Shown one piece after another: positions 1 to 64,000 of a DNA stretch of 64,000 nucleotides; position 1 is the stretch's first letter; each line of letters begins with the position of its first letter. A model generated the notes under the pieces. That model was not told the origin of the DNA, did not search any database, and was given only the letters and a program-made list of their open reading frames with translations. The translations under genes and the position numbers were made by a program. Source of the DNA: Sinorhizobium medicae. Lineage in GTDB: Bacteria > Pseudomonadota > Alphaproteobacteria > Rhizobiales > Rhizobiaceae. The stretch lies in assembly GCF_007827695.1 (NCBI RefSeq), contig NZ_VITA01000003.1, positions 248,001-312,000 on the forward strand. Direction: 5' to 3'.

Positions 1-1
1 C

Positions 2-208
2 GACCCGGCGCATCAAGGCGAAGGTCACGGCGACGCCTTGATGACGTACGCACTCGCACGGTGCGATCGCGATCACGCGCCAGCCTATTTGGAATCCTCA
101 AATCCGCGCAACATTCCGTTCTATCGACGCTACGGCTTCGAACCACTCGGCGCGATTCAGGTCGGTTCGTCGCCGACGCTCGTCCCGATGCTGCGGCGGT
201 CGCGTTGA
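2..208 (+). CDS. GNAT-type N-acetyltransferase, C-terminal part (5' end outside window)
   Basis: An open frame enters from the left edge and stops at 206-208, giving 68 residues. It carries the end of a GNAT fold: a glycine-rich acetyl-CoA loop remnant (GEGHGDAL), a helix, then YLESSNPRNIPFYRRYGFEP, which is the strand/helix pattern with the FYRRYGF signature found near the C-terminus of GNAT enzymes. Substrate cannot be told. It is truncated by the window edge, not visibly broken. Confidence 0.75.
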   Translation, partial: DPAHQGEGHGDALMTYALARCDRDHAPAYLESSNPRNIPFYRRYGFEPLGAIQVGSSPTLVPMLRRSR

Positions 209-455
209 GCCCTCAGCGGCTATAGCTGTTGCAATGTGAGCTTTGCCGGTCGCCGAGTTGGTTAGAACCGCGCCGTTCTATGTGGGTCGACGCATCCTGC
301 CGATCGTCGGTCACCATCATCAGCCGAGGCCGCCGAGTTATAGACCTGACAGGCCGCGGCCGCCCCACTTGGGAACGCCACAACCGTGCCTGCCGACCTC
401 CGCCGGGCTAGTGCTCAATTGGAGCCGGAAGGGAAAAGTCTGCTCTAGGGCACGT

Positions 456-1379
456 TTATCGGATATCCGCCCTTCGGCGATCGACCAGGGGCGCTGCAGT
501 TCCGAGCGCTGCCGCTAGTACATCGGCCAGGCCGCGCCCGGCGCTGCCGTCCGCATCAAGACGTGGATTGTAAATGGTGATCTCGATGCCAACCGCCTTG
601 CCGCTCGCCAAGGCAACCCGAAGTGCGACCCCTAGCTCGTCCCACGACAAACCGCCCGGAACGCGGAAATCGACAGCCGGCATGACAACGTCGTCGAGGC
701 AATCCGCGTCGAGATGGATGAAGAAGCCGTCCAATGCCTCTCGGGTCAGGTGGTCGACCGCTTTGCGCGCGGCGGCCTCGATGCCCATCGCGCGCACGGC
801 GGGAAGGTCGATCGCCTTGAGCTCTTTAGGGAGCGGCTGGCTTCCGTACTCCTCCTGATCCTTATGGTCGCGATACGCGAACGCCACAGCGTCTTCGGGA
901 CGGACCAGAGGACCGCGACCTTCAATGTCGGTCAGGTGCGACGGGCCGTAGCCAGTGACCAGGGCAAGGTCCATCGAGGCGCCCTCACCATTGGGTTCCG
1001 CCTCGGGCTGGAAGAAATCGGCGTTGCCGTCGATGAAGAACAGGCCGTAACGGCCGCGCCGTCGAAACGCGAGCATCGAGCCCAGCACGATCGTGCAATC
1101 CCCGCCGAGCACTACCGGAAATTCGCGCGCGTCAAGCACCGCTTCCACCGCGTCGGCGAGCTTGGGAGACCACGCCGCAATTGCCCTGGCATTCAGGATG
1201 CCAGTCTCGGCATCAGGCGTCGGCTCCTTTGAAAGCACCGCCAGCCGATCGGCGCGGCGCGCATGGATGCGCTCCGCAAGACCGAGGCCCAGGAGCTGGT
1301 CAGGCAAGTGCTCCACACCGTCGGTCGCGAGGCCCAGTGTAGAGGGGGCTTCGAGAATCGCATAGGGAAGGGTCGGCAT
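456..1379 (-). CDS. Arginase/agmatinase-family protein with altered metal-site residues
   Basis: A 307-residue protein of the ureohydrolase fold. The three metal-binding blocks are at residues 92-95 (GGDC, canonical GGDH), 117-121 (DGNAD, canonical DAHxD) and 224-230 (DADCLDD, canonical DxDxxD). The aspartates are kept, but both histidines that bind manganese in arginase are replaced, by Cys95 and Asn119. Members of this branch with Cys in the first block exist, so it may still bind metal; the Asn is less expected. It starts 20 bases after the ferritin-like gene on the same strand, so the two are probably co-transcribed. Hydrolysis of a guanidino compound is the family expectation; activity is uncertain. 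Confidence 0.8.
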   Translation of the reverse strand: MPTLPYAILEAPSTLGLATDGVEHLPDQLLGLGLAERIHARRADRLAVLSKEPTPDAETGILNARAIAAWSPKLADAVEAVLDAREFPVVLGGDCTIVLGSMLAFRRRGRYGLFFIDGNADFFQPEAEPNGEGASMDLALVTGYGPSHLTDIEGRGPLVRPEDAVAFAYRDHKDQEEYGSQPLPKELKAIDLPAVRAMGIEAAARKAVDHLTREALDGFFIHLDADCLDDVVMPAVDFRVPGGLSWDELGVALRVALASGKAVGIEITIYNPRLDADGSAGRGLADVLAAALGTAAPLVDRRRADIR

Positions 1380-1399
1380 GCGCGTCTCCGCTCGCTGAT

Positions 1400-2272
1400 T
1401 CAGGTACTTTTTATCTTGCCGTTCATGCCATTCGGGTAAAAGCCACCCTTACTCGTGCCTTCCTTGTCCGAGAGATACACAATGCGTAGGACCTCTTGCG
1501 GAGTCCGGCTGAACGCAATCGCGTCCGGCGTCGAGGGAACAATGTTGGCGTTGCCATCCTCCTGAATGCCTTGATCCTTGTCGTCCGCGCCATCGATCTT
1601 GTCCCGGGCGTCGGATACCGCCTGTGCGGCCTTCCAGGCTTCTTCGCCCTTTCGATACAGGGTCGATCGGGCCATTCCCATGTGATAAGCCTCAACCGCC
1701 AGAATGCCCGCGGCCGCGGCGAGAAAGTCCTTGTTCTTGAGGACGGTCGCTGCTCCGGCATACGCGGTAACGCCAACATCTTCGAATAGCATACCGCCGA
1801 GCACGAAGTTCGTCTCGTTACCAAACGGATCAAAGTCCTCGCCGAGCCCCGCCGCTTTCGCGACCGCAGCAAAGCCGCCGTCGAAATCAATGGCCGGTCT
1901 CGGTACAGCCTGATCTGCGAGCGTCTTGCGATAGAACCGGACGTGCGCAAGTTCGTTTTCCGCAACCTCCCGCATGAACTCGCGGATCGCCGGCGTATCG
2001 AAGGAAACTTGCTTGCCGCCGGTCACCGAACCGGCGTCAGAACCCGCATCAGAATCATCGATTCCTTTTCCGGTCGTGCCACGCAGGTAATACTCGGCTT
2101 CCATGTATTCGAGATTGAGCGCAAATTGGAATACGTCCTCGTCTTCGACGTCACTTGGCTCGTCGGCCTGCGAGATCGAGGGGAAGCTTGCCGTTGAAGC
2201 GAACGTCGCGCCGAGGCCAAGCTGCAGAACGCGACGACGGGGAACGAAAATTGAGGGAATTGCACGGATCAT
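1400..2272 (-). CDS. Exported ferritin-like (desiccation-type) protein
   Basis: The 290-residue product begins with a twin-arginine type export signal (RRRVLQLGLGATFA, residues 12-25), followed by a ferritin_2-type four-helix region in which Glu and His pairs recur (ALNLEYMEAEYY, ENELAHVRFY, AVEAYHMGMAR), the pattern of the plant desiccation-related/ferritin-like family. It ends with a region rich in Asp and Asn. The start is set by a strong AAGGAGGA ribosome site. A GGAAC-N18-TT promoter-like site lies about 65 bases upstream, suggesting general-stress control. It heads a two-gene unit with the arginase-like gene. A role in oxidative or drying stress in the periplasm is inferred. Confidence 0.82.
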   Translation of the reverse strand: MIRAIPSIFVPRRRVLQLGLGATFASTASFPSISQADEPSDVEDEDVFQFALNLEYMEAEYYLRGTTGKGIDDSDAGSDAGSVTGGKQVSFDTPAIREFMREVAENELAHVRFYRKTLADQAVPRPAIDFDGGFAAVAKAAGLGEDFDPFGNETNFVLGGMLFEDVGVTAYAGAATVLKNKDFLAAAAGILAVEAYHMGMARSTLYRKGEEAWKAAQAVSDARDKIDGADDKDQGIQEDGNANIVPSTPDAIAFSRTPQEVLRIVYLSDKEGTSKGGFYPNGMNGKIKST

Positions 2273-2336
2273 GGCTTCCTCCTTGAAGCCCGCCCGGGGT
2301 CAGTCTTGGCTCCTCAAGTGCGGGCCAACTTTCCCG

Positions 2337-2361
2337 AACTACGCATGCGCGAAAATGTTCC
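2337..2361 (-). promoter_or_regulatory. RpoE2/EcfG-type general-stress promoter candidate
   Basis: On the minus strand GGAAC (2361-2357) is followed by exactly 18 bases and then TT (2338-2337), matching the GGAAC-N18/19-TT form known for RpoE2 of Sinorhizobium. It points at the ferritin-like gene whose start is at 2272. The GGAAC box is half of a GTTCCGGAAC palindrome. Not tested; the match is by eye. Confidence 0.55.
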
Positions 2362-2604
2362 GGAACATGCTTGCTGTCGCCCCCTATCCCGGCCGGCTAT
2401 GGGGGCGTCTATGCCGACCACTGCATCCGGATGACCGTCGCCCCGGCATGGACACCACATGGCGGGCGAATGTCGTAACGATACCGTTCTTGATGAGATT
2501 AGCCCTGTGCCACCCGCCAGTCAGCCGACGCCAAACTCAGCGACGACCGGATCGCCGACCCCCCGCAACAAGCTGACGTGGGCGGCAGCCCTAACTGAGG
2601 GAGC

Positions 2605-4583
<1,979 letters not shown>

Positions 4584-6221
4584 ATGAAGCCTATTTCCGA
4601 GAGCAGATTGGGTGCGACCGCCGCGGCTATTGCCAGGTCCCAGGGGTGGAAGGCCTTCGCGCTGGCGGGCACCATACTCGTCTCTTCTGTTGTCACGACA
4701 AGTTCACCTGCATCCGCGCAGGATGCCCCCGGGAAGCCCAATATTCTTGTCATCTTTGGCGACGATGTCGGGCAGTTCAATCTCAGCACCTATTCGTTCG
4801 GCCTCATGGGCTACAAAACGACCAACATCGACCGCATCGCCGACGAGGGCATGAAATTCACGGACTATTATGCGGAGAACAGCTGCACGGCAGGGCGGTC
4901 TTCGTTCATCACCGGGCAGACTCCAAAGCGCACCGGCTTGTCCAAAGTCGGCATTCCGGGCGCGCCCGTCGGGCTCCAGGACCGCGATATCACCATCGCG
5001 CAAGCGCTGAAGCCATTGGGCTACGCCACGGGACAGTTCGGGAAAAATCATCTCGGAGACCGTGACGAATATCTCCCGACAGCCCATGGCTTCGACGAAT
5101 TCTTCGGCAATCTGTACCACCTGAACGCCGAGGAGGAGCCCGAACGTCCTTACTGGCCGAAGGATGATTTGGCTTATGTAAAGGCAAACTCGCCGCGCGG
5201 TGTCATCCACTCATACGCCGACGGGCGGATCGAAGACACCGGAGCATTAAACGCCAAGCGGATGGAAACGATCGACGACGAGACGACTTCGGCCGCAATC
5301 GAGTTCATGAAAAAACAGGTGGAACAGAAGAAACCGTTCTTCACCTGGATGAACACGACGCGAATGCACGTGTTTACCCACGTCCGTCCATCGATGCTTG
5401 GACAGAGCGGGATGCCCGGCAACGAATATGCAGACGGTATGATCGAGCATGACGGACATGTCGGCAAGCTTCTCAAGGCGCTGGATGACATGAAGATCGC
5501 CGACAACACGATCGTCATCTATACGACCGACAACGGTCCCAACCAGTTTTCATGGCCCGACGCCGCGACCACGCCATTCCGCAGTGAGAAAGACACCAAC
5601 TGGGAGGGAGCCTTCCGCGTTCCCGCGATGATCCGGTGGCCGGGCAAGATCAAGCCTGGTGCGGTCAGCAACGAAATGTTTTCCGGCCTCGACTGGTTTC
5701 CGACCCTGCTTGCTGCCGCAGGCGAGGGCGACATCAAGGAGAAGCTTCTCAAAGGCACCGACGTTGCCGGAAAGCAGTTCAAGGTTCACCTCGACGGCTA
5801 CAACCAGTTGCCTTACCTCACCGGCGAAACCGAACAAGGGGCTCGTCAGGAATTTGCCTACTTCAATGATGATGGCAAGCTGGTGGCGTTCCGGTACAAA
5901 GACTGGAAAGCTGTCTTTTGCGAAATGAAGGCACCAGGTGGCTTCAGAGTCTGGTATGAAGAGTTTGATTGCCTGCGCATTCCGAAACTGTTCAACCTGC
6001 GCATGGACCCGATGGAGCGGGCAGACACCGTTTCCGACCAGTACGACGACTGGCGGATCAAAAACGCGTACATGATGGGCTGGATGACGTTCCATGCCGC
6101 CCAGTTCCTCGAAACTTTCGTCGATTATCCGCCGAGCCAGACACCAGCAAGCTTCACGATCGACCAGATCGAAGCAGACGTTGAAAGGCGCAGTGCCGAA
6201 AAGGCTGGGGGGAGCAAATAG
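4584..6221 (+). CDS. Secreted arylsulfatase-type sulfatase
   Basis: A 545-residue type I sulfatase. A Sec signal (hydrophobic stretch about residues 24-45, cleavage near SASAQ) exports it. The metal ligands begin with GDD (60-61). The maturation motif is C101-T-A-G-R105 followed by SSFITG, the CxAxR variant of the CxPxR motif that becomes formylglycine. GKNHLG stands where GKWHLG is usual, and TTDNG provides later ligands. It would release sulfate from an aryl or sugar sulfate ester in the periplasm. No sulfatase-maturase (anSME/FGE) gene is nearby. It is convergent with the outer-membrane protein gene at 6261-7256. The start has GGAG eleven bases upstream. Confidence 0.9.
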   Translation: MKPISESRLGATAAAIARSQGWKAFALAGTILVSSVVTTSSPASAQDAPGKPNILVIFGDDVGQFNLSTYSFGLMGYKTTNIDRIADEGMKFTDYYAENSCTAGRSSFITGQTPKRTGLSKVGIPGAPVGLQDRDITIAQALKPLGYATGQFGKNHLGDRDEYLPTAHGFDEFFGNLYHLNAEEEPERPYWPKDDLAYVKANSPRGVIHSYADGRIEDTGALNAKRMETIDDETTSAAIEFMKKQVEQKKPFFTWMNTTRMHVFTHVRPSMLGQSGMPGNEYADGMIEHDGHVGKLLKALDDMKIADNTIVIYTTDNGPNQFSWPDAATTPFRSEKDTNWEGAFRVPAMIRWPGKIKPGAVSNEMFSGLDWFPTLLAAAGEGDIKEKLLKGTDVAGKQFKVHLDGYNQLPYLTGETEQGARQEFAYFNDDGKLVAFRYKDWKAVFCEMKAPGGFRVWYEEFDCLRIPKLFNLRMDPMERADTVSDQYDDWRIKNAYMMGWMTFHAAQFLETFVDYPPSQTPASFTIDQIEADVERRSAEKAGGSK

Positions 6222-6227
6222 TTCACG

Positions 6228-6255
6228 GGGCGTGTCGATTGTCGTCGACACGCCC
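6228..6255. terminator. Bidirectional hairpin terminator between convergent genes
   Basis: Arms GGGCGTGTCGA (6228-6238) and TCGACACGCCC (6245-6255) are perfect complements with a six-base loop. The hairpin sits between the stop of the sulfatase gene and the stop of the convergent gene at 6261, and is followed on the plus strand by AATTT. Confidence 0.75.
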
Positions 6256-6260
6256 AATTT

Positions 6261-7256
6261 CTAGTTCGGGTGCTTCGCCGCTGCCGGCGAGAAGTTCAGG
6301 GTCAACCACACGTTCCAACCTTCAGGACGGTTCTTCGCCCCAAACTCATAAAAACCCTTGAGGTTGATATATCCGGAGGTCGCGTCGCTGACGTCGAACT
6401 TGTAGCCGATCTGAGGGCCCACGGCGAAGACGCGTGATCTGAAATCACCCAGCACGGCACCCTCGCCGCTGTCGCCCGTGAGTTGCTGGAAGGCGTAGCC
6501 GACCAACCCGGCATGCAGATGCTCGTTGAAGAACTGCGAGGCTGCCCAATCGATGTGGCCGTCGACCCCGTTCTTGTAGTCCGTATGGGGGTTTTCGAAG
6601 TTATAGGTCACGCCGCCCACTATCGTGAATTCCCGGCCCGTCGACGGATTCAGGTATGTGTAGCCCAAGCCGCTGTCGATTGCCGCGTGTCCGAAGCCGG
6701 TATTGGCGATGCGATCGGCGTCATAAGAACCGACGGGGATGCTCACCGTCGTATACGCCATGTAATTGTTCACGCCGTCATTCCATTTCAGGCTCACGAA
6801 AGGGGCGACGTCACCGAATGCAGTCAGAGAGTCGCTACGCTGGCCGGAAATCGTGTTGCCAAGCGGACCCGTCAAAGTGGCATCGACCTGTGCCCAGCTA
6901 TGGACGATCGGAACGAGCAGGCCGAGCGACGCCTGCGCGTCGCCCAGTATCGGTTCCGCGAATGTATATGTGGGTACAAAGAAAACCGCATCGCTTCGTC
7001 CCTCGATACCGAGGTCGACTTCTCCGCGCCCTCCACGCGGGAATGCCTGGTTTGCGCCAGCGTCGACTGACGTGTGATAGTAGACGGCGCTCATCGCCCA
7101 GCCTGGCTCTGTCGGCGCTGCGGCAAAACTACCGTAGAAACCCGGCAGATACACGCTGATGCCGCCTTCGTCGGCCACAGCGTAATTCGGGGCCGATACG
7201 ACAGACGCGGTCGCCAGTCCCGCAACCAAACGCCTCGTTGCTTGGCTAGTGCGCAT
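6261..7256 (-). CDS. SphA/MetA-type outer-membrane channel-like protein
   Basis: A 331-residue protein with a signal peptide (LVAGLATASVVSAPNYAVADE) followed by a beta-rich chain of alternating polar and aromatic segments that ends in a beta-strand (WNVWLTLNFSP). The GGISVYLPGFYGSFAA start of the mature part and overall layout match the phenol-degradation MetA/SphA family (COG4313-like), thought to be outer-membrane channels linked to uptake of aromatics. The start at 7256 is preferred to the longer frame because it gives the signal peptide and has GGAGG nine bases upstream. It faces the sulfatase gene; a shared substrate, such as an aryl sulfate, is possible but unproven. Confidence 0.72.
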   Translation of the reverse strand: MRTSQATRRLVAGLATASVVSAPNYAVADEGGISVYLPGFYGSFAAAPTEPGWAMSAVYYHTSVDAGANQAFPRGGRGEVDLGIEGRSDAVFFVPTYTFAEPILGDAQASLGLLVPIVHSWAQVDATLTGPLGNTISGQRSDSLTAFGDVAPFVSLKWNDGVNNYMAYTTVSIPVGSYDADRIANTGFGHAAIDSGLGYTYLNPSTGREFTIVGGVTYNFENPHTDYKNGVDGHIDWAASQFFNEHLHAGLVGYAFQQLTGDSGEGAVLGDFRSRVFAVGPQIGYKFDVSDATSGYINLKGFYEFGAKNRPEGWNVWLTLNFSPAAAKHPN

Positions 7257-7576
7257 GAGGAATTCCCTCCACCTCAATTGCGAATCACAAGACTCACCTG
7301 ACACCCAGATTCGAGGATGTGCGGATTAAAGTGAAGCGAATACTTTCGGTTTTACTGCAAACAGGGGATCGCGGCAGGTTGGGCTAAGCGGTGCTCAGTT
7401 GTTTGATCTGCATCGCCTGATCGGGGCTCCGACAAGCGTCTGCTTCTTGCGTCTGGGGCCCGGCCGTATCGATTCTCGACCTCCACAGCATTCCGGATCG
7501 TCATTCAGCCGTCCCCCAAGCTCTGATACAGTTGACCGGCAGGAGCTTGAACAACACACCGCAATGGAGGGGGCTT

Positions 7577-8638
7577 ATGAAACTCAAGCGTTTGAGCATC
7601 GGCACGTTCAATCTCTACAATCTCAACGAGCCGGGATTGTCCATCTACACCGACAAGACCGGCTGGTCGCAGGAGGAATATGATCGCAAGATCGAGTGGA
7701 CCAGCCGCACGATCCGCCTGTTGCAGCCCGACATCTTCGGATTTCAGGAGTTGTGGCACTCGGCGTCCATCGAACGCGCGCTCACCCAATCCGGGATAGC
7801 CGGCGACTACGATCTGATCGTCCCGGAGAATGCCGACGGCAAACGGATCGTCTGCGCCGCCATCGTGCGCAAGGGGCTGATGATCAGCGAGCCCCAATGG
7901 ATTAAACGCTTTCCGGAAAAGTTTACCCTGAAGAGTTCCGGCGACGATCCTCAGACGCCGGCGATCACCGTTTCCATCCCGAGCTTCTCGCGCCCGGTGC
8001 TGCATTTTTCGGTACGGCCGCGCGAGGATCACGAACCCATCCACGTCTATGTCTGCCATTTCAAATCGAAAGGACCAACCAAGGTCTTTCAGGAAGACTG
8101 GTTCGAGGCCGATGGGGCGCTCTACAAAAAGCACGCGACCAGCATCGGTGCGGCGATCTCGACGATCCGGCGAACGGCCGAGGCCGCGGCGTTACGGTTC
8201 ATTCTGACCGAGCAGATGAAAGGGACCCGCACTCCGGTCATAGTACTTGGCGACATCAATGATGGCCAGCACAGCAACACCGCCAACATCCTGACCGAGC
8301 AGCCGCGCTATCTGGTCGGCGATTCTCTTGGCGGCGGCGATGTCAGCCTCTACACCGCTCAGACCCTGCAGGAATACCGCAGCACGCGAGATGTCTACTA
8401 CACACATGTCCATCAGGACATCATGGAGTCGCTCGACCACATTCTGGTCAGCGAGGAATTCTACGACAACTCACGACGACGGGTGTGGATGTTCGATGGC
8501 ATGACGGTCAACAATGACCATCTCAATTCCGATGACCACAAGGAAGCGGGCACCAGCGATCACGGCGTGATCTGCGCCACGTTCAAATACAGGCCGATCA
8601 AAGCCGAAGCGCAGGAGATCGCCAACGGCACGGCGTAA
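7577..8638 (+). CDS. Endonuclease/exonuclease/phosphatase-family hydrolase
   Basis: A 353-residue protein of the EEP (DNase I-like) superfamily. Conserved blocks are GTFNLYNL (Asn of the first motif), IFGFQEL (metal-binding Glu), HFKSKGP, VLGDIND (catalytic Asp-x-Asn), SLDHILVS (Asp-His) and TSDHGVI (C-terminal Ser-Asp-His). All catalytic blocks are present. There is no signal peptide, so it is probably cytoplasmic. Substrate could be DNA, a phospholipid or a sugar phosphate; this cannot be decided. The start has a GGAGGGGG ribosome site. Confidence 0.85.
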   Translation: MKLKRLSIGTFNLYNLNEPGLSIYTDKTGWSQEEYDRKIEWTSRTIRLLQPDIFGFQELWHSASIERALTQSGIAGDYDLIVPENADGKRIVCAAIVRKGLMISEPQWIKRFPEKFTLKSSGDDPQTPAITVSIPSFSRPVLHFSVRPREDHEPIHVYVCHFKSKGPTKVFQEDWFEADGALYKKHATSIGAAISTIRRTAEAAALRFILTEQMKGTRTPVIVLGDINDGQHSNTANILTEQPRYLVGDSLGGGDVSLYTAQTLQEYRSTRDVYYTHVHQDIMESLDHILVSEEFYDNSRRRVWMFDGMTVNNDHLNSDDHKEAGTSDHGVICATFKYRPIKAEAQEIANGTA

Positions 8639-8837
8639 CGGCGGCCATCTTCCAGAAACAAGGAGCAGGCAGCCGAACGCAAATGCACCTGTGATTGAGA
8701 AGGTCTGGAGGACACGGGCTTGCCATGTTGCTCGAAATACTTTCTCAGGGCGCGGCGATTGTGAACGGCCGGACGCATTGTCTACAATCAGGCCATGTGC
8801 CACCCTATCCTCGGAACGTTTAAGAGGAGGTGGTGTA

Positions 8838-9569
8838 ATGTTGCGTAGGATTTTGCCCTTGGCTGCGATAGCTGTGTTTGGGTTGTTCAACCCTGGGGCC
8901 GCAAGTGCCGAACAGGTAGCACTCACTTCGACTGTGAGCGTTAAAAATGACCTCAAATATCTCTTGTACACGCCGGATGGCTACGACACGTCAACGGAGT
9001 CCTATCCTCTCGTTGTATGGCTACATGGAGGGGATCAGGGCGGAAGCGATATCGAAAAGGTTAAATCGAGCGGGATCCCAAAACTGATCGAAGAAGGAAA
9101 GCAGTATCCGTTTCTCGTCTTTTCTCCCCAAAATCCGAGCGAAGAACTGCTTTATCCAATCGAGAAAGTGGACGCTGCGCTTGAGGAAGTCGTTTCAAAA
9201 TACCGCGTTGACCGTTTACGAATCTATGTGGTCGGTTTTAGCCGAGGCGGCTTCGGTGCCTGGGCCCTGGCTGAACAGTTCCCAGATAAGTTCGCCGCTA
9301 TCGTCCCGATCGCCGGGGGTGGCAATCGGCATTACCTCAATAGAACGAACGAGAAAGCTGCGTTCTGGGTCTTTCATGGCTCAAACGATGGTGTGATCCC
9401 GTTGTCGGACTCGGTTGTGCTTTATGAACGTCTCAAGGCCCTGGGCCGCAACGCTCGCCTGACCGTGCTGGAAGGTGTCGATCATTCGAGCGTCGAGTGG
9501 GCCACTTTGAATGATGCTGAATTATGGGATTGGCTGCTTAAGCAGCGTCTTGAGGGCGGACCTCAATAG
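8838..9569 (+). CDS. Exported alpha/beta-hydrolase (prolyl-oligopeptidase/esterase-like)
   Basis: A 243-residue protein with a signal peptide (LPLAAIAVFGLFNPGAASAE). The mature part is an alpha/beta hydrolase: YPLVVWLHGG oxyanion block, nucleophile elbow GFSRGGFGAW with Ser, HGSNDGVIP containing the acid, and DHSS with the catalytic His. It resembles the predicted peptidase/phospholipase-carboxylesterase group (COG4099-like). The start has AGAGGAGG upstream; an upstream in-frame ATG would bury the signal peptide. Base composition is lower in GC than its neighbours, which could mean separate acquisition. Confidence 0.82.
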   Translation: MLRRILPLAAIAVFGLFNPGAASAEQVALTSTVSVKNDLKYLLYTPDGYDTSTESYPLVVWLHGGDQGGSDIEKVKSSGIPKLIEEGKQYPFLVFSPQNPSEELLYPIEKVDAALEEVVSKYRVDRLRIYVVGFSRGGFGAWALAEQFPDKFAAIVPIAGGGNRHYLNRTNEKAAFWVFHGSNDGVIPLSDSVVLYERLKALGRNARLTVLEGVDHSSVEWATLNDAELWDWLLKQRLEGGPQ

Positions 9570-9854
9570 GATAATGATCGCACTTGAGACGGTGAGGAAG
9601 GTCGGTGCGGCTTCGCCTTTGCCGCGACGGCTTGAAAGCCTCAGGAAGCAGGCATCGAGCGAAAGTGGCTTCGGCATCTTGATCAGTATGTCTCAGCTCG
9701 ACCGGACTACCGCAACCGAAAGCGTCTGACATTTGTGGCGCAAAGGGCCGAAAGTTGCCTGACTTCTCACTCACAATTGGTGGCGACGATGCGGGTGACT
9801 TCGGCCGCACAGCGTGTAAGCTGGCACCCATCTACCACCACGAAGAGAGCGCCA

Positions 9855-10193
9855 ATGCCCCGTTTTCTAGCCGTGTACACCATGAAGCCCGAAGACCTCG
9901 CCTCGTTCCGCAGCCGGCCCAAGGCCGAGCAGGACGCGATCGATGACGTCGGCCTTGAGCAGTGGGCAGCGTGGGAGAGCAGAAACGCCGCATCCATCCT
10001 CGATCGTGGTGGCATGGTGGGCAAGACGAAGCGCGTAACCAAGGACGGTGTCGCCGATGCCGTGAACCCGTTCTGCGGCTACATTGTCGTCGAGGCGCAA
10101 AGCATCGAGGCAGCGGCGCAGCTGTTCCAGGACCACCCGCATATTACAGTCTTTCCGGGAGATGGAGTAGATATCATGCCCTTCGTGACCTGA
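9855..10193 (+). CDS. YCII-domain small protein
   Basis: A 112-residue protein. The chain has the dimeric alpha/beta-barrel layout of YCII-related proteins: a first strand (MPRFLAVYTMKPED), a helix ending in a WAAWESRN segment, GYIVVEAQSIEAAAQLFQDHPHI and a terminal IMPF strand. The histidine-aspartate pair DHP near residue 95 is typical of the family. The start at 9855 follows a GAGAGCG stretch, and a longer frame upstream does not look coding. Function is unknown; related proteins are often linked to stress or to ECF sigma factors. Confidence 0.8.
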   Translation: MPRFLAVYTMKPEDLASFRSRPKAEQDAIDDVGLEQWAAWESRNAASILDRGGMVGKTKRVTKDGVADAVNPFCGYIVVEAQSIEAAAQLFQDHPHITVFPGDGVDIMPFVT

Positions 10194-10264
10194 ACGCCTT
10201 CGGGTCGATTGCGGTCATCGGTGTCCGGCTCGTTATCGACGAGGCTGGGGTCAATCAGCTCCGG

Positions 10265-10648
10265 TCAGGGCTCACTGTATCCACTTGCAAAAATCCGCAG
10301 GTCATAGTCCTCCGGATCATTTCGAAAGATCAGCGCGCCTTTCCGGCCCGATTTTTGCGGAATATAGTCGATCGTGACACTGCTCTCCTCGATCATCTCC
10401 TGGCCATCGTGCAGTTCACCCTTGATCTCGACCGAAGCAACCGATTTTCCTGCCCGATTGTCGGCGGCGAACTCGACCACGTAACCATCGTTCATGGCCG
10501 TGACCTCGGCCGGCCGCACGATGATGTCGGCGGCCCCGTTGTTTCCGCTCAAGCCGTCGAGGATGAGGTAGCCGAGTACTGCGAGCAGCGCGATACAGCT
10601 TACTCCCGCCACGATCCACTCCGTCACGGAGGTCCCCGGCTTTCGCAT
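10265..10648 (-). CDS. TIGR02588-type membrane-anchored protein
   Basis: A 127-residue protein with one N-terminal helix (EWIVAGVSCIALLAVLGYLI) and then a soluble domain with beta-strand pattern (ADIIVRPAEVTAMNDGYVVE and later IEESSVTIDYIPQKS), facing the periplasm if the helix is a signal anchor. It resembles the uncharacterised TIGR02588 family, which is usually found beside TIGR02587, as here. Three starts are possible: GTG 10711 (overlapping the previous stop as GTGA), ATG 10684 and ATG 10648; the last has the best ribosome site (GAGG). Function unknown. Confidence 0.75.
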   Translation of the reverse strand: MRKPGTSVTEWIVAGVSCIALLAVLGYLILDGLSGNNGAADIIVRPAEVTAMNDGYVVEFAADNRAGKSVASVEIKGELHDGQEMIEESSVTIDYIPQKSGRKGALIFRNDPEDYDLRIFASGYSEP

Positions 10649-10707
10649 GGTTTCCTCGCCTTTGGAGCGGGAGTTCTCTTGCATCTTGGCTTTTGTGGAG
10701 CCCTTGT

Positions 10708-11544
10708 TCACAGGATGAGCCTCGCTACCGCCGCGCCCAGCGCGCCCGGGAAGGATAGGACCACGACAGCGCTGAGCGTCTCCGAAAAACCGACACCGTC
10801 CGTTCTGCCGAAAGTCCAAAGGATGTAGAAGTTCACGAGCATCACCAGGCAGTAGCCGACGATCGTATAACGGAAGAAGATGCTGATAAACCCGGCGCCC
10901 GGTTCCGGATTGTGCGTGCCGCGGAATTCGAGTTCGTAGACGAAGACGTGCATAAGGCCAAGCGTGCCCACCACCAGAGCGATTTCGTGCCAGGGGTCCA
11001 TCTTGTAGGCGATGAGGACAACCTCTTCGGTCGGTGCGATGTTCACTGAAAGAAACAGCGCGCCGACCACCATCAGGAACAATTCTCCCGCATAGTCGGG
11101 CTCCGGAACGGCATCCTCCTCCAACGGACCCGGACCCAATTGGGCCCGCGCCAGCGACGCTCCCAAGCTGCCGGGAACGATCTGCACGGCAACCTTCCCG
11201 ACGATCTCCCGCAACGGCATATCTGCATCCACGATCCCGAAGATAAAGAGAATCGCTGACGCGGCAATAGCTGCGACGAAAAGCGCCACGAATGCGTCCG
11301 CGATCCGGTCACGCAGCCCCACCGTCCGGCGAAAGCCACCATATTTGTGCAGCAGCACCAGTGTTGGAACGGTGGCTACCAGCAAGAGCGCAAGCCGCAA
11401 GGGGTGAAGATGGAAGCCCAGAGCCCAGGCTTCCATCGTCATCAGTACAGGCACTGCGAAGATCAATGCGCCGGCGAAGGCGCGGCCAAAACCGATCCAG
11501 AACTCGCGCGGTGTCGGACCGACGATTACTACAGCTGGCGTCAC
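10708..11544 (-). CDS. TIGR02587-type integral membrane protein
   Basis: A 278-residue protein with about seven hydrophobic helices: FGRAFAGALIFAVPVLM, LALLLVATVPTLVLL, FVALFVAAIAASAILFIF, LFLMVVGALFLSVNIA, IALVVGTLGLMHVFVY, YTIVGYCLVMLVNFYIL and the C-terminal VVVLSFPGALGAAV. The motif APTEEVVLIA and the pairing with a TIGR02588 gene support the TIGR02587 call. The family has no known function. The start is uncertain: GTG 11544 is chosen because the residues further upstream are not membrane-like and would run under the divergent gene at 11720. Confidence 0.75.
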   Translation of the reverse strand: MTPAVVIVGPTPREFWIGFGRAFAGALIFAVPVLMTMEAWALGFHLHPLRLALLLVATVPTLVLLHKYGGFRRTVGLRDRIADAFVALFVAAIAASAILFIFGIVDADMPLREIVGKVAVQIVPGSLGASLARAQLGPGPLEEDAVPEPDYAGELFLMVVGALFLSVNIAPTEEVVLIAYKMDPWHEIALVVGTLGLMHVFVYELEFRGTHNPEPGAGFISIFFRYTIVGYCLVMLVNFYILWTFGRTDGVGFSETLSAVVVLSFPGALGAAVARLIL

Positions 11545-11719
11545 GTCGCTTCCCGTTCTCAATGTGGCTTGGCCACCAGACTCGGCGGCTGTGATCAAGT
11601 GGGGAAACAATGTCTGCCGCGCGATCTTGTTCCGCCACAGCACGCGACTTCGATGCACCGCCCTATGGTTTTGCACTGCGGCGATCCCCATATCTCCCCC
11701 AACCAGCCGGGAGAACGCA

Positions 11720-12031
11720 GTGTCGGAATTCATCAGCTATCTGTTTGCCATCCTTGTCGTCGGTCCGCTGCAGGCGGAAATATCCGAGCGCCTCCAAGGC
11801 GTGCCATCAACCGAGATTGTCCAGGCAGGACGCGCCTGTATCGCTGCCGAGGCCCCAAGGCTTCTCCAACGCGCCCAGGAAGATTGGGGATGGGCGGCTG
11901 CGAATGCCGTCGGGATCAGCGTAGGACTGGTTGACCCGGCAAGCCTGCTCGCGGGCCAAAACGCAGATTGCGACCGACTCGTGCAGGTTCTGTCGCAGGG
12001 TGGCGGCGCCAACGGCGATGGTGAGGCATAG
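11720..12031 (+). CDS. Small exported hypothetical protein
   Basis: A 103-residue protein from a GTG start at 11720 with GGGAGA seven bases upstream. It begins with a hydrophobic export-like segment (FISYLFAILVVGPLQAE), then an acidic and Ala-rich helical region with two cysteines (ACIAAE, ADCDRL) that could pair in the periplasm. No family was recognised. It is transcribed away from the TIGR02587/TIGR02588 pair. The frame is open further upstream, but without a ribosome site. Confidence 0.6.
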   Translation: MSEFISYLFAILVVGPLQAEISERLQGVPSTEIVQAGRACIAAEAPRLLQRAQEDWGWAAANAVGISVGLVDPASLLAGQNADCDRLVQVLSQGGGANGDGEA

Positions 12032-12095
12032 GAATTCGGTCGGAATCGCGTGTAGCAATGGCAAGGTGAACGTCGACCTTGCTGCCTCGTTCGGC

Positions 12096-12686
12096 TCAGC
12101 CTACTTGTTCGACTGCAAGAGTTCCCGCTGAGAGGGGCCTGATCAGTGACGTCGCAGAAATGGCCGGGTCGAGCCAGCTCGCCCACAGGCTGCGGTCCAG
12201 GATGACGATCTGCCGGTCGTGATATGGTGCGATGTCGGGCCCCGGCTCCATGGTGAGCATCGTGAAAGCCTGGCCGACATCCGGAGTCTCGCGCCAGATA
12301 CCGGCGATGCAGAAGATGCGTTCTCCCTTCTTGGTGAAGAGCCACTTGTCCTTGCGCTTTTTCTTCGGGTCCTTAGGTTGCGTGAACTCATAGAAGCCAT
12401 CGGCGATGATCAGGCAGCGGTTGGCGTCGAACGCCCGTCCTTCCGACCGGAAATTATAGACCGGCCGCTTGTTCGGTCCCGGCCAGCTCCATCGCCGCTG
12501 CACAAGTTCAGCCTCATCGCGCGCGCCGGCGAGCGTTCTGACGATGGGGCCGACGTCGGTGATCTTGATGTCCTCACGAGCTTCGAGGTTCGGCGTGCCT
12601 TCGCCGAAACGGATCTTGATCTTAAGCTCGGCGAACTCCTCGATGATCGAGGCGACATCCACCATCAGCCGATAATCATTGCACAT
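12096..12686 (-). CDS. SRAP-domain abasic-site DNA-protein crosslink protein (YedK/HMCES type)
   Basis: A 196-residue protein starting MCNDY. In the SRAP family the initiator Met is removed and Cys2 attaches covalently to abasic sites in single-stranded DNA. Conserved residues are seen: NFRSEG (substrate Asn-x-Arg), CLIIADGFYEF (catalytic Glu), and HDRQIVIL containing the catalytic His. Start 12686 is required to give Cys2; the longer frame would bury it. It is divergent from the gene at 12742 with 55 bases between, where both promoters must lie. Cytoplasmic, DNA-damage protection. Confidence 0.93.
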   Translation of the reverse strand: MCNDYRLMVDVASIIEEFAELKIKIRFGEGTPNLEAREDIKITDVGPIVRTLAGARDEAELVQRRWSWPGPNKRPVYNFRSEGRAFDANRCLIIADGFYEFTQPKDPKKKRKDKWLFTKKGERIFCIAGIWRETPDVGQAFTMLTMEPGPDIAPYHDRQIVILDRSLWASWLDPAISATSLIRPLSAGTLAVEQVG

Positions 12687-12741
12687 GCATCCTCCGCCTC
12701 GGTTCGGCAAGAAAGAGCTCAAGCATAAGGACAATCATCCG

Positions 12742-13251
12742 ATGAGAGAACAGCATTCAGTCCTTGAGGCATTTCGTCGCCGGTCGCCGGTCCATCCGCG
12801 CGAACTCGTCGGGCTATGGAAGGGGCGCGGCATTCCGGCAGGGCACCCGTTCGATGGGGTTCTGGAAAATTTCGGCTGGTTCGGGAAGCGGTTCACGCCG
12901 GACATGCGCGCCGATGCGTTGCTGTTTTGGTCCGGCGACCGCCGGCTGGTTGCCATCGATCCGGCAAGGATACCGCTTGGCCTGGCGCTTCGTTTCCACA
13001 ATGTCGGCAGGACGCGTGCAGCGCGAAACCTGTTTTCCTATCTTCAACGCCGTCTTCGGGCGAAAGGCCCCGTCGCTTCCCTAACGACCATGGTGTTTGG
13101 CGGTGTCGAGAGTGCGGCCATGGTCTATGATGATCAACCGATCGTCGACCATTTCCGCCGGATCGATAATCGCAGCATCATGGGAGCGATGACGATCAAG
13201 GGCGACGGCCGGATTTACTTCTTCGAACTCGAGCAGGTCGACGAGCCCTGA
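12742..13251 (+). CDS. GXWXG/DUF4334-domain protein
   Basis: A 169-residue protein. The N-terminal segment holds the GLWKGRG motif (residues 25-31), the GxWxG signature. The C-terminal half (VFGGVESAAMVYDDQPIVDHFRR and the FFELEQ end) matches the DUF4334 layout. The pair of domains defines a bacterial family with no settled function, probably a small-molecule binding fold. It lies divergent from the SRAP gene. An in-frame ATG at 12679 overlaps that gene's start and lacks a good ribosome site. Confidence 0.82.
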   Translation: MREQHSVLEAFRRRSPVHPRELVGLWKGRGIPAGHPFDGVLENFGWFGKRFTPDMRADALLFWSGDRRLVAIDPARIPLGLALRFHNVGRTRAARNLFSYLQRRLRAKGPVASLTTMVFGGVESAAMVYDDQPIVDHFRRIDNRSIMGAMTIKGDGRIYFFELEQVDEP

Positions 13252-13318
13252 AAACCGCACAGCGCGATGCCATCATAGTGTCTGATCGGGTCGACATGAT
13301 TTGGATGGGCGATGTAGT

Positions 13319-13963
13319 ATGAGCGAACTGATAGTTTGGACATATGATTGGGTGCCCGAAGGACCCCGTGGTTTCGTGCGCGATATACGACTGAGATGGG
13401 CCTGCGAGGAAGCTGGGCTTGGTTATTCGGTTCGAACGGTACCTTTCAGCGGGCGGGGGATCGAACATCTGGCGCGTCAGCCCTTCGGTCAGGTCCCGTT
13501 CCTGAGCGATGGCGAGCTTGAGCTATTCGAGAGCGGCGCGGGGCTCCTGCATCTCGCCCGGAAGAGCGAAAAACTCATGCCGCGCGATCCGGTCGGAGAG
13601 GCTCAAACGCTGCAATGGACGATCGCCGCGCTCAACTCGCTCGAGATGGTCACAGTCCCCTGGTGGTTTCTGGAAGTGACCGGTGCAAAGGACAATCATC
13701 TCACCGGCTGGCTGGAAAGCCGCCTCGGTCACATGGAGAACGTGCTGAAAGAGCGGGAATGGCTGGCGGCCGACCGCTTCACCGTTGCAGACCTGCTGAT
13801 GGCCGATGTCCTCCAGGTCGCGAAAGTCCGCTCTTTCGGAGCGCGACCGGCGACGGAATCCTATGTGACCCGGATTACGGATCGCCCCTCGTTCAAGAAG
13901 GCACAGGCCGATCAGGTTGCCCACTTCGCTGCGGCTGACAAAGCGCGCTCGAGGCAGGCTTGA
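13319..13963 (+). CDS. Glutathione S-transferase-family protein
   Basis: A 214-residue protein. The N-terminal thioredoxin-like domain has a first strand (ELIVWTYDWVP), a later FGQVPFLSDGELELFESGA segment (cis-Pro and the Glu-Ser glutathione-binding pair), and an all-helical C-terminal domain containing the conserved N-capping block FTVADLLMADV. The normal first-strand catalytic Ser/Cys is not obvious. It probably conjugates or binds glutathione adducts; substrate unknown. It stands alone, 67 bases after the DUF4334 gene on the same strand. Confidence 0.88.
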   Translation: MSELIVWTYDWVPEGPRGFVRDIRLRWACEEAGLGYSVRTVPFSGRGIEHLARQPFGQVPFLSDGELELFESGAGLLHLARKSEKLMPRDPVGEAQTLQWTIAALNSLEMVTVPWWFLEVTGAKDNHLTGWLESRLGHMENVLKEREWLAADRFTVADLLMADVLQVAKVRSFGARPATESYVTRITDRPSFKKAQADQVAHFAAADKARSRQA

Positions 13964-14077
13964 TCTCCGTCTTGCGGCATGGAAGATGCCGCGCCCGATA
14001 TGCTCGGGAGCCTTGCAGGCGATCGCGGAGCGTTTCCAAGAACGCGGAGCCAGGACAAGGGTCGACCTTGACGCTCG

Positions 14078-14929
14078 TCAAACATTGGGAACCTTTTCGG
14101 CAACGAGATCGTGAAGTGTCCTGCCAATCAAGCCGTCCGGATCGGCAAGGTCCAGGACCACGCTCATGTGATTAAATCCAGGCGCCGCAAGAAGCTCCGC
14201 CTTCTCGTTCTTCGAAGCCAAAACGGCTTGAAACTGCATCGCCTGATCATGAAACGGCGTCGTCTCGTCTCCGCCATAGGCGACGATGCGGCGGGGGCAA
14301 GGATGTTGGCTGGAGGTGAGCGGCGACCAAGCGTTTGCCTCCGCCGCCGTCATCTGCGCTTCGTCCCGCAGGAAACTGTTCGGGATCCCGGAAAGGTCAT
14401 AGATGCCGCTCAGAAATAGGACGCCCTGTATGCTGGGCAACGAGGGCTCCCTGGTTTCTGACGATCCCGTCGCCGCGAGATAGGAGGCGAGATGCGCGCC
14501 TGCAGAATGGCCGCTCACCGTCAGTCGCCGGCAATCTGCGTCAAAATCCCCGGCGTGATGCTGAAGCCAGAGAACGGATCGCCGCACCTGATCGACCAGC
14601 ACATTGAGCCGCGTGCCAGGCATGAGGTCGTATTCGATAAAGGCAGCAACGCCGCCGGCGGCCAGGACCGGCTTGGCCACGAAGCGGTAGTTCTCCTTTT
14701 CGCCAGACCGCCAATAGCCGCCGTGCACAAAAACATGGAGCGGCGCTCCGGCTTTCGGGTGTTCCGGCAAAATGACGTCCAAGACTTCCCGGGTGCGGGA
14801 TCCGTACCGCAGGTCGGCCAGCACATTCGTTTCGGCTGACAGCGCACGGCTACGCTCCGCAAACTCAGCGGCAATGGCGTCGAAGTCTGGCACGAAGTCG
14901 CGAATTCGATAGAGGTCTTGTGACGTCAT
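14078..14929 (-). CDS. Alpha/beta-hydrolase, kynurenine-formamidase-like
   Basis: A 283-residue protein. It has the HGGYW oxyanion motif typical of arylformamidase-like hydrolases, the nucleophile elbow SGHSAGAHLASYLA, an acid block near YGGDETTPF, and a His in GFNHMSVV. It is the last gene of the four-gene minus-strand operon, starting 17 bases after the aldehyde dehydrogenase stop. In that setting it may cleave an ester or amide of the operon's substrate rather than formylkynurenine, since no other tryptophan-pathway gene is present. Cytoplasmic, no signal peptide. Confidence 0.82.
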   Translation of the reverse strand: MTSQDLYRIRDFVPDFDAIAAEFAERSRALSAETNVLADLRYGSRTREVLDVILPEHPKAGAPLHVFVHGGYWRSGEKENYRFVAKPVLAAGGVAAFIEYDLMPGTRLNVLVDQVRRSVLWLQHHAGDFDADCRRLTVSGHSAGAHLASYLAATGSSETREPSLPSIQGVLFLSGIYDLSGIPNSFLRDEAQMTAAEANAWSPLTSSQHPCPRRIVAYGGDETTPFHDQAMQFQAVLASKNEKAELLAAPGFNHMSVVLDLADPDGLIGRTLHDLVAEKVPNV

Positions 14930-14946
14930 CTTCTCATTCTCCAGGA

Positions 14947-16410
14947 TCAGTAGTCCACTGCGTAATACTTCGCCTCCATGAATTCCAGAATGCCTGTTAC
15001 CCCGCCTTCGCGCCCGAGGCCGCTCTGCTTGACGCCACCAAACGGGGCGGCGGGATCAGACATCAGGCCCCGGTTGATGCCGAGCATGCCCGCTTCCAGG
15101 CGCTTGCCCACCTTCATGGCGCGTTTCAGGTCTCCACTGTAAATATAGGCGGCGAGCCCGTACTCGGTGTCGTTCGCAAGGCGGATGACCTCCTCCTCGC
15201 TATCGAATTTGTAGATAGGCGCCACAGGGCCGAAGATCTCTTCCCGCGCGATCGCGGCATCGACCGGCACGTTTTCGAGAACGGTCGGCGGATAGAAGTA
15301 GCCATTTTCAGAAAGCGGTTTGCCCCCGGTCGTCGCACGGGCGCCTCCGGCAACCGCATCCGAGACGAGTCTGTCGATCTTGCGCACCGCGTTCTGCGTG
15401 ATCATCGGCCCGCATTGCGTGGACGGCTCATACCCCGGGCCGATCTTGAGCGCGGCCATTCGGGCCGTCAGACATGCGACGAAGGCGTCGTGGATGCCAG
15501 ACTGGACGTAGAAGCGGTTGGCGGCGGTGCAGGCCTCACCGGCATTGCGCATCTTTGCGACCATGGCGCCGTCGATCGCGGCTTCCAGATCGGCGTCGTC
15601 GAAGACAACGAAGGGCGCATTGCCGCCGAGTTCCATCGAGCAGCTGACGACCGATTTGGCGGCTTCGGCAAGGAGCGTGCGGCCGACTCCGGTCGAGCCG
15701 GTGAAGGAGAGCTTGCGTACGCGCGGATCGGCGAGCATGGCATTCGTTACCTCGGCCGGCCTGCTCGTGGTCAGCACGTTTACGACGCCTGCCGGCACCC
15801 CAGCCTCTTCCCCGAGTCGCGCCATGGCATAGGCGGTGAGCGGTGTTTCGGACGCCGGCTTCAGAATGACGGTGCAGCCGGCAGCGAGCGCCGGGCCGAT
15901 CTTGCGCGTCGCCATGGCAGCCGGGAAATTCCAGGGCGTAATCAGGACGGCGATACCGATCGGCTCATGGTCGACGAGGATATGGTGCGAGCCGGAAGGC
16001 GTGTGTCTGTATTCACCGGGAATGCGCGTCGCCTCTTCCGCGTACCAGCGGAAGAACTCAGCCGCATAGGTCACTTCTCCGCGGGCGTCGGACAAGGCCT
16101 TGCCGTTTTCGAGCGCGATGAGGGTCGCGAGGTCTTCGGCATGCTGGGTCATGAGCTGGAACCAGCGCCGCAGGATTTCTGAACGCTGACGGGCCGGGGT
16201 GTCGCGCCACCCCGCCGCCGCAGTCTCTGCGGCGGCGACGGCGCGGATCGCGTCCTCGACCGAGGCGTCAGCGACTTCGGTCAGCCTGTTGCCAGTCGAG
16301 GGATCTGTAACTGCTATGCCGCTGCCCTTCTGCCACTTGCCGCCGATATAAAGGCCCTCGGCATGAAGGGCCGGGTCGGCATAGCCGGAAATCCTGGTTT
16401 GGAACGTCAT
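14947..16410 (-). CDS. NAD(P)-dependent succinate-semialdehyde-type dehydrogenase
   Basis: A 487-residue aldehyde dehydrogenase of the GabD group. Visible blocks are WNFPAAM (cofactor), FTGSTGVGR (Rossmann), MELGGNAPFVVFDDAD (catalytic Glu) and GEACTAANRFYV (catalytic Cys), ending with the PFGGVKQSGLGREGG segment. It oxidises an aldehyde to the acid with NAD(P). The start at 16410 has an AAGGA site and lies about 20 bases after the Fe-alcohol dehydrogenase stop. Its place directly after an alcohol dehydrogenase suggests it uses that enzyme's aldehyde product; the exact substrate is unknown. Confidence 0.9.
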   Translation of the reverse strand: MTFQTRISGYADPALHAEGLYIGGKWQKGSGIAVTDPSTGNRLTEVADASVEDAIRAVAAAETAAAGWRDTPARQRSEILRRWFQLMTQHAEDLATLIALENGKALSDARGEVTYAAEFFRWYAEEATRIPGEYRHTPSGSHHILVDHEPIGIAVLITPWNFPAAMATRKIGPALAAGCTVILKPASETPLTAYAMARLGEEAGVPAGVVNVLTTSRPAEVTNAMLADPRVRKLSFTGSTGVGRTLLAEAAKSVVSCSMELGGNAPFVVFDDADLEAAIDGAMVAKMRNAGEACTAANRFYVQSGIHDAFVACLTARMAALKIGPGYEPSTQCGPMITQNAVRKIDRLVSDAVAGGARATTGGKPLSENGYFYPPTVLENVPVDAAIAREEIFGPVAPIYKFDSEEEVIRLANDTEYGLAAYIYSGDLKRAMKVGKRLEAGMLGINRGLMSDPAAPFGGVKQSGLGREGGVTGILEFMEAKYYAVDY

Positions 16411-16430
16411 GTCGGCTGTCCTTTTCAAGT

Positions 16431-17630
16431 TCAATTCAGGCAGGACCGGTCGCCGCGATAGGCGGCGGCGACGAGATTGCGCATTTCTTTCGGGTTCAAG
16501 GGGCGGGGATTGTTCTGAATGAGGCGCGTGATGCCGGAGCTTTGCTCCGCCACCCAGTCGATTCGCTCCTCTTCAAGGCCGAGGTCCCGGAGCGTGCCGG
16601 GTATCCCGATCCGAGCGAAGAGGGAAACAAGAGCCGGTATCACCTCGTCCGGTCCATCCAGCCCCGCCGCCTGAGCAATCCTCCCCAGTTCGTCTCTCAT
16701 GAGGGGGGCGTTCCAGGTCATGACATAGGGCATGAGGCAGGCGACGCCGAGGCCGTGGGCGGTATGGGTGAGGGCGCCCACGGGATATTGGATGGCGTGC
16801 GCGGCGGCGGTGCCGGCGACGCCGAAGGCAAGGCCGGCGAGCGTTGAGCCGAGCATCACCTTTTCACGCGCCGCGTGGTCGGCGCCGTTCCGACAGGCCG
16901 ATTCCAGCCCCTGCCACAGAAGGGCGATGGCGCTGAGAGCGAAATGGTCGGACAATTCGTTCTTGCCGACGAACACACGCTGCTGCGAGATGCCCGGCAC
17001 GGGATCGCGCCGGATCGCCGTGAATGCCTCGATCGCATGCGTCAGCGCGTCCGCGCCCGCAATCGCCGTCAGGCGGGGCGGGCAGGAAAGGGTCAGTTCC
17101 GGGTCGCAGATCGATACGGTCGGGATCAGGTGCGGGCTCGAAATGCCGACCTTCAGGCTGCGCTCGGCATCCGAAAGCACGGCGACGGGCGTCACCTCCG
17201 AGCCGGTTCCGGCGGTGGTGGGAATGGCGATCAGTGGAATGACCGGCCCCGGTACGGTGTGCTCGCCATAATAATCCTGCGGCTGACCGCCATGGGTCAG
17301 AAGCAGGGCAATGCATTTTGCCATGTCGAGGCATGAGCCGCCACCGACACCGATGACGAGGTCCGGCTCAAAGCTCCGGGCGCCCACGGAGCTGGACATC
17401 GCGGAATCCACGGGAACGTCCGGCAGGGTGGAACTGTCAACCATGACTGCGAGGCCCGCTTCATCGAGTTGCCGAACGAGTGATAGAAGGTCTGCATCCG
17501 CAGCAAGACGTGTGTCCGTGACGATCAGCGCGCGCCGGCCGATCCTGGCCGCGATGCTGCCGAGCGCATGCCGCTGGCCCGCGCCGAAGAGCAGTTCGCG
17601 CGGCGCCCTCAATGTGCCGAATAGGTTCAT
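16431..17630 (-). CDS. Iron-containing alcohol dehydrogenase
   Basis: A 399-residue group III alcohol dehydrogenase. The NAD-binding block GVGGGSCLDMAK and the iron-binding segment are clear: GADALTHAIEAF gives Asp and His, and GALTHTAHGLGVA gives the two further His. IPTTAGTGSE is also present. It interconverts an alcohol and an aldehyde in the cytoplasm. The frame is open 75 codons further upstream, but that part overlaps the previous gene; the start at 17630 is 22 bases after that gene's stop. Family members include lactaldehyde, propanediol and maleylacetate reductases, so the direction cannot be read from sequence. Confidence 0.92.
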   Translation of the reverse strand: MNLFGTLRAPRELLFGAGQRHALGSIAARIGRRALIVTDTRLAADADLLSLVRQLDEAGLAVMVDSSTLPDVPVDSAMSSSVGARSFEPDLVIGVGGGSCLDMAKCIALLLTHGGQPQDYYGEHTVPGPVIPLIAIPTTAGTGSEVTPVAVLSDAERSLKVGISSPHLIPTVSICDPELTLSCPPRLTAIAGADALTHAIEAFTAIRRDPVPGISQQRVFVGKNELSDHFALSAIALLWQGLESACRNGADHAAREKVMLGSTLAGLAFGVAGTAAAHAIQYPVGALTHTAHGLGVACLMPYVMTWNAPLMRDELGRIAQAAGLDGPDEVIPALVSLFARIGIPGTLRDLGLEEERIDWVAEQSSGITRLIQNNPRPLNPKEMRNLVAAAYRGDRSCLN

Positions 17631-17652
17631 TGGCGTATTTCCTCCGATAGGT

Positions 17653-18657
17653 TCAGGCGGCCTCAAGGGCCATAAGATGTTCGTAAAGCGGTTGCGGCAG
17701 ATCGATTCCCGCTTCTGCCGTCGCGGCGCGACGCGCCCGCGCGCCGTCGCCCGGAACGGTGACCGGACTTGCGGGATTGACGGGGCGGGACAGGCGCAGG
17801 CGGTCGAGATAGGCCGCAAGCGGCCCGAGGGTACCGCTCGCCCCTGCCGGATCAATCAGGACGAGGAGATCGCCCTTGTTGGCAGGATGGGTGTCGTCCA
17901 GCGTGCCGTGCACATCCGGTGCAAAATCGGAGCCGGCAAGTGCCGCGACGAGAAGCTCGATCGCAAGGCCAAGCCCATAACCTTTCGCGCCGCCGAACGG
18001 CGCGATTGCACCGGCCTTGGCGGCGTGCGGGTCCGTCGTCGGGCGGCCTTCGCCATCGACGGCCCAGCCCTCCGGGATTGGCATGTCGCGCATGGCATGA
18101 TTGTTGATCTTGCCCATGGAAACCACGCTGGTCGCCAGATCCAGCACGAAAGGGCGGTCGCCGGAGGGGATTCCGATGGCGAGGGGATTTGTGCCCAGCA
18201 TAGCCTCAGTGCCACCGAACGGATGGACGAGTGCCTCGCTGGTCGACATGACTATGCCGATCAAGCCGTCCCTTGCGGCGGCCTCCGCATAATAGGCAAG
18301 CATGCCGATGTGGTTGGCGTTGCGGATCGCGGCCACGGCGATGCCCGTCTCGCCCAGTATGCTTCGCATGATTCGCATCGCGTTCAGGACGACGACCGGT
18401 CCCAACCCGCGTTCGCCGTCCATGCTGAGAAAAGCCTGACGCCGCCATATTCCCGACCCGCGCGCTCGCGCATCCGCCAGGCCTTTGTCCAGTCGCGACA
18501 GAATGAGCGGCAGCCGCTGCAGGCCATGTGACGGCAATCCACGCAGTTCCGCTTCGATTAGAAGATCGGCCTGTAGGCGGGCACTTTCGGTTGGTGCGTT
18601 TCGTCGTTCGAGAAGTGTCACCGCCAACTCCCGAAGCCCTGTCGGCTGCAGCTTCAT
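17653..18657 (-). CDS. LDH2/malate-lactate-type NAD(P)-dependent 2-hydroxyacid dehydrogenase
   Basis: A 334-residue protein of the Ldh2 family (unrelated to Rossmann-fold LDH). Key blocks are RGLPSHGLQRL (catalytic-site His in SHG), NANHIGML (His), GTNPLAIGIP, DLATSVVSMGKI and the PFGGAKGYGLGL nucleotide-binding segment. Such enzymes interconvert 2-hydroxy- and 2-oxoacids (malate, ureidoglycolate, sulfolactate, diketogulonate). It is the first gene of the minus-strand operon, facing the GntR gene across an AT-rich control region. Confidence 0.9.
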   Translation of the reverse strand: MKLQPTGLRELAVTLLERRNAPTESARLQADLLIEAELRGLPSHGLQRLPLILSRLDKGLADARARGSGIWRRQAFLSMDGERGLGPVVVLNAMRIMRSILGETGIAVAAIRNANHIGMLAYYAEAAARDGLIGIVMSTSEALVHPFGGTEAMLGTNPLAIGIPSGDRPFVLDLATSVVSMGKINNHAMRDMPIPEGWAVDGEGRPTTDPHAAKAGAIAPFGGAKGYGLGLAIELLVAALAGSDFAPDVHGTLDDTHPANKGDLLVLIDPAGASGTLGPLAAYLDRLRLSRPVNPASPVTVPGDGARARRAATAEAGIDLPQPLYEHLMALEAA

Positions 18658-18756
18658 CCGTAATCCTATATCAGATCATATACGATATTGTATTTGACAT
18701 CCGATATTTTATCTGGAACAAATGTCGCCGTGTCAAGCAGCAGTCGGAGAGTGAGA
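18658..18756. promoter_or_regulatory. Divergent operator/promoter region for the dehydrogenase and transporter operons
   Basis: This short AT-rich stretch separates two divergent operons. It holds TATAT-N6-ATATA (18667-18682), ATAC-GATATT-GTAT (18681-18692 region) and a repeated CGATATT (18683-18689 and 18702-18708, 19 bases apart, about two helical turns). A TTGACA hexamer lies at 18694-18699. The arrangement fits binding of the adjacent GntR regulator as dimers. Which repeat is the operator is inference. Confidence 0.6.
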
Positions 18757-19443
18757 GTGGCGTTTGCGGCAGAGCGAGAAGGCAGGGGGGCGAGCATTCG
18801 CCCGAGCAGTGTGGTCGATGGCGTCTACGACAGCATCTACCACCGGCTGATGTCTTTGGAGATCGCGCCGGGTTCCCGTATCCCGATTGACGTGTTCGCC
18901 CGGGATCTGGGCGTCTCCCAAACACCGATACGTGAAGCCCTGAGCCGGCTGGAGCGCGAAGGACTCGTGCGCAAGGAACATTTGATCGGTTATAGTGCGG
19001 CCCCTCAGTGGACGAGAAAGCAGTTCGAAGACCTCTATGTCTTCCGCCTGCTGGTCGAGCCCGAGGCCGCAAGGCTCGCGGCAGTCAACATGACGCCCGA
19101 TGCGCTCCGGCAGCTTGAGAATTCTGCCGCTGACATGGGGCATGGCGAGGCGCCGGTCGACCGCAACACGCGCTATTCCCGCTTTGCCCGCGCCGACGCG
19201 CAGTTCCATGATGCGATCCTGAAGGTCGCGGGAAACGAGGTGATCCGCAGCACGCTGTCGAACCAGCATGTTCATTTGCACATCTTCCGTTTGATGTTCC
19301 ACACGCGCGTGACACAGGAGGCGCTGGAAGAGCATGAGAACTTGCTCGCCGCCTTCCGGGCCGGCGATCCTCAGGCGGCATTCGACGCCATGCGTATCCA
19401 TATCGAGCGCTCGCGCGACCGGCTCCTTTCGGCTTTCGAATGA
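18757..19443 (+). CDS. GntR-family (FadR/FCD type) transcriptional regulator
   Basis: A 228-residue regulator. Residues 20-85 form the winged helix with the family block VSQTPIREALSRLEREGLV, and the C-terminal part is an all-helical FCD ligand domain with the metal-binding pattern (Asp in ARADAQFHDAIL, His residues in EEHENLLAAF and IHIERSRDRL). Start is GTG; 18757 has GGAG seven bases upstream, with 18751 an alternative. Its stop overlaps the next ATG as ATGA, so regulator and transporter are translated together. It probably senses the imported compound or a product. Confidence 0.9.
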   Translation: MAFAAEREGRGASIRPSSVVDGVYDSIYHRLMSLEIAPGSRIPIDVFARDLGVSQTPIREALSRLEREGLVRKEHLIGYSAAPQWTRKQFEDLYVFRLLVEPEAARLAAVNMTPDALRQLENSAADMGHGEAPVDRNTRYSRFARADAQFHDAILKVAGNEVIRSTLSNQHVHLHIFRLMFHTRVTQEALEEHENLLAAFRAGDPQAAFDAMRIHIERSRDRLLSAFE

Positions 19444-21032
19444 ACGCGGTCCTCTCACCCCAATCGCTGGCGCCGCCTGCAAGCCCTGCCATTGCGGCGC
19501 TCAGAGCCGACGGGCTCGTCAAGACCTATGGTTCGATCACCGTCCTGTCGGACGTGACGCTCGATATTCGTGCCGGAGAGGTCCACGCCATCATCGGCGA
19601 GAATGGCGCGGGCAAGTCGACGCTGATGAAGCTGTTGTCCGGCCATGTCGCACCGACGGCTGGCCATCTGCTCATAGAAGGTGAACCGGTCGAATTCCGC
19701 AACGCTGTGGAGGCGGAAGCCGCCGGCATCGTGCTCGTGCACCAGGAAATCCTGCTTGCCGCCGATCTCACTGTGGCGGAGAACCTGTTTTTAGGGCGGG
19801 AGCTTGGTCGCGGCCTGCTGGTGGACGACCGGCTGATGAACCAGCGCACGAGCGAGCTTCTGGCTCGCGTCGGCTCGACGGCGCGGCCGCGCGACCGGGT
19901 GGGCGACCTGCCCCTCGCACAGCGGCAGCTGGTACAGATCGCGCGTGCTCTCCTGGATGAACGCAAGGTCGTCATCCTGGACGAGCCGACTGCCATGCTT
20001 GCGAACGATGAGGTCGCGGCGCTGCTTGAGATCGTCCGCAGCCTACGCGACCGCGGTGTCGCAGTCCTTTATATTTCTCACCGTCTCGACGAAGTGCAGG
20101 CGCTTGCCGACCGCATCACCGTGCTTCGCGACGGGCAAATGATCGGCACCTGGCCGGCGGCGGGCCTCGGCCAGCGCGATATGGCGGAGTTGATGGTCGG
20201 GCGAAAGCTCGAAATGCTCTACCCGCACAAACGGCCCGCCGTCAGCGGCGCGCCGATCCTGTCTGTGACCGAGCTTTCCGTGGAACACGGCAGGCAGTCA
20301 GCGTCCTTCGCCGTCTGTCCGGGCGAGGTGCTTGGCATAGGCGGCATGATCGGGGCGGGGCGCACCGAACTGATCGAGGGCCTGATGGGTCTTCGCCCGT
20401 CGGAGGCGGCAAGCGTCGTCTTCAACGGCCGGGAGATCGTGCATCGCTCCGTGCGCAGCCTGATGGATGCCGGTCTCGTCTACTTGACCGAGGACCGCAA
20501 GGGCAAGGGCCTGCTCCTGGAGGAGAAGCTTGGCCCCAACCTCACCCTGCAGGCTCTCGACAAGGTCAATCCCGGCACCGCCCTTGACAAGCGGGCAGAG
20601 TTTTCTTGTCTCGAAAAAGCGGTTGAGGCCTACGACATCCGCGTGCGCTCGCCGCGACTGGAGGCCGGCAAGCTTTCAGGCGGCAACCAGCAGAAGCTGC
20701 TGCTTGCCAAGGTGATGATGGCCGATCCCTCGGTGGTCGTCATCGACGAACCGACGCGCGGCATCGACATCGGCAACAAGAGCCAGATCTACGACTTCAT
20801 CGACGCCATGGTTCGCGCAGGCAAGGCTTGCATCGTCATCTCGTCGGAAATGCCCGAACTGGTGGGGCTTGCCGACCGCGTTCTCGTGATGCGGGCCGGC
20901 AGGATCGTCGCCGAATTTCGCGGCTCTGAAATCAATGAGGAAAATGTCGTCTACGCCGCCACGACCGGTGGGCGCGCAGAAGCCGGAGAGTATGAACATG
21001 ATCGCAGCGACAGCAACAATCGTACCGGCTGA
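19440..21032 (+). CDS. Sugar-type ABC transporter ATP-binding protein (RbsA/XylG class)
   Basis: A 530-residue protein with two ABC domains in tandem. The first has Walker A GENGAGKSTLMK and Walker B VVILDEPTAML, with a divergent signature region. The second has a degenerate Walker A (GMIGAGRTE), the signature LSGGNQQK, and Walker B VVVIDEPTRG. Two domains with a decayed second P-loop are usual for CUT2-family sugar importers. Its last 41 bases overlap the permease gene. Confidence 0.95.
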   Translation: MNAVLSPQSLAPPASPAIAALRADGLVKTYGSITVLSDVTLDIRAGEVHAIIGENGAGKSTLMKLLSGHVAPTAGHLLIEGEPVEFRNAVEAEAAGIVLVHQEILLAADLTVAENLFLGRELGRGLLVDDRLMNQRTSELLARVGSTARPRDRVGDLPLAQRQLVQIARALLDERKVVILDEPTAMLANDEVAALLEIVRSLRDRGVAVLYISHRLDEVQALADRITVLRDGQMIGTWPAAGLGQRDMAELMVGRKLEMLYPHKRPAVSGAPILSVTELSVEHGRQSASFAVCPGEVLGIGGMIGAGRTELIEGLMGLRPSEAASVVFNGREIVHRSVRSLMDAGLVYLTEDRKGKGLLLEEKLGPNLTLQALDKVNPGTALDKRAEFSCLEKAVEAYDIRVRSPRLEAGKLSGGNQQKLLLAKVMMADPSVVVIDEPTRGIDIGNKSQIYDFIDAMVRAGKACIVISSEMPELVGLADRVLVMRAGRIVAEFRGSEINEENVVYAATTGGRAEAGEYEHDRSDSNNRTG

Positions 21033-21993
21033 GGAGGGCACCCGTATCCGCTGGGCCGATCTGGCGCCCTTTATCGCTCTTGCAGCAATCGTGCTGTTTG
21101 GCGCGCTCGTGAACGACAATTTCGTTTCATCGGCCAACCTGATCAACGTGGTAACGCGCAGCGCCTTCGTGGCCATAATTGCCGTTGGAGCGACCTTCGT
21201 CATTTCATCCGGGGGGCTCGACCTTTCCGTCGGCTCGATGATGGCCTTCGTCACCGGCATTATGATCATGGCGATGAACCACCTCGTTCCGTCCTTCGGG
21301 GACTGGGCAATCCCGATGGGAGCAGGTGTGGCGCTGGTAGTCGGCGTGATGTGCGGGTTGCTCAACGGTCTCATCGTGACGATCGGGCGCATAGAGCCCT
21401 TCATTGTGACGCTGGGCACGATGGGCATCTTCCGCGCCTTCATCACCTTCTTGACAGACGGCGGCTCCCTGCCCATCGACCGCAGTCTGCGGGAGGCCTA
21501 CCGGCCGGTCTATTTCGGCAGCCTCTTCGGCATTCCCTATCCCGTGCTGATCACCTTCGTCGTCGTCATGCTGGGCGCTTTCCTGCTCTATAAGACGAAA
21601 TACGGCCGCCGCCTGACCTCGGCCGGCTCGAATGTCGAAGTCGCCCGTTTTTCCGGCGTCAATGTCTCAGGTGTCCGCACCGTCGCCTATGTGATCCAGG
21701 GTGTCTGCGTCGCGGTTGCGGCCATCTGCTACGTGCCGCGTCTCGGCGCCGCGACGCCGACGACCGGGCAACTCTGGGAATTACAGGTCATCACCGCCGT
21801 CGTGATCGGCGGCACCCTACTTCGCGGCGGACGAGGGCGTATCGGCGGTACCGTGGCCGGCGCGCTCATTCTCGAGGTGATCGCCAACGTCATGGTCCTT
21901 TCGGACATGGTCTCGGAATACCTCGTCGCCGCCGTGCAGGGCACGATCATCATCATCGCCATGCTGGCGCACCGCTTTACCGCCAACCGCTGA
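20992..21993 (+). CDS. Sugar-type ABC transporter permease (RbsC class)
   Basis: A 333-residue inner-membrane protein with about ten hydrophobic helices, beginning ADLAPFIALAAIVLFGAL. It has the CUT2 permease hallmarks SSGGLDLSVGSMMAF and GRIEPFIVTLGTMG near the middle, and the GGTLLRGGRGRIGGT segment in the last third. The start at 20992 is preferred for its GGAGAG ribosome site inside the ATPase gene's end. It forms the channel with the adjacent ATPase and binding protein. Confidence 0.94.
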   Translation: MNMIAATATIVPAEEGTRIRWADLAPFIALAAIVLFGALVNDNFVSSANLINVVTRSAFVAIIAVGATFVISSGGLDLSVGSMMAFVTGIMIMAMNHLVPSFGDWAIPMGAGVALVVGVMCGLLNGLIVTIGRIEPFIVTLGTMGIFRAFITFLTDGGSLPIDRSLREAYRPVYFGSLFGIPYPVLITFVVVMLGAFLLYKTKYGRRLTSAGSNVEVARFSGVNVSGVRTVAYVIQGVCVAVAAICYVPRLGAATPTTGQLWELQVITAVVIGGTLLRGGRGRIGGTVAGALILEVIANVMVLSDMVSEYLVAAVQGTIIIIAMLAHRFTANR

Positions 21994-22021
21994 AAACAGC
22001 ACTGACTTCAAGGAGGAGAAA

Positions 22022-22990
22022 ATGAAGTCCATGAAAAAAAAGGCCTGTCTCTTGTTATCGACCGCCGCGCTGATCCTCGCCCTGCCGCTCGGCAGTGCCC
22101 ATGCCGAGAACAGTAAGGTGACGATCGCCGTCTCGATTCCGGCCGCTACGCATGGATGGACGGGCGGAGTCGTCTACCATGCCGAGCAGGCGGAAAAGGA
22201 ACTTGAAGCCGCCTTCCCGAATGTCGACGTCGTGCTGTCGACGGCATCCTCCGCTACCGCACAAGTCTCCGCCCTCGAAGACCTTTCGGCAAGCCGCAAG
22301 CTCGACGCGCTGGTCATCCTGCCATTCACCTCTGAGGAACTGACCGGACCGGTCGAGCAGATCAAGCAGAAGGGCACCTTCATTTCCGTTGTCGACCGCG
22401 GCCTCACGGATCCGAACGTGCAGGATCTCTATGTCGCCGGCGACAACATTGCCGTCGGCGCCAACACTGCGCACTGGCTCGCTGACAAACTTGGCGGCGA
22501 GGGCAAAATCGTTGTGCTGCGCGGCATTCCCACCGTCATCGACGACGAACGCATCAAGGGTTTTTCCGACGTCATCAGCAAGACCAAGATAGAGATCCTC
22601 GACATTCAGTATGCCAACTGGAATCAGGATGAAGCCTTCAAGCTGATGCAGGACTATCTTGCGAAGTATCCAGAGATCGATGCCGTCTGGGCGAACGACG
22701 ATGACATGCTGCTCGGTGTCCTGGAGGCCATCGACAATGCAGGGCGCAAGGACATCAAATACGCCCTCGGCGGCAACGGCATGAAGCAGATCATCGAGAT
22801 GGTGAAGGCCAAGGACGAGCGCACGCCGATCTCGACTCCCTACCCGCCGTCGATGATCAAGTCGGCAATGTACATGACGGCGGCGCAGTTCAATGGACAG
22901 GCACCGGTACGCGGTTCCTTCCTGCTGGGCGCGCCGCTGATCACGCCGGAGAATGCCGACCAGTTCTACTTTCCCGATTCACCATTCTGA
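22022..22990 (+). CDS. Periplasmic sugar-binding protein (RbsB class)
   Basis: A 322-residue type 1 periplasmic binding protein with a Sec signal (LLLSTAALILALPLGSAHAE). The mature chain follows the ribose-binding layout: VTIAVSIPAATHGWTGGVVY, a LDALVILPFTSEEL strand-turn, FISVVDRGL, GEGKIVVLRGIP, WANDDDMLLGVLEAID. The ligand is probably a small polyol or sugar, but residues around the pocket do not tell me which. A strong AAGGAGGAG site precedes it. Confidence 0.93.
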   Translation: MKSMKKKACLLLSTAALILALPLGSAHAENSKVTIAVSIPAATHGWTGGVVYHAEQAEKELEAAFPNVDVVLSTASSATAQVSALEDLSASRKLDALVILPFTSEELTGPVEQIKQKGTFISVVDRGLTDPNVQDLYVAGDNIAVGANTAHWLADKLGGEGKIVVLRGIPTVIDDERIKGFSDVISKTKIEILDIQYANWNQDEAFKLMQDYLAKYPEIDAVWANDDDMLLGVLEAIDNAGRKDIKYALGGNGMKQIIEMVKAKDERTPISTPYPPSMIKSAMYMTAAQFNGQAPVRGSFLLGAPLITPENADQFYFPDSPF

Positions 22991-22997
22991 TCCGAAA

Positions 22998-23022
22998 CGG
23001 TGCCTGGTAGATCCGGGCACCG
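22998..23022 (+). terminator. Intercistronic hairpin after the binding-protein gene
   Basis: Arms CGGTGCC (22998-23004) and GGCACCG (23016-23022) form a seven-base stem with an eleven-base loop. It lies between the binding-protein gene and the PfpI gene without a T-run. It may stabilise the upstream mRNA, giving more binding protein, rather than stop transcription. Confidence 0.45.
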
Positions 23023-23052
23023 CCTGACATCCATGACAACAGGAGACATGAC

Positions 23053-23640
23053 ATGAGCGGCAAGAAAATCCTCATGCTGACCGGTGAGTTCACCGAGGAA
23101 TATGAGATCTACGTGTTCCAGCAGGGGATGGAGGCAGTTGGCCATACGGTTCACGTCGTCTGCCCGGACAAAAAGGCTGGCGACCGCATCAAGACCTCTC
23201 TGCACGACTTCGAGGGCGACCAGACCTACACGGAGAAGCTCGGCCATTATGCCGACATCAACAAGACGTTCTCCGACGTGCGCGTCGAGGAATATGACGC
23301 GGTCTATGCGGCCGGGGGCCGCGGGCCGGAATATATCCGCACCGACAAACGCATCCAGGACATGGTCCGCCATTTTCATGATACCGGCAAGCCGATCTTC
23401 ACGATCTGCCATGGCGTGCAGATCCTGATGGCTGTCCCTGGCGTGCTGGAAGGCCGCAAAGTTGCCGGCCTCGGCGCCTGCGAACCGGAGGTCACGGCTG
23501 TCGGTGGCACCTATATCGACGTGAAGCCCACCGAGGCCTATGTCGACGGCAATATGGTCTCGGCAAAGGGATGGACGGGCCTTGCAGCTTTCATGCGCGA
23601 GTGCCTGAACGTGCTCGGCACGAAGATCACGCACACCTAG
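23053..23640 (+). CDS. DJ-1/PfpI-family protein
   Basis: A 195-residue protein with the class I amidotransferase-like fold. The nucleophile elbow is FTICHGVQ with Cys119-His120, and an acidic residue near the N-terminus (GEFTEEYE, residues 11-18) matches the conserved Glu that contacts the Cys. Family members act as glyoxalases/deglycases or peptidase-like hydrolases. It is the last gene of the transporter operon. A possible role is clearing or converting a reactive aldehyde formed from the imported compound; that is inference. Confidence 0.9.
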   Translation: MSGKKILMLTGEFTEEYEIYVFQQGMEAVGHTVHVVCPDKKAGDRIKTSLHDFEGDQTYTEKLGHYADINKTFSDVRVEEYDAVYAAGGRGPEYIRTDKRIQDMVRHFHDTGKPIFTICHGVQILMAVPGVLEGRKVAGLGACEPEVTAVGGTYIDVKPTEAYVDGNMVSAKGWTGLAAFMRECLNVLGTKITHT

Positions 23641-23668
23641 TCGGTTGACGTGAGATCGACGACACCTA

Positions 23669-23695
23669 CCCCTCGGGCTGCATCGCCCCGAGGGG
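23669..23695 (+). terminator. Hairpin terminator after the transporter operon
   Basis: Perfect nine-base arms CCCCTCGGG (23669-23677) and CCCGAGGGG (23687-23695) with a nine-base loop, followed by CGGGTTTCG. It lies 28 bases after the PfpI stop. Confidence 0.7.
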
Positions 23696-23781
23696 CGGGT
23701 TTCGAAGCCTCCGATGCCGGGTGCCGGAAGCAGATGCTTAACGCTTGCAATTTCGCTTGTGGACGTTTGTCGACGGAGAGA

Positions 23782-24156
23782 TCAGGGCTCGGGTTCGTGG
23801 CAAACCACTTCGATGTTGTGCCCGTCCGGACCGATGACGAAGGCTGCAAAGTAGTTCGCGTGGTAGTGCGGGCGAAGACCTGGGGCCCCATTGTCTTTGC
23901 CACCCGCCTCCAGCGCCGCGCGATAGAAAGCTTCGACTTGCTGCCGATTCTCGGCGATGAACGCCAAGTGAAGATGCGCCGGCTTCTCTTCGGTCTGGTA
24001 CAGGCATAGTGAAGCCTTGCCCTTCGGGCTCAACTCGACACCGTAGGCCGGCGTCCCCTCCGAGACGACAGCCACACCGAGTGGTTCGAGTGCGCGAAGG
24101 AAGAACGCTTTGCTTGCTGAATAGTCGCTGACTCCGAATTTGACGTGGTCAAACAT
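23782..24156 (-). CDS. VOC-superfamily (glyoxalase-like) protein
   Basis: A 124-residue protein with two beta-alpha-beta-beta-beta units. It starts FDHVKFGVSDYSASKAFFLR (metal-binding His4), continues HLHLAFIAENRQQVEAFYRA and ends with HYHANYFAAFVIGPDGHNIE, with the terminal Glu ligand in HNIEVVCH. The glyoxalase/bleomycin-resistance fold and metal site look intact. Substrate unknown. It is monocistronic and convergent with the PfpI operon. Confidence 0.88.
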   Translation of the reverse strand: MFDHVKFGVSDYSASKAFFLRALEPLGVAVVSEGTPAYGVELSPKGKASLCLYQTEEKPAHLHLAFIAENRQQVEAFYRAALEAGGKDNGAPGLRPHYHANYFAAFVIGPDGHNIEVVCHEPEP

Positions 24157-24222
24157 GCGTTCTCCCGAGGTGTGTCAGCCTGCTTGACGGACAGCTTTGA
24201 ACCGCTGAAACGAGTGCTGTTC

Positions 24223-24807
24223 TCAGTCGAATCTGGCCATTGCGAGTTCGGCGCTTCTGTTAAGGCTCGTCATCCAATCGCTGAATTGCGGCTGGGTTTT
24301 GATCTGGCGTCCATAATGGCGGGAAAGCGCGCGCAAAAGCGCTCCGTCGCGCCCCAGCTGTTCGTCAGCAAATCCGACCATCAATGAGTTCGGCCAAGCC
24401 TGCGGCCGGATGCCAACCAATCTTGCGAACAGGGATTCCGCTTCTTCATCCGGATTGGCCTGGGCCATCAATGCCAGCATCGCCGCTGTAGAACGTGAAA
24501 TGCCCATATGGCAATGCACGAGGACATGGCTGGGAGCCCCGCGATCCTCTCGAGCCAGGTGATCGGCACCGAATCTCAGGATCGCTTCGACATGCTCCGG
24601 GGCCGGCATGACCTGACCCCGCGTCGCGACAATGATGTCGTGGAAGCGCAAAGTCGTGCGATTGTGTTTTCCGTACGTCTCGAATGCATCCAGTTCCGGG
24701 TGATCCGGATCCACGATCGACAGGACATGCGTGACGTTGCGGGCACTCTGCGCAGGCAGTTCATGAATGCCGCAAATGGTCAGTTCAGGGACAAGAGCCA
24801 AATCCAA
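24223..24807 (-). CDS. Dual-specificity/tyrosine phosphatase-like protein
   Basis: A 194-residue protein with a cysteine-phosphatase P-loop HCHMGISRS (residues 98-106), in which Cys99 and Arg105 form the CX5R motif followed by Ser. The general acid is probably the Asp in RFHDI (about residue 57). The upstream part VTHVLSIVDPDHPE matches the first strand of the DSP fold. It may act on phosphoproteins or phosphoinositide-like compounds. No signal peptide; it stands alone. Confidence 0.85.
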   Translation of the reverse strand: MDLALVPELTICGIHELPAQSARNVTHVLSIVDPDHPELDAFETYGKHNRTTLRFHDIIVATRGQVMPAPEHVEAILRFGADHLAREDRGAPSHVLVHCHMGISRSTAAMLALMAQANPDEEAESLFARLVGIRPQAWPNSLMVGFADEQLGRDGALLRALSRHYGRQIKTQPQFSDWMTSLNRSAELAMARFD

Positions 24808-24970
24808 GACCCTCCAAAATCATCGCCCGCCTCTGTCGGCGCCGTCAGTTTTTCTAATAGCAATCATTCCGGGACGACGCCACAATTTCAGCCGTGGCTT
24901 ACACCCTCAACGCGGTCGGTCCATCTCCCGCCACAGTGCCTTCGCCGGCACGGCACGGATGCCGGTGAGA

Positions 24971-25177
24971 TCACTCGCCGATGAAGCCATCGAAGACTTC
25001 AAGCATCGCGTCGCTGATCGCCTTGCCGAGTGCAGCCGCAGTTCTCGTCAGCTCGTCCTCGTTCAGATCACGAGCGGCCATCGCAAAAGCGGCGCCTTCT
25101 GCTGTCACGATCTCCTGCGCGCGCTGGATCGACCAGAGAGCAAAGTCGTTGCGATTGCTGATTTCCAAGGTTTCCAT
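24971..25177 (-). CDS. Small hypothetical protein (helical, 68 residues)
   Basis: The frame starts METLEISNRNDFALWSIQRA after a good AGGAGA ribosome site seven bases upstream. The chain looks like two or three amphipathic helices rich in Ala and acidic residues (EIVTAEGAAFAMAARDLNED). It is probably a soluble, cytoplasmic all-helical protein. I do not recognise a family. It faces the exonuclease gene at 25274 across a 96-base divergent gap. Confidence 0.6.
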   Translation of the reverse strand: METLEISNRNDFALWSIQRAQEIVTAEGAAFAMAARDLNEDELTRTAAALGKAISDAMLEVFDGFIGE

Positions 25178-25273
25178 GATTTCTCCTGATTTGTTCGAGC
25201 GGATGCCTTATAGCGTATTTGTCGGACGAGACAGTTCGATGAGTCGTTTTAAGAGTGAGCCCGAGATAGTCGA

Positions 25274-26245
25274 GTGACGCAGCAGTTCGATTTGTTTGTT
25301 TCGAGCAAGGACGCAGCTGTGAAGGCGGCTGGTTCATCGGCGATGAAACGCCGGCCCTCGACCGCTCCGAGCGAAGACGACATGGTGCGGCGGCTCCACG
25401 CGACAGGGCGATATCGTATCCTGAAGAAACTGGAAGGTCGGCCGGTTGCCTCCGCCGCGCGACCCGGATTTCCGCTAAGGGGCTTGATCCTCGACACCGA
25501 GACCACCGGCCTCAATCACCGTAAGGACGAGATCATCGAGATCGGCGCCGTCGCGTTCACCTTCGATGACGCTGGCAATATCGGCGATGTCATTGACCTC
25601 TATGGTGGATTGCAGCAGCCGAGCATATCGGTTCCACCGGAGATCACGCGTCTGACCGGCATCACCGACGAAATGGTGCTTGGCCAAAAAATTGATCTGC
25701 ATCGTCTGCGTGCCGTGGTCGAGCCGGCCGATCTCATCATCGCGCACAATGCCGGTTTCGATCGGCCGTTCTGCGAAGCCTTCTCACCCATCTTCGCTCG
25801 AAAGGCATGGGCCTGTTCAGTCTCGGAGATCGACTGGCCGGCGCGTGGCTTCGAAGGGACCAAGCTCGGCTACCTGATCGGTCAGGCCGGCTATTTTCAT
25901 GAGGGGCACCGGGCAGTGGACGACTGTTTTGCTCTCCTCGAGGTGCTTGCTCAGGGCCGGGCAGAGGTCGAGCGCTCGCCGTTTGCCGAACTCTACGGGG
26001 CAAGCCAGCGGTCGCGGATTCGTCTCTTCGCGGAAAACAGTCCCTTTGACATGAAAGAGCATCTGAAAGCGCGCGGCTATCGCTGGTCGGATGGTAGTGA
26101 CGGTCGCCCGAAATCCTGGTGGATCGAGATCGCCGAAGAGGCTCTCGACGACGAACTTCACTATCTCCGCTCCGAAATCTATCGCTGGAATGAAGCGGAT
26201 CCGCCGATAAGGCGCCTCACTGCGTTCGACCGCTTCAAGGCGTGA
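25274..26245 (+). CDS. DEDDh 3'-5' exonuclease with N-terminal clamp-binding-type motif
   Basis: A 323-residue exonuclease of the DNA polymerase III epsilon type. The DEDDh catalytic set is complete: Asp74 and Glu76 in LILDTETTG, Asp163 in IAHNAGFDRPF, His212 and Asp217 in HRAVDDC. A 65-residue N-terminal extension begins with QFDLF (residues 4-8), which fits the QL(S/D)LF form of bacterial beta-clamp binding motifs. The C-terminal 80 residues (LKARGYRWSDGSDGRPKSWW) match a segment found in related standalone proteins. Start is GTG. It probably acts in DNA repair at the clamp; the interaction is inferred. Confidence 0.9.
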   Translation: MTQQFDLFVSSKDAAVKAAGSSAMKRRPSTAPSEDDMVRRLHATGRYRILKKLEGRPVASAARPGFPLRGLILDTETTGLNHRKDEIIEIGAVAFTFDDAGNIGDVIDLYGGLQQPSISVPPEITRLTGITDEMVLGQKIDLHRLRAVVEPADLIIAHNAGFDRPFCEAFSPIFARKAWACSVSEIDWPARGFEGTKLGYLIGQAGYFHEGHRAVDDCFALLEVLAQGRAEVERSPFAELYGASQRSRIRLFAENSPFDMKEHLKARGYRWSDGSDGRPKSWWIEIAEEALDDELHYLRSEIYRWNEADPPIRRLTAFDRFKA

Positions 26246-26281
26246 CGGACGCCGCTCGGCCGAAAACGCGGCACGCCGTTG

Positions 26282-26704
26282 TCATCGATTGGCGGCCGCA
26301 TGACTGCTGGTCGTCGAAGGGATACGGGCGATGACCTTGATCTCGAAATCGAAGCCCGCAAGCCAATTGACGCCCACTGCCGTCCAGTTCGGGTAGGGCG
26401 GCGCACCGATCTCTTCCGCTCGGACGGCCAGAACCGTCTCGATCTGTTCGTCCGGATTGGTGTGGAAGGTGGTGACGTCGACGACATCGTCGAAGCTGCA
26501 TCCGGCAGCGGCCAGGACCTCGCGCAGATTGGCGAAGGCCCGCCGAACCTGGTCCTCGAACGCCGGCTCGGGCGAGCCGTCGCCACGGCTCCCGACCTGA
26601 CCCGACACGAAGAGAAGATCGCCTGACCGAATGGCGGCGGAATAGCGGTGGATATCGTACAAGGCGTGCCGGTTGGCCGGATAGACGGCGTCACGTGTAG
26701 GCAT
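26282..26704 (-). CDS. RidA/YjgF-family protein
   Basis: A 140-residue protein of the RidA family: YSAAIRSGDLLFVSGQVG near the N-terminus and an EDQVRRAFANLREVLAAAG helix leading to VDVTTFHTN. The Arg usually needed for imine hydrolysis is not in its standard VARIPKD-type context; the C-terminal segment reads VIARIPSTTS, with the Arg kept. RidA proteins hydrolyse reactive enamines/imines. It is divergent from the LysR gene at 26805. Confidence 0.88.
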   Translation of the reverse strand: MPTRDAVYPANRHALYDIHRYSAAIRSGDLLFVSGQVGSRGDGSPEPAFEDQVRRAFANLREVLAAAGCSFDDVVDVTTFHTNPDEQIETVLAVRAEEIGAPPYPNWTAVGVNWLAGFDFEIKVIARIPSTTSSHAAANR

Positions 26705-26804
26705 TTCATGTTCCTTTCTGTCTTCACACCAGTAGGAAATAGACCACGTGTATTGCGCGCATTAGCCGTTGAAATCGGCATGAGATGATGCAAAATTCCC
26801 ATCA

Positions 26805-27707
26805 ATGTCCCGCCCGTCGCTCAACGACCTCACCGCCTTCGTGGCTGTTGCCACGCACCGCAGCTTCCGCCGCGCAGCGGACGAGATCGGCACGGCGCCT
26901 TCAACGTTGAGCCATGCGATGCGCGCATTGGAGGAACGCATGGGCGTGCGCCTTTTGCACCGCACGACACGCAGCGTCTCGCCGACGGAAGCCGGGCTCC
27001 GACTGCTCGGCCGCCTTCAGCCGGCGCTCGTCTCGCTGGACGAGGCGCTCGACAGCGTCGCCGGGTTCAGGGGCAATATCGCGGGAACGGTCCGCATCAA
27101 TGCACCGCGACTGGTTGCCGGGTTACTCGTTCGCGAGGTCGTTCCGCAGATGGCGGGGCGCCATCCGGACGTGACCGTGGATATTGTCGTCGAGGGACGG
27201 CTTATCGATATCGTGTCCAGCGGGTTCGATGCCGGCGTGCGACTTCTGGGATCGATCCCCAAGGACATGATCGCCGTGCCGTTCGCACGCCCGTTGACGT
27301 TCATCTGTATCGCCTCGACCGATTATCTCGATCGCTTCGGCGACCCGGGAACGCCCGAGGAACTGCAACGCCACCATTGCATCGGCCATCGCATGCCCAG
27401 CGGCAAGTTCTATCGATGGGAGTTCGAGCGCGCGGGCCAGGAACTGGTGATAGACGCAAACGGCCCCATCGTTCTCGACGACGAGGAGCTGATGGTCGAA
27501 GCCGCGATAGAAGGGCTTGGCATCGCTTACGTTGCGGATTGGGCTGCCGAAGCGGCCTTGGCCGACGGCCGGCTGCGCAAGGTCCTGACCGCGTGGATGC
27601 CCGCGCCGGAAAGGGTTGCGGTCTACTATCCCGGACACCGAGCCGTGCCGCCCGCACTGCGGGCTTTTCTCGATGCCGTCAAGGACTTGCGGAAGACGGA
27701 ACCTTAA
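26805..27707 (+). CDS. LysR-family transcriptional regulator
   Basis: A 300-residue regulator. The helix-turn-helix is residues 18-40 (RSFRRAADEIGTAPSTLSHA), followed by the linker helix and a two-lobed effector domain starting GTVRINAPRLV. It is of the DsdC/aaeR-like short-arm class, ending HRAVPPALRAFLDAVKDL. It is divergent from the RidA gene, 100 bases apart, which is its likely target together with itself. Effector unknown. Confidence 0.92.
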   Translation: MSRPSLNDLTAFVAVATHRSFRRAADEIGTAPSTLSHAMRALEERMGVRLLHRTTRSVSPTEAGLRLLGRLQPALVSLDEALDSVAGFRGNIAGTVRINAPRLVAGLLVREVVPQMAGRHPDVTVDIVVEGRLIDIVSSGFDAGVRLLGSIPKDMIAVPFARPLTFICIASTDYLDRFGDPGTPEELQRHHCIGHRMPSGKFYRWEFERAGQELVIDANGPIVLDDEELMVEAAIEGLGIAYVADWAAEAALADGRLRKVLTAWMPAPERVAVYYPGHRAVPPALRAFLDAVKDLRKTEP

Positions 27708-27728
27708 CGCATGGCTCAGCCATAAGGC

Positions 27729-28034
27729 TTAGATCCCTGAACCGTCGAGCTCTCTCGCGTCCTCGCCTTCCCAGGGTGAGGGCATCGAGGTGCGATCGAG
27801 ATTGGCCGAGGGCATCGGCATCCAGCACTTCAATTCGGGCTCGGCGTATTCGATGATGCGGCCGGGCGAGGAGTCAGAGGCGCGCCAACCTTCCGCACCG
27901 AACTGATCGCCGTTCGACCAGTATGCGAGGTCAACCGCTGCCGGCCCCTGTTCCGACGGGCGGATCGTAACGAGGATCCGACTGCCGTCTTTCGGCGCGC
28001 TTGCCATATGGCGCCAGAGGTCTGGCTCGGCCAT
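27729..28034 (-). CDS. DUF551-like small protein
   Basis: A 101-residue protein. It begins MAEPDLWRHMASAPKDGSRI, the W-x(4)-APKDG-x-x-I/V-L pattern seen in short DUF551-type proteins of phages and alphaproteobacteria, and contains W-rich segments later (GWRASDSSPG, KCWMPMP). Start 28034 is favoured because the 17 residues upstream in frame are Arg-rich and lack a ribosome site. Function unknown. It is convergent with the LysR gene before it. Confidence 0.65.
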   Translation of the reverse strand: MAEPDLWRHMASAPKDGSRILVTIRPSEQGPAAVDLAYWSNGDQFGAEGWRASDSSPGRIIEYAEPELKCWMPMPSANLDRTSMPSPWEGEDARELDGSGI

Positions 28035-28162
28035 CCTTTTCCTCCTGTCCTGCCGCAGGTTGCAAGTGTCGCCTCGCGATCGCAAACGGTCAACTCAAAC
28101 TTTGCACGACCCATCGCCTATGATGATCTGAAAGCGGTAGAGGGTACCGTTCGGCATGAATG

Positions 28163-29107
28163 CTATTCACGCGCGATCTTCTCGACGAAATAGCGCGGGA
28201 TCTGGTCGCGTTCGCGTCGGCGGTAGAACTCCACGCAAAAACCCACAAAGGCCTTGAATCGGCGGGAAACGTGCCGCCGCCGCGAATAGATAAGGTTGAT
28301 TGCCGTTTCGCGCGACCGCCATTCCGCAAGGACGGGCACCAAAAGCCCGCTCTGGCACTCCGTTTCGACGAAGAAGCCCGGGAGATAGGCGATGCCCTGT
28401 CCGGCGACGGCGAAATATTTGAGGGTCCAGTAGTCGTTCGCCGTCAGCGCGGCCGTGAGCAGGATTTCCGTCTCCGGTCCGCCCGGCCGAGAAAGGTACC
28501 AGGGCTGCAACCTCGTCGTGCTGCGAAAGATCAGGCCCCGGTGGCGCGCCAGTTCGGCTTCGCTTGCCGGTTGATCGTGCTGAGCCAGATAATCGGGGCT
28601 GGCATAGAGGCCGTAGGAAGCCGTTGCCAGCCGGCGGCTGACATAGTCGACGTCGGATGGCTCGCCCCAATGAAAGATACCGTCCAGCGCCATGTCGGAA
28701 ACGTCGGTGAACGGCTGGCGGGCGGAGAGGAACACGACGTCGAGGATGACCTGCGGATACTTCATCTGAAAGGCGTAAAGCAGTTCGGAGGTGACGGTGG
28801 TGCCGAACTCGCCCGTCGAGCCGACCCTGAGCGTTCCCGCCACCTCCTTGTGCATCTCGGCCATTGCGGTGGCCGCATCGTCGCAGCTCGTCCGAATCTT
28901 CCGCGCATGGCGCAGGAGTTCCGAGCCGGCATCGGTCAGGTGCAGCTGATGGCCCTCGCGCACGAACAGCTCGACACCGAATTGGTCTTCCAGTTGCCGG
29001 ATGCGGTGGCTAAGGGTCGACTTCGGCAGCCGATGCAGGCGCGATGCTGCCGAAATCGACCTTGCATCCGCCACTTTCACGAAACAATCGATTACTGAAA
29101 GGTCCAT
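28163..29107 (-). CDS. LysR-family regulator of the purine locus
   Basis: A 314-residue LysR protein. The N-terminal helix-turn-helix reads SISAASRLHRLPKSTLSHRI. The effector domain starts GTLRVGSTGEFGTTV. It is divergent from the adenine deaminase 1 gene with 116 bases between, so it most likely controls the deaminase-permease-deaminase unit. The C-terminus (FYRRRERDQIPRYF) is longer than usual. The effector is perhaps a purine; that is inference from context only. Confidence 0.9.
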   Translation of the reverse strand: MDLSVIDCFVKVADARSISAASRLHRLPKSTLSHRIRQLEDQFGVELFVREGHQLHLTDAGSELLRHARKIRTSCDDAATAMAEMHKEVAGTLRVGSTGEFGTTVTSELLYAFQMKYPQVILDVVFLSARQPFTDVSDMALDGIFHWGEPSDVDYVSRRLATASYGLYASPDYLAQHDQPASEAELARHRGLIFRSTTRLQPWYLSRPGGPETEILLTAALTANDYWTLKYFAVAGQGIAYLPGFFVETECQSGLLVPVLAEWRSRETAINLIYSRRRHVSRRFKAFVGFCVEFYRRRERDQIPRYFVEKIARE

Positions 29108-29198
29108 TCCGCCGCTTCCATTCGTGCAAGTTGTTGGACGATGCGTCCGATCCTAGACCTGTTTCGGCCAGTTGTTCAAACGAAAGCCGACTGAAATA

Positions 29199-29217
29199 CT
29201 CCCTTCCGACAAGGGAG
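29199..29217 (+). promoter_or_regulatory. Hairpin that covers the ribosome site of adenine deaminase 1
   Basis: Arms CTCCCTT (29199-29205) and AAGGGAG (29211-29217) are perfect complements with a five-base loop. The right arm contains most of the Shine-Dalgarno (GGGAGG, 29213-29218), six bases before the ATG at 29224. When folded, the site would be masked, so translation may be controlled here. Whether it is regulatory is untested. Confidence 0.55.
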
Positions 29218-29223
29218 GTCAGA

Positions 29224-31050
29224 ATGTCCGACATTCGAGAATTCATCCGCGCCGCTTCGGGCGGGGAGTCGAAGGCGACCGTGGCTGTTTGCGGCGGCCG
29301 GCTGGTCAATGTTGTTTCCGAAGAGATCTATCAGGCTGACGTCGCCATCTACCGCGATCGCATCGTCGCGGTCGGCGATATCAGCGAATATATCGGGCCG
29401 CAGACGGAGATCATCGACGTGACCGGCAGATATCTCACCCCGGGGATGATAGATGGCCATCTTCACGTCGAATGCTCGAAACTGTCGCTGACGAGCTTTG
29501 CCAAAGCCGTTCTGCCGCTAGGCACGACGTCGATCGTGTCCGGCCTCGACCAGATCATCGTCGTTGGCGGTCCGGACGCCGCACGTGAATTCCTGGATGA
29601 GGTCAGGCAGACGCCGCTCAAGGTATTTTGGGGTGCGCCGTGCAAGACGCCCTACACCATGCCCCGCTCCACCGTCGGCCACTATTTCGGCCCGAAGGAC
29701 CACCGTGACACGCATCATTGGCCGGAATGCGTCGGGATATGGGAGACCGTGCGAGAATTCATCCAGGAGGAGGACGACGACGTCCTGCAGGCCATAGAGA
29801 TCGGTCAGGCGAACCGCCTGCCTGTGCTCGGTTGCTGTCCGATGACCCGCGGCGCGCGCCTCAACGGATACATGCAGTCGGGCGTGCGTGCCGATCACGA
29901 GAGCTACACCCCCGAGGAAATGCTGGAGAAGCTGCGCGCGGGCATGCACGTAGTCGTGCGTGAATCCTCCATCTCTCACTTTTTGTCCGACAATCTGCGC
30001 ATCGTCACGGAGATGGGGGCAAAGGCGCTGCGCCGCATCAGCTTCTGCACGGACGATGTTGTAGCCAGCGACATTCTTTCCCGCGGACATCTCGACAATA
30101 TGGTCCGGATGGCGATCGCCATGGGAATTTCACCGATGGCGGCCGTCCAGATGGCGACGATCAACGGAGCGGAAGCACTGCGCATCGATCACAAGGTCGG
30201 TTCGATCTCTCCGGGACGCACCGCCGACATCCTGATTGTCAACGACTTGCGTGACTTCCGCATTGAGGCGGTCGTGGCAAACGGTACTCTGGCTGCGCGC
30301 GACGGGCGCATGACGGTGGAACTGGTGCCGCCGCAGCGCAGCGCCGGCCTGCTGCGGTCCGTCAAGGCTGCGCCAGTCGCGGCCGCAGAGATCGCCGTGC
30401 CCTTCACCGGCACGACGCCCTTCGCCGAGGTGCTCGCGATCGCGGTGACGCCGGAGAAGGTCTTCGTGCGTACCCGCCGGGACGTGACCCTGCCGGTCGT
30501 CGATGGGAAGATCCTCGCCGACGCGGGCCAGAACGTGCAATACGTGACGGTGGTCGAGCGCCATGGCAAGACGCGGAACCGACCCGTCGCCTTCGTGTCG
30601 GGCTTCAACCTGAAATCCGGCGCCATCGCCAGCTCCACGGCCCCGGACGACAACAACATCATTTGCATCGGTGCCGATCCCCAGGACATGGCGATCGCCA
30701 TCAACCACCTCATCGCCAATAATGGGGGTCAGGTCGTGGTCGACGACGGCGAGGTCGTCGAATTCCTGCACTTGCCGATCGGCGGCATCGTGTCCGACAT
30801 CGATCCCGCGGAGATGGCGGCGTTCGAATTGCGCCTGGACGAGGCGGCCCGCAGGCTCGGCTGCGATCTGCCCTGGCCGTTCATGTACATGTTCGTGCTG
30901 CAGATCACCGCCATCCCGGATTATGCCATGACCGATCTCGGGGTCGTCGATTGCGTCAATCTGCGGATCATTTCGCCGCTGGACCCGGATGGGCCTGCCA
31001 AGGCGACGACGCTTGCGGCGGAGCAGGAGAACCGTCAAGCGATTCGATGA
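29224..31050 (+). CDS. Divergent adenine-deaminase-family amidohydrolase (paralogue 1)
   Basis: A 608-residue amidohydrolase of the adenine deaminase (Ade) family by overall alignment with paralogue 2. HLHVE (residues 79-83, first metal site) and CTDD are kept. Two family motifs are lost: the DPHEIANVLG block is replaced around residues 106-110 by SGLDQ, and HDSHN near the C-terminal domain is replaced by PDDNN. The usual ESS after HxH reads ECS. It probably deaminates or hydrolyses a related but different heterocycle. It is first in a unit with the NCS2 permease and paralogue 2. Confidence 0.85.
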   Translation: MSDIREFIRAASGGESKATVAVCGGRLVNVVSEEIYQADVAIYRDRIVAVGDISEYIGPQTEIIDVTGRYLTPGMIDGHLHVECSKLSLTSFAKAVLPLGTTSIVSGLDQIIVVGGPDAAREFLDEVRQTPLKVFWGAPCKTPYTMPRSTVGHYFGPKDHRDTHHWPECVGIWETVREFIQEEDDDVLQAIEIGQANRLPVLGCCPMTRGARLNGYMQSGVRADHESYTPEEMLEKLRAGMHVVVRESSISHFLSDNLRIVTEMGAKALRRISFCTDDVVASDILSRGHLDNMVRMAIAMGISPMAAVQMATINGAEALRIDHKVGSISPGRTADILIVNDLRDFRIEAVVANGTLAARDGRMTVELVPPQRSAGLLRSVKAAPVAAAEIAVPFTGTTPFAEVLAIAVTPEKVFVRTRRDVTLPVVDGKILADAGQNVQYVTVVERHGKTRNRPVAFVSGFNLKSGAIASSTAPDDNNIICIGADPQDMAIAINHLIANNGGQVVVDDGEVVEFLHLPIGGIVSDIDPAEMAAFELRLDEAARRLGCDLPWPFMYMFVLQITAIPDYAMTDLGVVDCVNLRIISPLDPDGPAKATTLAAEQENRQAIR

Positions 31051-31073
31051 TGTTCAATAAGGGGAGGAACACT

Positions 31074-32474
31074 ATGAACTATCAGTCGAAAGTCGCGGGA
31101 GATCCCGCCAGGCCGGAGAAACGCGGGCTCGGCGGTGCCATCGACCGCCTGTTTGAGGTCACCCGCAGCGGATCGACGATCCGCACGGAGATCATCGCCG
31201 CCCTGACGACGTTTCTGGCGGCGTCCTATGTCATCGTGGTCAATCCCGCAATCCTGCAGAATGCGGGCATCCCCTTTTCCGCAGGGGTCACGGCCACCGT
31301 CCTGGTCAGCTTTATCGGCAGCTGCGCTATGGGGCTTTATGCGCGCAGTCCCATTCTCGTCGCGCCCGGAATGGGCATAAACGCGCTTTTTGCCTACACG
31401 ATGGTGATGGGAGCGAACGTGCCGCTGGAAATCGCTCTCGGCTGCGTGTTCTGGGCCGGCGTGCTCTTCACCATTCTCGCCATGCTCAACCTGCGCACGG
31501 CCGTCATCGAGGCGATCCCGAAGGACCTGCGCTACGGAATTGCTTGCGGCATCGGCCTGTTCATTGCGCTGATCGGTCTGGAGAACGCCAAGTTCATCGT
31601 CGCCAGCCCGGATACGATCGTCGCCCTGACCCAGTTCACGCCGGTTACGCTCACCTTCGTCGCCGGCTTCATCATCACGGCTGCGCTGGTCGTGCGCCGC
31701 ATACCGGGCGCGATGATGGCGGGCATGATCATCACCACCGTGCTTGCGATCCCGATCGGTCGCCTGTGGGGAGACGGCAGCGCCTTTGCGGGTGGCGCGC
31801 CGGATGTCCACACGCTCGTCAACTGGAGCGGGCTGTTTGCCGCGCCCGATTTCAGCTTTGTCGGCCGGGTCGACCTTCTCGGTGCCCTTCAGGTCGCCTA
31901 TGCGCCGTTCATCTTCGTCTTTCTCTTCACCAATTTCGTTGAGGCGCTGTCGACATTCCTCGGGCTCGCGGAGGCGGCCAACCTGAAGGACGAGAGCGGG
32001 ATGCCACGCAACATCAAGGAATCGATGCATGTCGATGCCGTAGCAGCGCTGATTTCCGCCCCGCTCGGCACCAGCCCGGCAACGGTCTACCTGGAATCGG
32101 GCGCCGGCATCGCGCAGGGTGGGCGGACGGGCCTCGTCGCCTTCGTTGCCGGGCTCCTGTTCCTGCCGTTCCTGTTCCTTTCGCCGCTCCTTTCGCTGGT
32201 GCCGGCGATTGCCACGGCGCCCGTGCTCATCCTCACCGGCCTCTTCATGTCGGAGCCGATGGGAAGGATCAACTGGGCGGACATGGAGGACGCCATCCCG
32301 GCCTTCCTCGCAATCGTGCTCATTCCGCTGACGTTTTCGATTACGCTCGGCCTGTCGCTTGCCATCATCGCCTTCGTCGTGATGAAGCTGGCGCTCGGAA
32401 AGATTTCCGAGATCAGGCCCGTCATGTGGTTCGTCGCCGTGCTTGCCGCGATGCTGGTGATGCAGGTTCAATGA
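31074..32474 (+). CDS. NCS2-family purine permease (AzgA/PbuG type)
   Basis: A 466-residue inner-membrane protein with about 13 hydrophobic helices. Typical AzgA-like features are seen: GSTIRTEIIAALTTFLAASY at the start, the VAPGMGINALFAYT motif after helix 3, and LGTSPATVYLESGAGIAQGG in the second half. These transporters bring in adenine, hypoxanthine or guanine with protons. Start 31074 is backed by AAGGGGAGG upstream. It lies 23 bases after the deaminase 1 gene and supplies the substrate of the two deaminases. Confidence 0.93.
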   Translation: MNYQSKVAGDPARPEKRGLGGAIDRLFEVTRSGSTIRTEIIAALTTFLAASYVIVVNPAILQNAGIPFSAGVTATVLVSFIGSCAMGLYARSPILVAPGMGINALFAYTMVMGANVPLEIALGCVFWAGVLFTILAMLNLRTAVIEAIPKDLRYGIACGIGLFIALIGLENAKFIVASPDTIVALTQFTPVTLTFVAGFIITAALVVRRIPGAMMAGMIITTVLAIPIGRLWGDGSAFAGGAPDVHTLVNWSGLFAAPDFSFVGRVDLLGALQVAYAPFIFVFLFTNFVEALSTFLGLAEAANLKDESGMPRNIKESMHVDAVAALISAPLGTSPATVYLESGAGIAQGGRTGLVAFVAGLLFLPFLFLSPLLSLVPAIATAPVLILTGLFMSEPMGRINWADMEDAIPAFLAIVLIPLTFSITLGLSLAIIAFVVMKLALGKISEIRPVMWFVAVLAAMLVMQVQ

Positions 32475-32546
32475 TCTCCTCCGGTGGCGTCGCGGTGCGG
32501 CGCCGCCGGTTCGTATAGGTACTTGGATTGGGAAGGATCGGCAGAA

Positions 32547-34334
32547 ATGCTGCAGCCATGGTCTGAAATCGCGCCACGCCTCGTAGATGTCGCGATGGGG
32601 CGGAAGCAAGCGGATTTGGTCGTCCGCAACGGCAGGTGGGTGAACGTCTATTCCGGGGAGATCGTCCCGGGCACCGATGTCGCGATCGTCGCGGGCCGCT
32701 TCGCCTATGTCGGTCCCGATGCCGGCCACACGATCGGGGAGGGGACCAGGATCGTGGATGCGGCCGGCCGCTACCTCCTACCCGGTCTCTGCGACGGTCA
32801 CATGCATGTCGAGAGCGGGCTGGTGACGGTCAGCGAGTTCGCCCGCGCCGTCATTCCGCACGGCACGACGACCATGTTCGTAGACCCTCACGAAATCGCC
32901 AACGTGCTCGGCATGCCCGGCGTGAAGCTGATGAACGACGAGGCGCAGAGCCTGCCCGTCAACATCTTCGTGCAGGTCCCGAGCTGCGTACCGAGCGCGC
33001 CTGGCCTGGAGAATGCCGGCGCGACGCTGAGCGCCGTGGACGTGCGCGAAGCCCTTGCCTGGCCCAACATCATCGGGCTTGGCGAGATGATGAACTTCCC
33101 GGGGGTCGCTGGGAACGATCCCAAAATGGTTGCGGAAATCGCCGCAACGCAGGCCGCAGGCCTGACGGTCGGCGGACACTATGCCTCTCCGGACCTTGGC
33201 CGGGCCTTCCATGCCTATGCCGCCGGCGGCCCGGCAGACGACCACGAGGGAACCACCGTCGACGACGCGATCGCGCGCGTTCGGCAGGGCATGCGGGCCA
33301 TGCTTCGCCTTGGTTCGGCCTGGTTCGACGTGGCGGCACAGGTCAAGGCGATCACCGAACGGGGCATCGATCCACGTAATTTCGTGCTCTGCACGGATGA
33401 CAGCCACTCCGGCACGCTGGTCAATGACGGCCACATGAACCGGGTCGTTCGCCACGCTATCGCCCGGGGCCTGAAGCCGATCACCGCGATCCAGATGGCG
33501 ACCCTCAACACCGCGCAGCACTTCGGCCTGGAGAGGGAGCTGGGCTCGATCGCCCCCGGCCGCCGCGCCGATCTTATCGTTACCACCGATCTGACCGCCT
33601 TGCCCATCGAGATGGTGTTCGGGCGAGGCCGGCTGCTGGCGGAGAAGGGGGTGCTGGTTGCCGACATTCCCGCCTATGACTATCCGGCGAGTGCGAAAAA
33701 CACGGTGAAACTCGGCAAGAGGCTTGCCGCAACCGACTTCGATTTTTCCGCGGCCGGAGGGTCGGACGTCGAGGTGCGGGTGATAGGCGTCGTCGAAAAC
33801 CAGGCCCCGACCAAAGCCTTGCAGCGCCGGCTGCCGGTGGAAAGCGGCGTAGTGCAGATGGACCGCGCCGGCGACGTCTGCCAGATCGCGCTGGTCGAGC
33901 GCCATCGGGCGACCGGCGGCGTGGTCAACGCCTTCGTTTCCGGATTCGGTTACGACACCGATTGCGCCATGGCCTCGACGGTTGCCCATGACAGCCACCA
34001 CATGATCATCGTCGGCACGAACAAGGCCGACATGGCGCAGGCCGCCAACCGGCTGCAGGAGGTAGGCGGTGGCATCGTGCTTATTGCCGGCGGGCGAGAG
34101 CTCGCTCTCGTCGAACTGCCGATCGCCGGCCTCATGTCGGACGAGCGCGCCGAAGTCGTGGCGGAAAAGGCCAGTCGCCTCGTGGAAGCCATGCGCGCCT
34201 GCGGCTGCAAACTCAACAATGCCTATATGCAGCATTCTTTGCTGGCCTTGGCGGTGATTCCGGAACTGCGTATTTCCGACATCGGCCTCATCGACGTGAC
34301 GCGCTTCGAAAAGACCGAGGTCATCCTTCGTTAG
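32547..34334 (+). CDS. ade: Adenine deaminase (canonical, paralogue 2)
   Basis: A 595-residue enzyme with the full set of family motifs: HMHVES (residues 85-90), HGTTTMFVDPHEIANVLG (with D113-x-H115-E116), GLGEMMNFPG, CTDDSH and VAHDSHH in the C-terminal domain. It hydrolyses adenine to hypoxanthine and ammonia using a two-metal site, feeding purine salvage or use of adenine as a nitrogen source. It follows the permease by 72 bases. A GGAAGG site precedes the ATG. Confidence 0.93.
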   Translation: MLQPWSEIAPRLVDVAMGRKQADLVVRNGRWVNVYSGEIVPGTDVAIVAGRFAYVGPDAGHTIGEGTRIVDAAGRYLLPGLCDGHMHVESGLVTVSEFARAVIPHGTTTMFVDPHEIANVLGMPGVKLMNDEAQSLPVNIFVQVPSCVPSAPGLENAGATLSAVDVREALAWPNIIGLGEMMNFPGVAGNDPKMVAEIAATQAAGLTVGGHYASPDLGRAFHAYAAGGPADDHEGTTVDDAIARVRQGMRAMLRLGSAWFDVAAQVKAITERGIDPRNFVLCTDDSHSGTLVNDGHMNRVVRHAIARGLKPITAIQMATLNTAQHFGLERELGSIAPGRRADLIVTTDLTALPIEMVFGRGRLLAEKGVLVADIPAYDYPASAKNTVKLGKRLAATDFDFSAAGGSDVEVRVIGVVENQAPTKALQRRLPVESGVVQMDRAGDVCQIALVERHRATGGVVNAFVSGFGYDTDCAMASTVAHDSHHMIIVGTNKADMAQAANRLQEVGGGIVLIAGGRELALVELPIAGLMSDERAEVVAEKASRLVEAMRACGCKLNNAYMQHSLLALAVIPELRISDIGLIDVTRFEKTEVILR

Positions 34335-34625
34335 GGCGATCGCTTCCGTTGGGGCGGGGCCACTATTCTCAGGCTGCTCGGCATGGGCCGCTCCACGTCT
34401 GATGCTGTTTGAGCGGGTGGTGCAGGTCATTCGCCGCACTTTCAATCGTTAAGCTGGCACGACCCCCGTCTTTATGGGGATGACAAGTCGAAGGTTCCAA
34501 TTTCAATATTGGTGAGGGTAAGGGGCTGACAGGCAGGCGCACGCGACGCGTGTGGGTTGGAAAATTGGCAGCTGCAGAACGGTACAGCCGTGAATGCGCA
34601 CTATCGTCAGAGAGGGAACCTTACG

Positions 34626-37600
34626 ATGCCGAACCCTAGCCAGATCAGCGACAATTGGTGGATCAACGATCAGACGCCGGATAATCCTTATGGAAAGAGC
34701 GAGGATTACGAGTCCTTTCTCGACTATCTTGGCGCACTACCCCGCAGCCTGACGCCGGAAATGGCTGCGGGAACGCTGAGGATCAACGTTTACGAGCTCA
34801 ACGATCACCCGGAATACAAGGCGGCTGCGATCGGCGCCCTGCAGATGTGGGCGTCTGTCACCCCCCTGAAATTCGAGGTCGTCGACGACACGCCGTTCGA
34901 CAGCTCAACGGACTGGATGGAGGTCGTCAGCCCCGAACTCGGTGAAGAGGACGACGGCAGCGCCTATTCGAGCAATCGTTATGTCAGCATCGGCCAGCGT
35001 TTCCACGACACCGAACCCAACAAGACGGATATCGGCGGTTATGTCTTCGATTCCTTCATCCATGAATTCGGCCATGAATTCGGGCTGAACCATCCGGGGC
35101 TCTACAATTACAGCGGTCCCGGCGGCGTGCAGATCAACTATCTGAACAATGCGACCTGGACCTATGATCGCCAGCAATACAGCGTGATGTCCTATTTCGA
35201 CGGAATCGATGTCGGGGAAACCAGCCGCTGGTCTGCCTCCACGCCGCTCATGGCCGACATCGAGGCCGTCATCCGCCGCTTTTTCTCGACCGTCGACGAG
35301 AATGGAGTGCGGACCTATCAGCATATCGAGCTCAACACGGGAGACAATGTCTACGGCTTCGGGAGCACGCAGTACGGCTACCAGCTGACCTCCTCGGGCA
35401 TGCAGCATGACATCGGCTTTGCGATCCATGACACGGGTGGGGCCGACACGATCGACTTCTCCGGCTCGACTGCGGGTACCATTCTCGACTTGCGTGCCGG
35501 ACAGTTCTCCAGCGTCAATGGGCACAGCAACAACGTGTCGATCTTCGCCGGACACAATGCGGATGAGACCGACTATTACATTGAAAACGGCATCGGCAGC
35601 AGGTTTGACGACATCCTGATCGGCAATGACGGCGCCAACACGCTGGATGGCCGCGGCGGCGGCGACCGCATGGCAGGCAACGGCGGTGACGACACATATT
35701 TCGTCGATTCAATTGACGATATCGTTCGTGAGGAGGCCAACGGCGGCAACGACACGGTCATCCTCCTGTCCAGGCACCTGAAAATCAGGAAAATCGTCAA
35801 TGTCGAAAACATCATCTATGCCGACGAGACGACGACGCAGCCTGGCGGTGGCGCCGAGACCCCGCCCAGCGCCGGCGATAACACGATGACCAGCATCATC
35901 TTCGGCGGTAGCGGAAATGACATTCTCGACGGCGGCGCCGGTGACGACACGATCTTTGGCCAGGGAGGCGACGACCTGATCATAGGCGGCCGCGACTCGC
36001 TCGCCAGCCGCGACATCAACAATACGATCGACGTCGAAGACCTCGAAGACCAGACCGAGAGCGACGACGGGAACGATACGCTCTACGGCGGCGGTGGCAA
36101 CGACACCATCCTTGGCGGGCAGGGCAACGACATTCTCGACGGCGGCGCCGGAGACGATACGCTGAGCGGTCAGGACGGCATAGATATATTCAGGGGTGGC
36201 GAGGGCACCGATACCGTCGATTTCAGCAAGGAGAGCCCGTTCCAGCTGCTCGTCAACCTTGCCACGAATGTCGCCAGCGGCGGAACCGCCTCGGGCGACA
36301 CTTTCTACAGCATCGAGAACCTGATCGGTTCCGACGATCGCATCGACCGGTTCATCGGCACATCCGCCGCAAACCACTTCTGGGGGCAGGGCGGCGGCGA
36401 TTATTTCAATGGCGGCGGCGGCAACGACACCCTGGACGGCGGCAATGACGGCGACATCCTTTATGGCGAAGCCGGCAACGACACGATCATCGGTGGCGCC
36501 GGCCAAGACTATCTGGACGGTGGTTCCGGTGTCGACACGGTCGTCTACGCGGGCAGCCCCGATGGTGTGACGATCGATCTTGCCGAGGGCACGGCCAGCG
36601 GTGGCGACGGTGACGGTCCGGTGCAAATCGTCGGTCGGGGCGCGGTTATCCGGCACGATATTCTCGCCGGCTTTGAAAATGCCGTCGGTTCGTCATTTGA
36701 CGACCATCTCATCGGCAATGCCCTGGCCAACGAGCTTTCCGGCGGCGCCGGCGACGACAGATTGACCGGTGGAGGCGGCGCCGACAGATTGAACGGCGGC
36801 GCCGGCAGCGATACGGCAGACTACGCCGACGCGACGAGCGGCGTCAGACTGAGCCTCGCTGGACGCAAATCCGGCGGAGATACATATGTCTCCATCGAAA
36901 ATCTTGCCGGTTCGGGATTCAATGACCGGCTGACCGGCGACGGTGCCGCCAACGTGTTGACCGGCCAGGGCGGAAACGACACGATCGACGGCGGCCGCGG
37001 CGATGACACGCTGCTCGGCGATTTCGCCTATCAGGGCGACGCGCCCCCACGCCCGGGAATGGGAACCGGCTACGCCACGCTGGGACCGGACGCGACCAAC
37101 AATTCGATAGCGGCCGCGTTCGACATCTCCGACAACTTCTCCTTGACCAGCGATCCCGATATCTTCGATTCGACCACGACCCTTCATACGACCGTCAACG
37201 CCACCGGAAATGGCCAAGGCGGATATTATAAAATCGATCTGGCGGCCGGTACGGTCATTACGATCGACATTGACGGCATTGCCGATCCTGATGTCCATGA
37301 CAGTTGGGTCAGGCTGCTCGACAGCGCCGGCAACATCGTTGCGCAGAACGATGACGGCGGCGGCGACCCCGGTTCTACCAGCAACCGGGATTCAAGCCTC
37401 GTATTCGTGGCTCAGGAGACCGGAACCTATTACATATTGGAAGGCAGCTGGTCACCGACGGCGCCGGGCGATGGCTGGGCGGAGGCCGTGCCGGCAGGCT
37501 CGACATATGAGTTGAACGTATCGGTCGAGTTTCCCCCTGCGCCGGCCCAGCCGGGCGTTTCCGGCTCTGACACTCTCATTGGCTGCCGAGGCAGCGATCT

Positions 37601-37964
37601 GCTGGATGGCGGCCTGGGGGCGGACACGCTTATCGGCGGAGCGGGGGAAGATACGTTCCGCTTCTCGACGGCGCTTGGGAACGGCAATGTCGACGGTATC
37701 AGGGACTTCGATGTCATCGACGATACGATCCTGCTGGACAACCTCATCTTCGAGAGCGTGGGTGGCGACGGCGCTCTCGCCCTTGGCGCATTTTTCGGGA
37801 GCGCGGGCGGCCTCGCCCATGATGCCGACGACCGCATCATCTACGATACCGATAGCGGCGTCCTGTCCTATGACGCCGATGGCGCCGGCGAGATCGCGGC
37901 AATTCAGTATGCGCAGCTGAGCACAAATCTGAAGCTATCGGCGGCCGACTTCATTATTATTTAG
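34626..37964 (+). CDS. Secreted RTX metalloprotease (serralysin-like) with a PPC-type domain
   Basis: A 1112-residue protein. Residues about 1-240 form an M10-type metalloprotease: zinc motif HEFGHEFGLNH (His146, Glu147, His150, His156) and Met-turn SVMSYF. A long run of GGxGxDxLx calcium-binding nonapeptides follows in several blocks. Near residues 830-970 a pre-peptidase C-terminal (PPC)-like beta domain interrupts them (GYYKIDLAAGTVITIDIDG, ESGTYYILE-like strand). A last RTX block and a hydrophobic C-terminus (ADFIII) fit type I secretion. There is no N-terminal signal peptide. The start is chosen for AGGGAAC upstream; 23 extra residues are open before it. No type I exporter is next to it. 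Confidence 0.9.
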   Translation: MPNPSQISDNWWINDQTPDNPYGKSEDYESFLDYLGALPRSLTPEMAAGTLRINVYELNDHPEYKAAAIGALQMWASVTPLKFEVVDDTPFDSSTDWMEVVSPELGEEDDGSAYSSNRYVSIGQRFHDTEPNKTDIGGYVFDSFIHEFGHEFGLNHPGLYNYSGPGGVQINYLNNATWTYDRQQYSVMSYFDGIDVGETSRWSASTPLMADIEAVIRRFFSTVDENGVRTYQHIELNTGDNVYGFGSTQYGYQLTSSGMQHDIGFAIHDTGGADTIDFSGSTAGTILDLRAGQFSSVNGHSNNVSIFAGHNADETDYYIENGIGSRFDDILIGNDGANTLDGRGGGDRMAGNGGDDTYFVDSIDDIVREEANGGNDTVILLSRHLKIRKIVNVENIIYADETTTQPGGGAETPPSAGDNTMTSIIFGGSGNDILDGGAGDDTIFGQGGDDLIIGGRDSLASRDINNTIDVEDLEDQTESDDGNDTLYGGGGNDTILGGQGNDILDGGAGDDTLSGQDGIDIFRGGEGTDTVDFSKESPFQLLVNLATNVASGGTASGDTFYSIENLIGSDDRIDRFIGTSAANHFWGQGGGDYFNGGGGNDTLDGGNDGDILYGEAGNDTIIGGAGQDYLDGGSGVDTVVYAGSPDGVTIDLAEGTASGGDGDGPVQIVGRGAVIRHDILAGFENAVGSSFDDHLIGNALANELSGGAGDDRLTGGGGADRLNGGAGSDTADYADATSGVRLSLAGRKSGGDTYVSIENLAGSGFNDRLTGDGAANVLTGQGGNDTIDGGRGDDTLLGDFAYQGDAPPRPGMGTGYATLGPDATNNSIAAAFDISDNFSLTSDPDIFDSTTTLHTTVNATGNGQGGYYKIDLAAGTVITIDIDGIADPDVHDSWVRLLDSAGNIVAQNDDGGGDPGSTSNRDSSLVFVAQETGTYYILEGSWSPTAPGDGWAEAVPAGSTYELNVSVEFPPAPAQPGVSGSDTLIGCRGSDLLDGGLGADTLIGGAGEDTFRFSTALGNGNVDGIRDFDVIDDTILLDNLIFESVGGDGALALGAFFGSAGGLAHDADDRIIYDTDSGVLSYDADGAGEIAAIQYAQLSTNLKLSAADFIII

Positions 37965-37971
37965 ATCGATA

Positions 37972-38003
37972 GCGAATGGGGCGCCTTCAGGCGCCCCATT
38001 CGC
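37972..38003 (+). terminator. Strong hairpin terminator after the RTX protease
   Basis: A 14-base perfect stem, GCGAATGGGGCGCC (37972-37985) with GGCGCCCCATTCGC (37990-38003), closed by a four-base TTCA loop. It lies seven bases after the protease stop. No T-run follows. Confidence 0.8.
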
Positions 38004-38060
38004 AGCGCAGTGCGTGTTTCCAGAAGCATGAAGGATTCCGCAGGCCATGGAAAATGTGCG

Positions 38061-38462
38061 ATGAGACACCCTACCAACCGCCGCACGATGCTAATGACCG
38101 CAGGAGCTGCCGCGGTCGCCGCGGTCGCCGGACCAGTCGCTGCGCAATCCACCGATATTCGCGGTGCGGTCACATTCGAGGGCAGCGCGGTTATCCCGGA
38201 AGGTCATGTCGAGATCTATCTCGAGGATCCTGCCATTCAGGATAAGGCCCGACGCCGCGGTACCCAGACGCGCATCAAAAGTGATGGCAGATCAAAGTCG
38301 ATAGCGTTTACCCTGTCCCTGCCCGCAAGCACGACGGCTTCGCCGACGCGGCGGATCGTGGCGCGTTTGGAGCGTGCGGATGGCTGGCTGGTCGCGCGCG
38401 GCAGCACACAGTTGGAGGCGGGTACGCCCGTCTACCTCACGCTCAATGCAGTTATCTATTGA
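38061..38462 (+). CDS. Exported YbaY-like small protein
   Basis: A 133-residue protein with a twin-arginine-like export signal (NRRTMLMTAGAAAVAAVAGP, cleavage near VAAQ). The mature part TDIRGAVTFEGSAVIPEGHV has the strand-turn pattern of YbaY-type domains (ITGTVxYxxxxALPxGA), which occur in bacterial outer-membrane or periplasmic lipoproteins; there is no lipobox Cys here. Start 38061 has no strong ribosome site; an earlier ATG at 38010 would put the export signal inside. It is unrelated to the protease gene, separated from it by the terminator. Confidence 0.68.
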   Translation: MRHPTNRRTMLMTAGAAAVAAVAGPVAAQSTDIRGAVTFEGSAVIPEGHVEIYLEDPAIQDKARRRGTQTRIKSDGRSKSIAFTLSLPASTTASPTRRIVARLERADGWLVARGSTQLEAGTPVYLTLNAVIY

Positions 38463-38606
38463 AGGGCAAGAGCGATGGCCGGCTGCGAGAAGGCGTTTCG
38501 AAACCGGTTCCGACCGCTGATCACCTTCAGGCCGCGCCCCATTGGCGCTCGCCGTGAATTTCGCCCCTGATGTGGCAGGGGCGAATGTCGCGACAACATC
38601 AGGTCG

Positions 38607-39053
38607 TCAGCTCCGCGCCGGCTGCCAGCCGGCCGGGGGAATGACGTTGATCATCCACGGAACGCCAAACCTGTCGATCAGGGAACCGAAGCCGGGCGAC
38701 CAGAAGGTCTCGCCAAAAGGCATGACCGGTTTGCCCCCTTCGGACAACTGATTGAACCAGCGTTGGCCCTCGGCATTGTCCTCAGTGTGAAGGGTGACGT
38801 CGAATCCGTTCTTCGGCTTATCAATATTGCGGGCCCAGCCGACATCCATGTCGGCTCCCATCAGCGCCTGCTCGCCGACTTCCAGCCAGCAGTGCATCAG
38901 CCAATCTTTGTATTTGGGATCGTTGATCGGCATGTCGGGTGGGGCTTCGCCGTAGGAATGGGCGGCGGTGATCCTCCCGCCCAAGACCTTTGCATAGAAC
39001 TCGAAGGCTTCTCGGCACTGGCCTTGGAAACTCAGACTGGTCACAATCTTCAT
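38607..39053 (-). CDS. PhnB-like VOC-superfamily protein
   Basis: A 148-residue protein with the PhnB/3-demethylubiquinone methyltransferase-like VOC layout: VTSLSFQGQCREAFEFYAKV at the start, HSYGEAPPDMPI after it, and the characteristic ending WSPGFGSLIDRFGVPWMINV. Family members fold like glyoxalase but usually lack a proven reaction. It is followed upstream by the NAD(P)-binding gene on the same strand with a 73-base gap, so co-transcription is possible. Confidence 0.88.
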   Translation of the reverse strand: MKIVTSLSFQGQCREAFEFYAKVLGGRITAAHSYGEAPPDMPINDPKYKDWLMHCWLEVGEQALMGADMDVGWARNIDKPKNGFDVTLHTEDNAEGQRWFNQLSEGGKPVMPFGETFWSPGFGSLIDRFGVPWMINVIPPAGWQPARS

Positions 39054-39126
39054 GATTGCCTCCTCCTGTCGTGGTCGTCATTTCGGATATCGGGCGGAAA
39101 CAGCCGGCGGACCAGGATCCAGGCCC

Positions 39127-39999
39127 CTACTTCCCTCCCATTGTCAGCACAATTCTCTCGACCGCTTCGGCCAGCGAGACGGAACCGCGGCGCTGTTCGG
39201 TTCCTTGTTCGTGCTCGACCCGACCGCTGGCGATGCCATCATACATCCCGAGCAGCGCCCTGGCGACTTCCGGAGGGACTCCTTCCTGCGCGAGAACCGC
39301 AGCACGAATATCAGGCGGAACGAATGCGGTCTCCACACTCCGGCCGAGCACCCTGCTGAATGCGGCCGCAACATCGTTGGCGCTCCAATCCTGCGGGCCC
39401 CGCAGTGCAATGATCCGCTTGCCGCTGAAGTCCCCGGTAAGCAGCCGGGCGGCGGTGCGCCCTACGTCGATTGTGCTCACCATCGGGATCTTCTGCGAGG
39501 GCTCGAGAAAGGTCGGAAGCACACCGTCGGAGATCACCGCCGGTGCTATCTCGCCCCAGGTCTCGACGAAATAGCCCGGCCGCAGGAAGATGGTTGACCG
39601 CGCTGCCCCCTCGAGATGCTTCTCCAGGCTATTGAGCGTTGCGATAACGCCTGTGCCCTTATCATGCTGCGCACCAATGGAGGACAAGGCGACCAGTTTT
39701 GGCAGACGGGCCTCTCGCACCGCTTGTGCAAGTGCGATGCCGACCTCGTGCGCGCGGCTGTAGGGATCGCCGCTTGCGGGCGGAGGAGAGAGCAGGAAAG
39801 CGCCTGACGCGTCCCTCAATGCTGCGGTAAGGCTTGCCACATCCTCGATACTGCCGATTGCGAACTCAGCCCCCAGCCTCGTCCACTTTCCGGCCTGCTC
39901 CGGTCGCCGCAGCACGACGCGGACGGGGATGCCTAATTCCATCAGTGCCCGGGCGGTCTCGCCGCCGGCTCGCCCGTTTGCTCCAAGCACTACATACAT
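39127..39999 (-). CDS. NmrA-like NAD(P)-binding protein
   Basis: A 290-residue atypical short-chain dehydrogenase. It starts with the Rossmann block VLGANGRAGGETARAL (GxxGxxG), then VRVVLRRPEQA (Arg for NADP phosphate), and LVALSSIGAQHDKGTG. The catalytic Tyr-x-x-x-Lys is not in a normal place, as in NmrA and azoreductase-like members, so it may sense redox state or reduce a quinone or azo compound. It is divergent from the LysR gene at 40078, which probably controls it. Confidence 0.88.
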   Translation of the reverse strand: MYVVLGANGRAGGETARALMELGIPVRVVLRRPEQAGKWTRLGAEFAIGSIEDVASLTAALRDASGAFLLSPPPASGDPYSRAHEVGIALAQAVREARLPKLVALSSIGAQHDKGTGVIATLNSLEKHLEGAARSTIFLRPGYFVETWGEIAPAVISDGVLPTFLEPSQKIPMVSTIDVGRTAARLLTGDFSGKRIIALRGPQDWSANDVAAAFSRVLGRSVETAFVPPDIRAAVLAQEGVPPEVARALLGMYDGIASGRVEHEQGTEQRRGSVSLAEAVERIVLTMGGK

Positions 40000-40077
40000 G
40001 TCCGTTCTCCTTGGTTGACGCCGCAGAGACTAGGGTTCAAATTGCCATGCGTCGAATGCATGGATGGTATTATATAT

Positions 40078-40992
40078 ATGCGTGAAGTGGATTTGAGGGC
40101 CGCCGACCTCAACCTGCTCGTTGTGCTCAACGCGCTGTTGGAAGAACGGAGCGTAACCCGGGCTGCAACGCGGCTCGGCATGAGCCAACCCGCTGCCAGC
40201 AGGGCGCTTGCGCGCTTGCGGGTACTCTTCTCCGATGCGATTCTGGTGGACGGACCGGGTGGATATCTGCTTACCGCACGCGCGGAAGAAATGCGCCCTT
40301 CACTGCGCAACACCCTGGCAGGCGTCAACGAACTTCTCGACGGCAGGACTTTCGATCCGATGCGGGCGACCGGGGCCGTGCGCCTGCTGATGCTGGATCT
40401 TGAGGCCGCAGTCCTCGCCCCGCGGTTGATCTCCAGTCTCGCGGAGCAGGCGCCGGCAGTCGATCTTCAGGTGGTATCGCCGGGGCTGCGGCCGCTTGAA
40501 GCGCTTGAGGCTGACGCTGTGGATGCCGTCATCGGCGTCGTTGATGAAGCACCTGCCGGCATCCGGAAACGCAAGCTGTACCAGGATGGCTTCGTAACCC
40601 TGATGCGAGCGGACCATCCTGCCGCGGGCCAAAAGCTTACGTTGCAACGGTTCCTTGAACTGGATCATGTCGTCGTCAGCATCACCGGGACCGGTCCGGC
40701 CTGGGTCGACGAAATCCTCGCTCGCCTGGGCAGGCAGCGCCGGGTGAAGGTACGTGTCCCAAGCTTCTTCGCGGCCGTCGAAATCGCCGCGCGTTCCGAT
40801 CTGGTAATAACTCTGCCGTCCAGCCTTGCCCGGACCGCCGACATGCGGCGCTTCGTAATGACGCCTCCGCCGCTCGACCTGGGCAGCGTGGTCATGAGCC
40901 TCGCCTGGCATGGGCGCAATCAGGATGCCCCGCGACATGTGTGGCTCCGCAGAACGATCGTCACGGCCGTGTCCGATATAGGCCTGTCGTAA
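40078..40992 (+). CDS. LysR-family transcriptional regulator (NodD/PcpR-like class)
   Basis: A 304-residue regulator starting MREVDLRAADLNLLVVLNAL, with helix-turn-helix SVTRAATRLGMSQPAASRAL and effector domain. The DLNLLxxLxALL start is typical of the NodD/SyrM-like class. The start follows an unusual AT-rich stretch (TATTATATATATG) with no Shine-Dalgarno. The divergent NmrA-like gene begins 78 bases away and is the likely target. Confidence 0.9.
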   Translation: MREVDLRAADLNLLVVLNALLEERSVTRAATRLGMSQPAASRALARLRVLFSDAILVDGPGGYLLTARAEEMRPSLRNTLAGVNELLDGRTFDPMRATGAVRLLMLDLEAAVLAPRLISSLAEQAPAVDLQVVSPGLRPLEALEADAVDAVIGVVDEAPAGIRKRKLYQDGFVTLMRADHPAAGQKLTLQRFLELDHVVVSITGTGPAWVDEILARLGRQRRVKVRVPSFFAAVEIAARSDLVITLPSSLARTADMRRFVMTPPPLDLGSVVMSLAWHGRNQDAPRHVWLRRTIVTAVSDIGLS

Positions 40993-41126
40993 TGCGGTCC
41001 CCGCCGCAGGCCCGGGCGATGAAAAGTTAAGCATTGGAAAAAGTGCGCCACCCGCGTCAATTTTTCTTCACTGCGCCATGAAATAAGGAATGCGCGCGCA
41101 TCCGTGCGCGGACGTCGGAGGATGAT

Positions 41127-42046
41127 ATGATGAAATCAGCAGGCGAGAACGAACAGTTCGACTGGCTCGAAGCGGAACTGGCCGACACGATCGACGAGGA
41201 CTACGAACTCGAGCTTTCCGAACCCGCGCTGTCGGAGGAAATTCGCAAGATCTACCGCAAGTCCCATCCTCCGACGCTCCCGCGTATGGAATACTTCCGC
41301 GCGCTACTGGCTCTGCAGGCCGAACTCATCAGGTTGCAGGACTGGGTCGTCTATCACAAAGAGAAGGTTGTCGTGATTTTCGAGGGCCGGGATGCTGCCG
41401 GCAAGGGTGGCGTCATCAAGCGCATCACCCAGCGGCTGAACCCACGCGTCGTCAGAACCGTGGCGCTGCCGGCACCATCCGACCGCGAGAAGACCCAATG
41501 GTACTTCCAGCGTATGTGCCGCATCTGCCTGCCGGCGGCGAAATCGTCCTCTTCGACCGCTCCTGGTACAACCGTTCCGGCGTCGAGCGTGTCATGGGTT
41601 TCGCGACCGAAGAGGAAGTCGAGCAGTTCTTCAACGATGTGCCCGAGTTCGAGCGCATGCTGGTGCGCTCCGGCGTTAGGCTCGTCAAGTACTGGTTCTC
41701 GATCACCGACGCAGAGCAGCAGTTGCGCTTTCTGATGCGCATCCACGATCCCCTGAAACAGTGGAAGTTTTCGCCGATGGATCTGCAATCGCGTGTGCGC
41801 TGGGAAGCCTATACCAAGGCCAAGGAAGAAACCTTCGCCCGTACCAACATAGCTGAGGCGCCGTGGCATATCGTCGAGGCCAACGACAAGAAACGAGCGC
41901 GGCTCAACTGCATCGACCATCTCTTGAAGCAGATCCCCTATGCGGATGTGCCGCAGGAAGACATCAGCCTGCCGGAGCGGATATTCAATCCGAATTACGA
42001 GCGGGAGGTGCTTCCGCCGGAACTCTACGTCCCGTCGAAGTATTGA
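41127..42046 (+). pseudogene. ppk2: Polyphosphate kinase 2 (PPK2) gene with a one-base frameshift
   Basis: Two adjacent frames encode one PPK2. The first (from 41127) gives residues up to TQWYFQR with the Walker A loop FEGRDAAGKGG. The second frame continues YVPHLPAGGEIVLFDRSWYNRSGVERVMG (split over frames), with the Walker B block LFDRSWYNR, to the stop at 42046. The family reads QRYVPHLP; here CAGCG is followed directly by TATGTGCCG, so one base is missing near 41511-41513. The ribosome site CGGAGGAT is good and both parts show no other damage. It would use polyphosphate to phosphorylate nucleotides. It is either a recent pseudogene, a sequencing error or, less likely, a recoding site. Confidence 0.85.
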
Positions 42047-42239
42047 GATTGGTGTGTGACCCAGTACGCTACAAACCCTGGAGAAGGCCGGCATGGGCTT
42101 GTCATTACCCGGTCTGTCCTCAAAAGACCGCATATTATAGTGGAACGGCATCGTCAGCGATCCACAGGGTAACACCAACCTGAAGCCTCGACCCCCCTGC
42201 GCTTTTGGCAGCTGGCTCCGGTTCAACGGTTGAAAGGCT

Positions 42240-42280
42240 CTGGATCGTTTCACTGTCGTTGAAACCGTGAAACGATTCAG
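42240..42280. terminator. Inverted repeat between the convergent PPK2 and Bug-protein genes
   Basis: Arms of 14 bases, CTGGATCGTTTCAC (42240-42253) and GTGAAACGATTCAG (42267-42280), match except for one G-T pair, with a 13-base loop. A second small palindrome TTCAAC-G-GTTGAA lies just before at 42222-42234. The position between two convergent stops suggests a two-way terminator; no T-run is seen. Confidence 0.55.
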
Positions 42281-42305
42281 AGTCGGCAGGGTCAATGGGT
42301 GCAGA

Positions 42306-43298
42306 TCAATCCATCTGGATATTGGCGTCGCGGACGACGGGGGTCCATTTGGCAAGCTCGGCCTTGACGTGGGCGTCGAGCTCCTCGGGCGTCGAGCCCA
42401 CGATCTTGGCGCTGAATTCCTCCATGCGTTTCTGCACGGCGGGATCGGCCATGGCCTTCTTGGCGGCTTCGTTCAGTCGGGCGATCACCGGCTGCGGCGT
42501 GTTGGCCGGAGCGAAGAGTGCATTCCAGGTGTAGGTCTCGTAACCGGGAATGCCTGATTCTGCGATGGTCGGAATGTCGGGGAAGGACGATGCGCGTTCG
42601 GCGGTGGTAACAGCGAGCGCGCGCAGGGTGCCAGCTTTGATATGACCTGAAGACGAAGGGAGATTGTCGAACATGATGGGCACCTGATTGCCGATTACGT
42701 CATTCAGCGCCGGGCCGGAGCCCTTGTAGGGGATGTGCTGCATCTCGACGCCCGCCATCTTTTTGAAGAGCTCGCCGGAGAGATGAAGCGGCGTTCCGTT
42801 GCCGGAGGAGGCGTAGGCGTACTTCTCGGGATCAGCTTTCAAGAGCGCAAGCAATTCCTGGACCGTCTTAACCGGCAGTTCCGGATTGACCACCAGGACG
42901 TTCGGAACGACGACCAGAAGCGAGATCGGTGCGAAATCCTTCTCGGGATCATAGGGTTTGGTTTTCAGGATAAGGGGGTTCAGCGCATGCGTCGCGACTG
43001 TCGCCATCAGGATCGTATAGCCGTCGGGGTCGGCGCGGGCGACGTTTGCGGCGCCAAGATTACCCCCGGCACCGGCAACGTTCTGGACGATCACCTGCTG
43101 TCCGAGATCATCGGACATTTTCTGTGCGATGATCCGCGCGACCACGTCGGTCGAGCCTCCGGCAGCAAAGGGAACGACGAGCGTTACCGTCCGGTCCGGA
43201 AAGTCTTGCGCTTGCGCGGCCGAACCAAACGCGAGCGCCGAACAGAAAGCAAACCCGGCCGCCATGGCGGCGCGGCGGGTCAAGCTTAGAAATGCCAT
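42306..43298 (-). CDS. Tripartite tricarboxylate-type (Bug/TctC) periplasmic binding protein
   Basis: A 330-residue binding protein with a signal peptide (RRAAMAAGFAFCSALAFGSA, twin-arginine-like). The Bug-family hallmarks are present: FPDRTVTLVVPFAAGGSTDV at the mature start, VAGAGGNLGAANVARADPDG, and HIPYKGSGPALNDVIGNQV. These proteins capture carboxylates for TctAB permeases, but no tctA/tctB lies here, as is common for Bug proteins. The start has GGGAGG nine bases upstream. Confidence 0.92.
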   Translation of the reverse strand: MAFLSLTRRAAMAAGFAFCSALAFGSAAQAQDFPDRTVTLVVPFAAGGSTDVVARIIAQKMSDDLGQQVIVQNVAGAGGNLGAANVARADPDGYTILMATVATHALNPLILKTKPYDPEKDFAPISLLVVVPNVLVVNPELPVKTVQELLALLKADPEKYAYASSGNGTPLHLSGELFKKMAGVEMQHIPYKGSGPALNDVIGNQVPIMFDNLPSSSGHIKAGTLRALAVTTAERASSFPDIPTIAESGIPGYETYTWNALFAPANTPQPVIARLNEAAKKAMADPAVQKRMEEFSAKIVGSTPEELDAHVKAELAKWTPVVRDANIQMD

Positions 43299-43569
43299 GC
43301 GGAAGTCCTCCCGATACAAATGGACAATGGATGCTGGCCTGAGGCCGGCTGTCCTAACAATAGGGCCGAGTTTCGGTCACGCAATGGCGGTCGATACGAT
43401 CGGCTGTGAATGGCGCATGTATTTATTGCCCCTCACTGTTCTCCAGTCTGCCCTCTATGTCGATTGCTACATCCCGACACCGTGCTTCGCGTGAGCAGCG
43501 GCGAGCGCCGCCATAATTTGCCGTGGTGGCATGCAGCCGCTGCTCGTCACGAAAAATCTCGTAGGCTTA

Positions 43570-45024
43570 TCATTGCTTCCAAAACACGGGTGTCAGGATG
43601 ACGAGCACGGTCAGCACTTCAAGGCGCCCCATCATCATCATGAGCGACAACAGATAAAGTTCCGGATCCTTGAGGGATGAGAAATTGCCTGCAGGGCCAA
43701 CGATATTGCCAAGCCCGGGGCCGACATTCGAGAGGCAGGTAATAACTGCTGATACCGAGGTGAGGAAGTCGTAGCCCAGTGCCGCCATCGTGAGGCTTCC
43801 GAGGATCCAAAGGAGGATATAGGTAACGAAAAACAGGAGGATCGCCCGCAAGGTGTCGGCGTCTAACGAGTTCCGGCCGTAGCGGATAGGGTAAACTGCC
43901 GCCGGGTAGATGAGTTTGCGTAAGCCAGAGTGGATGGCGTTGAAGAGAACGATGAAGCGGTAGGCTTTGATGCCGCCGGCGGTGGAGCCGGAACAGCCAC
44001 CCATGAAGGTCGCGATGAATGCCGCCATAACCACGAAAGGACCCCAGAGCTGGTAGTCCTCGCTCATGTAACCCGCAGTCGAGAGAATGGAACTGAAGTT
44101 GAAGAACGAGTGGGCCAGTGCGATGTGAAATTCGACGCCGTTCGTCAGGCGGTGATAAATTGCGGCGGAGAGAGCGAAGACCGTCAGATAGGCAAGAAAA
44201 ACGAAGATCTGAGGATCGCGCAAAGCGTCGAGCCGACCACGTGCAACGAACACGATGAGGATCGAAAAGGGCAGGCTGCACAAAGTCATGAAGAACGTCG
44301 CGGTCCAGAGTAGAGGGATGCTGCCGAAATAGGCGAACGATGCATCATGGGTCGAAAACCCGCCGGTGGCGACCGTCGACATGGCGTGATTGATCGCATC
44401 GAACCGATTCATTCCGGTCAGGTTGTACCCGATGGCACAAAGAAGCGTGATGCCGACATAGACCGTAAAAAAAGCCCGGCTGAACGTGGTGAGGCGGGCA
44501 AAGGGCTTCTCGTTTGTGTCGGAGGATTCCATCTTGAAGAAGGACATCCCTCCGACGCGCAGGTACGGAATGATGAACAATCCCAAAACGACGATGCCCA
44601 CGCCTCCGAGCCAGCATATGAGCGACCGCCACATCAGGACGCCGGGCGGGGCATCGTCTAGCCCGACAATCACCGTCGATCCCGTCGTGGTAATCGCAGA
44701 AACCGACTCGAAAAGCGCCTGCGCGAAGTCGAGATCGAGGGATGACATCCACAGCGGCAAGGCGCCGATCAACGCGAAAGTCGACCAGAGTACGTTGACG
44801 AGTAAAAAGCCGAACTTCTTGGAGAACGGAGGCGGCCCGGCACGGGTGGCCATGAAAGTTGTAGCGGAAAGTCCGTTGGTAACGAAGGCAGCAGTCGCGA
44901 AGACCTGCCAATCGGTGTGGCCATAATAGAGGTCCAGCATCGCTGGAATCAGCATCGCGCCGGACAGATAGAGGCCCAGGATTGAGGCGATGTGGATGGC
45001 GTGCCGGAGCAGGGAGGCGCTCAA
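43570..45024 (-). CDS. trkH: TrkH-family potassium uptake protein
   Basis: A 484-residue membrane protein with the four-fold repeat of Trk/Ktr subunits. Filter-loop segments are SAITTTGSTVI, STVATGGFSTH, SSILSTAGY and TCLSNVGPGLG, each giving a Gly to the potassium filter. Hydrophobic helices surround each. It works with a TrkA-type cytoplasmic NAD-binding subunit, which is not encoded in this window. Monocistronic. Confidence 0.93.
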   Translation of the reverse strand: MSASLLRHAIHIASILGLYLSGAMLIPAMLDLYYGHTDWQVFATAAFVTNGLSATTFMATRAGPPPFSKKFGFLLVNVLWSTFALIGALPLWMSSLDLDFAQALFESVSAITTTGSTVIVGLDDAPPGVLMWRSLICWLGGVGIVVLGLFIIPYLRVGGMSFFKMESSDTNEKPFARLTTFSRAFFTVYVGITLLCAIGYNLTGMNRFDAINHAMSTVATGGFSTHDASFAYFGSIPLLWTATFFMTLCSLPFSILIVFVARGRLDALRDPQIFVFLAYLTVFALSAAIYHRLTNGVEFHIALAHSFFNFSSILSTAGYMSEDYQLWGPFVVMAAFIATFMGGCSGSTAGGIKAYRFIVLFNAIHSGLRKLIYPAAVYPIRYGRNSLDADTLRAILLFFVTYILLWILGSLTMAALGYDFLTSVSAVITCLSNVGPGLGNIVGPAGNFSSLKDPELYLLSLMMMMGRLEVLTVLVILTPVFWKQ

Positions 45025-45163
45025 TCTACTTGCATCCCAGGTTGGCGATGATGACCGGTTGTCCTAGGACCCCAGCGTTCGACCAGTGGACCGGCAAAGT
45101 CAAATGGGAGCGCCGGCTTTCAACTAACATTTACACAGAACTTGTCGAGCCCAAGCCAGATAC

Positions 45164-45202
45164 CTAGCGGAAATGGGCGGCGGTCAGTGTGTCGGAATTA
45201 CG
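45164..45202 (-). pseudogene. Remnant of a DUF1488 gene 3' end
   Basis: On the minus strand this encodes RNSDTLTAAHFR followed by a stop, nearly the same as the end of the intact DUF1488 protein at 58790 (RDSYTLTAAHFR). About 31 of 39 bases match between the two sites. The frame has no DUF1488 likeness further upstream, where the gene at 45207-45428 is read in another frame. It appears to be the tail of a lost paralogue. Confidence 0.5.
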
Positions 45203-45206
45203 TGGG

Positions 45207-45428
45207 CTATCGATCCATAGGCTTGGGGATCGGCGAGGAGTGCCGGGGCCGGGGCTGCGGCACGGCGCGAAAGCGCACAGGTTGAGCCTTCCAGTCCGAG
45301 GGCAGAGGCAAAGGGATGGCGCAATCGGTGAGCAGCGTCTGATCTCCGTTGGTGACCTCGAAGACGATCCCTGGCCGCTCCATGCTCCTGCAGTCGGGCC
45401 AGCGCTCAAAATCGATCCATTCGCTCAT
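45207..45428 (-). CDS. Small hypothetical protein downstream of the RTX protease
   Basis: A 73-residue protein starting MSEWIDFERWPDCRSMERPG. It has a Trp/Cys-containing N-terminal half and a Pro/Arg-rich tail (PQPRPRHSSPIPKPM), with no signal peptide or membrane helix. It starts 13 bases after the RTX protease stop on the same strand, so it is probably co-transcribed. Serralysin operons often carry a periplasmic inhibitor, but this one has no export signal and no likeness to it. No family recognised. Confidence 0.6.
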   Translation of the reverse strand: MSEWIDFERWPDCRSMERPGIVFEVTNGDQTLLTDCAIPLPLPSDWKAQPVRFRAVPQPRPRHSSPIPKPMDR

Positions 45429-45441
45429 GGTTCCCAGCTCG

Positions 45442-47388
45442 TCAGACGAAGAAGTCGCTCGCGGAAAGCGCCGACAGATTCATGACCTTGATCTGAAAAT
45501 CTGCAAGGCCATCGCCATTGACATCACCCGAGACTATCCCACTCCTGAAGTTAAGTTCACCTGATTTTCCGTGGAGCCCGTTGCCGCCGATAAAAAGAAA
45601 CGCCTGATCCCCGCTGAGGTTGCTGTTGGCATCGATCGATCGCAAATCGATCCGATCAATGCCTCGCGCAAAATCATCGATGACGTCCATCGCAGCCGGT
45701 CGCGATTGCGTCGCTGTCTGAAATACGAACACGTCCGAGCCGCCACCGCCAATCAGCCGGTCGGCGCCTTCCCCGCCGATGAGGGTGTCGTTGCCACCGC
45801 GTCCGTTGAGCAAATCGTTACCGGCAAGCCCGTTCAGAAGATTTGCGATATTGTCTCCGCGCAAACTGTCGTTGAAAGCTGAACCATAGAGCCGCTCGAC
45901 GGACAGATAGGTGTCACCGGCCGCTTCCCCGGTGTTCGAGACAGGGGAATAGAGATCAGCGACTAGCCCCAAGGCGGCATTGTAGTAATTCGCCAGATCG
46001 ACGCCATTGCCGCCGTCGAGCCGGTCGGCGCCGGCACCGCCGACAAGACTGTCGTTTCCGTCGCCGCCGATGAGAGTGTCGTTGCCGGCACGCCCGTGAA
46101 GCACGTCATTACCCGCTAGCCCGTTCAGAAGGTTTGCGAACCTATCTCCGCCAAGAGTATCGCCGAAGGCGGAACCGTAAAGCCGCTCGACGGACACATA
46201 GGTGTCTCCCGCCGCTTCCCCTCTGTTGGAACCGGGAGAATAAATGTCGGCAACGACGCCAGCCGCGGCGTTGTAGTAGTTCGCCAGATCGTTGCCGTTG
46301 CCACCCTCGAGCCGGTCCGCGCCCGCACCGCCAACAAGGTTGTCGTTTCCGTTGGCGCCGATCAGCCTGTCATTGCCGTCGTTACCCCAAAGAACATTTG
46401 CAGCAGCGTTTCCGGTGATAACGTCATTGCCCGCGCCACCCTTTGCATTCTCGATAAGAGAGCGCGCATCACTCTGATATTGCAGGGCGTTGGCGATATT
46501 GCCGATCGCCACTTTCGAATCGTCGTAGCGCAGCTTCGCCAACTGGACCGCCGAGGTGGTCGTCCATTCGCCCGGACGGAGATCGACCTTCAGTGCAGTT
46601 GTGTAGTTGGAGAAGTCGTATGTGTCGGTTCCGCCGCCATCCCAGACCGTAAGCAGGATCTTGTTGCCGCCGGGTGCGTTCTGGCCCACGCCATTGATGA
46701 ACATCTCGCCCGACGTCGGGCTCCATCGGTAAGTCGTGTTCCCGCTCTGGGTGGTGAAATCCGCGCCGTAAATATGCTGCAAGGCAGCGATATCATACAT
46801 CATCAGCGATTGCGCATATCCCCAGGTCTCGTTGATATAGCCGGTCGTGGTCGAGGCTCCGACATAGGAGCGATAACTCATGACCGTGTATTCCATCGAG
46901 TCGCGGTTCGCAGGCATGACGTTGCCCTCATGGGCGTGTTCCAGCCCAAGCGCGTGGCCGATCTCGTGGAGGAATGTCAGATAGGCGTAGTTTCCTTTCA
47001 TCGGGCGGCTGTAATAGCCGGACGAGCTGTTGAACCACGCGTCCCCGCCTTCTGCAGCAGTCGACGGAAAATACGCCCATGCGGTGCTCGGAGCGTCGGA
47101 CGAGGCAAGGCGGACATCGGCGTGCTTGGTCGCGCTCTCTGCAATCTCGGTGAATGATACTTTGGCAACGGAGGAGAACTGATCGAAGGCAGCTCGCGCG
47201 GTAGTCTGCTGTGCGGCGTTCAGCGCGGCAAAACCTTTTTGCGGTTCGCCATTGCCATAACCGGAGCCGTAGAATGAAGCGCTGGTTGGGAAGCTGAAGG
47301 TGAAGTCCTTGACCGCCCATTTCCAGTCGCCAAGGAGCCCGTCGATATAGGCATTACCAGTCGGGGCATAGGTCGTCGTCGAAGGCAT
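45442..47388 (-). CDS. Secreted serralysin-type RTX metalloprotease (M10)
   Basis: A 648-residue protein. Residues 1-240 are the protease domain, with zinc motif [13 protein letters not shown] (His141, Glu142, His145, His151) and Met-turn YTVMSYRSY. The [16 protein letters not shown] segment typical of serralysins follows. From about residue 320 there are many GGxGxDxLx calcium-binding repeats, then a final beta region ending DFFV, the usual hydrophobic tip of type I secretion signals. No signal peptide. The start has CCAGGAG upstream. No exporter or inhibitor gene is adjacent. It has a 97-residue tandem duplication in the RTX part. Confidence 0.93.
45772..46338 (-). repeat. Tandem duplication of a 291-base unit inside the RTX protease gene
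   Basis: Two adjacent in-frame units of 97 codons (46048-46338 and about 45772-46047) encode nearly the same series: [47 protein letters not shown] and NDTLIGG in order. The second is marginally shorter at its end. Each unit carries two RTX blocks separated by a non-[13 protein letters not shown] link, so the duplication lengthens the calcium-binding stalk. Confidence 0.85.
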
Positions 47389-48093
47389 CGTCACTCCTGG
47401 CCGTCGCATTCAAGGATGGGTCAGCACCCGATTTGTTGCCGATAGGATTGAAGTTGCGCGGCGCCGCCAGATCCGGCACCACAGGTAGTGCCAGCTCTAT
47501 TGAGATTCCGCATGCGGTGTGGCGCTGATATAGACTGCATCGATCTTCCAGATCCATTCGGCCTGGTGGCCGATCTCTCCTCCGGACGGGGTTATCCTGT
47601 CGGCCTAAGCCAATCGTGCAGCCGCAACATCGTCGATGTAGCTCGGCTGCCTTCCCTCTGAAGAACTCAATTCTTATGGTGCATAACCTCGTCCGTCTGA
47701 GCACGGGTATTTCAGATATTTCTTGATGACAGGTTACGGAAACGCACCCCATAAACTTGCCCCGCCTGGAGTGAGGCCGGGTGTGTCGAACAGGCACAGC
47801 AAACGACCTCGGACTCCTTCAGCGGCCGCAGCGGGAACATTCTGCTTCAGTGAGCGTAGGACGCCCTCTGAAGCATGCGCTCCGCGAGCAGCATCGCCGT
47901 CATCCGCGGAGGGCGAGACAGCCGGGCACCTGACGTGGCGGACCTTCAGCATAGGTTTCGATTGAATGTCCGGAGAATGGGGAAGGCTCCACCTGCGCCG
48001 ATGCGGTCTCGGTCAGAGGTGATGCGTGCGCGCAGCAGTTCAAGACGAGGCCGTTGGCCTTCCACCCGTTGGATAACGGCCGGTGGATCTCGA
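47389..48093. other. Intergenic region without a recognised gene
   Basis: About 700 bases between the RTX protease start and the EamA gene stop. Several open frames exist but show no ribosome site, family likeness or coding pattern. The protease promoter must lie near 47390-47600. I see no repeat or terminator that stands out. Confidence 0.5.
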
Positions 48094-48987
48094 TCAGGAG
48101 CGACGCCCCCAGCTGTTCACAATGACCACTCCGGCCAGAGCCAGTGCGCCGCCCAAAACGGTATTTGGCTGCGGAATTTCACCGAGCAGGAGCCATGCCA
48201 GTCCAACGGAGAACGGTGGGACCAAGTAGAGAAATTGTCCTGCCCGCGCGGCACCAAAACTATTGAGGGCGTAGGTCCAGCAACTTTGGCCGATGATGCC
48301 CGGACCAATCGCCAGGAACATGACCATCAGCCAGGTGTCCGGGCGCGCGCGCATCACCTGGGAGATGCCGGCCGATAGCCAGGGCGTGAGGGCGAGAGCG
48401 CCCGCAACGATGACGAGCGCCGTCACGTCGAGCGGCTCGGCTCTGGCGAAGAGAGGGCGCTGGAGGATGGAATAGGCCGCTGCACAGGCTGCGGCGAGCA
48501 TGATCAACGTCGATCCCGTCCCGAACGACAGGCCTCCGGGCTGACCCGAGGCGATCAGGGCCACTCCGGAAAAGCCGAGAACGGTACCAATCCAGCTCCA
48601 GCGACTGAAACGCTCTTTCAGAAAGAGCACCGCGAGCAGCACCATGAAAAGCGGTTGTGTGTTGACGATGAAGCCTGCAGCGCCCGCGGAGACGGTTGCC
48701 TGCCCTAAATTGAGGAGCACGTTATAAGTGGCAATGCCGAGGAGGCCGCTGATCGCCAGAACGAAGAAATCCCCGGGGAGAAAGCATCGCGGACGCCGCC
48801 AGGCAATCCACGCAATCGCGAAGACCGCTGCCAAGGCGAAGCGGATTGCTGCCAGAGGCAAGGGTTCCACTTCGCGCAATGCATAGCCGATCGCCGCAAA
48901 GGAGAAAGACCACGTGATGACTGTTCCCGCAACCGCAAGTGCCGGCAAGAAGGTCGTCATGGGGATGTCAGCTGCTTTTTTGTTCAT
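48094..48987 (-). CDS. EamA/DMT-superfamily transporter (RhaT/YdcZ-like permease)
   Basis: A 297-residue membrane protein with ten hydrophobic helices in two five-helix EamA units (first unit FLPALAVAGTVITWSFSFAA; second begins after PGGLSFGTGSTLIMLAAACA). The repeated ExxP-type ends (REVEPLPLAAIRF and LGEIPQPNTVLGG) are typical. It may export an amino acid or metabolite. It is divergent from the LysR gene 49051, 63 bases away. Start 48987 or 48960 are both possible; neither has a strong ribosome site. Confidence 0.88.
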   Translation of the reverse strand: MNKKAADIPMTTFLPALAVAGTVITWSFSFAAIGYALREVEPLPLAAIRFALAAVFAIAWIAWRRPRCFLPGDFFVLAISGLLGIATYNVLLNLGQATVSAGAAGFIVNTQPLFMVLLAVLFLKERFSRWSWIGTVLGFSGVALIASGQPGGLSFGTGSTLIMLAAACAAAYSILQRPLFARAEPLDVTALVIVAGALALTPWLSAGISQVMRARPDTWLMVMFLAIGPGIIGQSCWTYALNSFGAARAGQFLYLVPPFSVGLAWLLLGEIPQPNTVLGGALALAGVVIVNSWGRRS

Positions 48988-49050
48988 GCGAGCTGTGTGC
49001 CACACAAACATTTGTTGACATAGAACCCCCATCGACATTCAGATGTGCTC

Positions 49051-49941
49051 ATGACGCACAACGTTGAACTTCCACCAGTCGAGGCGCTTCAGGCCGTCCT
49101 GTCGGCTTACCGCCTCGGATCGTTCTCGGCTGCCGCGGCTGCGCTTGGCATCACCCATGGCGCAGTCAGCCGACGTGTCGCGGCGACGGAACGGTGGGCC
49201 GGTTTCCGTCTTTTCGGCCGGCACGGGCGAGGCGTGCGAGCGACACTCGACGGCGAGCGCTTCGCCGCACGCATAGAACTCGCAATGGCGATGCTGCACG
49301 ACAGTCGAGGCACGGGTCGTTCCGATCATGGGCTCGATACCGTGCGTGTCGGCGTCGTGCAGTCCTTTGCGCGTCTTTGGTTGACACCGAGACTGGCAGC
49401 CCTCGAAGGCACGCCGCCCGATCTCAGGATCGAGATGGAGATCGACAACGCACATATGGCACTTTCGGATGCGCGCATTGCCATTCGGCTGGGCCGTGGC
49501 GGCTGGCCGAATGTCGTCTCGGAGCCTCTGTTCGACGAAGGTTTGCAGCCTTTTGCCTGCCAAAAGATTGCTGTTGAACTGGGGCCTGATCCGGCTGCCA
49601 GGGATCTGCTGCGTTATCCCCTGATCCACGATGCGTCCGAGGCTGGTTGGCGTCGCTGGCTCACCGCGCAGGATTTGGTGTACCACCCCAAAGGCAGCGA
49701 TCGTACCTTCGGCGGCCACGATCTGGCTTTGATCGCTGCGGCTTCGGGCATGGGCATTGCTTTGGCGCGCAAGCCCTATGGGAGCGAGCAGCACGAACGG
49801 CTGGGGCTTGTTTCCGTTCATCCGGCTGTGGTGGATAATGTAGAACGGTTTCACATCGTTACGCGATCAGGTGCGCGGCACGGGGCAATCGAGAGACTGA
49901 TCCAACGTCTCCAAAGCCAGGCTCGTCAGTCACAAGCCTAG
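49051..49941 (+). CDS. LysR-family transcriptional regulator (GcvA-like)
   Basis: A 296-residue regulator. Helix-turn-helix residues SFSAAAAALGITHGAVSRRV, then FRLFGRHGRGVRATLDGE. Effector-domain blocks are VRVGVVQSFARLWLTPRLAA and DARIAIRLGRGGWPN, as in the GcvA group. It is divergent from the EamA transporter gene, which it probably controls. ATG 49051 is chosen over the in-frame GTG two codons earlier. Confidence 0.9.
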   Translation: MTHNVELPPVEALQAVLSAYRLGSFSAAAAALGITHGAVSRRVAATERWAGFRLFGRHGRGVRATLDGERFAARIELAMAMLHDSRGTGRSDHGLDTVRVGVVQSFARLWLTPRLAALEGTPPDLRIEMEIDNAHMALSDARIAIRLGRGGWPNVVSEPLFDEGLQPFACQKIAVELGPDPAARDLLRYPLIHDASEAGWRRWLTAQDLVYHPKGSDRTFGGHDLALIAAASGMGIALARKPYGSEQHERLGLVSVHPAVVDNVERFHIVTRSGARHGAIERLIQRLQSQARQSQA

Positions 49942-50031
49942 AGCGGGGATAACGAAAAGCGTGCGCGGCTTTCCGCCCGAATCCGGCTCTGCTTCTTTGG
50001 AGTTTTCACGGTGATCTCGTTTGGCCCATTT

Positions 50032-51261
50032 TCACCAAAGCGCACCCTCGCCCTCTTTGTGGATGGCATGGTCGGTCAATTGCCTCCTGTTGAAGGGGAG
50101 CACGAGCAGCGCTGCCATCAAGGCCATAGCGACGATAGCGACGGAGACGAGGGGCCAGCCGAATGCGCCGGAAATGCCACCAGCGGCGGCAGGGCCGATG
50201 ATGAGGCCGAGGTTATTGCCTTGCACGGCGAAGCCGATGGTCACGCCAACGAGTTCGGGGCGCGGGGCTTGACGAGGTGCGCTATCAAAAATGACGACGG
50301 GGATCAGCCCGCCGGCGAACGAGAAGACGACACAGAGCGCGTAGCAAGCGATAGCCCACAGGGCCTGGCTGAAGATGCCAATCCCGCAAATGGCCATGAT
50401 GCCGAAGCTGAAGTGCAGCAGGCGCCCCGGCAGGAAGCCGCGGGCGAGCAACTGTCCGCACACGAGGTTGCCGACGCCGCTCGCCGCTATCGCCAGCGCG
50501 CTTAACATGCTCGCCGCGTCGTTGCTGATTCCGATGCGTTGAGAAAGCAGGGATGGCAGAAGGCCGAACACAGCAAAGAAGATCGCCGAGAATGCCGCGA
50601 ACAGACCTCCCAGCACCCAGGGTCCGGGCGAAACAAGCGCCTCGCCGATGTCCTGACGGACGTTGCGGTACAGTCGCGGCTGGCTGGATGGCGGGTGCAG
50701 GCCCCACCTGAGAAGCATCGCGTAGCTGAGGAGGATCGAGGCATTCAGGAACCAGAAGCCGCGCCAGGTGACGATGCTCAGCAGCGGTGCGGCGAGCATG
50801 ATCACGGTTAACCCCACCGGCATGAAGCTGGCCCACAGTGACATCGCCCGATCGCGGATCTGGATCGGGGCTAATCCGGCAATCAGGGCAGGGCCGGCAA
50901 CAACAAGGCACAGAAAACCGAGGCCTTCGATTACCCTTGTAGCGAGAAGGGTGGTAAAGCCCGAGGCCAGCCCTCCCAAAAATGATCCCGCCGCCTGAAG
51001 AAGCAGGCCAAGGGTGGCCATCGTTCCGGCCCCGACGCGGTCGGCCGCCAGCCCGATCGGAGCGCCGGTCAGAGCGCCGAGGATGGCGAAAGCTGAGATA
51101 AGCCACGACGCCGCGGCAAGACTGAGCGCCAGATCCTCTTGTATTGCGGCAAGTGCTACCGGCGCCTTACCGACTTGAAAGGCAGACACTACGCCCGCGC
51201 CCACCACGAGCAAAATCCGGGGCCATGCCGACCCGCCCGATGCGAATTTGGAGACAATCAA
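50032..51261 (-). CDS. MFS-family transporter
   Basis: A 409-residue inner-membrane protein with twelve hydrophobic helices. The A-loop between helices 2 and 3 carries [16 protein letters not shown] (GxLaDrxG pattern) and helix 4 has [16 protein letters not shown]. It probably exports a drug or metabolite. Its start is a TTG whose last two bases and the next A form the TGA stop of the WrbA gene (TTGA at 51261-51258), so translation is coupled. No ATG lies near. Confidence 0.88.
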
Positions 51262-51896
51262 CGGGCCAGCTCCGGCTGAAGATGTTTTCGGCCGAGTGCC
51301 ATTGCAGCTGCGACCTCGGCGACGTGCCTGCCCTGAAACCGTGCACCGTCCAGTTCATTGGCGCTGGGGCTGCGGTCGCCGTGGTTTTCGTCCTCCGCCA
51401 GAGTCGAGGCGCCATAAGGCGAACCGCCGGTGATCTCGTCCATACGCATCTGGCCTTTGAAGCTGTATGGCAAACCTACAATCACCATGCCGAGGTGCAG
51501 CATGACGACGTGAGTGGAGAGGATGGTCGACTCCTGTCCGCCGTGTTGACTGCCCGTCGAGGTGAAGACACTGCCAATCTTGCCGACCAGTTTGTTTTCG
51601 GCCCACAGGCCGCCGGTCTGATCAAGAAAATTCTTCATCTGGCTCGCCATATTGCCGAACCGGGTGGGCGTGCCGATGACGATTGCATCGTAGTCGGCAA
51701 GCTCGGCGACGGTTGCAATGGGCGCTTCCTGGCCGAGCCGGTACCCCGAACTCCCAGCGACCGCCTCCGGCACGAGTTCCGGCACGCGCTTGAGCGCCAC
51801 GGTGGCGCCTGCCTGCCTGGCGCCTTCTGCGACGGCTTTCGCCATCGTCTCGATGTGACCGTACGAGGAATAGTAGAGCACAAGTATTTCGGTCAT
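51258..51896 (-). CDS. wrbA: WrbA-type NAD(P)H:quinone oxidoreductase
   Basis: A 212-residue flavodoxin-fold protein. The FMN phosphate loop is [12 protein letters not shown] (residues 8-19), with [21 protein letters not shown] (two segments) forming the rest of the site, and a [14 protein letters not shown] loop typical of WrbA. It reduces quinones by two electrons, limiting redox cycling. It is co-transcribed with the MFS transporter and divergent from LysR 52047, which is the likely regulator. Confidence 0.93.
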
Positions 51897-52029
51897 CTCT
51901 TCGTCCTGCCTTGTTGAGCGGGTGACCGGATAGCAACAAGGTTGCCGCCGTGCCGGTCAGCATCAGTTTCTTCTGTCAGCCGATAGATGACATGCGCGAG
52001 TGATCATTGTAATTGTCATTGACCGAGTC

Positions 52030-52046
52030 GATCTATGGAATAGATC
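52030..52046 (+). promoter_or_regulatory. Inverted repeat abutting the LysR start codon
   Basis: GATCTAT-GGA-ATAGATC (52030-52046) is a perfect seven-base palindrome with a three-base centre and ends at the base before the ATG at 52047. It covers the ribosome-binding region, so it could be an autoregulatory operator or an RNA hairpin. A LysR-type dimer site is inferred from the T-n11-A-like symmetry. Confidence 0.5.
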
Positions 52047-52967
52047 ATGTTGGATGCCCTTACGCTCGATCAGATGCGCATCTTCGTCGCCATCGCGGAA
52101 GCTGGGAGCTTCCGCGCGGCCGCTTCGCGCCTCTCCCGAGTTCAATCTGCGGTCAGCCATGCGGTTGCCAATCTGGAGGCGGAGCTCGGGGTGAGCCTCT
52201 TCGACCGCTCCGGGCACCGGCCGGTCCTAACGCCGGCGGGCCGGTCTTTACTAAGCGACGCGCGCGCCATCCTTCTCAAGACAGACACAATGCGGGCGCG
52301 GGCTCGCGGGCTTGGGGAGGGAGTCGAACTCGGGCTTACGATTGCGCTCGATCCGCAATTTCCGCCGGTTCTCGCCTGTGCTGCACTGAAGGAGATGCAC
52401 CGGGCCTATCCTTCCGTCGCCATTAGGGTACTCACGGCATCGCTCGGAGTAGCTGTTCATGCATTACGGGAGCGTCGCTGCGCATTGGCCATCAGTGGAA
52501 TCGATCTTCCCGATCCGCATATAGAGCGGCGGGCGCTCGCCCTTGTTCAACGCGCCGCAGTCGTCGCCGCCAGTCACCCCCTCGGTATCCTTGCCGCAGC
52601 GGGAGGTCCGGTCACAGCGACGGATTTGGCGGATCATGTGCAGGTCGTTGCGGAGGATCCATCTCCTCTTACGCAAGGTCGTGATTTCAACGTTCTGTCT
52701 CCTGGAACATGGCGGGTAGGTGACAACGTGACCAAGCATGCGCTCATCCTCGCCGGAATCGGCTGGGGAAACCTGCCGCTCTGGCTGGTGGAGCGCGATC
52801 TGGCAGAAGGCCGGGTGGTACGGGTTCCGGCCGCGGAATTCGGTCCGAAAGGCGAAACAATGGCGAACGCCTACCTGATGCACAGGAGCGACGAGCATCT
52901 CGGCCCCGCTGCACGTGCGTTTTGCGACGCTTTGCTGCGCATGGCCGGCCACCGAACGGCACCGTGA
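52047..52967 (+). CDS. LysR-family transcriptional regulator
   Basis: A 306-residue regulator. The helix-turn-helix reads SFRAAASRLSRVQSAVSHAV and the linker NLEAELGVSLFDRSGHRPVL. The effector domain begins GVELGLTIALDPQFPP. It is divergent from wrbA with about 150 bases between, holding TCATTGTAATTGTCATTG repeats. It probably controls the wrbA-MFS pair in response to a quinone or electrophile; that is inferred from position. Confidence 0.92.
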   Translation: MLDALTLDQMRIFVAIAEAGSFRAAASRLSRVQSAVSHAVANLEAELGVSLFDRSGHRPVLTPAGRSLLSDARAILLKTDTMRARARGLGEGVELGLTIALDPQFPPVLACAALKEMHRAYPSVAIRVLTASLGVAVHALRERRCALAISGIDLPDPHIERRALALVQRAAVVAASHPLGILAAAGGPVTATDLADHVQVVAEDPSPLTQGRDFNVLSPGTWRVGDNVTKHALILAGIGWGNLPLWLVERDLAEGRVVRVPAAEFGPKGETMANAYLMHRSDEHLGPAARAFCDALLRMAGHRTAP

Positions 52968-53070
52968 ATGCCAACCTTCAAAGCTTTGCCGGCTAAAAGT
53001 GTGGCGAACGAGATTGTTGAAGCGAACATCTCATCGCTATTCCAATCGCCGGGACATAGTCATTCCGCGA

Positions 53071-53540
53071 CTATATCGATCTTCGTCGTTGCGAAGCGTT
53101 TCCGCAACCGGGTCGCCGCCGGTCCTGTGGGCGTTTTTGTGCCAGACCAGCTCCAGCGCCACCGGGTGCGCGCCATCGTCCCGCTTTAGAATCTGCAGAA
53201 TGCCCATGATTCGCGAACCACCAGACTTCGGCTGCCACGCGAAGCCGGTGCCTCTTCATACCTTCTGTACGCACCGCGAACATGACCTGTTGGTGCCGTT
53301 GAGATGTTCCCAGTCGCCCACTGAATTTGCGAGCGGATGGCTCTTGCCGCAGACCAGCTTCAACGGCACCCAGCCGATCGCATGGAAGTCCAACTTCGCG
53401 GGCAGATCCTCTTGCCGCCACATGATGGCGATATCTGATTTTCTGTCGAGGATATGGAACAGCGGGCACGCCGTTCTCAAAAGTGAACGCAAGAGGCAGA
53501 TGCGTTCCGGGAATGCCAGACCTTCCAGCGTGATCCGCGA
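53071..53540 (-). pseudogene. Decayed LysR-family regulator (C-terminal part)
   Basis: On the minus strand, fragments of a LysR effector domain run through different frames: first DRKSDIAIMWRQEDLPAKLD then VPLKLVCGKSHPLANSVGDW (53256-53492), then after a frame change EGMKRHRLRVAAEVWWFANHG, then after another change ILQILKRDDGARPVALELVW near the end. Stops and shifts break the chain, and the N-terminal DNA-binding domain is not found. It lies beside the GST operon, so a former regulator of this locus is plausible. Confidence 0.6.
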
Positions 53541-53549
53541 TCGGACGAG

Positions 53550-54209
53550 CTAGTCTCTGTCGGGTGCTCCCAACGGAAAAAAGCGACGATAAGGACGCGC
53601 CTCGTCGACGACCCGTGCAACCGAAGGTCGGGTCAGAAGCCGCTGTCTGTATGCAGCGAGAACGGGAAAACGCTCCGCCATTGGATGGACCCAGTCGCCA
53701 TAGAAAAGCGCCGGGGCAGCAGCGCAGTCGGCAATCGTGAACCGGCCACAAGCAGCCCATTGCTTCCCCTGCAGGCGTAGCTCCAGCCAGGCGTAGCTGC
53801 GATCCATCAGCGCATGCGCATCGGTAACGCCGCGCGGATCCCGCTCCTCTTTACTGCGCAAGGCATCCCCGACAATCCGTTGCATCTGCACATGGACGTA
53901 ATCGTCGAACACGTCCGCCATCATTCGTGCCTCCAGCGCTTGGCGTGGGTCGTCCGGTATCATCGGCATCCCGTGTCCGTGAAACAGGTCGAGATATTCA
54001 ATCACGGCGTTGCTCTGCGTGATCTCCTTATCCCCGTCGATCAGCGCGGGAAATTGCCCAGTGGGAGAGAGTGCAGCGATGCGCACCTGATTTTCCGGAT
54101 GATCGGGATCGATCATCTTGAATGTAAAAGGAATACCGCGCTCGTAGAGCGCAATCAGCGGCTTCCAGACGAATGAGGCAAACGGATGCCCGTAGAGCTC
54201 CAGGGTCAT
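53550..54209 (-). CDS. Glutathione S-transferase
   Basis: A 219-residue GST. It begins MTLELYGHPFASFVWKPLIA, the thioredoxin-like strand and first helix with Ser12 in the catalytic region, continues SPTGQFPALIDGDKEITQSN (cis-Pro, Gln-Ser pair), and has the C-terminal N-cap FTIADCAAAPAL. The start overlaps the SRPBCC gene's stop as ATGA (54209-54206). Probably conjugates glutathione to an electrophile linked to the neighbouring SRPBCC protein. Third gene of the ArsR operon. Confidence 0.92.
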   Translation of the reverse strand: MTLELYGHPFASFVWKPLIALYERGIPFTFKMIDPDHPENQVRIAALSPTGQFPALIDGDKEITQSNAVIEYLDLFHGHGMPMIPDDPRQALEARMMADVFDDYVHVQMQRIVGDALRSKEERDPRGVTDAHALMDRSYAWLELRLQGKQWAACGRFTIADCAAAPALFYGDWVHPMAERFPVLAAYRQRLLTRPSVARVVDEARPYRRFFPLGAPDRD

Positions 54210-54688
54210 TGTTTTGCTCCGCAGGATCTGAGGTTCGCTTCGATCATGTCGAATTGGATTTCCGTACCATGGTGGCGGTCGGAAGTGCCGTCCTTCCCGT
54301 TCAGGAAAACGATTTGCTCGGTATAGGAGACGCCGGTTCCGCCCGCTTCCGATTCGAGTTGCAGACTCGACAAGGTGACCGAATGGAAGCGTCCGGAGTG
54401 ATGCAGGTCGTAGGTATAGACGAGCCGCCGGGCCGGTTCGATCGCATGGTAGCGGGCCTCGAAAAGCGTCACCGTGCCGCTTTCGTGGAAGCGCCCTTCC
54501 AAGACCTCTTGCCCGCCCACGCGGAAGTCCATCGACCGGCGAAGCAATGTCCACCGCTCTGGCGGTCCGGTGAACCACTGGGCCTTGAGCTGCGGATCGG
54601 ACCATGCGTCGAACACCCGGTGGGGCGGGGCCGCCCAAATGCGCTTCAGTGTGAACGTGCCGTGGAAAAGCTGCGCTTCCGTCATCAA
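54206..54688 (-). CDS. AHSA1-type SRPBCC-domain protein
   Basis: A 160-residue protein of the START/SRPBCC fold (activator of Hsp90 ATPase homologue 1-like). It has the FTLKRIWAAPPHRVFDAWSD start, then LKAQWFTGP, and DFRVGGQEVLEGRF with the later YTEQIVFLNGKDGT segment. Such proteins bind hydrophobic ligands and are often paired with an ArsR repressor, as here. Its ATG overlaps the ArsR stop (54688-54685), and its own stop overlaps the GST start. Confidence 0.9.
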   Translation of the reverse strand: MMTEAQLFHGTFTLKRIWAAPPHRVFDAWSDPQLKAQWFTGPPERWTLLRRSMDFRVGGQEVLEGRFHESGTVTLFEARYHAIEPARRLVYTYDLHHSGRFHSVTLSSLQLESEAGGTGVSYTEQIVFLNGKDGTSDRHHGTEIQFDMIEANLRSCGAKQ

Positions 54689-55056
54689 TTATCTCCCTTT
54701 GTCGCCGCATGCGGCAACCCAGCGTCTACTGGACCGCCGTTTTCGAGCAGTATTCCTAGTCGGTCGAACCTGCTCTCCCAGAGGTGGCGGCGCTCGCTTA
54801 GCCAATGCTCGATGCGCTGCACGGTGTCGTGGGATATGCGGCACTCGCGAGTGCGGCCGCGTTTTTCCGTCACTATGAGCCCGCTCGCCTCGAGGACTTG
54901 CACGTGCTGAAGGATTGCTGCGAACGAAGATTCGTAAGGCTTAGCGAGTTCGCTTACCGAAGCAGGCCCTCGTGAAAGGCGATCGAGAATCCCCCGACGC
55001 GTCGCATCCGAGAGCGCATGAAAAGCCATGTCCAATTGTTTAGAATACTCAATCAT
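54685..55056 (-). CDS. ArsR-family transcriptional repressor
   Basis: A 123-residue winged-helix protein. It starts MIEYSKQLDMAFHALSDATR, with the ArsR helices VSELAKPYESSFAAILQHVQ and the wing LIVTEKRGRTRECRI; no metal-binding Cys pair is seen, so it belongs to the non-metal group paired with AHSA1 proteins. It is first in the three-gene operon. ATG 55056 fits family length; 55074 (six residues more) is an alternative. Autoregulation through the GCTTAAGT repeats upstream is likely. Confidence 0.88.
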   Translation of the reverse strand: MIEYSKQLDMAFHALSDATRRGILDRLSRGPASVSELAKPYESSFAAILQHVQVLEASGLIVTEKRGRTRECRISHDTVQRIEHWLSERRHLWESRFDRLGILLENGGPVDAGLPHAATKGDN

Positions 55057-55058
55057 AC

Positions 55059-55106
55059 GCTTAAGTGATGCCATGCGCCCGAAAAAGTCAAGCAACTGCT
55101 TAAGTT
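55059..55106 (-). promoter_or_regulatory. GCTTAAGT repeat pair upstream of the ArsR gene
   Basis: GCTTAAGT occurs at 55059-55066 and 55099-55106, 40 bases (about four helical turns) apart, and each has the CTTAAG palindrome at its core. They flank the likely promoter of the ArsR operon. The spacing on one face of DNA is a sign of an operator pair. No other copy was noticed nearby. Confidence 0.45.
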
Positions 55107-55283
55107 TCCGCGCGGAATGGGATAGCTGTGGACTGGCTTTTCGCCAGAGACTTGGCGTCGTGAGTCCCGCGAGGTGCGCGGACAATCCTAGCGCCCGGAA
55201 CCTGCGAGCATAGAATTGAGCCGACCGCCGGCAAACCTTTTGGCTCGGCCGACGTTTTAACTCCTCAATCGAAGGAGGTTCCT

Positions 55284-56237
55284 ATGAAATCCGAAACAGG
55301 TCAGAAGCAGCGCGAAATCCAGAAGCAGGTCGACGAGGCTGACAAGCGGGAGAAGCCGAAGACCTCGGGAGCCATGCAGGCAGGCGCTCGCCGCTACCCA
55401 GAACCGCCGTTTCCAAAGGTGCATCAGGACAAGCCAGGCTCCGAGGCTGATCTTCCTGTCGCGCCAATGTATGATGCCCCGTTTTACAAGGGCTCAGACA
55501 AGCTAAAGGACAAGGTAGCACTTATCACAGGCGGTGACTCCGGCATCGGGCGGTCGGTTGCGGTCCTCTTTGCTCGCGAAGGGGCGGACGTCGCAATTGT
55601 TCATCTCGACGAAGCTCAGGACGCAGAAGACACAAAAGCTGCTGTTGAGAAGGAAGGACGCAAGTGCCTGGTGATCAGAGGCGACGTAAAGGATGCGAGC
55701 TTCTGCCGGAAGGCAGTGGAAAAGACCGTTATGCAACTTGGCCGTCTCGACATCCTCGTCAACAATGCCGCCTTCCAGGTGCACACGCAGGATATCCAGG
55801 ACCTGACCGACGAGCACTTCGACGAGACGCTGAAGACGAACCTCTATGGTTACTTCTACATGGCAAAGGCGGCTATTCCTCATTTGAAGAACGGCTCGGC
55901 AATCATAAACACTGGATCAGTCACCGGCCTTACCGGTTCGAAGGAGCTTCTCGACTACTCCATGACCAAGGGGGGCATTCACGCCTTCACCCGCGCCCTT
56001 TCGGGACATCTCGTTCCTAAAGGTATCCGCGTGAACGCCGTCGCCCCGGGCCCCGTCTGGACGCCTCTCAATCCGTCAGACAAAGCGGCTGAAGATGTGG
56101 AGAAGTTCGGGTCCCAAACCCCGATGAAGCGTGCTGCACAGCCAGAGGAAATTGCGCCGGCCTACGTCTTTCTCGCCTCCCCGCAGATGTCGAGCTATAT
56201 CACCGGCGAGATCCTCCCGATCGTCGGCGGTTACTGA
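55284..56237 (+). CDS. Short-chain dehydrogenase (YghA/YhdF-type SDR)
   Basis: A 317-residue SDR with a 50-residue polar N-terminal extension. Rossmann block ALITGGDSGIGRSVAVLFAR (Gly pattern), NNAA, catalytic Ser in TGSVTGLTGS, Tyr-x-x-x-Lys as YSMTKGG. VNAVAPGPVWTP is the PG motif. The DUF-like extension and order match stress-related YghA/YhdF dehydrogenases. Uses NAD(P); substrate unknown. A GAAGGAGG ribosome site precedes it. Confidence 0.93.
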   Translation: MKSETGQKQREIQKQVDEADKREKPKTSGAMQAGARRYPEPPFPKVHQDKPGSEADLPVAPMYDAPFYKGSDKLKDKVALITGGDSGIGRSVAVLFAREGADVAIVHLDEAQDAEDTKAAVEKEGRKCLVIRGDVKDASFCRKAVEKTVMQLGRLDILVNNAAFQVHTQDIQDLTDEHFDETLKTNLYGYFYMAKAAIPHLKNGSAIINTGSVTGLTGSKELLDYSMTKGGIHAFTRALSGHLVPKGIRVNAVAPGPVWTPLNPSDKAAEDVEKFGSQTPMKRAAQPEEIAPAYVFLASPQMSSYITGEILPIVGGY

Positions 56238-56513
56238 TCTCTTCCTGTGGTTCAAGTCTCTCATGGCGGGAACGCAAGCTTCGCGGCTTATTTTGGCAAG
56301 GTCCTGCGCTGGCTTTACGGCCCGGCCTTGTTGGTCGACATGATGTGGCACGCGATCCATGGCATGCGCCACGCCATGCCAGTGAATGGTGGTTCTGCTC
56401 CCAAGGCTTCTCGACTGGGGCCGCGCAGCCGGTCTCCCTGGCGGAGACGAATGCCCGGACGGGAACAGTTCCATTATAGTGTCACGCCATCGTTCCGGCC
56501 AACGGCTAGAGCG

Positions 56514-56545
56514 ACGGGCTGCCTAAAGAAGGCGGCCCGTCTTTT
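56514..56545 (+). terminator. Intrinsic terminator, plus strand
   Basis: Arms ACGGGCTGCC (56514-56523) and GGCGGCCCGT (56531-56540), with one G-U pair, seven-base loop and CTTTT after. It probably ends the SDR transcript, which stops 277 bases earlier. The stretch 56238-56513 holds no gene I can support. Confidence 0.7.
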
Positions 56546-56643
56546 CGTCGCGCTTGGACGTATGCTTTGGCTACGACGCGCGAGCCGAACAAACATTCCA
56601 CTCCACTTGAGCGGACAGAATTGTTCTAGACAGAGAAGGCTCT

Positions 56644-56772
56644 CTAACCAGGCGCTTGGCGAGTGGCGGCGGTTGTAGGTGTCGTCTCACCTGCCCATTC
56701 GGCGAGCACGATGGCGGAGCTGAGCAGGACGACTGGCAGGGCAAGCGCGGCGAGAAACTTAATAACACTCAA
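56644..56772 (-). CDS. Small single-helix membrane protein (42 residues, TTG start)
   Basis: From TTG 56772 the chain reads LSVIKFLAALALPVVLLSSA and then IVLAEWAGETTPTTAATRQAPG: one hydrophobic helix then a Thr/Ala-rich tail. An AAGGAG site lies seven bases before the TTG, which overlaps the previous gene's stop as TTGA. It is the last of four small genes on this strand. A longer ATG-started frame runs through the upstream gene and is less likely. No family recognised. Confidence 0.6.
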   Translation of the reverse strand: MSVIKFLAALALPVVLLSSAIVLAEWAGETTPTTAATRQAPG

Positions 56773-57017
56773 TCCGACGCTCCTTGCAAGGTATTGAGAA
56801 CCCGCAGTGCCCGTGCAGCGTTTTTGGCGTTTAGCCCTTCCATTGTCCAAGAGCCTATTCTTACTTTGTCTCCCGTAAAGACGTGGTGGATCGTATAGGT
56901 ACCGTCTCCTTCGAAACGGCGGCCATATTGATAGAGTTGACCAGAGCTGTCAGGCGCCCCGCCTTCAGACTCCCATACGCTGAGGGCGAGCGCGTGCTCC
57001 TCGTGTTTGCTCTTCAA
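56769..57017 (-). CDS. Small hypothetical protein (82 residues, TTG start)
   Basis: TTG 57017 has a GAGGAGGG site about seven bases upstream. The chain (LKSKHEEHALALSVWESEGG at the start, FEGDGTYTIHHVFTGDKVRI, then a helical GLNAKNAARALRVLNTLQGA end) looks like a compact alpha/beta protein. The frame is open to ATG 57086, but that would overlap the gene before it. The coupled next gene overlaps its stop. No family recognised. Confidence 0.6.
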   Translation of the reverse strand: MKSKHEEHALALSVWESEGGAPDSSGQLYQYGRRFEGDGTYTIHHVFTGDKVRIGSWTMEGLNAKNAARALRVLNTLQGASD

Positions 57018-57061
57018 CTTTCGACCCTCCTCGGGCTTGCTCGTACTGCGAGCGGCTATCG

Positions 57062-57280
57062 TCAGCGAGGGGACGGCATGCCACATTCAATAGGCTCCAG
57101 ATTGTCTTCCCCGCTGACGCGTTCCTGGCCGAGTTCGTCATTGCGAATGCGATACTGGGGCCAGCTGGATGTCAACGGCAGTTTGGCTGTGATGCGATAG
57201 GTCTCTGCCGCTTCGGGCGCGATATAGGTTCTGTTTTTGAGGCGCACGGACAGACCGATTGGGAAACGATGGTCACGCAT
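57062..57280 (-). CDS. Small hypothetical protein (72 residues)
   Basis: The protein starts MRDHRFPIGLSVRLKNRTYI and continues APEAAETYRITAKLPLTS, then PQYRIRNDELGQERVSGEDN. It looks like a small beta-barrel-type protein: conserved RFPIG and YRI..LP elements repeat the form seen in small Rhizobiales proteins. The start has GAAGGCA upstream. It begins 12 bases after the gene at 57293 and is probably co-transcribed with it. Function unknown. Confidence 0.68.
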   Translation of the reverse strand: MRDHRFPIGLSVRLKNRTYIAPEAAETYRITAKLPLTSSWPQYRIRNDELGQERVSGEDNLEPIECGMPSPR

Positions 57281-57292
57281 GGATCATTGCCT

Positions 57293-57574
57293 TCAAAGTT
57301 GAGACGGCGCTTCGGCGTTGCGCCGATCGAGTGCTATGAGACCTTCAAGCTCCTCTGGATCGATCGGCATCAGGCGCATGCGGTGCTTGTTCGCGCTTGT
57401 TGCCGGGAGCGTGATGAAGGTTGCTACGCGACGATACGCCGACCAGGAGAGACCTTCGATCAATTCCTCGTCTTCATCGACGACATAGTCGCCGGCAGTG
57501 ACCATCTCAGACAGTCCCGATATCCAGAATGGTTTATCAAAATGGACCGTTCGGTGTTTTGTTCGGGCATACAT
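57293..57574 (-). CDS. Small hypothetical protein (93 residues), first of a small-gene cluster
   Basis: Starts MYARTKHRTVHFDKPFWISG after AAGGACGAAGG. A strand-rich first half continues AGDYVVDEDEELIEGLSWSA, then a helical tail with ELEGLIALDRRNAE near the C-terminus. No signal peptide. The frame is open 63 codons more upstream, but that part is Arg/Cys rich and lacks a ribosome site. First of four same-strand small genes (down to 56644). Related short proteins are common in rhizobia; function unknown. Confidence 0.7.
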   Translation of the reverse strand: MYARTKHRTVHFDKPFWISGLSEMVTAGDYVVDEDEELIEGLSWSAYRRVATFITLPATSANKHRMRLMPIDPEELEGLIALDRRNAEAPSQL

Positions 57575-57984
57575 GACCTTCGTCCTTTTCAAAAATAAAA
57601 AAATTGGCCGCTCGGCGCGGGTACTTCCAGAGCGGTGAGTTTGCCGTGCTGAGTTTCTTCCAGTGCAACAGAAAATCCTGACGACCACAGAGAAACAATC
57701 AATACACCGGCATTGAGGCTTTACTAAGTTTAATACGAGCCGTAAGTTGCGAAGATTGAACAAAAAATCGGGATTATGCAGAATTGTGTCCGCCGACGAG
57801 ACTTAATTTTTCTATATCTTGCCCTAGAGATCATCGGAGAATATTTCGAGAGCGTCAAAATAATCATACATTTACATTTATATCTTTAGGGAGCAATATG
57901 TAACATCTGGATTGCAACTGGCTCCTGGTAAGAGCACGGGCCCGCATCGATCCCGATAATCAACCGATTAGAGGGAATAAAATC
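57575..57984. other. AT-rich divergent intergenic region
   Basis: About 410 bases clearly richer in A and T than the surroundings, especially 57700-57900 (for example AAAATAATCATACATTTACA). It separates the minus-strand small-gene cluster from the plus-strand gene at 57985 and must hold both promoters. I found no GGAAC-N18/19-TT site here. No coding frame with a ribosome site is seen. Confidence 0.55.
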
Positions 57985-58326
57985 ATGACATTGGAACAGA
58001 TTCTTGAAAGATCAAAACCCTATGGTATCGGCCTTGTGGTGGGGCTCTTTGCTGCTCCCATCATCGGGTTCAACGCTGGATGGATCACAACCACGACGGC
58101 CAGCGCGCAGGCTTCGGAGACAGCCCGAGTGGATGCTCTCACGGGCATCTGCTCAAGTGCCGCAGGGCGAATGGCAACTGCCAGCAGCACAGACCTGGCC
58201 GCGCTCAAAGGCTATGACAATCGTGCGAAACGCGACGAGCTCGTTGCAGTGATTATGGCCGATATCCAGGTCCCTGCAGACATCCTCGACAAGATCAGCA
58301 CCAGCTGTAGCCGCTCACTATCTTGA
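57985..58326 (+). CDS. Small exported or membrane-anchored hypothetical protein
   Basis: A 113-residue protein with an N-terminal hydrophobic segment (YGIGLVVGLFAAPIIGFNAG) that is either a signal anchor or signal peptide (TASAQASE after it), and a helical remainder with two Cys (GICSSAAG, STSCSRSL) which might pair in the periplasm. The start has AGAGGGA upstream. Its last part (YDNRAKRDELVAVIMADIQV) is acidic/basic amphipathic. No family recognised; it is followed by a hairpin. Confidence 0.72.
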   Translation: MTLEQILERSKPYGIGLVVGLFAAPIIGFNAGWITTTTASAQASETARVDALTGICSSAAGRMATASSTDLAALKGYDNRAKRDELVAVIMADIQVPADILDKISTSCSRSLS

Positions 58327-58347
58327 AGCCCGGCGAATGCCGGGCTT
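58326..58347 (+). terminator. Hairpin directly after the gene at 57985
   Basis: Arms AAGCCCGGC (58326-58334) and GCCGGGCTT (58339-58347) with a four-base GAAT loop. It begins at the last base of the stop codon and is not followed by a clear T-run. Confidence 0.65.
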
Positions 58348-58381
58348 GGGCATCTCAATAGACTACAAACAGGAGGTCGCT

Positions 58382-58504
58382 ATGAGAAACCTCATTCCGG
58401 CTCGCTTCTATACCTACGATTTCACGCGTTTGGTCGCGATGATCGCCTTTACTGTAGCGATTGCCGTAATCGTCTACTCGGTCCTGTTCGGACGCATCCT
58501 ATAG
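58382..58504 (+). CDS. Very small single-helix membrane protein (40 residues)
   Basis: The chain MRNLIPARFYTYDFTRLVAM continues IAFTVAIAVIVYSVLFGRIL to the stop: a basic/aromatic N-terminus and one long transmembrane helix. An AGGAGGT Shine-Dalgarno lies seven bases before the ATG, which is the strongest in this area. It follows the gene at 57985 by 55 bases, across the hairpin, so it may be independently or partly co-expressed. Function unknown; stress-linked small membrane proteins of this size are common. Confidence 0.65.
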   Translation: MRNLIPARFYTYDFTRLVAMIAFTVAIAVIVYSVLFGRIL

Positions 58505-58789
58505 CCGTCCGATCACTCGTGCGGCAACCATTCCCGGACGGATGTTCGAACCACTAGACGAGACTTGTGCGTTATCCCGACATAGCTCTTCAGGCGGGGA
58601 TCCGCTTATTGTGGGAAGAGTTGGTCGGGAGTTTATTCATGACACAGCCTCAGGCGGCTTCGCCATTCTGACAGGCTGATGGGCGCTTTCATATGGGAAT
58701 CGTTTCAGGGGGGCGAGTATCGGCTGCGCGGTCTGGCCGACAGACGGATCACCATGTTTTGGGTCGTTCCGACCAAAAAACAGCGTGAT

Positions 58790-59065
58790 CTAACGGAAAT
58801 GCGCGGCGGTTAGCGTATAGGAATCGCGACGGCCACCCGAATAGGCCTTCCGTGCGACATCATAGACGGACTGGCGCAACGCGTCGAAGGCAGAAAGAAG
58901 CTTCGATTCAGAGATTTTCGATCTGCCCAATTCGGCATCGGCAATCACGAGCGCCTCAGCCTCGACGAAGAACCGCACCTCGAACATGCCCTCATGGCCA
59001 AGGAAACGGACGGCGTTTCTTTTTTCATCGAAGCTGCGGCTCGAATTCGGAAACAAGAGCGTCAT
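58790..59065 (-). CDS. DUF1488-family protein
   Basis: A 91-residue protein: MTLLFPNSSRSFDEKRNAVR, then the conserved FLGHEGMFEVRFFVEAEAL strands, then a helix LLSAFDALRQSVYDVARKAY and the terminal YTLTAAHFR. This is the DUF1488 layout, including the final DF/HF block. The start has AGAGG upstream; a longer frame upstream is not family-like. Function unknown. It has a remnant twin of its last codons at 45164. Confidence 0.85.
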   Translation of the reverse strand: MTLLFPNSSRSFDEKRNAVRFLGHEGMFEVRFFVEAEALVIADAELGRSKISESKLLSAFDALRQSVYDVARKAYSGGRRDSYTLTAAHFR

Positions 59066-59449
59066 CTCAGCGTGCCTCTGTTTCGCACGACGCTGAAGGC
59101 GTGGGTGCAGATAGGCTACCCGGCCAGTCCAGCGCTCCGTATGCGATGTTATGGTCGAAACGAAGCAACTCTTTACGCCCGCTGCGCAAGACCTCGCATC
59201 GTAATCGTGGTGAATGGCAGGTCCTTCGAGGCGGCGAAGCGATACCCCAGCCAGATCAACGAGTTTATCTATGTGCCTCAATTGGGCTTTAAACAAGGCG
59301 TCGGTCCTTCCGGACGTCGAATCCACGTAATTGTTCAATCTGTGTGAAGATCGCCAAGGCGGAGACGGCGATATTACTCGCGAGGATCCAGGAACATCGA
59401 GACGCATGCAGCGTTTTGTTCCAAAGACTTCATGCACTGGGAGGTGATC
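59066..59449. other. Intergenic region with one promoter candidate
   Basis: About 380 bases with overlapping open frames on both strands but no family likeness or ribosome site. The only item I can support is the GGAAC-N18-TT site at 59391-59415 for the downstream gene. Confidence 0.45.
59391..59415 (+). promoter_or_regulatory. RpoE2/EcfG-type general-stress promoter candidate
   Basis: GGAAC (59391-59395) is followed by 18 bases and TT (59414-59415), preceded by GCG as in the common cgTT form. It lies 34 bases before the ATG at 59450, a good distance for a promoter of that gene. The pattern is the one known for Sinorhizobium RpoE2. Confidence 0.6.
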
Positions 59450-59830
59450 ATGCGAAAGCGCTCCCGCAAACTGTCGCCGGAGATGCGCGCGGCGATCAGC
59501 GCGTTTCTAAGCGCCTGTCAGAAGGAAGCCCGGCCATTTGCGACCGCTGAAGCCCTTGGCGCGGTGCGGCGCGTCTTTCCTGACCTGGATATCTCGGATA
59601 CCGAACTCATGGACGCCATCAGCAGCGAAGCAACTTCAGCGGGTTTCGAGGTAGACACCCCAGAACCGATGTCCGCGGCGCGGATGAAGGATGCGCTTGA
59701 AAAATGGGACAATGAAGGCGGCGCAATTAAAAACCGGGCGCCCGTCGAAGCTCATGGGATCCGCGCCAATGACAAAGACGGCAAAGGGCGGCGGGCAAAG
59801 GCGATAAAGGATCGAAATGAGCTTCTCTAG
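59450..59830 (+). CDS. Hypothetical protein (126 residues), likely stress-controlled
   Basis: Starts MRKRSRKLSPEMRAAISAFL after GGGAGGTG. A basic N-terminus, a helical middle (EALGAVRRVFPDLDISDTEL resembles an EF/helix-turn pattern), and a long basic/polar tail (HGIRANDKDGKGRRAKAIKD) suggest a nucleic-acid or acid-surface binding protein. A GGAAC-N18-TT promoter precedes it. No family recognised with confidence. Confidence 0.7.
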   Translation: MRKRSRKLSPEMRAAISAFLSACQKEARPFATAEALGAVRRVFPDLDISDTELMDAISSEATSAGFEVDTPEPMSAARMKDALEKWDNEGGAIKNRAPVEAHGIRANDKDGKGRRAKAIKDRNELL

Positions 59831-60042
59831 CACGGCACATTGAGCGGCTCAGACGTTCAATGTCGGCGGCGGCCAACTTTTTACCTCAGGCACTTTGATC
59901 CGCTGGTCCATAGACGTCTTTACGGATGAGCGTAGGTGGTTGCTATTTGCATGACCACGGCGCAGTGTGCTGGCCTTCGGCAGCAAAAGTTACGGGCGCT
60001 CCTGTTGAGGGCTAGCCCTGGCCCCAAGGAAAGGAGGATGTA

Positions 60043-60360
60043 ATGTCTTCCATCGAATACAAGATCTCACCTTCCGATTTTGAAATGATCCGGTCCGTCT
60101 TGGATGATGCCGGCTATGATGTCAGCGTCCTTGTCGAGGACCAGAGCTTGTTCAACACGGCGGCGTTGCTCGTGACCAAGCTGTTCCTATCAGGTGTAGA
60201 CTCCCGGTCGGCACTAGCAGCCAAGCTGGAGTGTCAATTGGGCAGAGCCGGCAAGCACAGACAATCATGCGGGCTGTCGCTGTCGCGCTACGCGATTCAA
60301 GGTCTTCCGATCGAATTGCAATTTCCGCATGCATACAAGTCATCCACGGTGGCTAATTGA
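60043..60360 (+). CDS. Hypothetical protein (105 residues)
   Basis: A short protein starting MSSIEYKISPSDFEMIRSVL after a very strong AAAGGAGGATGT ribosome site. The N-terminal 60 residues (VLDDAGYDVSVLVEDQSLFN, TAALLVTKLFLSGVDSRSAL) look like a small helical domain. The C-terminal 40 residues (Arg/Ser/Cys rich, then GLPIELQFPHA) are less regular. No family recognised. It lies in the small-gene island. Confidence 0.7.
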   Translation: MSSIEYKISPSDFEMIRSVLDDAGYDVSVLVEDQSLFNTAALLVTKLFLSGVDSRSALAAKLECQLGRAGKHRQSCGLSLSRYAIQGLPIELQFPHAYKSSTVAN

Positions 60361-60471
60361 ACTTTTGGTGTGCCAACGAGTATTTGCTGAGCTTGCTCTT
60401 CCAACCAAGTTCATCGGCAATCTCCAGAAGTATTCGAGGAAGTGCAAAGGTTGCATAAGGGAGTGCACTCG

Positions 60472-60750
60472 ATGGCAAATGGCAACGAACAGATTAGAGA
60501 AGACCGGATCCGCGAGCGCGCCTACGAAATCTGGGAGCGAGAGGGTCGCAAATATGGTGACCACGAGCGCCATTGGGAGGAGGCGGAAAAGGAACTGAGA
60601 AAGAAAGAATCCGGTGTAGATCCCTCCGCGAACCCATCTGAGCCGGGCGATACCAGTGGAAACACCAATCGCAGCACAAGTGAATGCGTCTCCCTATCCG
60701 GCGACAGCGCAGTAGCGAAGCAAAACTCCTCCGATTCAAGCGCAGCTTAG
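60472..60750 (+). CDS. DUF2934-domain protein
   Basis: A 92-residue protein: EDRIRERAYEIWEREGRKYG followed by DHERHWEEAEKEL, the DUF2934 signature, then a Ser/Asn-rich disordered tail. DUF2934 proteins are short, often stress-associated and of unknown role. The start has AAGGGAG nine bases upstream. The frame is open ten codons earlier. Confidence 0.85.
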   Translation: MANGNEQIREDRIRERAYEIWEREGRKYGDHERHWEEAEKELRKKESGVDPSANPSEPGDTSGNTNRSTSECVSLSGDSAVAKQNSSDSSAA

Positions 60751-60808
60751 CCGACGCCAGTGAGCGAAATTTGGCTATGCGCAAGCGGGAACGATCCTGT
60801 GCAGTCGC

Positions 60809-61699
60809 TCACCGCGCCGTGGCGCGAATGTCTCGGCGGAAGTCCGACGGCGGCATGCCGGCAATCTGCCGGAAAGCCTTGTTGAAGGCGCTCACCGATC
60901 CGAAGCCGCTATCCATGGCAACCTGTAGAATGCTCTCCTTGCCATTCATCAGCATGGCTTGCGCCCGCGAGAGGCGCAGCAGGGTCAGGTATCCGATCAG
61001 CGTCATGCCCGTCGACTTGCGGAAAAGGTTCATCGCGTATTTGGGATGCAAGCCGGCTGCGGCGGCTATGTCGCCCGCGTCGATCTCGTCGAGGAAATTG
61101 GCGGCAATGAAATCGCACATGCGCACGACGCCGGGCGAGGGCGAAGCCGAGGCGCTCCCGGTTCTCAATTCCTTACCGGACGACACGATCGTGTAGGGCT
61201 CCATGAACATTCGTTCGAGGCGCAGCAGCAGTTCTTCAACAGCATGTTGAGCTTTCACCTCGTCTCCGGAGTGAGCCCAATTCCGCCAGCGCGGAAAATT
61301 CTGGTCGTCGGCAGCATCCGTCTCGGACGTCAGCATCGTAGCTCCGCCCATGAGCATTGCCGAGATTGCCAGGGGCAGCCGCATGCGGAAGAAGTGGACG
61401 AGCGGCAGATGGCCGCCTGCATAAATGGAATCGTCTGAGGACTCGTCCATCCTGTGCGGCTGGCCGCCCCAGAAGAGGCACATCTGTCCTGCGTGAAGCC
61501 GGAAATCATGGTCGGCCATACGGTAATGCATAGAGCCGCGCATCACGTAGTTGACTTCGACTTGTGCATGCCAATGTGGGCCCAGCATGATCGCCGGATG
61601 GGCGTGGAAGAAGTGCAGACGTGTCGGCGTTCCCTCTATGCTGCTCGGACTGGGCCTGTAGATCGCCCGCTCGACAATCTTACTTTCCGACAACTTCAC
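60809..61699 (-). CDS. AraC-family transcriptional regulator
   Basis: A 296-residue regulator. The N-terminal half is a cupin-type sugar-sensing domain (HFFHAHPAIMLGPHWHAQVE and LHAGQMCLFWGGQPHRM). Residues about 190-290 form the two helix-turn-helix motifs (AGDIAAAAGLHPKYAMNLFR and LQVAMDSGFGSVSAFNKAFR). The GTG start at 61699 has AAAGGGA close upstream; a TTG two codons later has better spacing. It is divergent from the fused oxidoreductase at 61887, its probable target. Confidence 0.92.
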   Translation of the reverse strand: MKLSESKIVERAIYRPSPSSIEGTPTRLHFFHAHPAIMLGPHWHAQVEVNYVMRGSMHYRMADHDFRLHAGQMCLFWGGQPHRMDESSDDSIYAGGHLPLVHFFRMRLPLAISAMLMGGATMLTSETDAADDQNFPRWRNWAHSGDEVKAQHAVEELLLRLERMFMEPYTIVSSGKELRTGSASASPSPGVVRMCDFIAANFLDEIDAGDIAAAAGLHPKYAMNLFRKSTGMTLIGYLTLLRLSRAQAMLMNGKESILQVAMDSGFGSVSAFNKAFRQIAGMPPSDFRRDIRATAR

Positions 61700-61886
61700 A
61701 TTCCCTTTGTACGAGACAGATTTTCGCCCGGCGATAGTCTGCCCATGTTCGCTTAAGGACCACAATCTGAAAAGCGAGGTGCCGAAGACCGATCCTAAGT
61801 GTCCAAACAAATTTTCCGCGGTCGAGGACGCGTCCGGTCTTTCTGTCCGCGTGACCCACCCCAGGACTGCCCGAAGAGGATGCAGC

Positions 61887-63890
61887 ATGAGCTCAGTACA
61901 ACAGATCCGTTGGGGTATCATCGGCCCCGGCACCATCGCGCGGACCTTTGCCGAAGGGATCGCCCATTCGGCAACAGGGCGCCTCGTCGCCGTCGCGACG
62001 CGCAACACGGATAAGCCCGGGCTTGGCGATGCATTTCCGGGGGTGCGGATCGTAAAGGGTTACGACAGGCTTCTCGCAGATCCGGAGGTCGATGCCATTT
62101 ACGTGGCCACGCCACATCCGAGCCATGCGGAATGGGCGATCAAGGCGACACGCGCCGGAAAGCACGTGCTGGTCGAAAAACCGATGGCGCTTTCGGCTTA
62201 TGATGCGAGATCGATCTTTCACGAGGCGCAGAAGGCCGGCGTTTTCGCCGGAGAAGCCTATATGTACAGGTTCCACCCGCAGACCGGTCGTCTGGTCGAC
62301 CTGGTGCGGGAGGGGACAATCGGCGAGGTGCGGATCATCCGCTCGAGTTTCGGCTTCAACATGGGCGCTTATCGCCCGGAGCATCGCCTGTTTGCCAATG
62401 ATCTCGCTGGCGGCGGCATTCTCGATGTCGGCGGCTATCCGGTCTCGATGGTGTGCATGCTCGCGGGCGCTGCCGGGAAGAAGCCATTCCTCGAGCCGGT
62501 GAAAGTCTCTGGCGCTGCCCGTCTGGGACCGTCCGGCGTCGACGAATGGGCATCGGCTGTTCTCAAGTTTCCGAACGACATCGTCGCCGAGGTGTCCTGC
62601 TCGATCTTGGCAGAGCAGGACAACGTGCTGCACATCATCGGTTCGGAAGGCCGCATCGAGGTGAAGGACTTCTGGTTTGCCTCCGGCAGGCGGGGCGGGG
62701 TGGGCCGCATTGAAATCATCAGGGGTGATCGCCGGCAGGCAATCGAGATCGAGGAAAAGCGCCATCTCTACGCATTCGAGGTCGATGCGGTGGGCGAGGC
62801 GATCCGCGCCGGCCGCACCGAGTTCGCCTTCCCCGGCATGAATGCGGAAGAAACGTTCGCCAATCTGCGGGTTCTCGACCGCTGGCGCGCATCGGTCGGC
62901 CTCGAATACGAAATCGAGACGGCCGCCAGACGGACGGTCAATATCGCCGGCGAGAAGGTCGTCGCCGGGGACGGCGTGCCCAGACGGTACATTCCCGGGC
63001 TCGTCAAACGAGCCTCCACGGTCGCGCTCGGCTTCGAATTCTTCCCGAGTTTCGCAGCCGCCTCGCTGACACTCGATGCCTTCTACGAGGCCGGCGGGAA
63101 TCTGTTCGACACCGCATTCGTCTACGGTGCGGGCAAGACCGAAAAGATTTTCGGCGACTGGCACACCAGCCGAGAGGTCAGACGGGACGATATCGTCCTC
63201 ATAGGCAAGGGCGCCCATTCGCCGCTCTGCTATCCGGATGTGATTGCGAAACAATTGGATCAGTCGCTGGAGCGGCTGAAGACAGATTATGTCGACGTCT
63301 ACTTCATGCACCGCGACAATGCGGATGTTCCCGTCGGCGAATTCGTCGACGCGATGGATGACGAGGTCCGGCGCGGACGTATCCGCGGTATTTTCGGCGG
63401 ATCCAATTGGACGCGGGAGCGCATGGACGAGGCGATCGCCTATGCCGAGAGAAACGGCAAGACGTCGCCAGCCGCTCTTTCAAACAACTTCTCGCTGGCG
63501 CAGATGCTCGATCCGATCTGGCCCGGTTGCGTTGCGGCATCGGACGACAGCTGGAAAGACTGGATGACGACGCGCCAGATTCCGAACTTCGCCTGGTCGA
63601 GCCAGGGGAGACGCTTTTTCACGGAGCGGGCAGGGCGGGACAGGCATGAGGATGAGGAACTCGTCCGCGTCTGGTATTCCGATCTGAACTTCAGGCGCCG
63701 GGACCGCGCAATCGAACTCGCCAAAAAGCGCGGCTGCAGCCCGATCCACATCGCGCTCGCCTATGTCATCGCACAACCCTTCCCTGTCATACCGCTCATC
63801 GGACCGCGGACGGTGGCGGAACTGGAAGACAGCCTCTCGGCCATTCATATCGCTCTTAGTCAGGATGAGGTGCGTTGGCTGGACGGCTGA
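61887..63890 (+). CDS. Fused Gfo/Idh/MocA oxidoreductase - aldo/keto reductase
   Basis: A 667-residue two-domain enzyme. Residues 1-350 are a Gfo/Idh/MocA oxidoreductase: Rossmann block GIIGPGTIARTF, EKPMALS with the catalytic Lys (VLVEKP), and a C-terminal alpha/beta domain with GGGILDVGGYPVSM. Residues about 375-667 are an aldo/keto reductase with the full tetrad: Asp and Tyr in FDTAFVY, Lys in LIGKGAHS, His in YFMHRDN. The two may act in sequence on a sugar-type ketone/aldehyde. The start has GAAGAGGA upstream. It is divergent from the AraC-family gene. Confidence 0.93.
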   Translation: MSSVQQIRWGIIGPGTIARTFAEGIAHSATGRLVAVATRNTDKPGLGDAFPGVRIVKGYDRLLADPEVDAIYVATPHPSHAEWAIKATRAGKHVLVEKPMALSAYDARSIFHEAQKAGVFAGEAYMYRFHPQTGRLVDLVREGTIGEVRIIRSSFGFNMGAYRPEHRLFANDLAGGGILDVGGYPVSMVCMLAGAAGKKPFLEPVKVSGAARLGPSGVDEWASAVLKFPNDIVAEVSCSILAEQDNVLHIIGSEGRIEVKDFWFASGRRGGVGRIEIIRGDRRQAIEIEEKRHLYAFEVDAVGEAIRAGRTEFAFPGMNAEETFANLRVLDRWRASVGLEYEIETAARRTVNIAGEKVVAGDGVPRRYIPGLVKRASTVALGFEFFPSFAAASLTLDAFYEAGGNLFDTAFVYGAGKTEKIFGDWHTSREVRRDDIVLIGKGAHSPLCYPDVIAKQLDQSLERLKTDYVDVYFMHRDNADVPVGEFVDAMDDEVRRGRIRGIFGGSNWTRERMDEAIAYAERNGKTSPAALSNNFSLAQMLDPIWPGCVAASDDSWKDWMTTRQIPNFAWSSQGRRFFTERAGRDRHEDEELVRVWYSDLNFRRRDRAIELAKKRGCSPIHIALAYVIAQPFPVIPLIGPRTVAELEDSLSAIHIALSQDEVRWLDG

Positions 63891-64000
63891 GCGCCTGGTC
63901 GCCGTGGGGAAGCAGGCCCATGCGACGCAAGCCATTTCACAAACGCGCCTGCACAGCCGCCGGCCGCTTCGGCGCGACATCAGCCGTTTCATACCGCCGG

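Follow-up and report, generated by a model that had tools for sequence, protein, structure and literature searches.

Layout and gene content of the locus

The window (the whole stretch of 64,000 nucleotides that was analysed) belongs to a pSymA-type symbiotic plasmid of Sinorhizobium medicae, a soil bacterium that forms nodules, and contains, between positions 14078 and 23640, two facing operons with nine genes (Table 1). An earlier note on this DNA had described a divergent catabolic module; all its gene placements were confirmed, families were concordant with Pfam, and we agree that no kinase, aldolase or sulfolyase is found among the nine genes. The label "formamidase-like" that it gave to the hydrolase is fair but unspecific, as kynurenine formamidase was the second PDB match of this protein and "Lipase 1" the best.

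Table 1. Features of the catabolic block, in window coordinates
Feature	Position	Strand	Basis
Alpha/beta hydrolase (BD-FAE / Abhydrolase_3), candidate front-end hydrolase	14078-14929	-	Pfam; found in 60/61 PfpI loci
Aldedh, SSADH-type aldehyde dehydrogenase (ALDH)	14947-16434, likely start 16410	-	Pfam, NCBIfam, alignment
Fe-ADH, iron-containing alcohol dehydrogenase	16431-17633	-	Pfam
Ldh_2, LDH2-family 2-hydroxyacid dehydrogenase	17653-18657	-	Pfam; S. meliloti 1021 ortholog is the PDB 3UOE protein
Palindrome ATCnTATAnGAT, presumed GntR operator	18675-18686	none	Divergent promoter gap
GntR+FCD regulator	18688-19443, likely start 18751	+	Pfam
CUT2-type sugar ABC ATPase	19440-21032	+	Pfam, NCBIfam
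CUT2-type ABC permease	20935-21993	+	Pfam, NCBIfam
Peripla_BP_4 / CUT2 periplasmic binding protein, modified ribose-type pocket	22022-22990	+	Pfam, alignment
DJ-1/PfpI protein, AtDJ-1d-like, two rebuilt loops	23053-23640	+	Pfam, alignment

The GntR and ALDH genes measure 693 and 1464 bp, respectively, in the annotated strain ml29, which would correspond to 18751-19443 and 14947-16410 in the window; both genes thus probably start inside the listed reading frames. The real start of the permease probably lies closer to the end of the ATPase gene than position 20935. The promoter/terminator scan returned about as many hits as chance would give (1 against 2.3, and 10 against 7.2).

Conservation and regulation of the block

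Forty-one loci were retrieved with LDH2 as the only query. The genome search for the same gene set, proposed in the earlier note as a check, recovered all nine genes, colinear, in 35 of them; since a single gene had served for the retrieval, this places the block beyond chance and the module can be considered real. The incomplete loci were L016, whose contig of only 6 kb ends within the block, L024, L027, L038, L040, and L041. A second count of the main tallies left them all unchanged. Gene order was kept across Rhizobiaceae, Phyllobacteriaceae, Brucellaceae, Paracoccaceae, Roseobacteraceae, and others. LDH2 was absent from eight otherwise similar loci (inspection covered the loci alone), which makes it look like an add-on and not a required third step. 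Elsewhere the Fe-ADH/ALDH core adjoins different importers, other hydrolases or sugar-acid enzymes. In the Aurantimonas loci (L024 and L027) a TRAP transporter takes the place of the CUT2 importer, a PF04199 hydrolase (scanned in L024) replaces the alpha/beta hydrolase, and PfpI was not found within the 21-kb stretch; the joint lack of CUT2 and PfpI is what would be expected if PfpI served only the CUT2 ligand. The literature on the SMa02xx genes, the structures 3UOE and 4JOQ, pantothenate, the blc genes, DJ-1d, and ribonolactone, as far as it was found, contained expression and growth data and no function for the block, and 3UOE and 4JOQ were named in none of the papers found.

The palindrome, of 12 bases, was exact in 54 of 58 promoter gaps. 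It occurs at three sites in the genome, the two others being located inside a predicted ORF of 556 aa and in a gap adjoining ORFs; given this scarcity and context, the regulon was treated as local. Table 2 of PMC12542648 places the S. meliloti proteins SMa0260 and SMa0263, both from the left operon, in the same proteome co-expression module as SMa0270 from the right operon. The shared palindrome and these proteomic data support the co-regulation of both operons on which the earlier note relied, and conservation supports the view that the GntR/FCD protein controls them through this one intervening palindrome as putative operator.

Residues and gene associations bearing on the substrate

The aldehyde dehydrogenase carries R177, R296, and S459 (listed-ORF numbering) at the positions that we take to be the SSADH clamp gripping the distal carboxylate of succinate semialdehyde. 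The R-R-S set was complete in 69/69 aligned relatives of at least 55% identity and likewise in E. coli GabD, whereas it was incomplete in E. coli AldA (R-I-E) and BetB (W-F-S). The argument is weakened by the serine that BetB shares at the third position, and its specificity by the R-R-T found in one further neighbouring ALDH (L002) and in a Peribacillus SSADH. The score against the NCBIfam SSADH model TIGR01780 was 597 bits, below the cut-off of 646. Since the clamp is kept, the substrate of Fe-ADH should already carry an acid group, which probably precedes the alcohol and aldehyde steps; a sulfonate could be an alternative ligand group. The acid-substrate view is also supported by LDH2. Its PDB ranking was headed by 3UOE, which represents the S. 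meliloti 1021 ortholog (three stretches of the 3UOE sequence were recovered in L042), followed by ComC (2x06, L-sulfolactate dehydrogenase; 212 bits), and sulfolactate, the substrate of this nearest named chain after 3UOE, is an anionic 2-hydroxyacid. ComC belongs to the same LDH2 family; in contrast, LDH2 remained far under the cut-off of its best NCBIfam match, L-sulfolactate dehydrogenase NF040650 (246 vs. 500 bits).

The importer has the CUT2 composition of a double-domain ATPase, one permease and a Peripla_BP_4 binding protein, and NCBIfam groups it with sugar (CUT2-type) systems, with scores under every cut-off shown. The binding protein (best PDB match 4joq, 326 bits) retains Asp89, Arg90, and Arg141 of RbsB-type CUT2 binding proteins, residues that presumably act in the RbsB ligand pocket, whereas other pocket positions are altered. 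Two of these were N and T in 42/42 module rows and A and V in 9/9 distinct paralogs, and the pocket was identical in locus types with and without LDH2. On this sequence evidence the pocket is read as sugar-type, and the earlier assignment to a sugar-class importer holds. Most of the paralogs (around 50% identity) adjoin isomerase/epimerase and Gfo/Idh/MocA genes; their neighbourhoods were rejected as a clue to the ligand because other enzymes lie nearby and the two pocket positions differ.

The closest structures to PfpI were those of Arabidopsis DJ-1d, a plant glyoxalase III (PDB 3uk7 and 4ofw; 314 and 312 bits, respectively). PfpI keeps the Glu, Cys, and His of the DJ-1d-type triad, which we assume to be the catalytic residues of this glyoxalase III. 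The canonical YPA and WPxHP loops are absent from module PfpIs, L[GA]AC and GWT[GA]L standing where the second domain of DJ-1d has YPA and WPGHP. Both rebuilt loops occurred in 60/60 module rows and in none of 23 control genes (17 canonical and 6 sister), by a loop criterion derived from the comparison set and not from a published definition. The sister genes (L085-L090) belong to six further genomes of the same family and do not lie beside the core. PfpI was missing from 28 of 89 Fe-ADH loci, one of them the cut contig L016; the hydrolase was present in 60 of the 61 loci with PfpI and in two of the 28 without it. Mapped on the Fe-ADH tree, the PfpI/hydrolase label was consistent with a single gain and a few losses. 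PfpI also showed the highest conservation among the nine genes and, as it tracks the hydrolase as well, it is integral to the module and no side gene.

Proposed pathway and alternatives

As best explanation, held with about even confidence, we propose a self-contained, locally regulated uptake-and-oxidation pathway. The compound taken up by the CUT2 importer would be small, neutral and sugar-like; the likeliest candidate, as a first guess, is a hydroxylated lactone, for example an aldonolactone. The alpha/beta hydrolase and the diverged DJ-1/PfpI protein, to judge from their pairing, may convert the imported compound into an acid whose terminal CH2OH is free; the reaction of PfpI itself is a guess. 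Fe-ADH would oxidize this omega-hydroxyacid to a semialdehyde, and the SSADH-type enzyme, as its clamp suggests, the semialdehyde to a dicarboxylate. Where present, LDH2 might then convert the 2-hydroxyl to give a 2-oxo-dicarboxylate, as its family and position suggest; its lack in eight loci makes the fate after the dicarboxylate less certain. In favour of the proposal, D-ribono-1,4-lactone supports growth of S. meliloti (PMC4207669); the passage on ribonolactone growth in that paper gives it without a tie to pSymA, which counts against the proposal. So does the lack of a lactone-forming sugar dehydrogenase among the nine genes, as a result of which the lactone would need to be imported. More tentatively, at somewhat below even confidence, a DJ-1/PfpI protein with a rebuilt active-site surround would have been recruited as obligatory front-end enzyme of a new pathway, leading from the sugar-like import to the omega-hydroxyacid for a widespread Fe-ADH/SSADH/LDH2 core.

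The module invites comparison with the gamma-butyrolactone operon blcABC (attKLM) of Agrobacterium (L160), which leads from a hydroxyacid through a semialdehyde to a dicarboxylate. Hydrolase, Fe-ADH and SSADH likewise stand there in a single operon, the last two adjacent, and our ALDH is 49% identical to BlcA. Fe-ADH, however, is merely 36% identical to BlcB, the window hydrolase (BD-FAE/Abhydrolase_3) belongs to another family and gave no BLAST match to the AttM lactonase (E 1e-3), and the regulator is GntR/FCD instead of the IclR-type BlcR. The block therefore resembles blcABC in its working but is not a member, and a plain gamma-butyrolactone/4-hydroxybutyrate pathway, in which its additional CUT2 importer, LDH2 and PfpI would be superfluous, is very improbable. 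The earlier reading, with a 1,2-diol or sulfonated diol converted successively into aldehyde, 2-hydroxyacid and 2-oxoacid, named the enzyme families correctly, and the top NCBIfam match of LDH2 and a clamp that could hold a sulfonate speak for its sulfonated variant. Its chemical order does not agree with a clamp that implies an anion already present, against plain diols, nor with the eight loci lacking LDH2. The sulfonate route is weakened by the LDH2 score and by the profile search of the genome, where the ComD family TIGR03845 (sulfopyruvate decarboxylase alpha) had no match, though Xsc is present; we regard this reading as improbable.

Degradation of pantoate/pantolactone is quite unlikely. 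The hydrolase would form pantoate, and Fe-ADH, the SSADH-type enzyme and LDH2 would act as pantoate 4-dehydrogenase, aldopantoate dehydrogenase and 3,3-dimethylmalate dehydrogenase to yield 2-oxoisovalerate. The classical enzyme order (EC 1.1.1.106, 1.2.1.33, and 1.1.1.84) parallels the three dehydrogenases, and related cores adjoin amide-type hydrolases, RraA-like proteins and an isopropylmalate-dehydrogenase relative, but the sugar-type pocket and the absence of LDH2 from eight loci disagree with it, and among titles and abstracts found for this pathway none concerned these genes. PfpI might instead only repair or detoxify reactive-aldehyde damage, a role consistent with descriptions of DJ-1/PfpI proteins in the literature consulted; this is rather unlikely, since PfpI follows the hydrolase and not the aldehyde-forming core, being absent from 28/89 Fe-ADH loci, and combines unusual loops with the highest conservation. 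An alternative that we find unlikely is an alpha-oxoaldehyde route, where PfpI, as a glyoxalase III, would turn an imported osone- or deoxyosone-like sugar into a 2-hydroxyacid and the hydrolase would open the resulting lactones ahead of Fe-ADH, SSADH and LDH2. It accounts for the 2-hydroxyacid dehydrogenase, the retained triad and the proximity to the Arabidopsis DJ-1d group, described in the sources consulted as GSH-independent glyoxalase III, whereas the rebuilt loops, present in every module row and in no control gene, argue for a different substrate or reaction.

The proposed pathway would provide a function for a DJ-1-family subgroup with a clear signature, explain the orphan crystal structure 3UOE, and equip the symbiotic plasmid of a model rhizobium with a catabolic trait that can readily be tested.

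Layout, conservation and regulation of the module

The ORFs and Pfam matches bore out the nine genes in two facing operons that the earlier note had described, with an alpha/beta hydrolase, an SSADH-type aldehyde dehydrogenase (ALDH), Fe-ADH and LDH2 on the minus strand, and a GntR regulator, a CUT2-type importer and PfpI on the plus strand. Spacing in both operons was tight: intergenic distances of the left operon were 17-20 bases (taking the shorter ALDH start), the GntR and ATPase genes overlapped by 4 bases, and 28 and 62 bases lay upstream of the binding-protein and PfpI genes, respectively. The window is Sinorhizobium medicae DNA: S. medicae plasmids matched the binding protein and LDH2 at up to 100%.

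Gene occurrence was tallied by tblastn, with identity thresholds of our own setting, in 92 loci collected by several routes; many of these were chosen for a module gene and the counts are not natural frequencies, and they include two repeats (L091 and L095, of L018 and L015) and a second strain of the window's species (L043). An Fe-ADH relative was present in 89 of the 92 (absent from L040, L041, and L130), 49 of which carried the complete nine-gene set; among the loci obtained by a genome-contig scan with LDH2 as sole query, the proportion was 35 of 41. Over matches >40% in L001-L039, PfpI had the highest median identity to the window (93.8%, 33 loci), and the two lowest medians were those of LDH2 (70.0%, 38 loci) and the hydrolase (66.4%, 34 loci). 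Among sampled whole genomes, the window's own counted each time, Fe-ADH appeared in 36/397 of the order and 5/385 of the class (E 1e-80), and in 9/398 of the phylum (E 1e-75).

The 12-mer ATCnTATAnGAT recurred exactly in 54 of 58 GntR/LDH2 or GntR/Fe-ADH gaps (exceptions L110, L112, L118, and L124), a count that is not independent since the motif was derived from those same gaps, and in 72 of 157 loci, many of them without the gap. Allowing at most one mismatch, two matches were found in the window vs. 0.55 expected; nine of 100 shuffles reached two, and thus the 12-mer was not significant within the window alone. It occurred at three places in 6.5 Mb, and its support is conservation together with rarity. 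In PMC12542648, S. meliloti GabD3 (SMa0260), SMa0263, and SMa0270 belong to the same proteome co-expression module, with TY-medium log2 ratios of -1.74, -1.78, and -2.18, respectively; we equated these tags with our orthologs by product names and gene order because the compared pSymA record is unannotated.

Coordinates of features in the window and in comparison loci
Sequence	Coordinates	Feature
Window	14078-23640	nine-gene module
Window	18675-18686	12-mer, in the gap between the two operons
Window	22022-22990	binding protein
Window	23053-23640	PfpI
Window	29044-34334	xanthine/uracil-type permease flanked by two adenine-deaminase-like genes (Pfam)
Window	34557-37964	long RTX-repeat protein, serralysin C-terminal domain
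Window	45442-47409	long RTX-repeat protein, serralysin C-terminal domain; also matches matrixin-type peptidase
Window	61707-63890	single 727-aa ORF, Gfo/Idh/MocA oxidoreductase fused with aldo/keto reductase
L043 (S. medicae ml29)	10666-11626	permease without annotated gene; best ORF spans only 71%
L132 (R. johnstonii)	3744-7456	UPF0261, PEP-hydrolase-like, cupin, and M24 genes adjoining the module; identical annotated set adjoins the R. etli module
L024 (Aurantimonas)	18625-20007	protein with DRL-type oxidoreductase catalytic domain, downstream of the TRAP-version core

Association of the hydrolase with PfpI

PfpI was detected by tblastn in 61 of the 89 Fe-ADH loci, and the hydrolase in 60 of these 61 and in 2 of the 28 PfpI-less loci; in L120, one of these two, the hydrolase gene stood some 5 kb away from the core. 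On an Fe-ADH tree of 87 rows (L043, L091, and L095 removed beforehand) the PfpI label required four changes vs. a shuffled mean of 24.6, with none of 500 shuffles that low, a clustering that near-copies among the rows favour. One clade of 62 rows (99/93) was PfpI-bearing except for L096, two Aurantimonas rows, and L016, whose contig is cut.

The window's genome contained one module-type PfpI, the next match reaching 38% over part of its length. Rows of sufficient length were obtained from 60 of the 61 loci, and all 60 shared L[GA]AC and GWT[GA]L and kept Glu, Cys, and His; the corresponding stretches read L[HQ]YC and GWPGL in six sister genes from other genomes of the same family, and YPAC and WPAHP in 17 less closely related genes. 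Rows L051-L058 were short pieces of module loci with the module signature present, and L059-L063 and L092-L094 repeated loci already counted. The sister genes (L085-L090; 75-77% identity to the module PfpI) lay away from dehydrogenases, and the neighbour clusters they have in common suggest another conserved setting.

The importer and its candidate ligand

At the positions that we take to form the RbsB pocket, the binding protein kept Asp89, Arg90, and Arg141 and the remaining eight were changed, the last of the compared positions adjoining an alignment gap where the RbsB pairing is unsure. Two positions were N and T in 42/42 module rows and A and V in 9/9 distinct paralogs; one module row (L100) differed at another pocket position. 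Since the pocket was identical in LDH2-bearing and LDH2-less types, the ligand is probably the same in both. Five of six paralogs of about 50% identity (L045-L048 and L050, not L044) adjoined sugar-phosphate isomerase/epimerase and Gfo/Idh/MocA genes, some also XylA/XylB, possibly a glycoside pathway. S. medicae ml29 may have a defective importer, given the state of its permease.

The front end would consist of the hydrolase and a reworked DJ-1 protein, supplied by a sugar-type importer, and the best-fitting imported compound is a lactone that this importer would take for a sugar. One such lactone, D-ribono-1,4-lactone, supports growth of S. meliloti, and strains without pSymA grew on 69 carbon sources vs. 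73 (PMC4207669). In a FRET sensor paper on binding proteins from S. meliloti, the table portion consulted includes no pSymA sensor (PMC3454389), and the sections consulted of a metabolic model paper contain nothing on the module genes (PMC4961836).

Core dehydrogenases and module types

When aligned to human SSADH and to GabD of E. coli, the window ALDH kept Arg177, Arg296, and Ser459, which match in position the human residues described as binding the distal carboxylate. This R-R-S set was found in 69/69 core ALDHs at ≥55% identity (those delivered by the gene caller) and in E. coli GabD; AldA presented R-I-E, BetB W-F-S, and five other neighbouring ALDHs RRT, WSR, WGV, WVI, and RMH. Mainly because of this retention, an acid group is probably present before the alcohol and aldehyde steps, and the core would oxidize an omega-hydroxyacid to a dicarboxylate. 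The PDB chain nearest to LDH2 after 3UOE, which is itself the S. meliloti ortholog, was sulfolactate dehydrogenase. LDH2 and Fe-ADH scored below all NCBIfam cut-offs listed, and ALDH below those of the best 25 of its 44 matches.

Types were assigned from genes within the fetched stretches, and neighbours are selected annotated genes. Six loci (L049, L081, L082, L083, L110, and L113) had all module genes except LDH2, L099 matched neither LDH2 nor the hydrolase, and L084 had neither LDH2 nor the importer. In R. johnstonii and R. etli (L132 and L139), LDH2, Fe-ADH, SSADH, hydrolase, GntR, and PfpI were present, with the importer not adjoining. Another 21 loci presented the core including LDH2 with no hydrolase or PfpI within the fetched stretches, 13 with a GntR match and 8 with none; their neighbours included ABC transporters of the dipeptide type along with an enzyme of the mandelate racemase family, a setting to which three plasmids add a fumarylacetoacetate-hydrolase-family protein, and an ABC transporter of the branched-chain type along with an M24 protein. 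Further neighbours among these 21 loci were RraA-, RpiB-, and apiosidase-like proteins in L111, another RraA-like protein in L098, a TRAP transporter and a PF04199 hydrolase, with a DRL-type oxidoreductase farther along, in Aurantimonas (L024/L027), and a CUT2-type transporter, a PF04199 protein, an amidase, a creatininase-family protein, and an isopropylmalate-dehydrogenase relative in Aminobacter. In Pseudonocardia (L038), LDH2 (46%) and Fe-ADH (44%) were the sole module matches and adjoined sugar-acid-dehydratase-like and other genes. The importer and the hydrolase are the parts that vary around a constant core.
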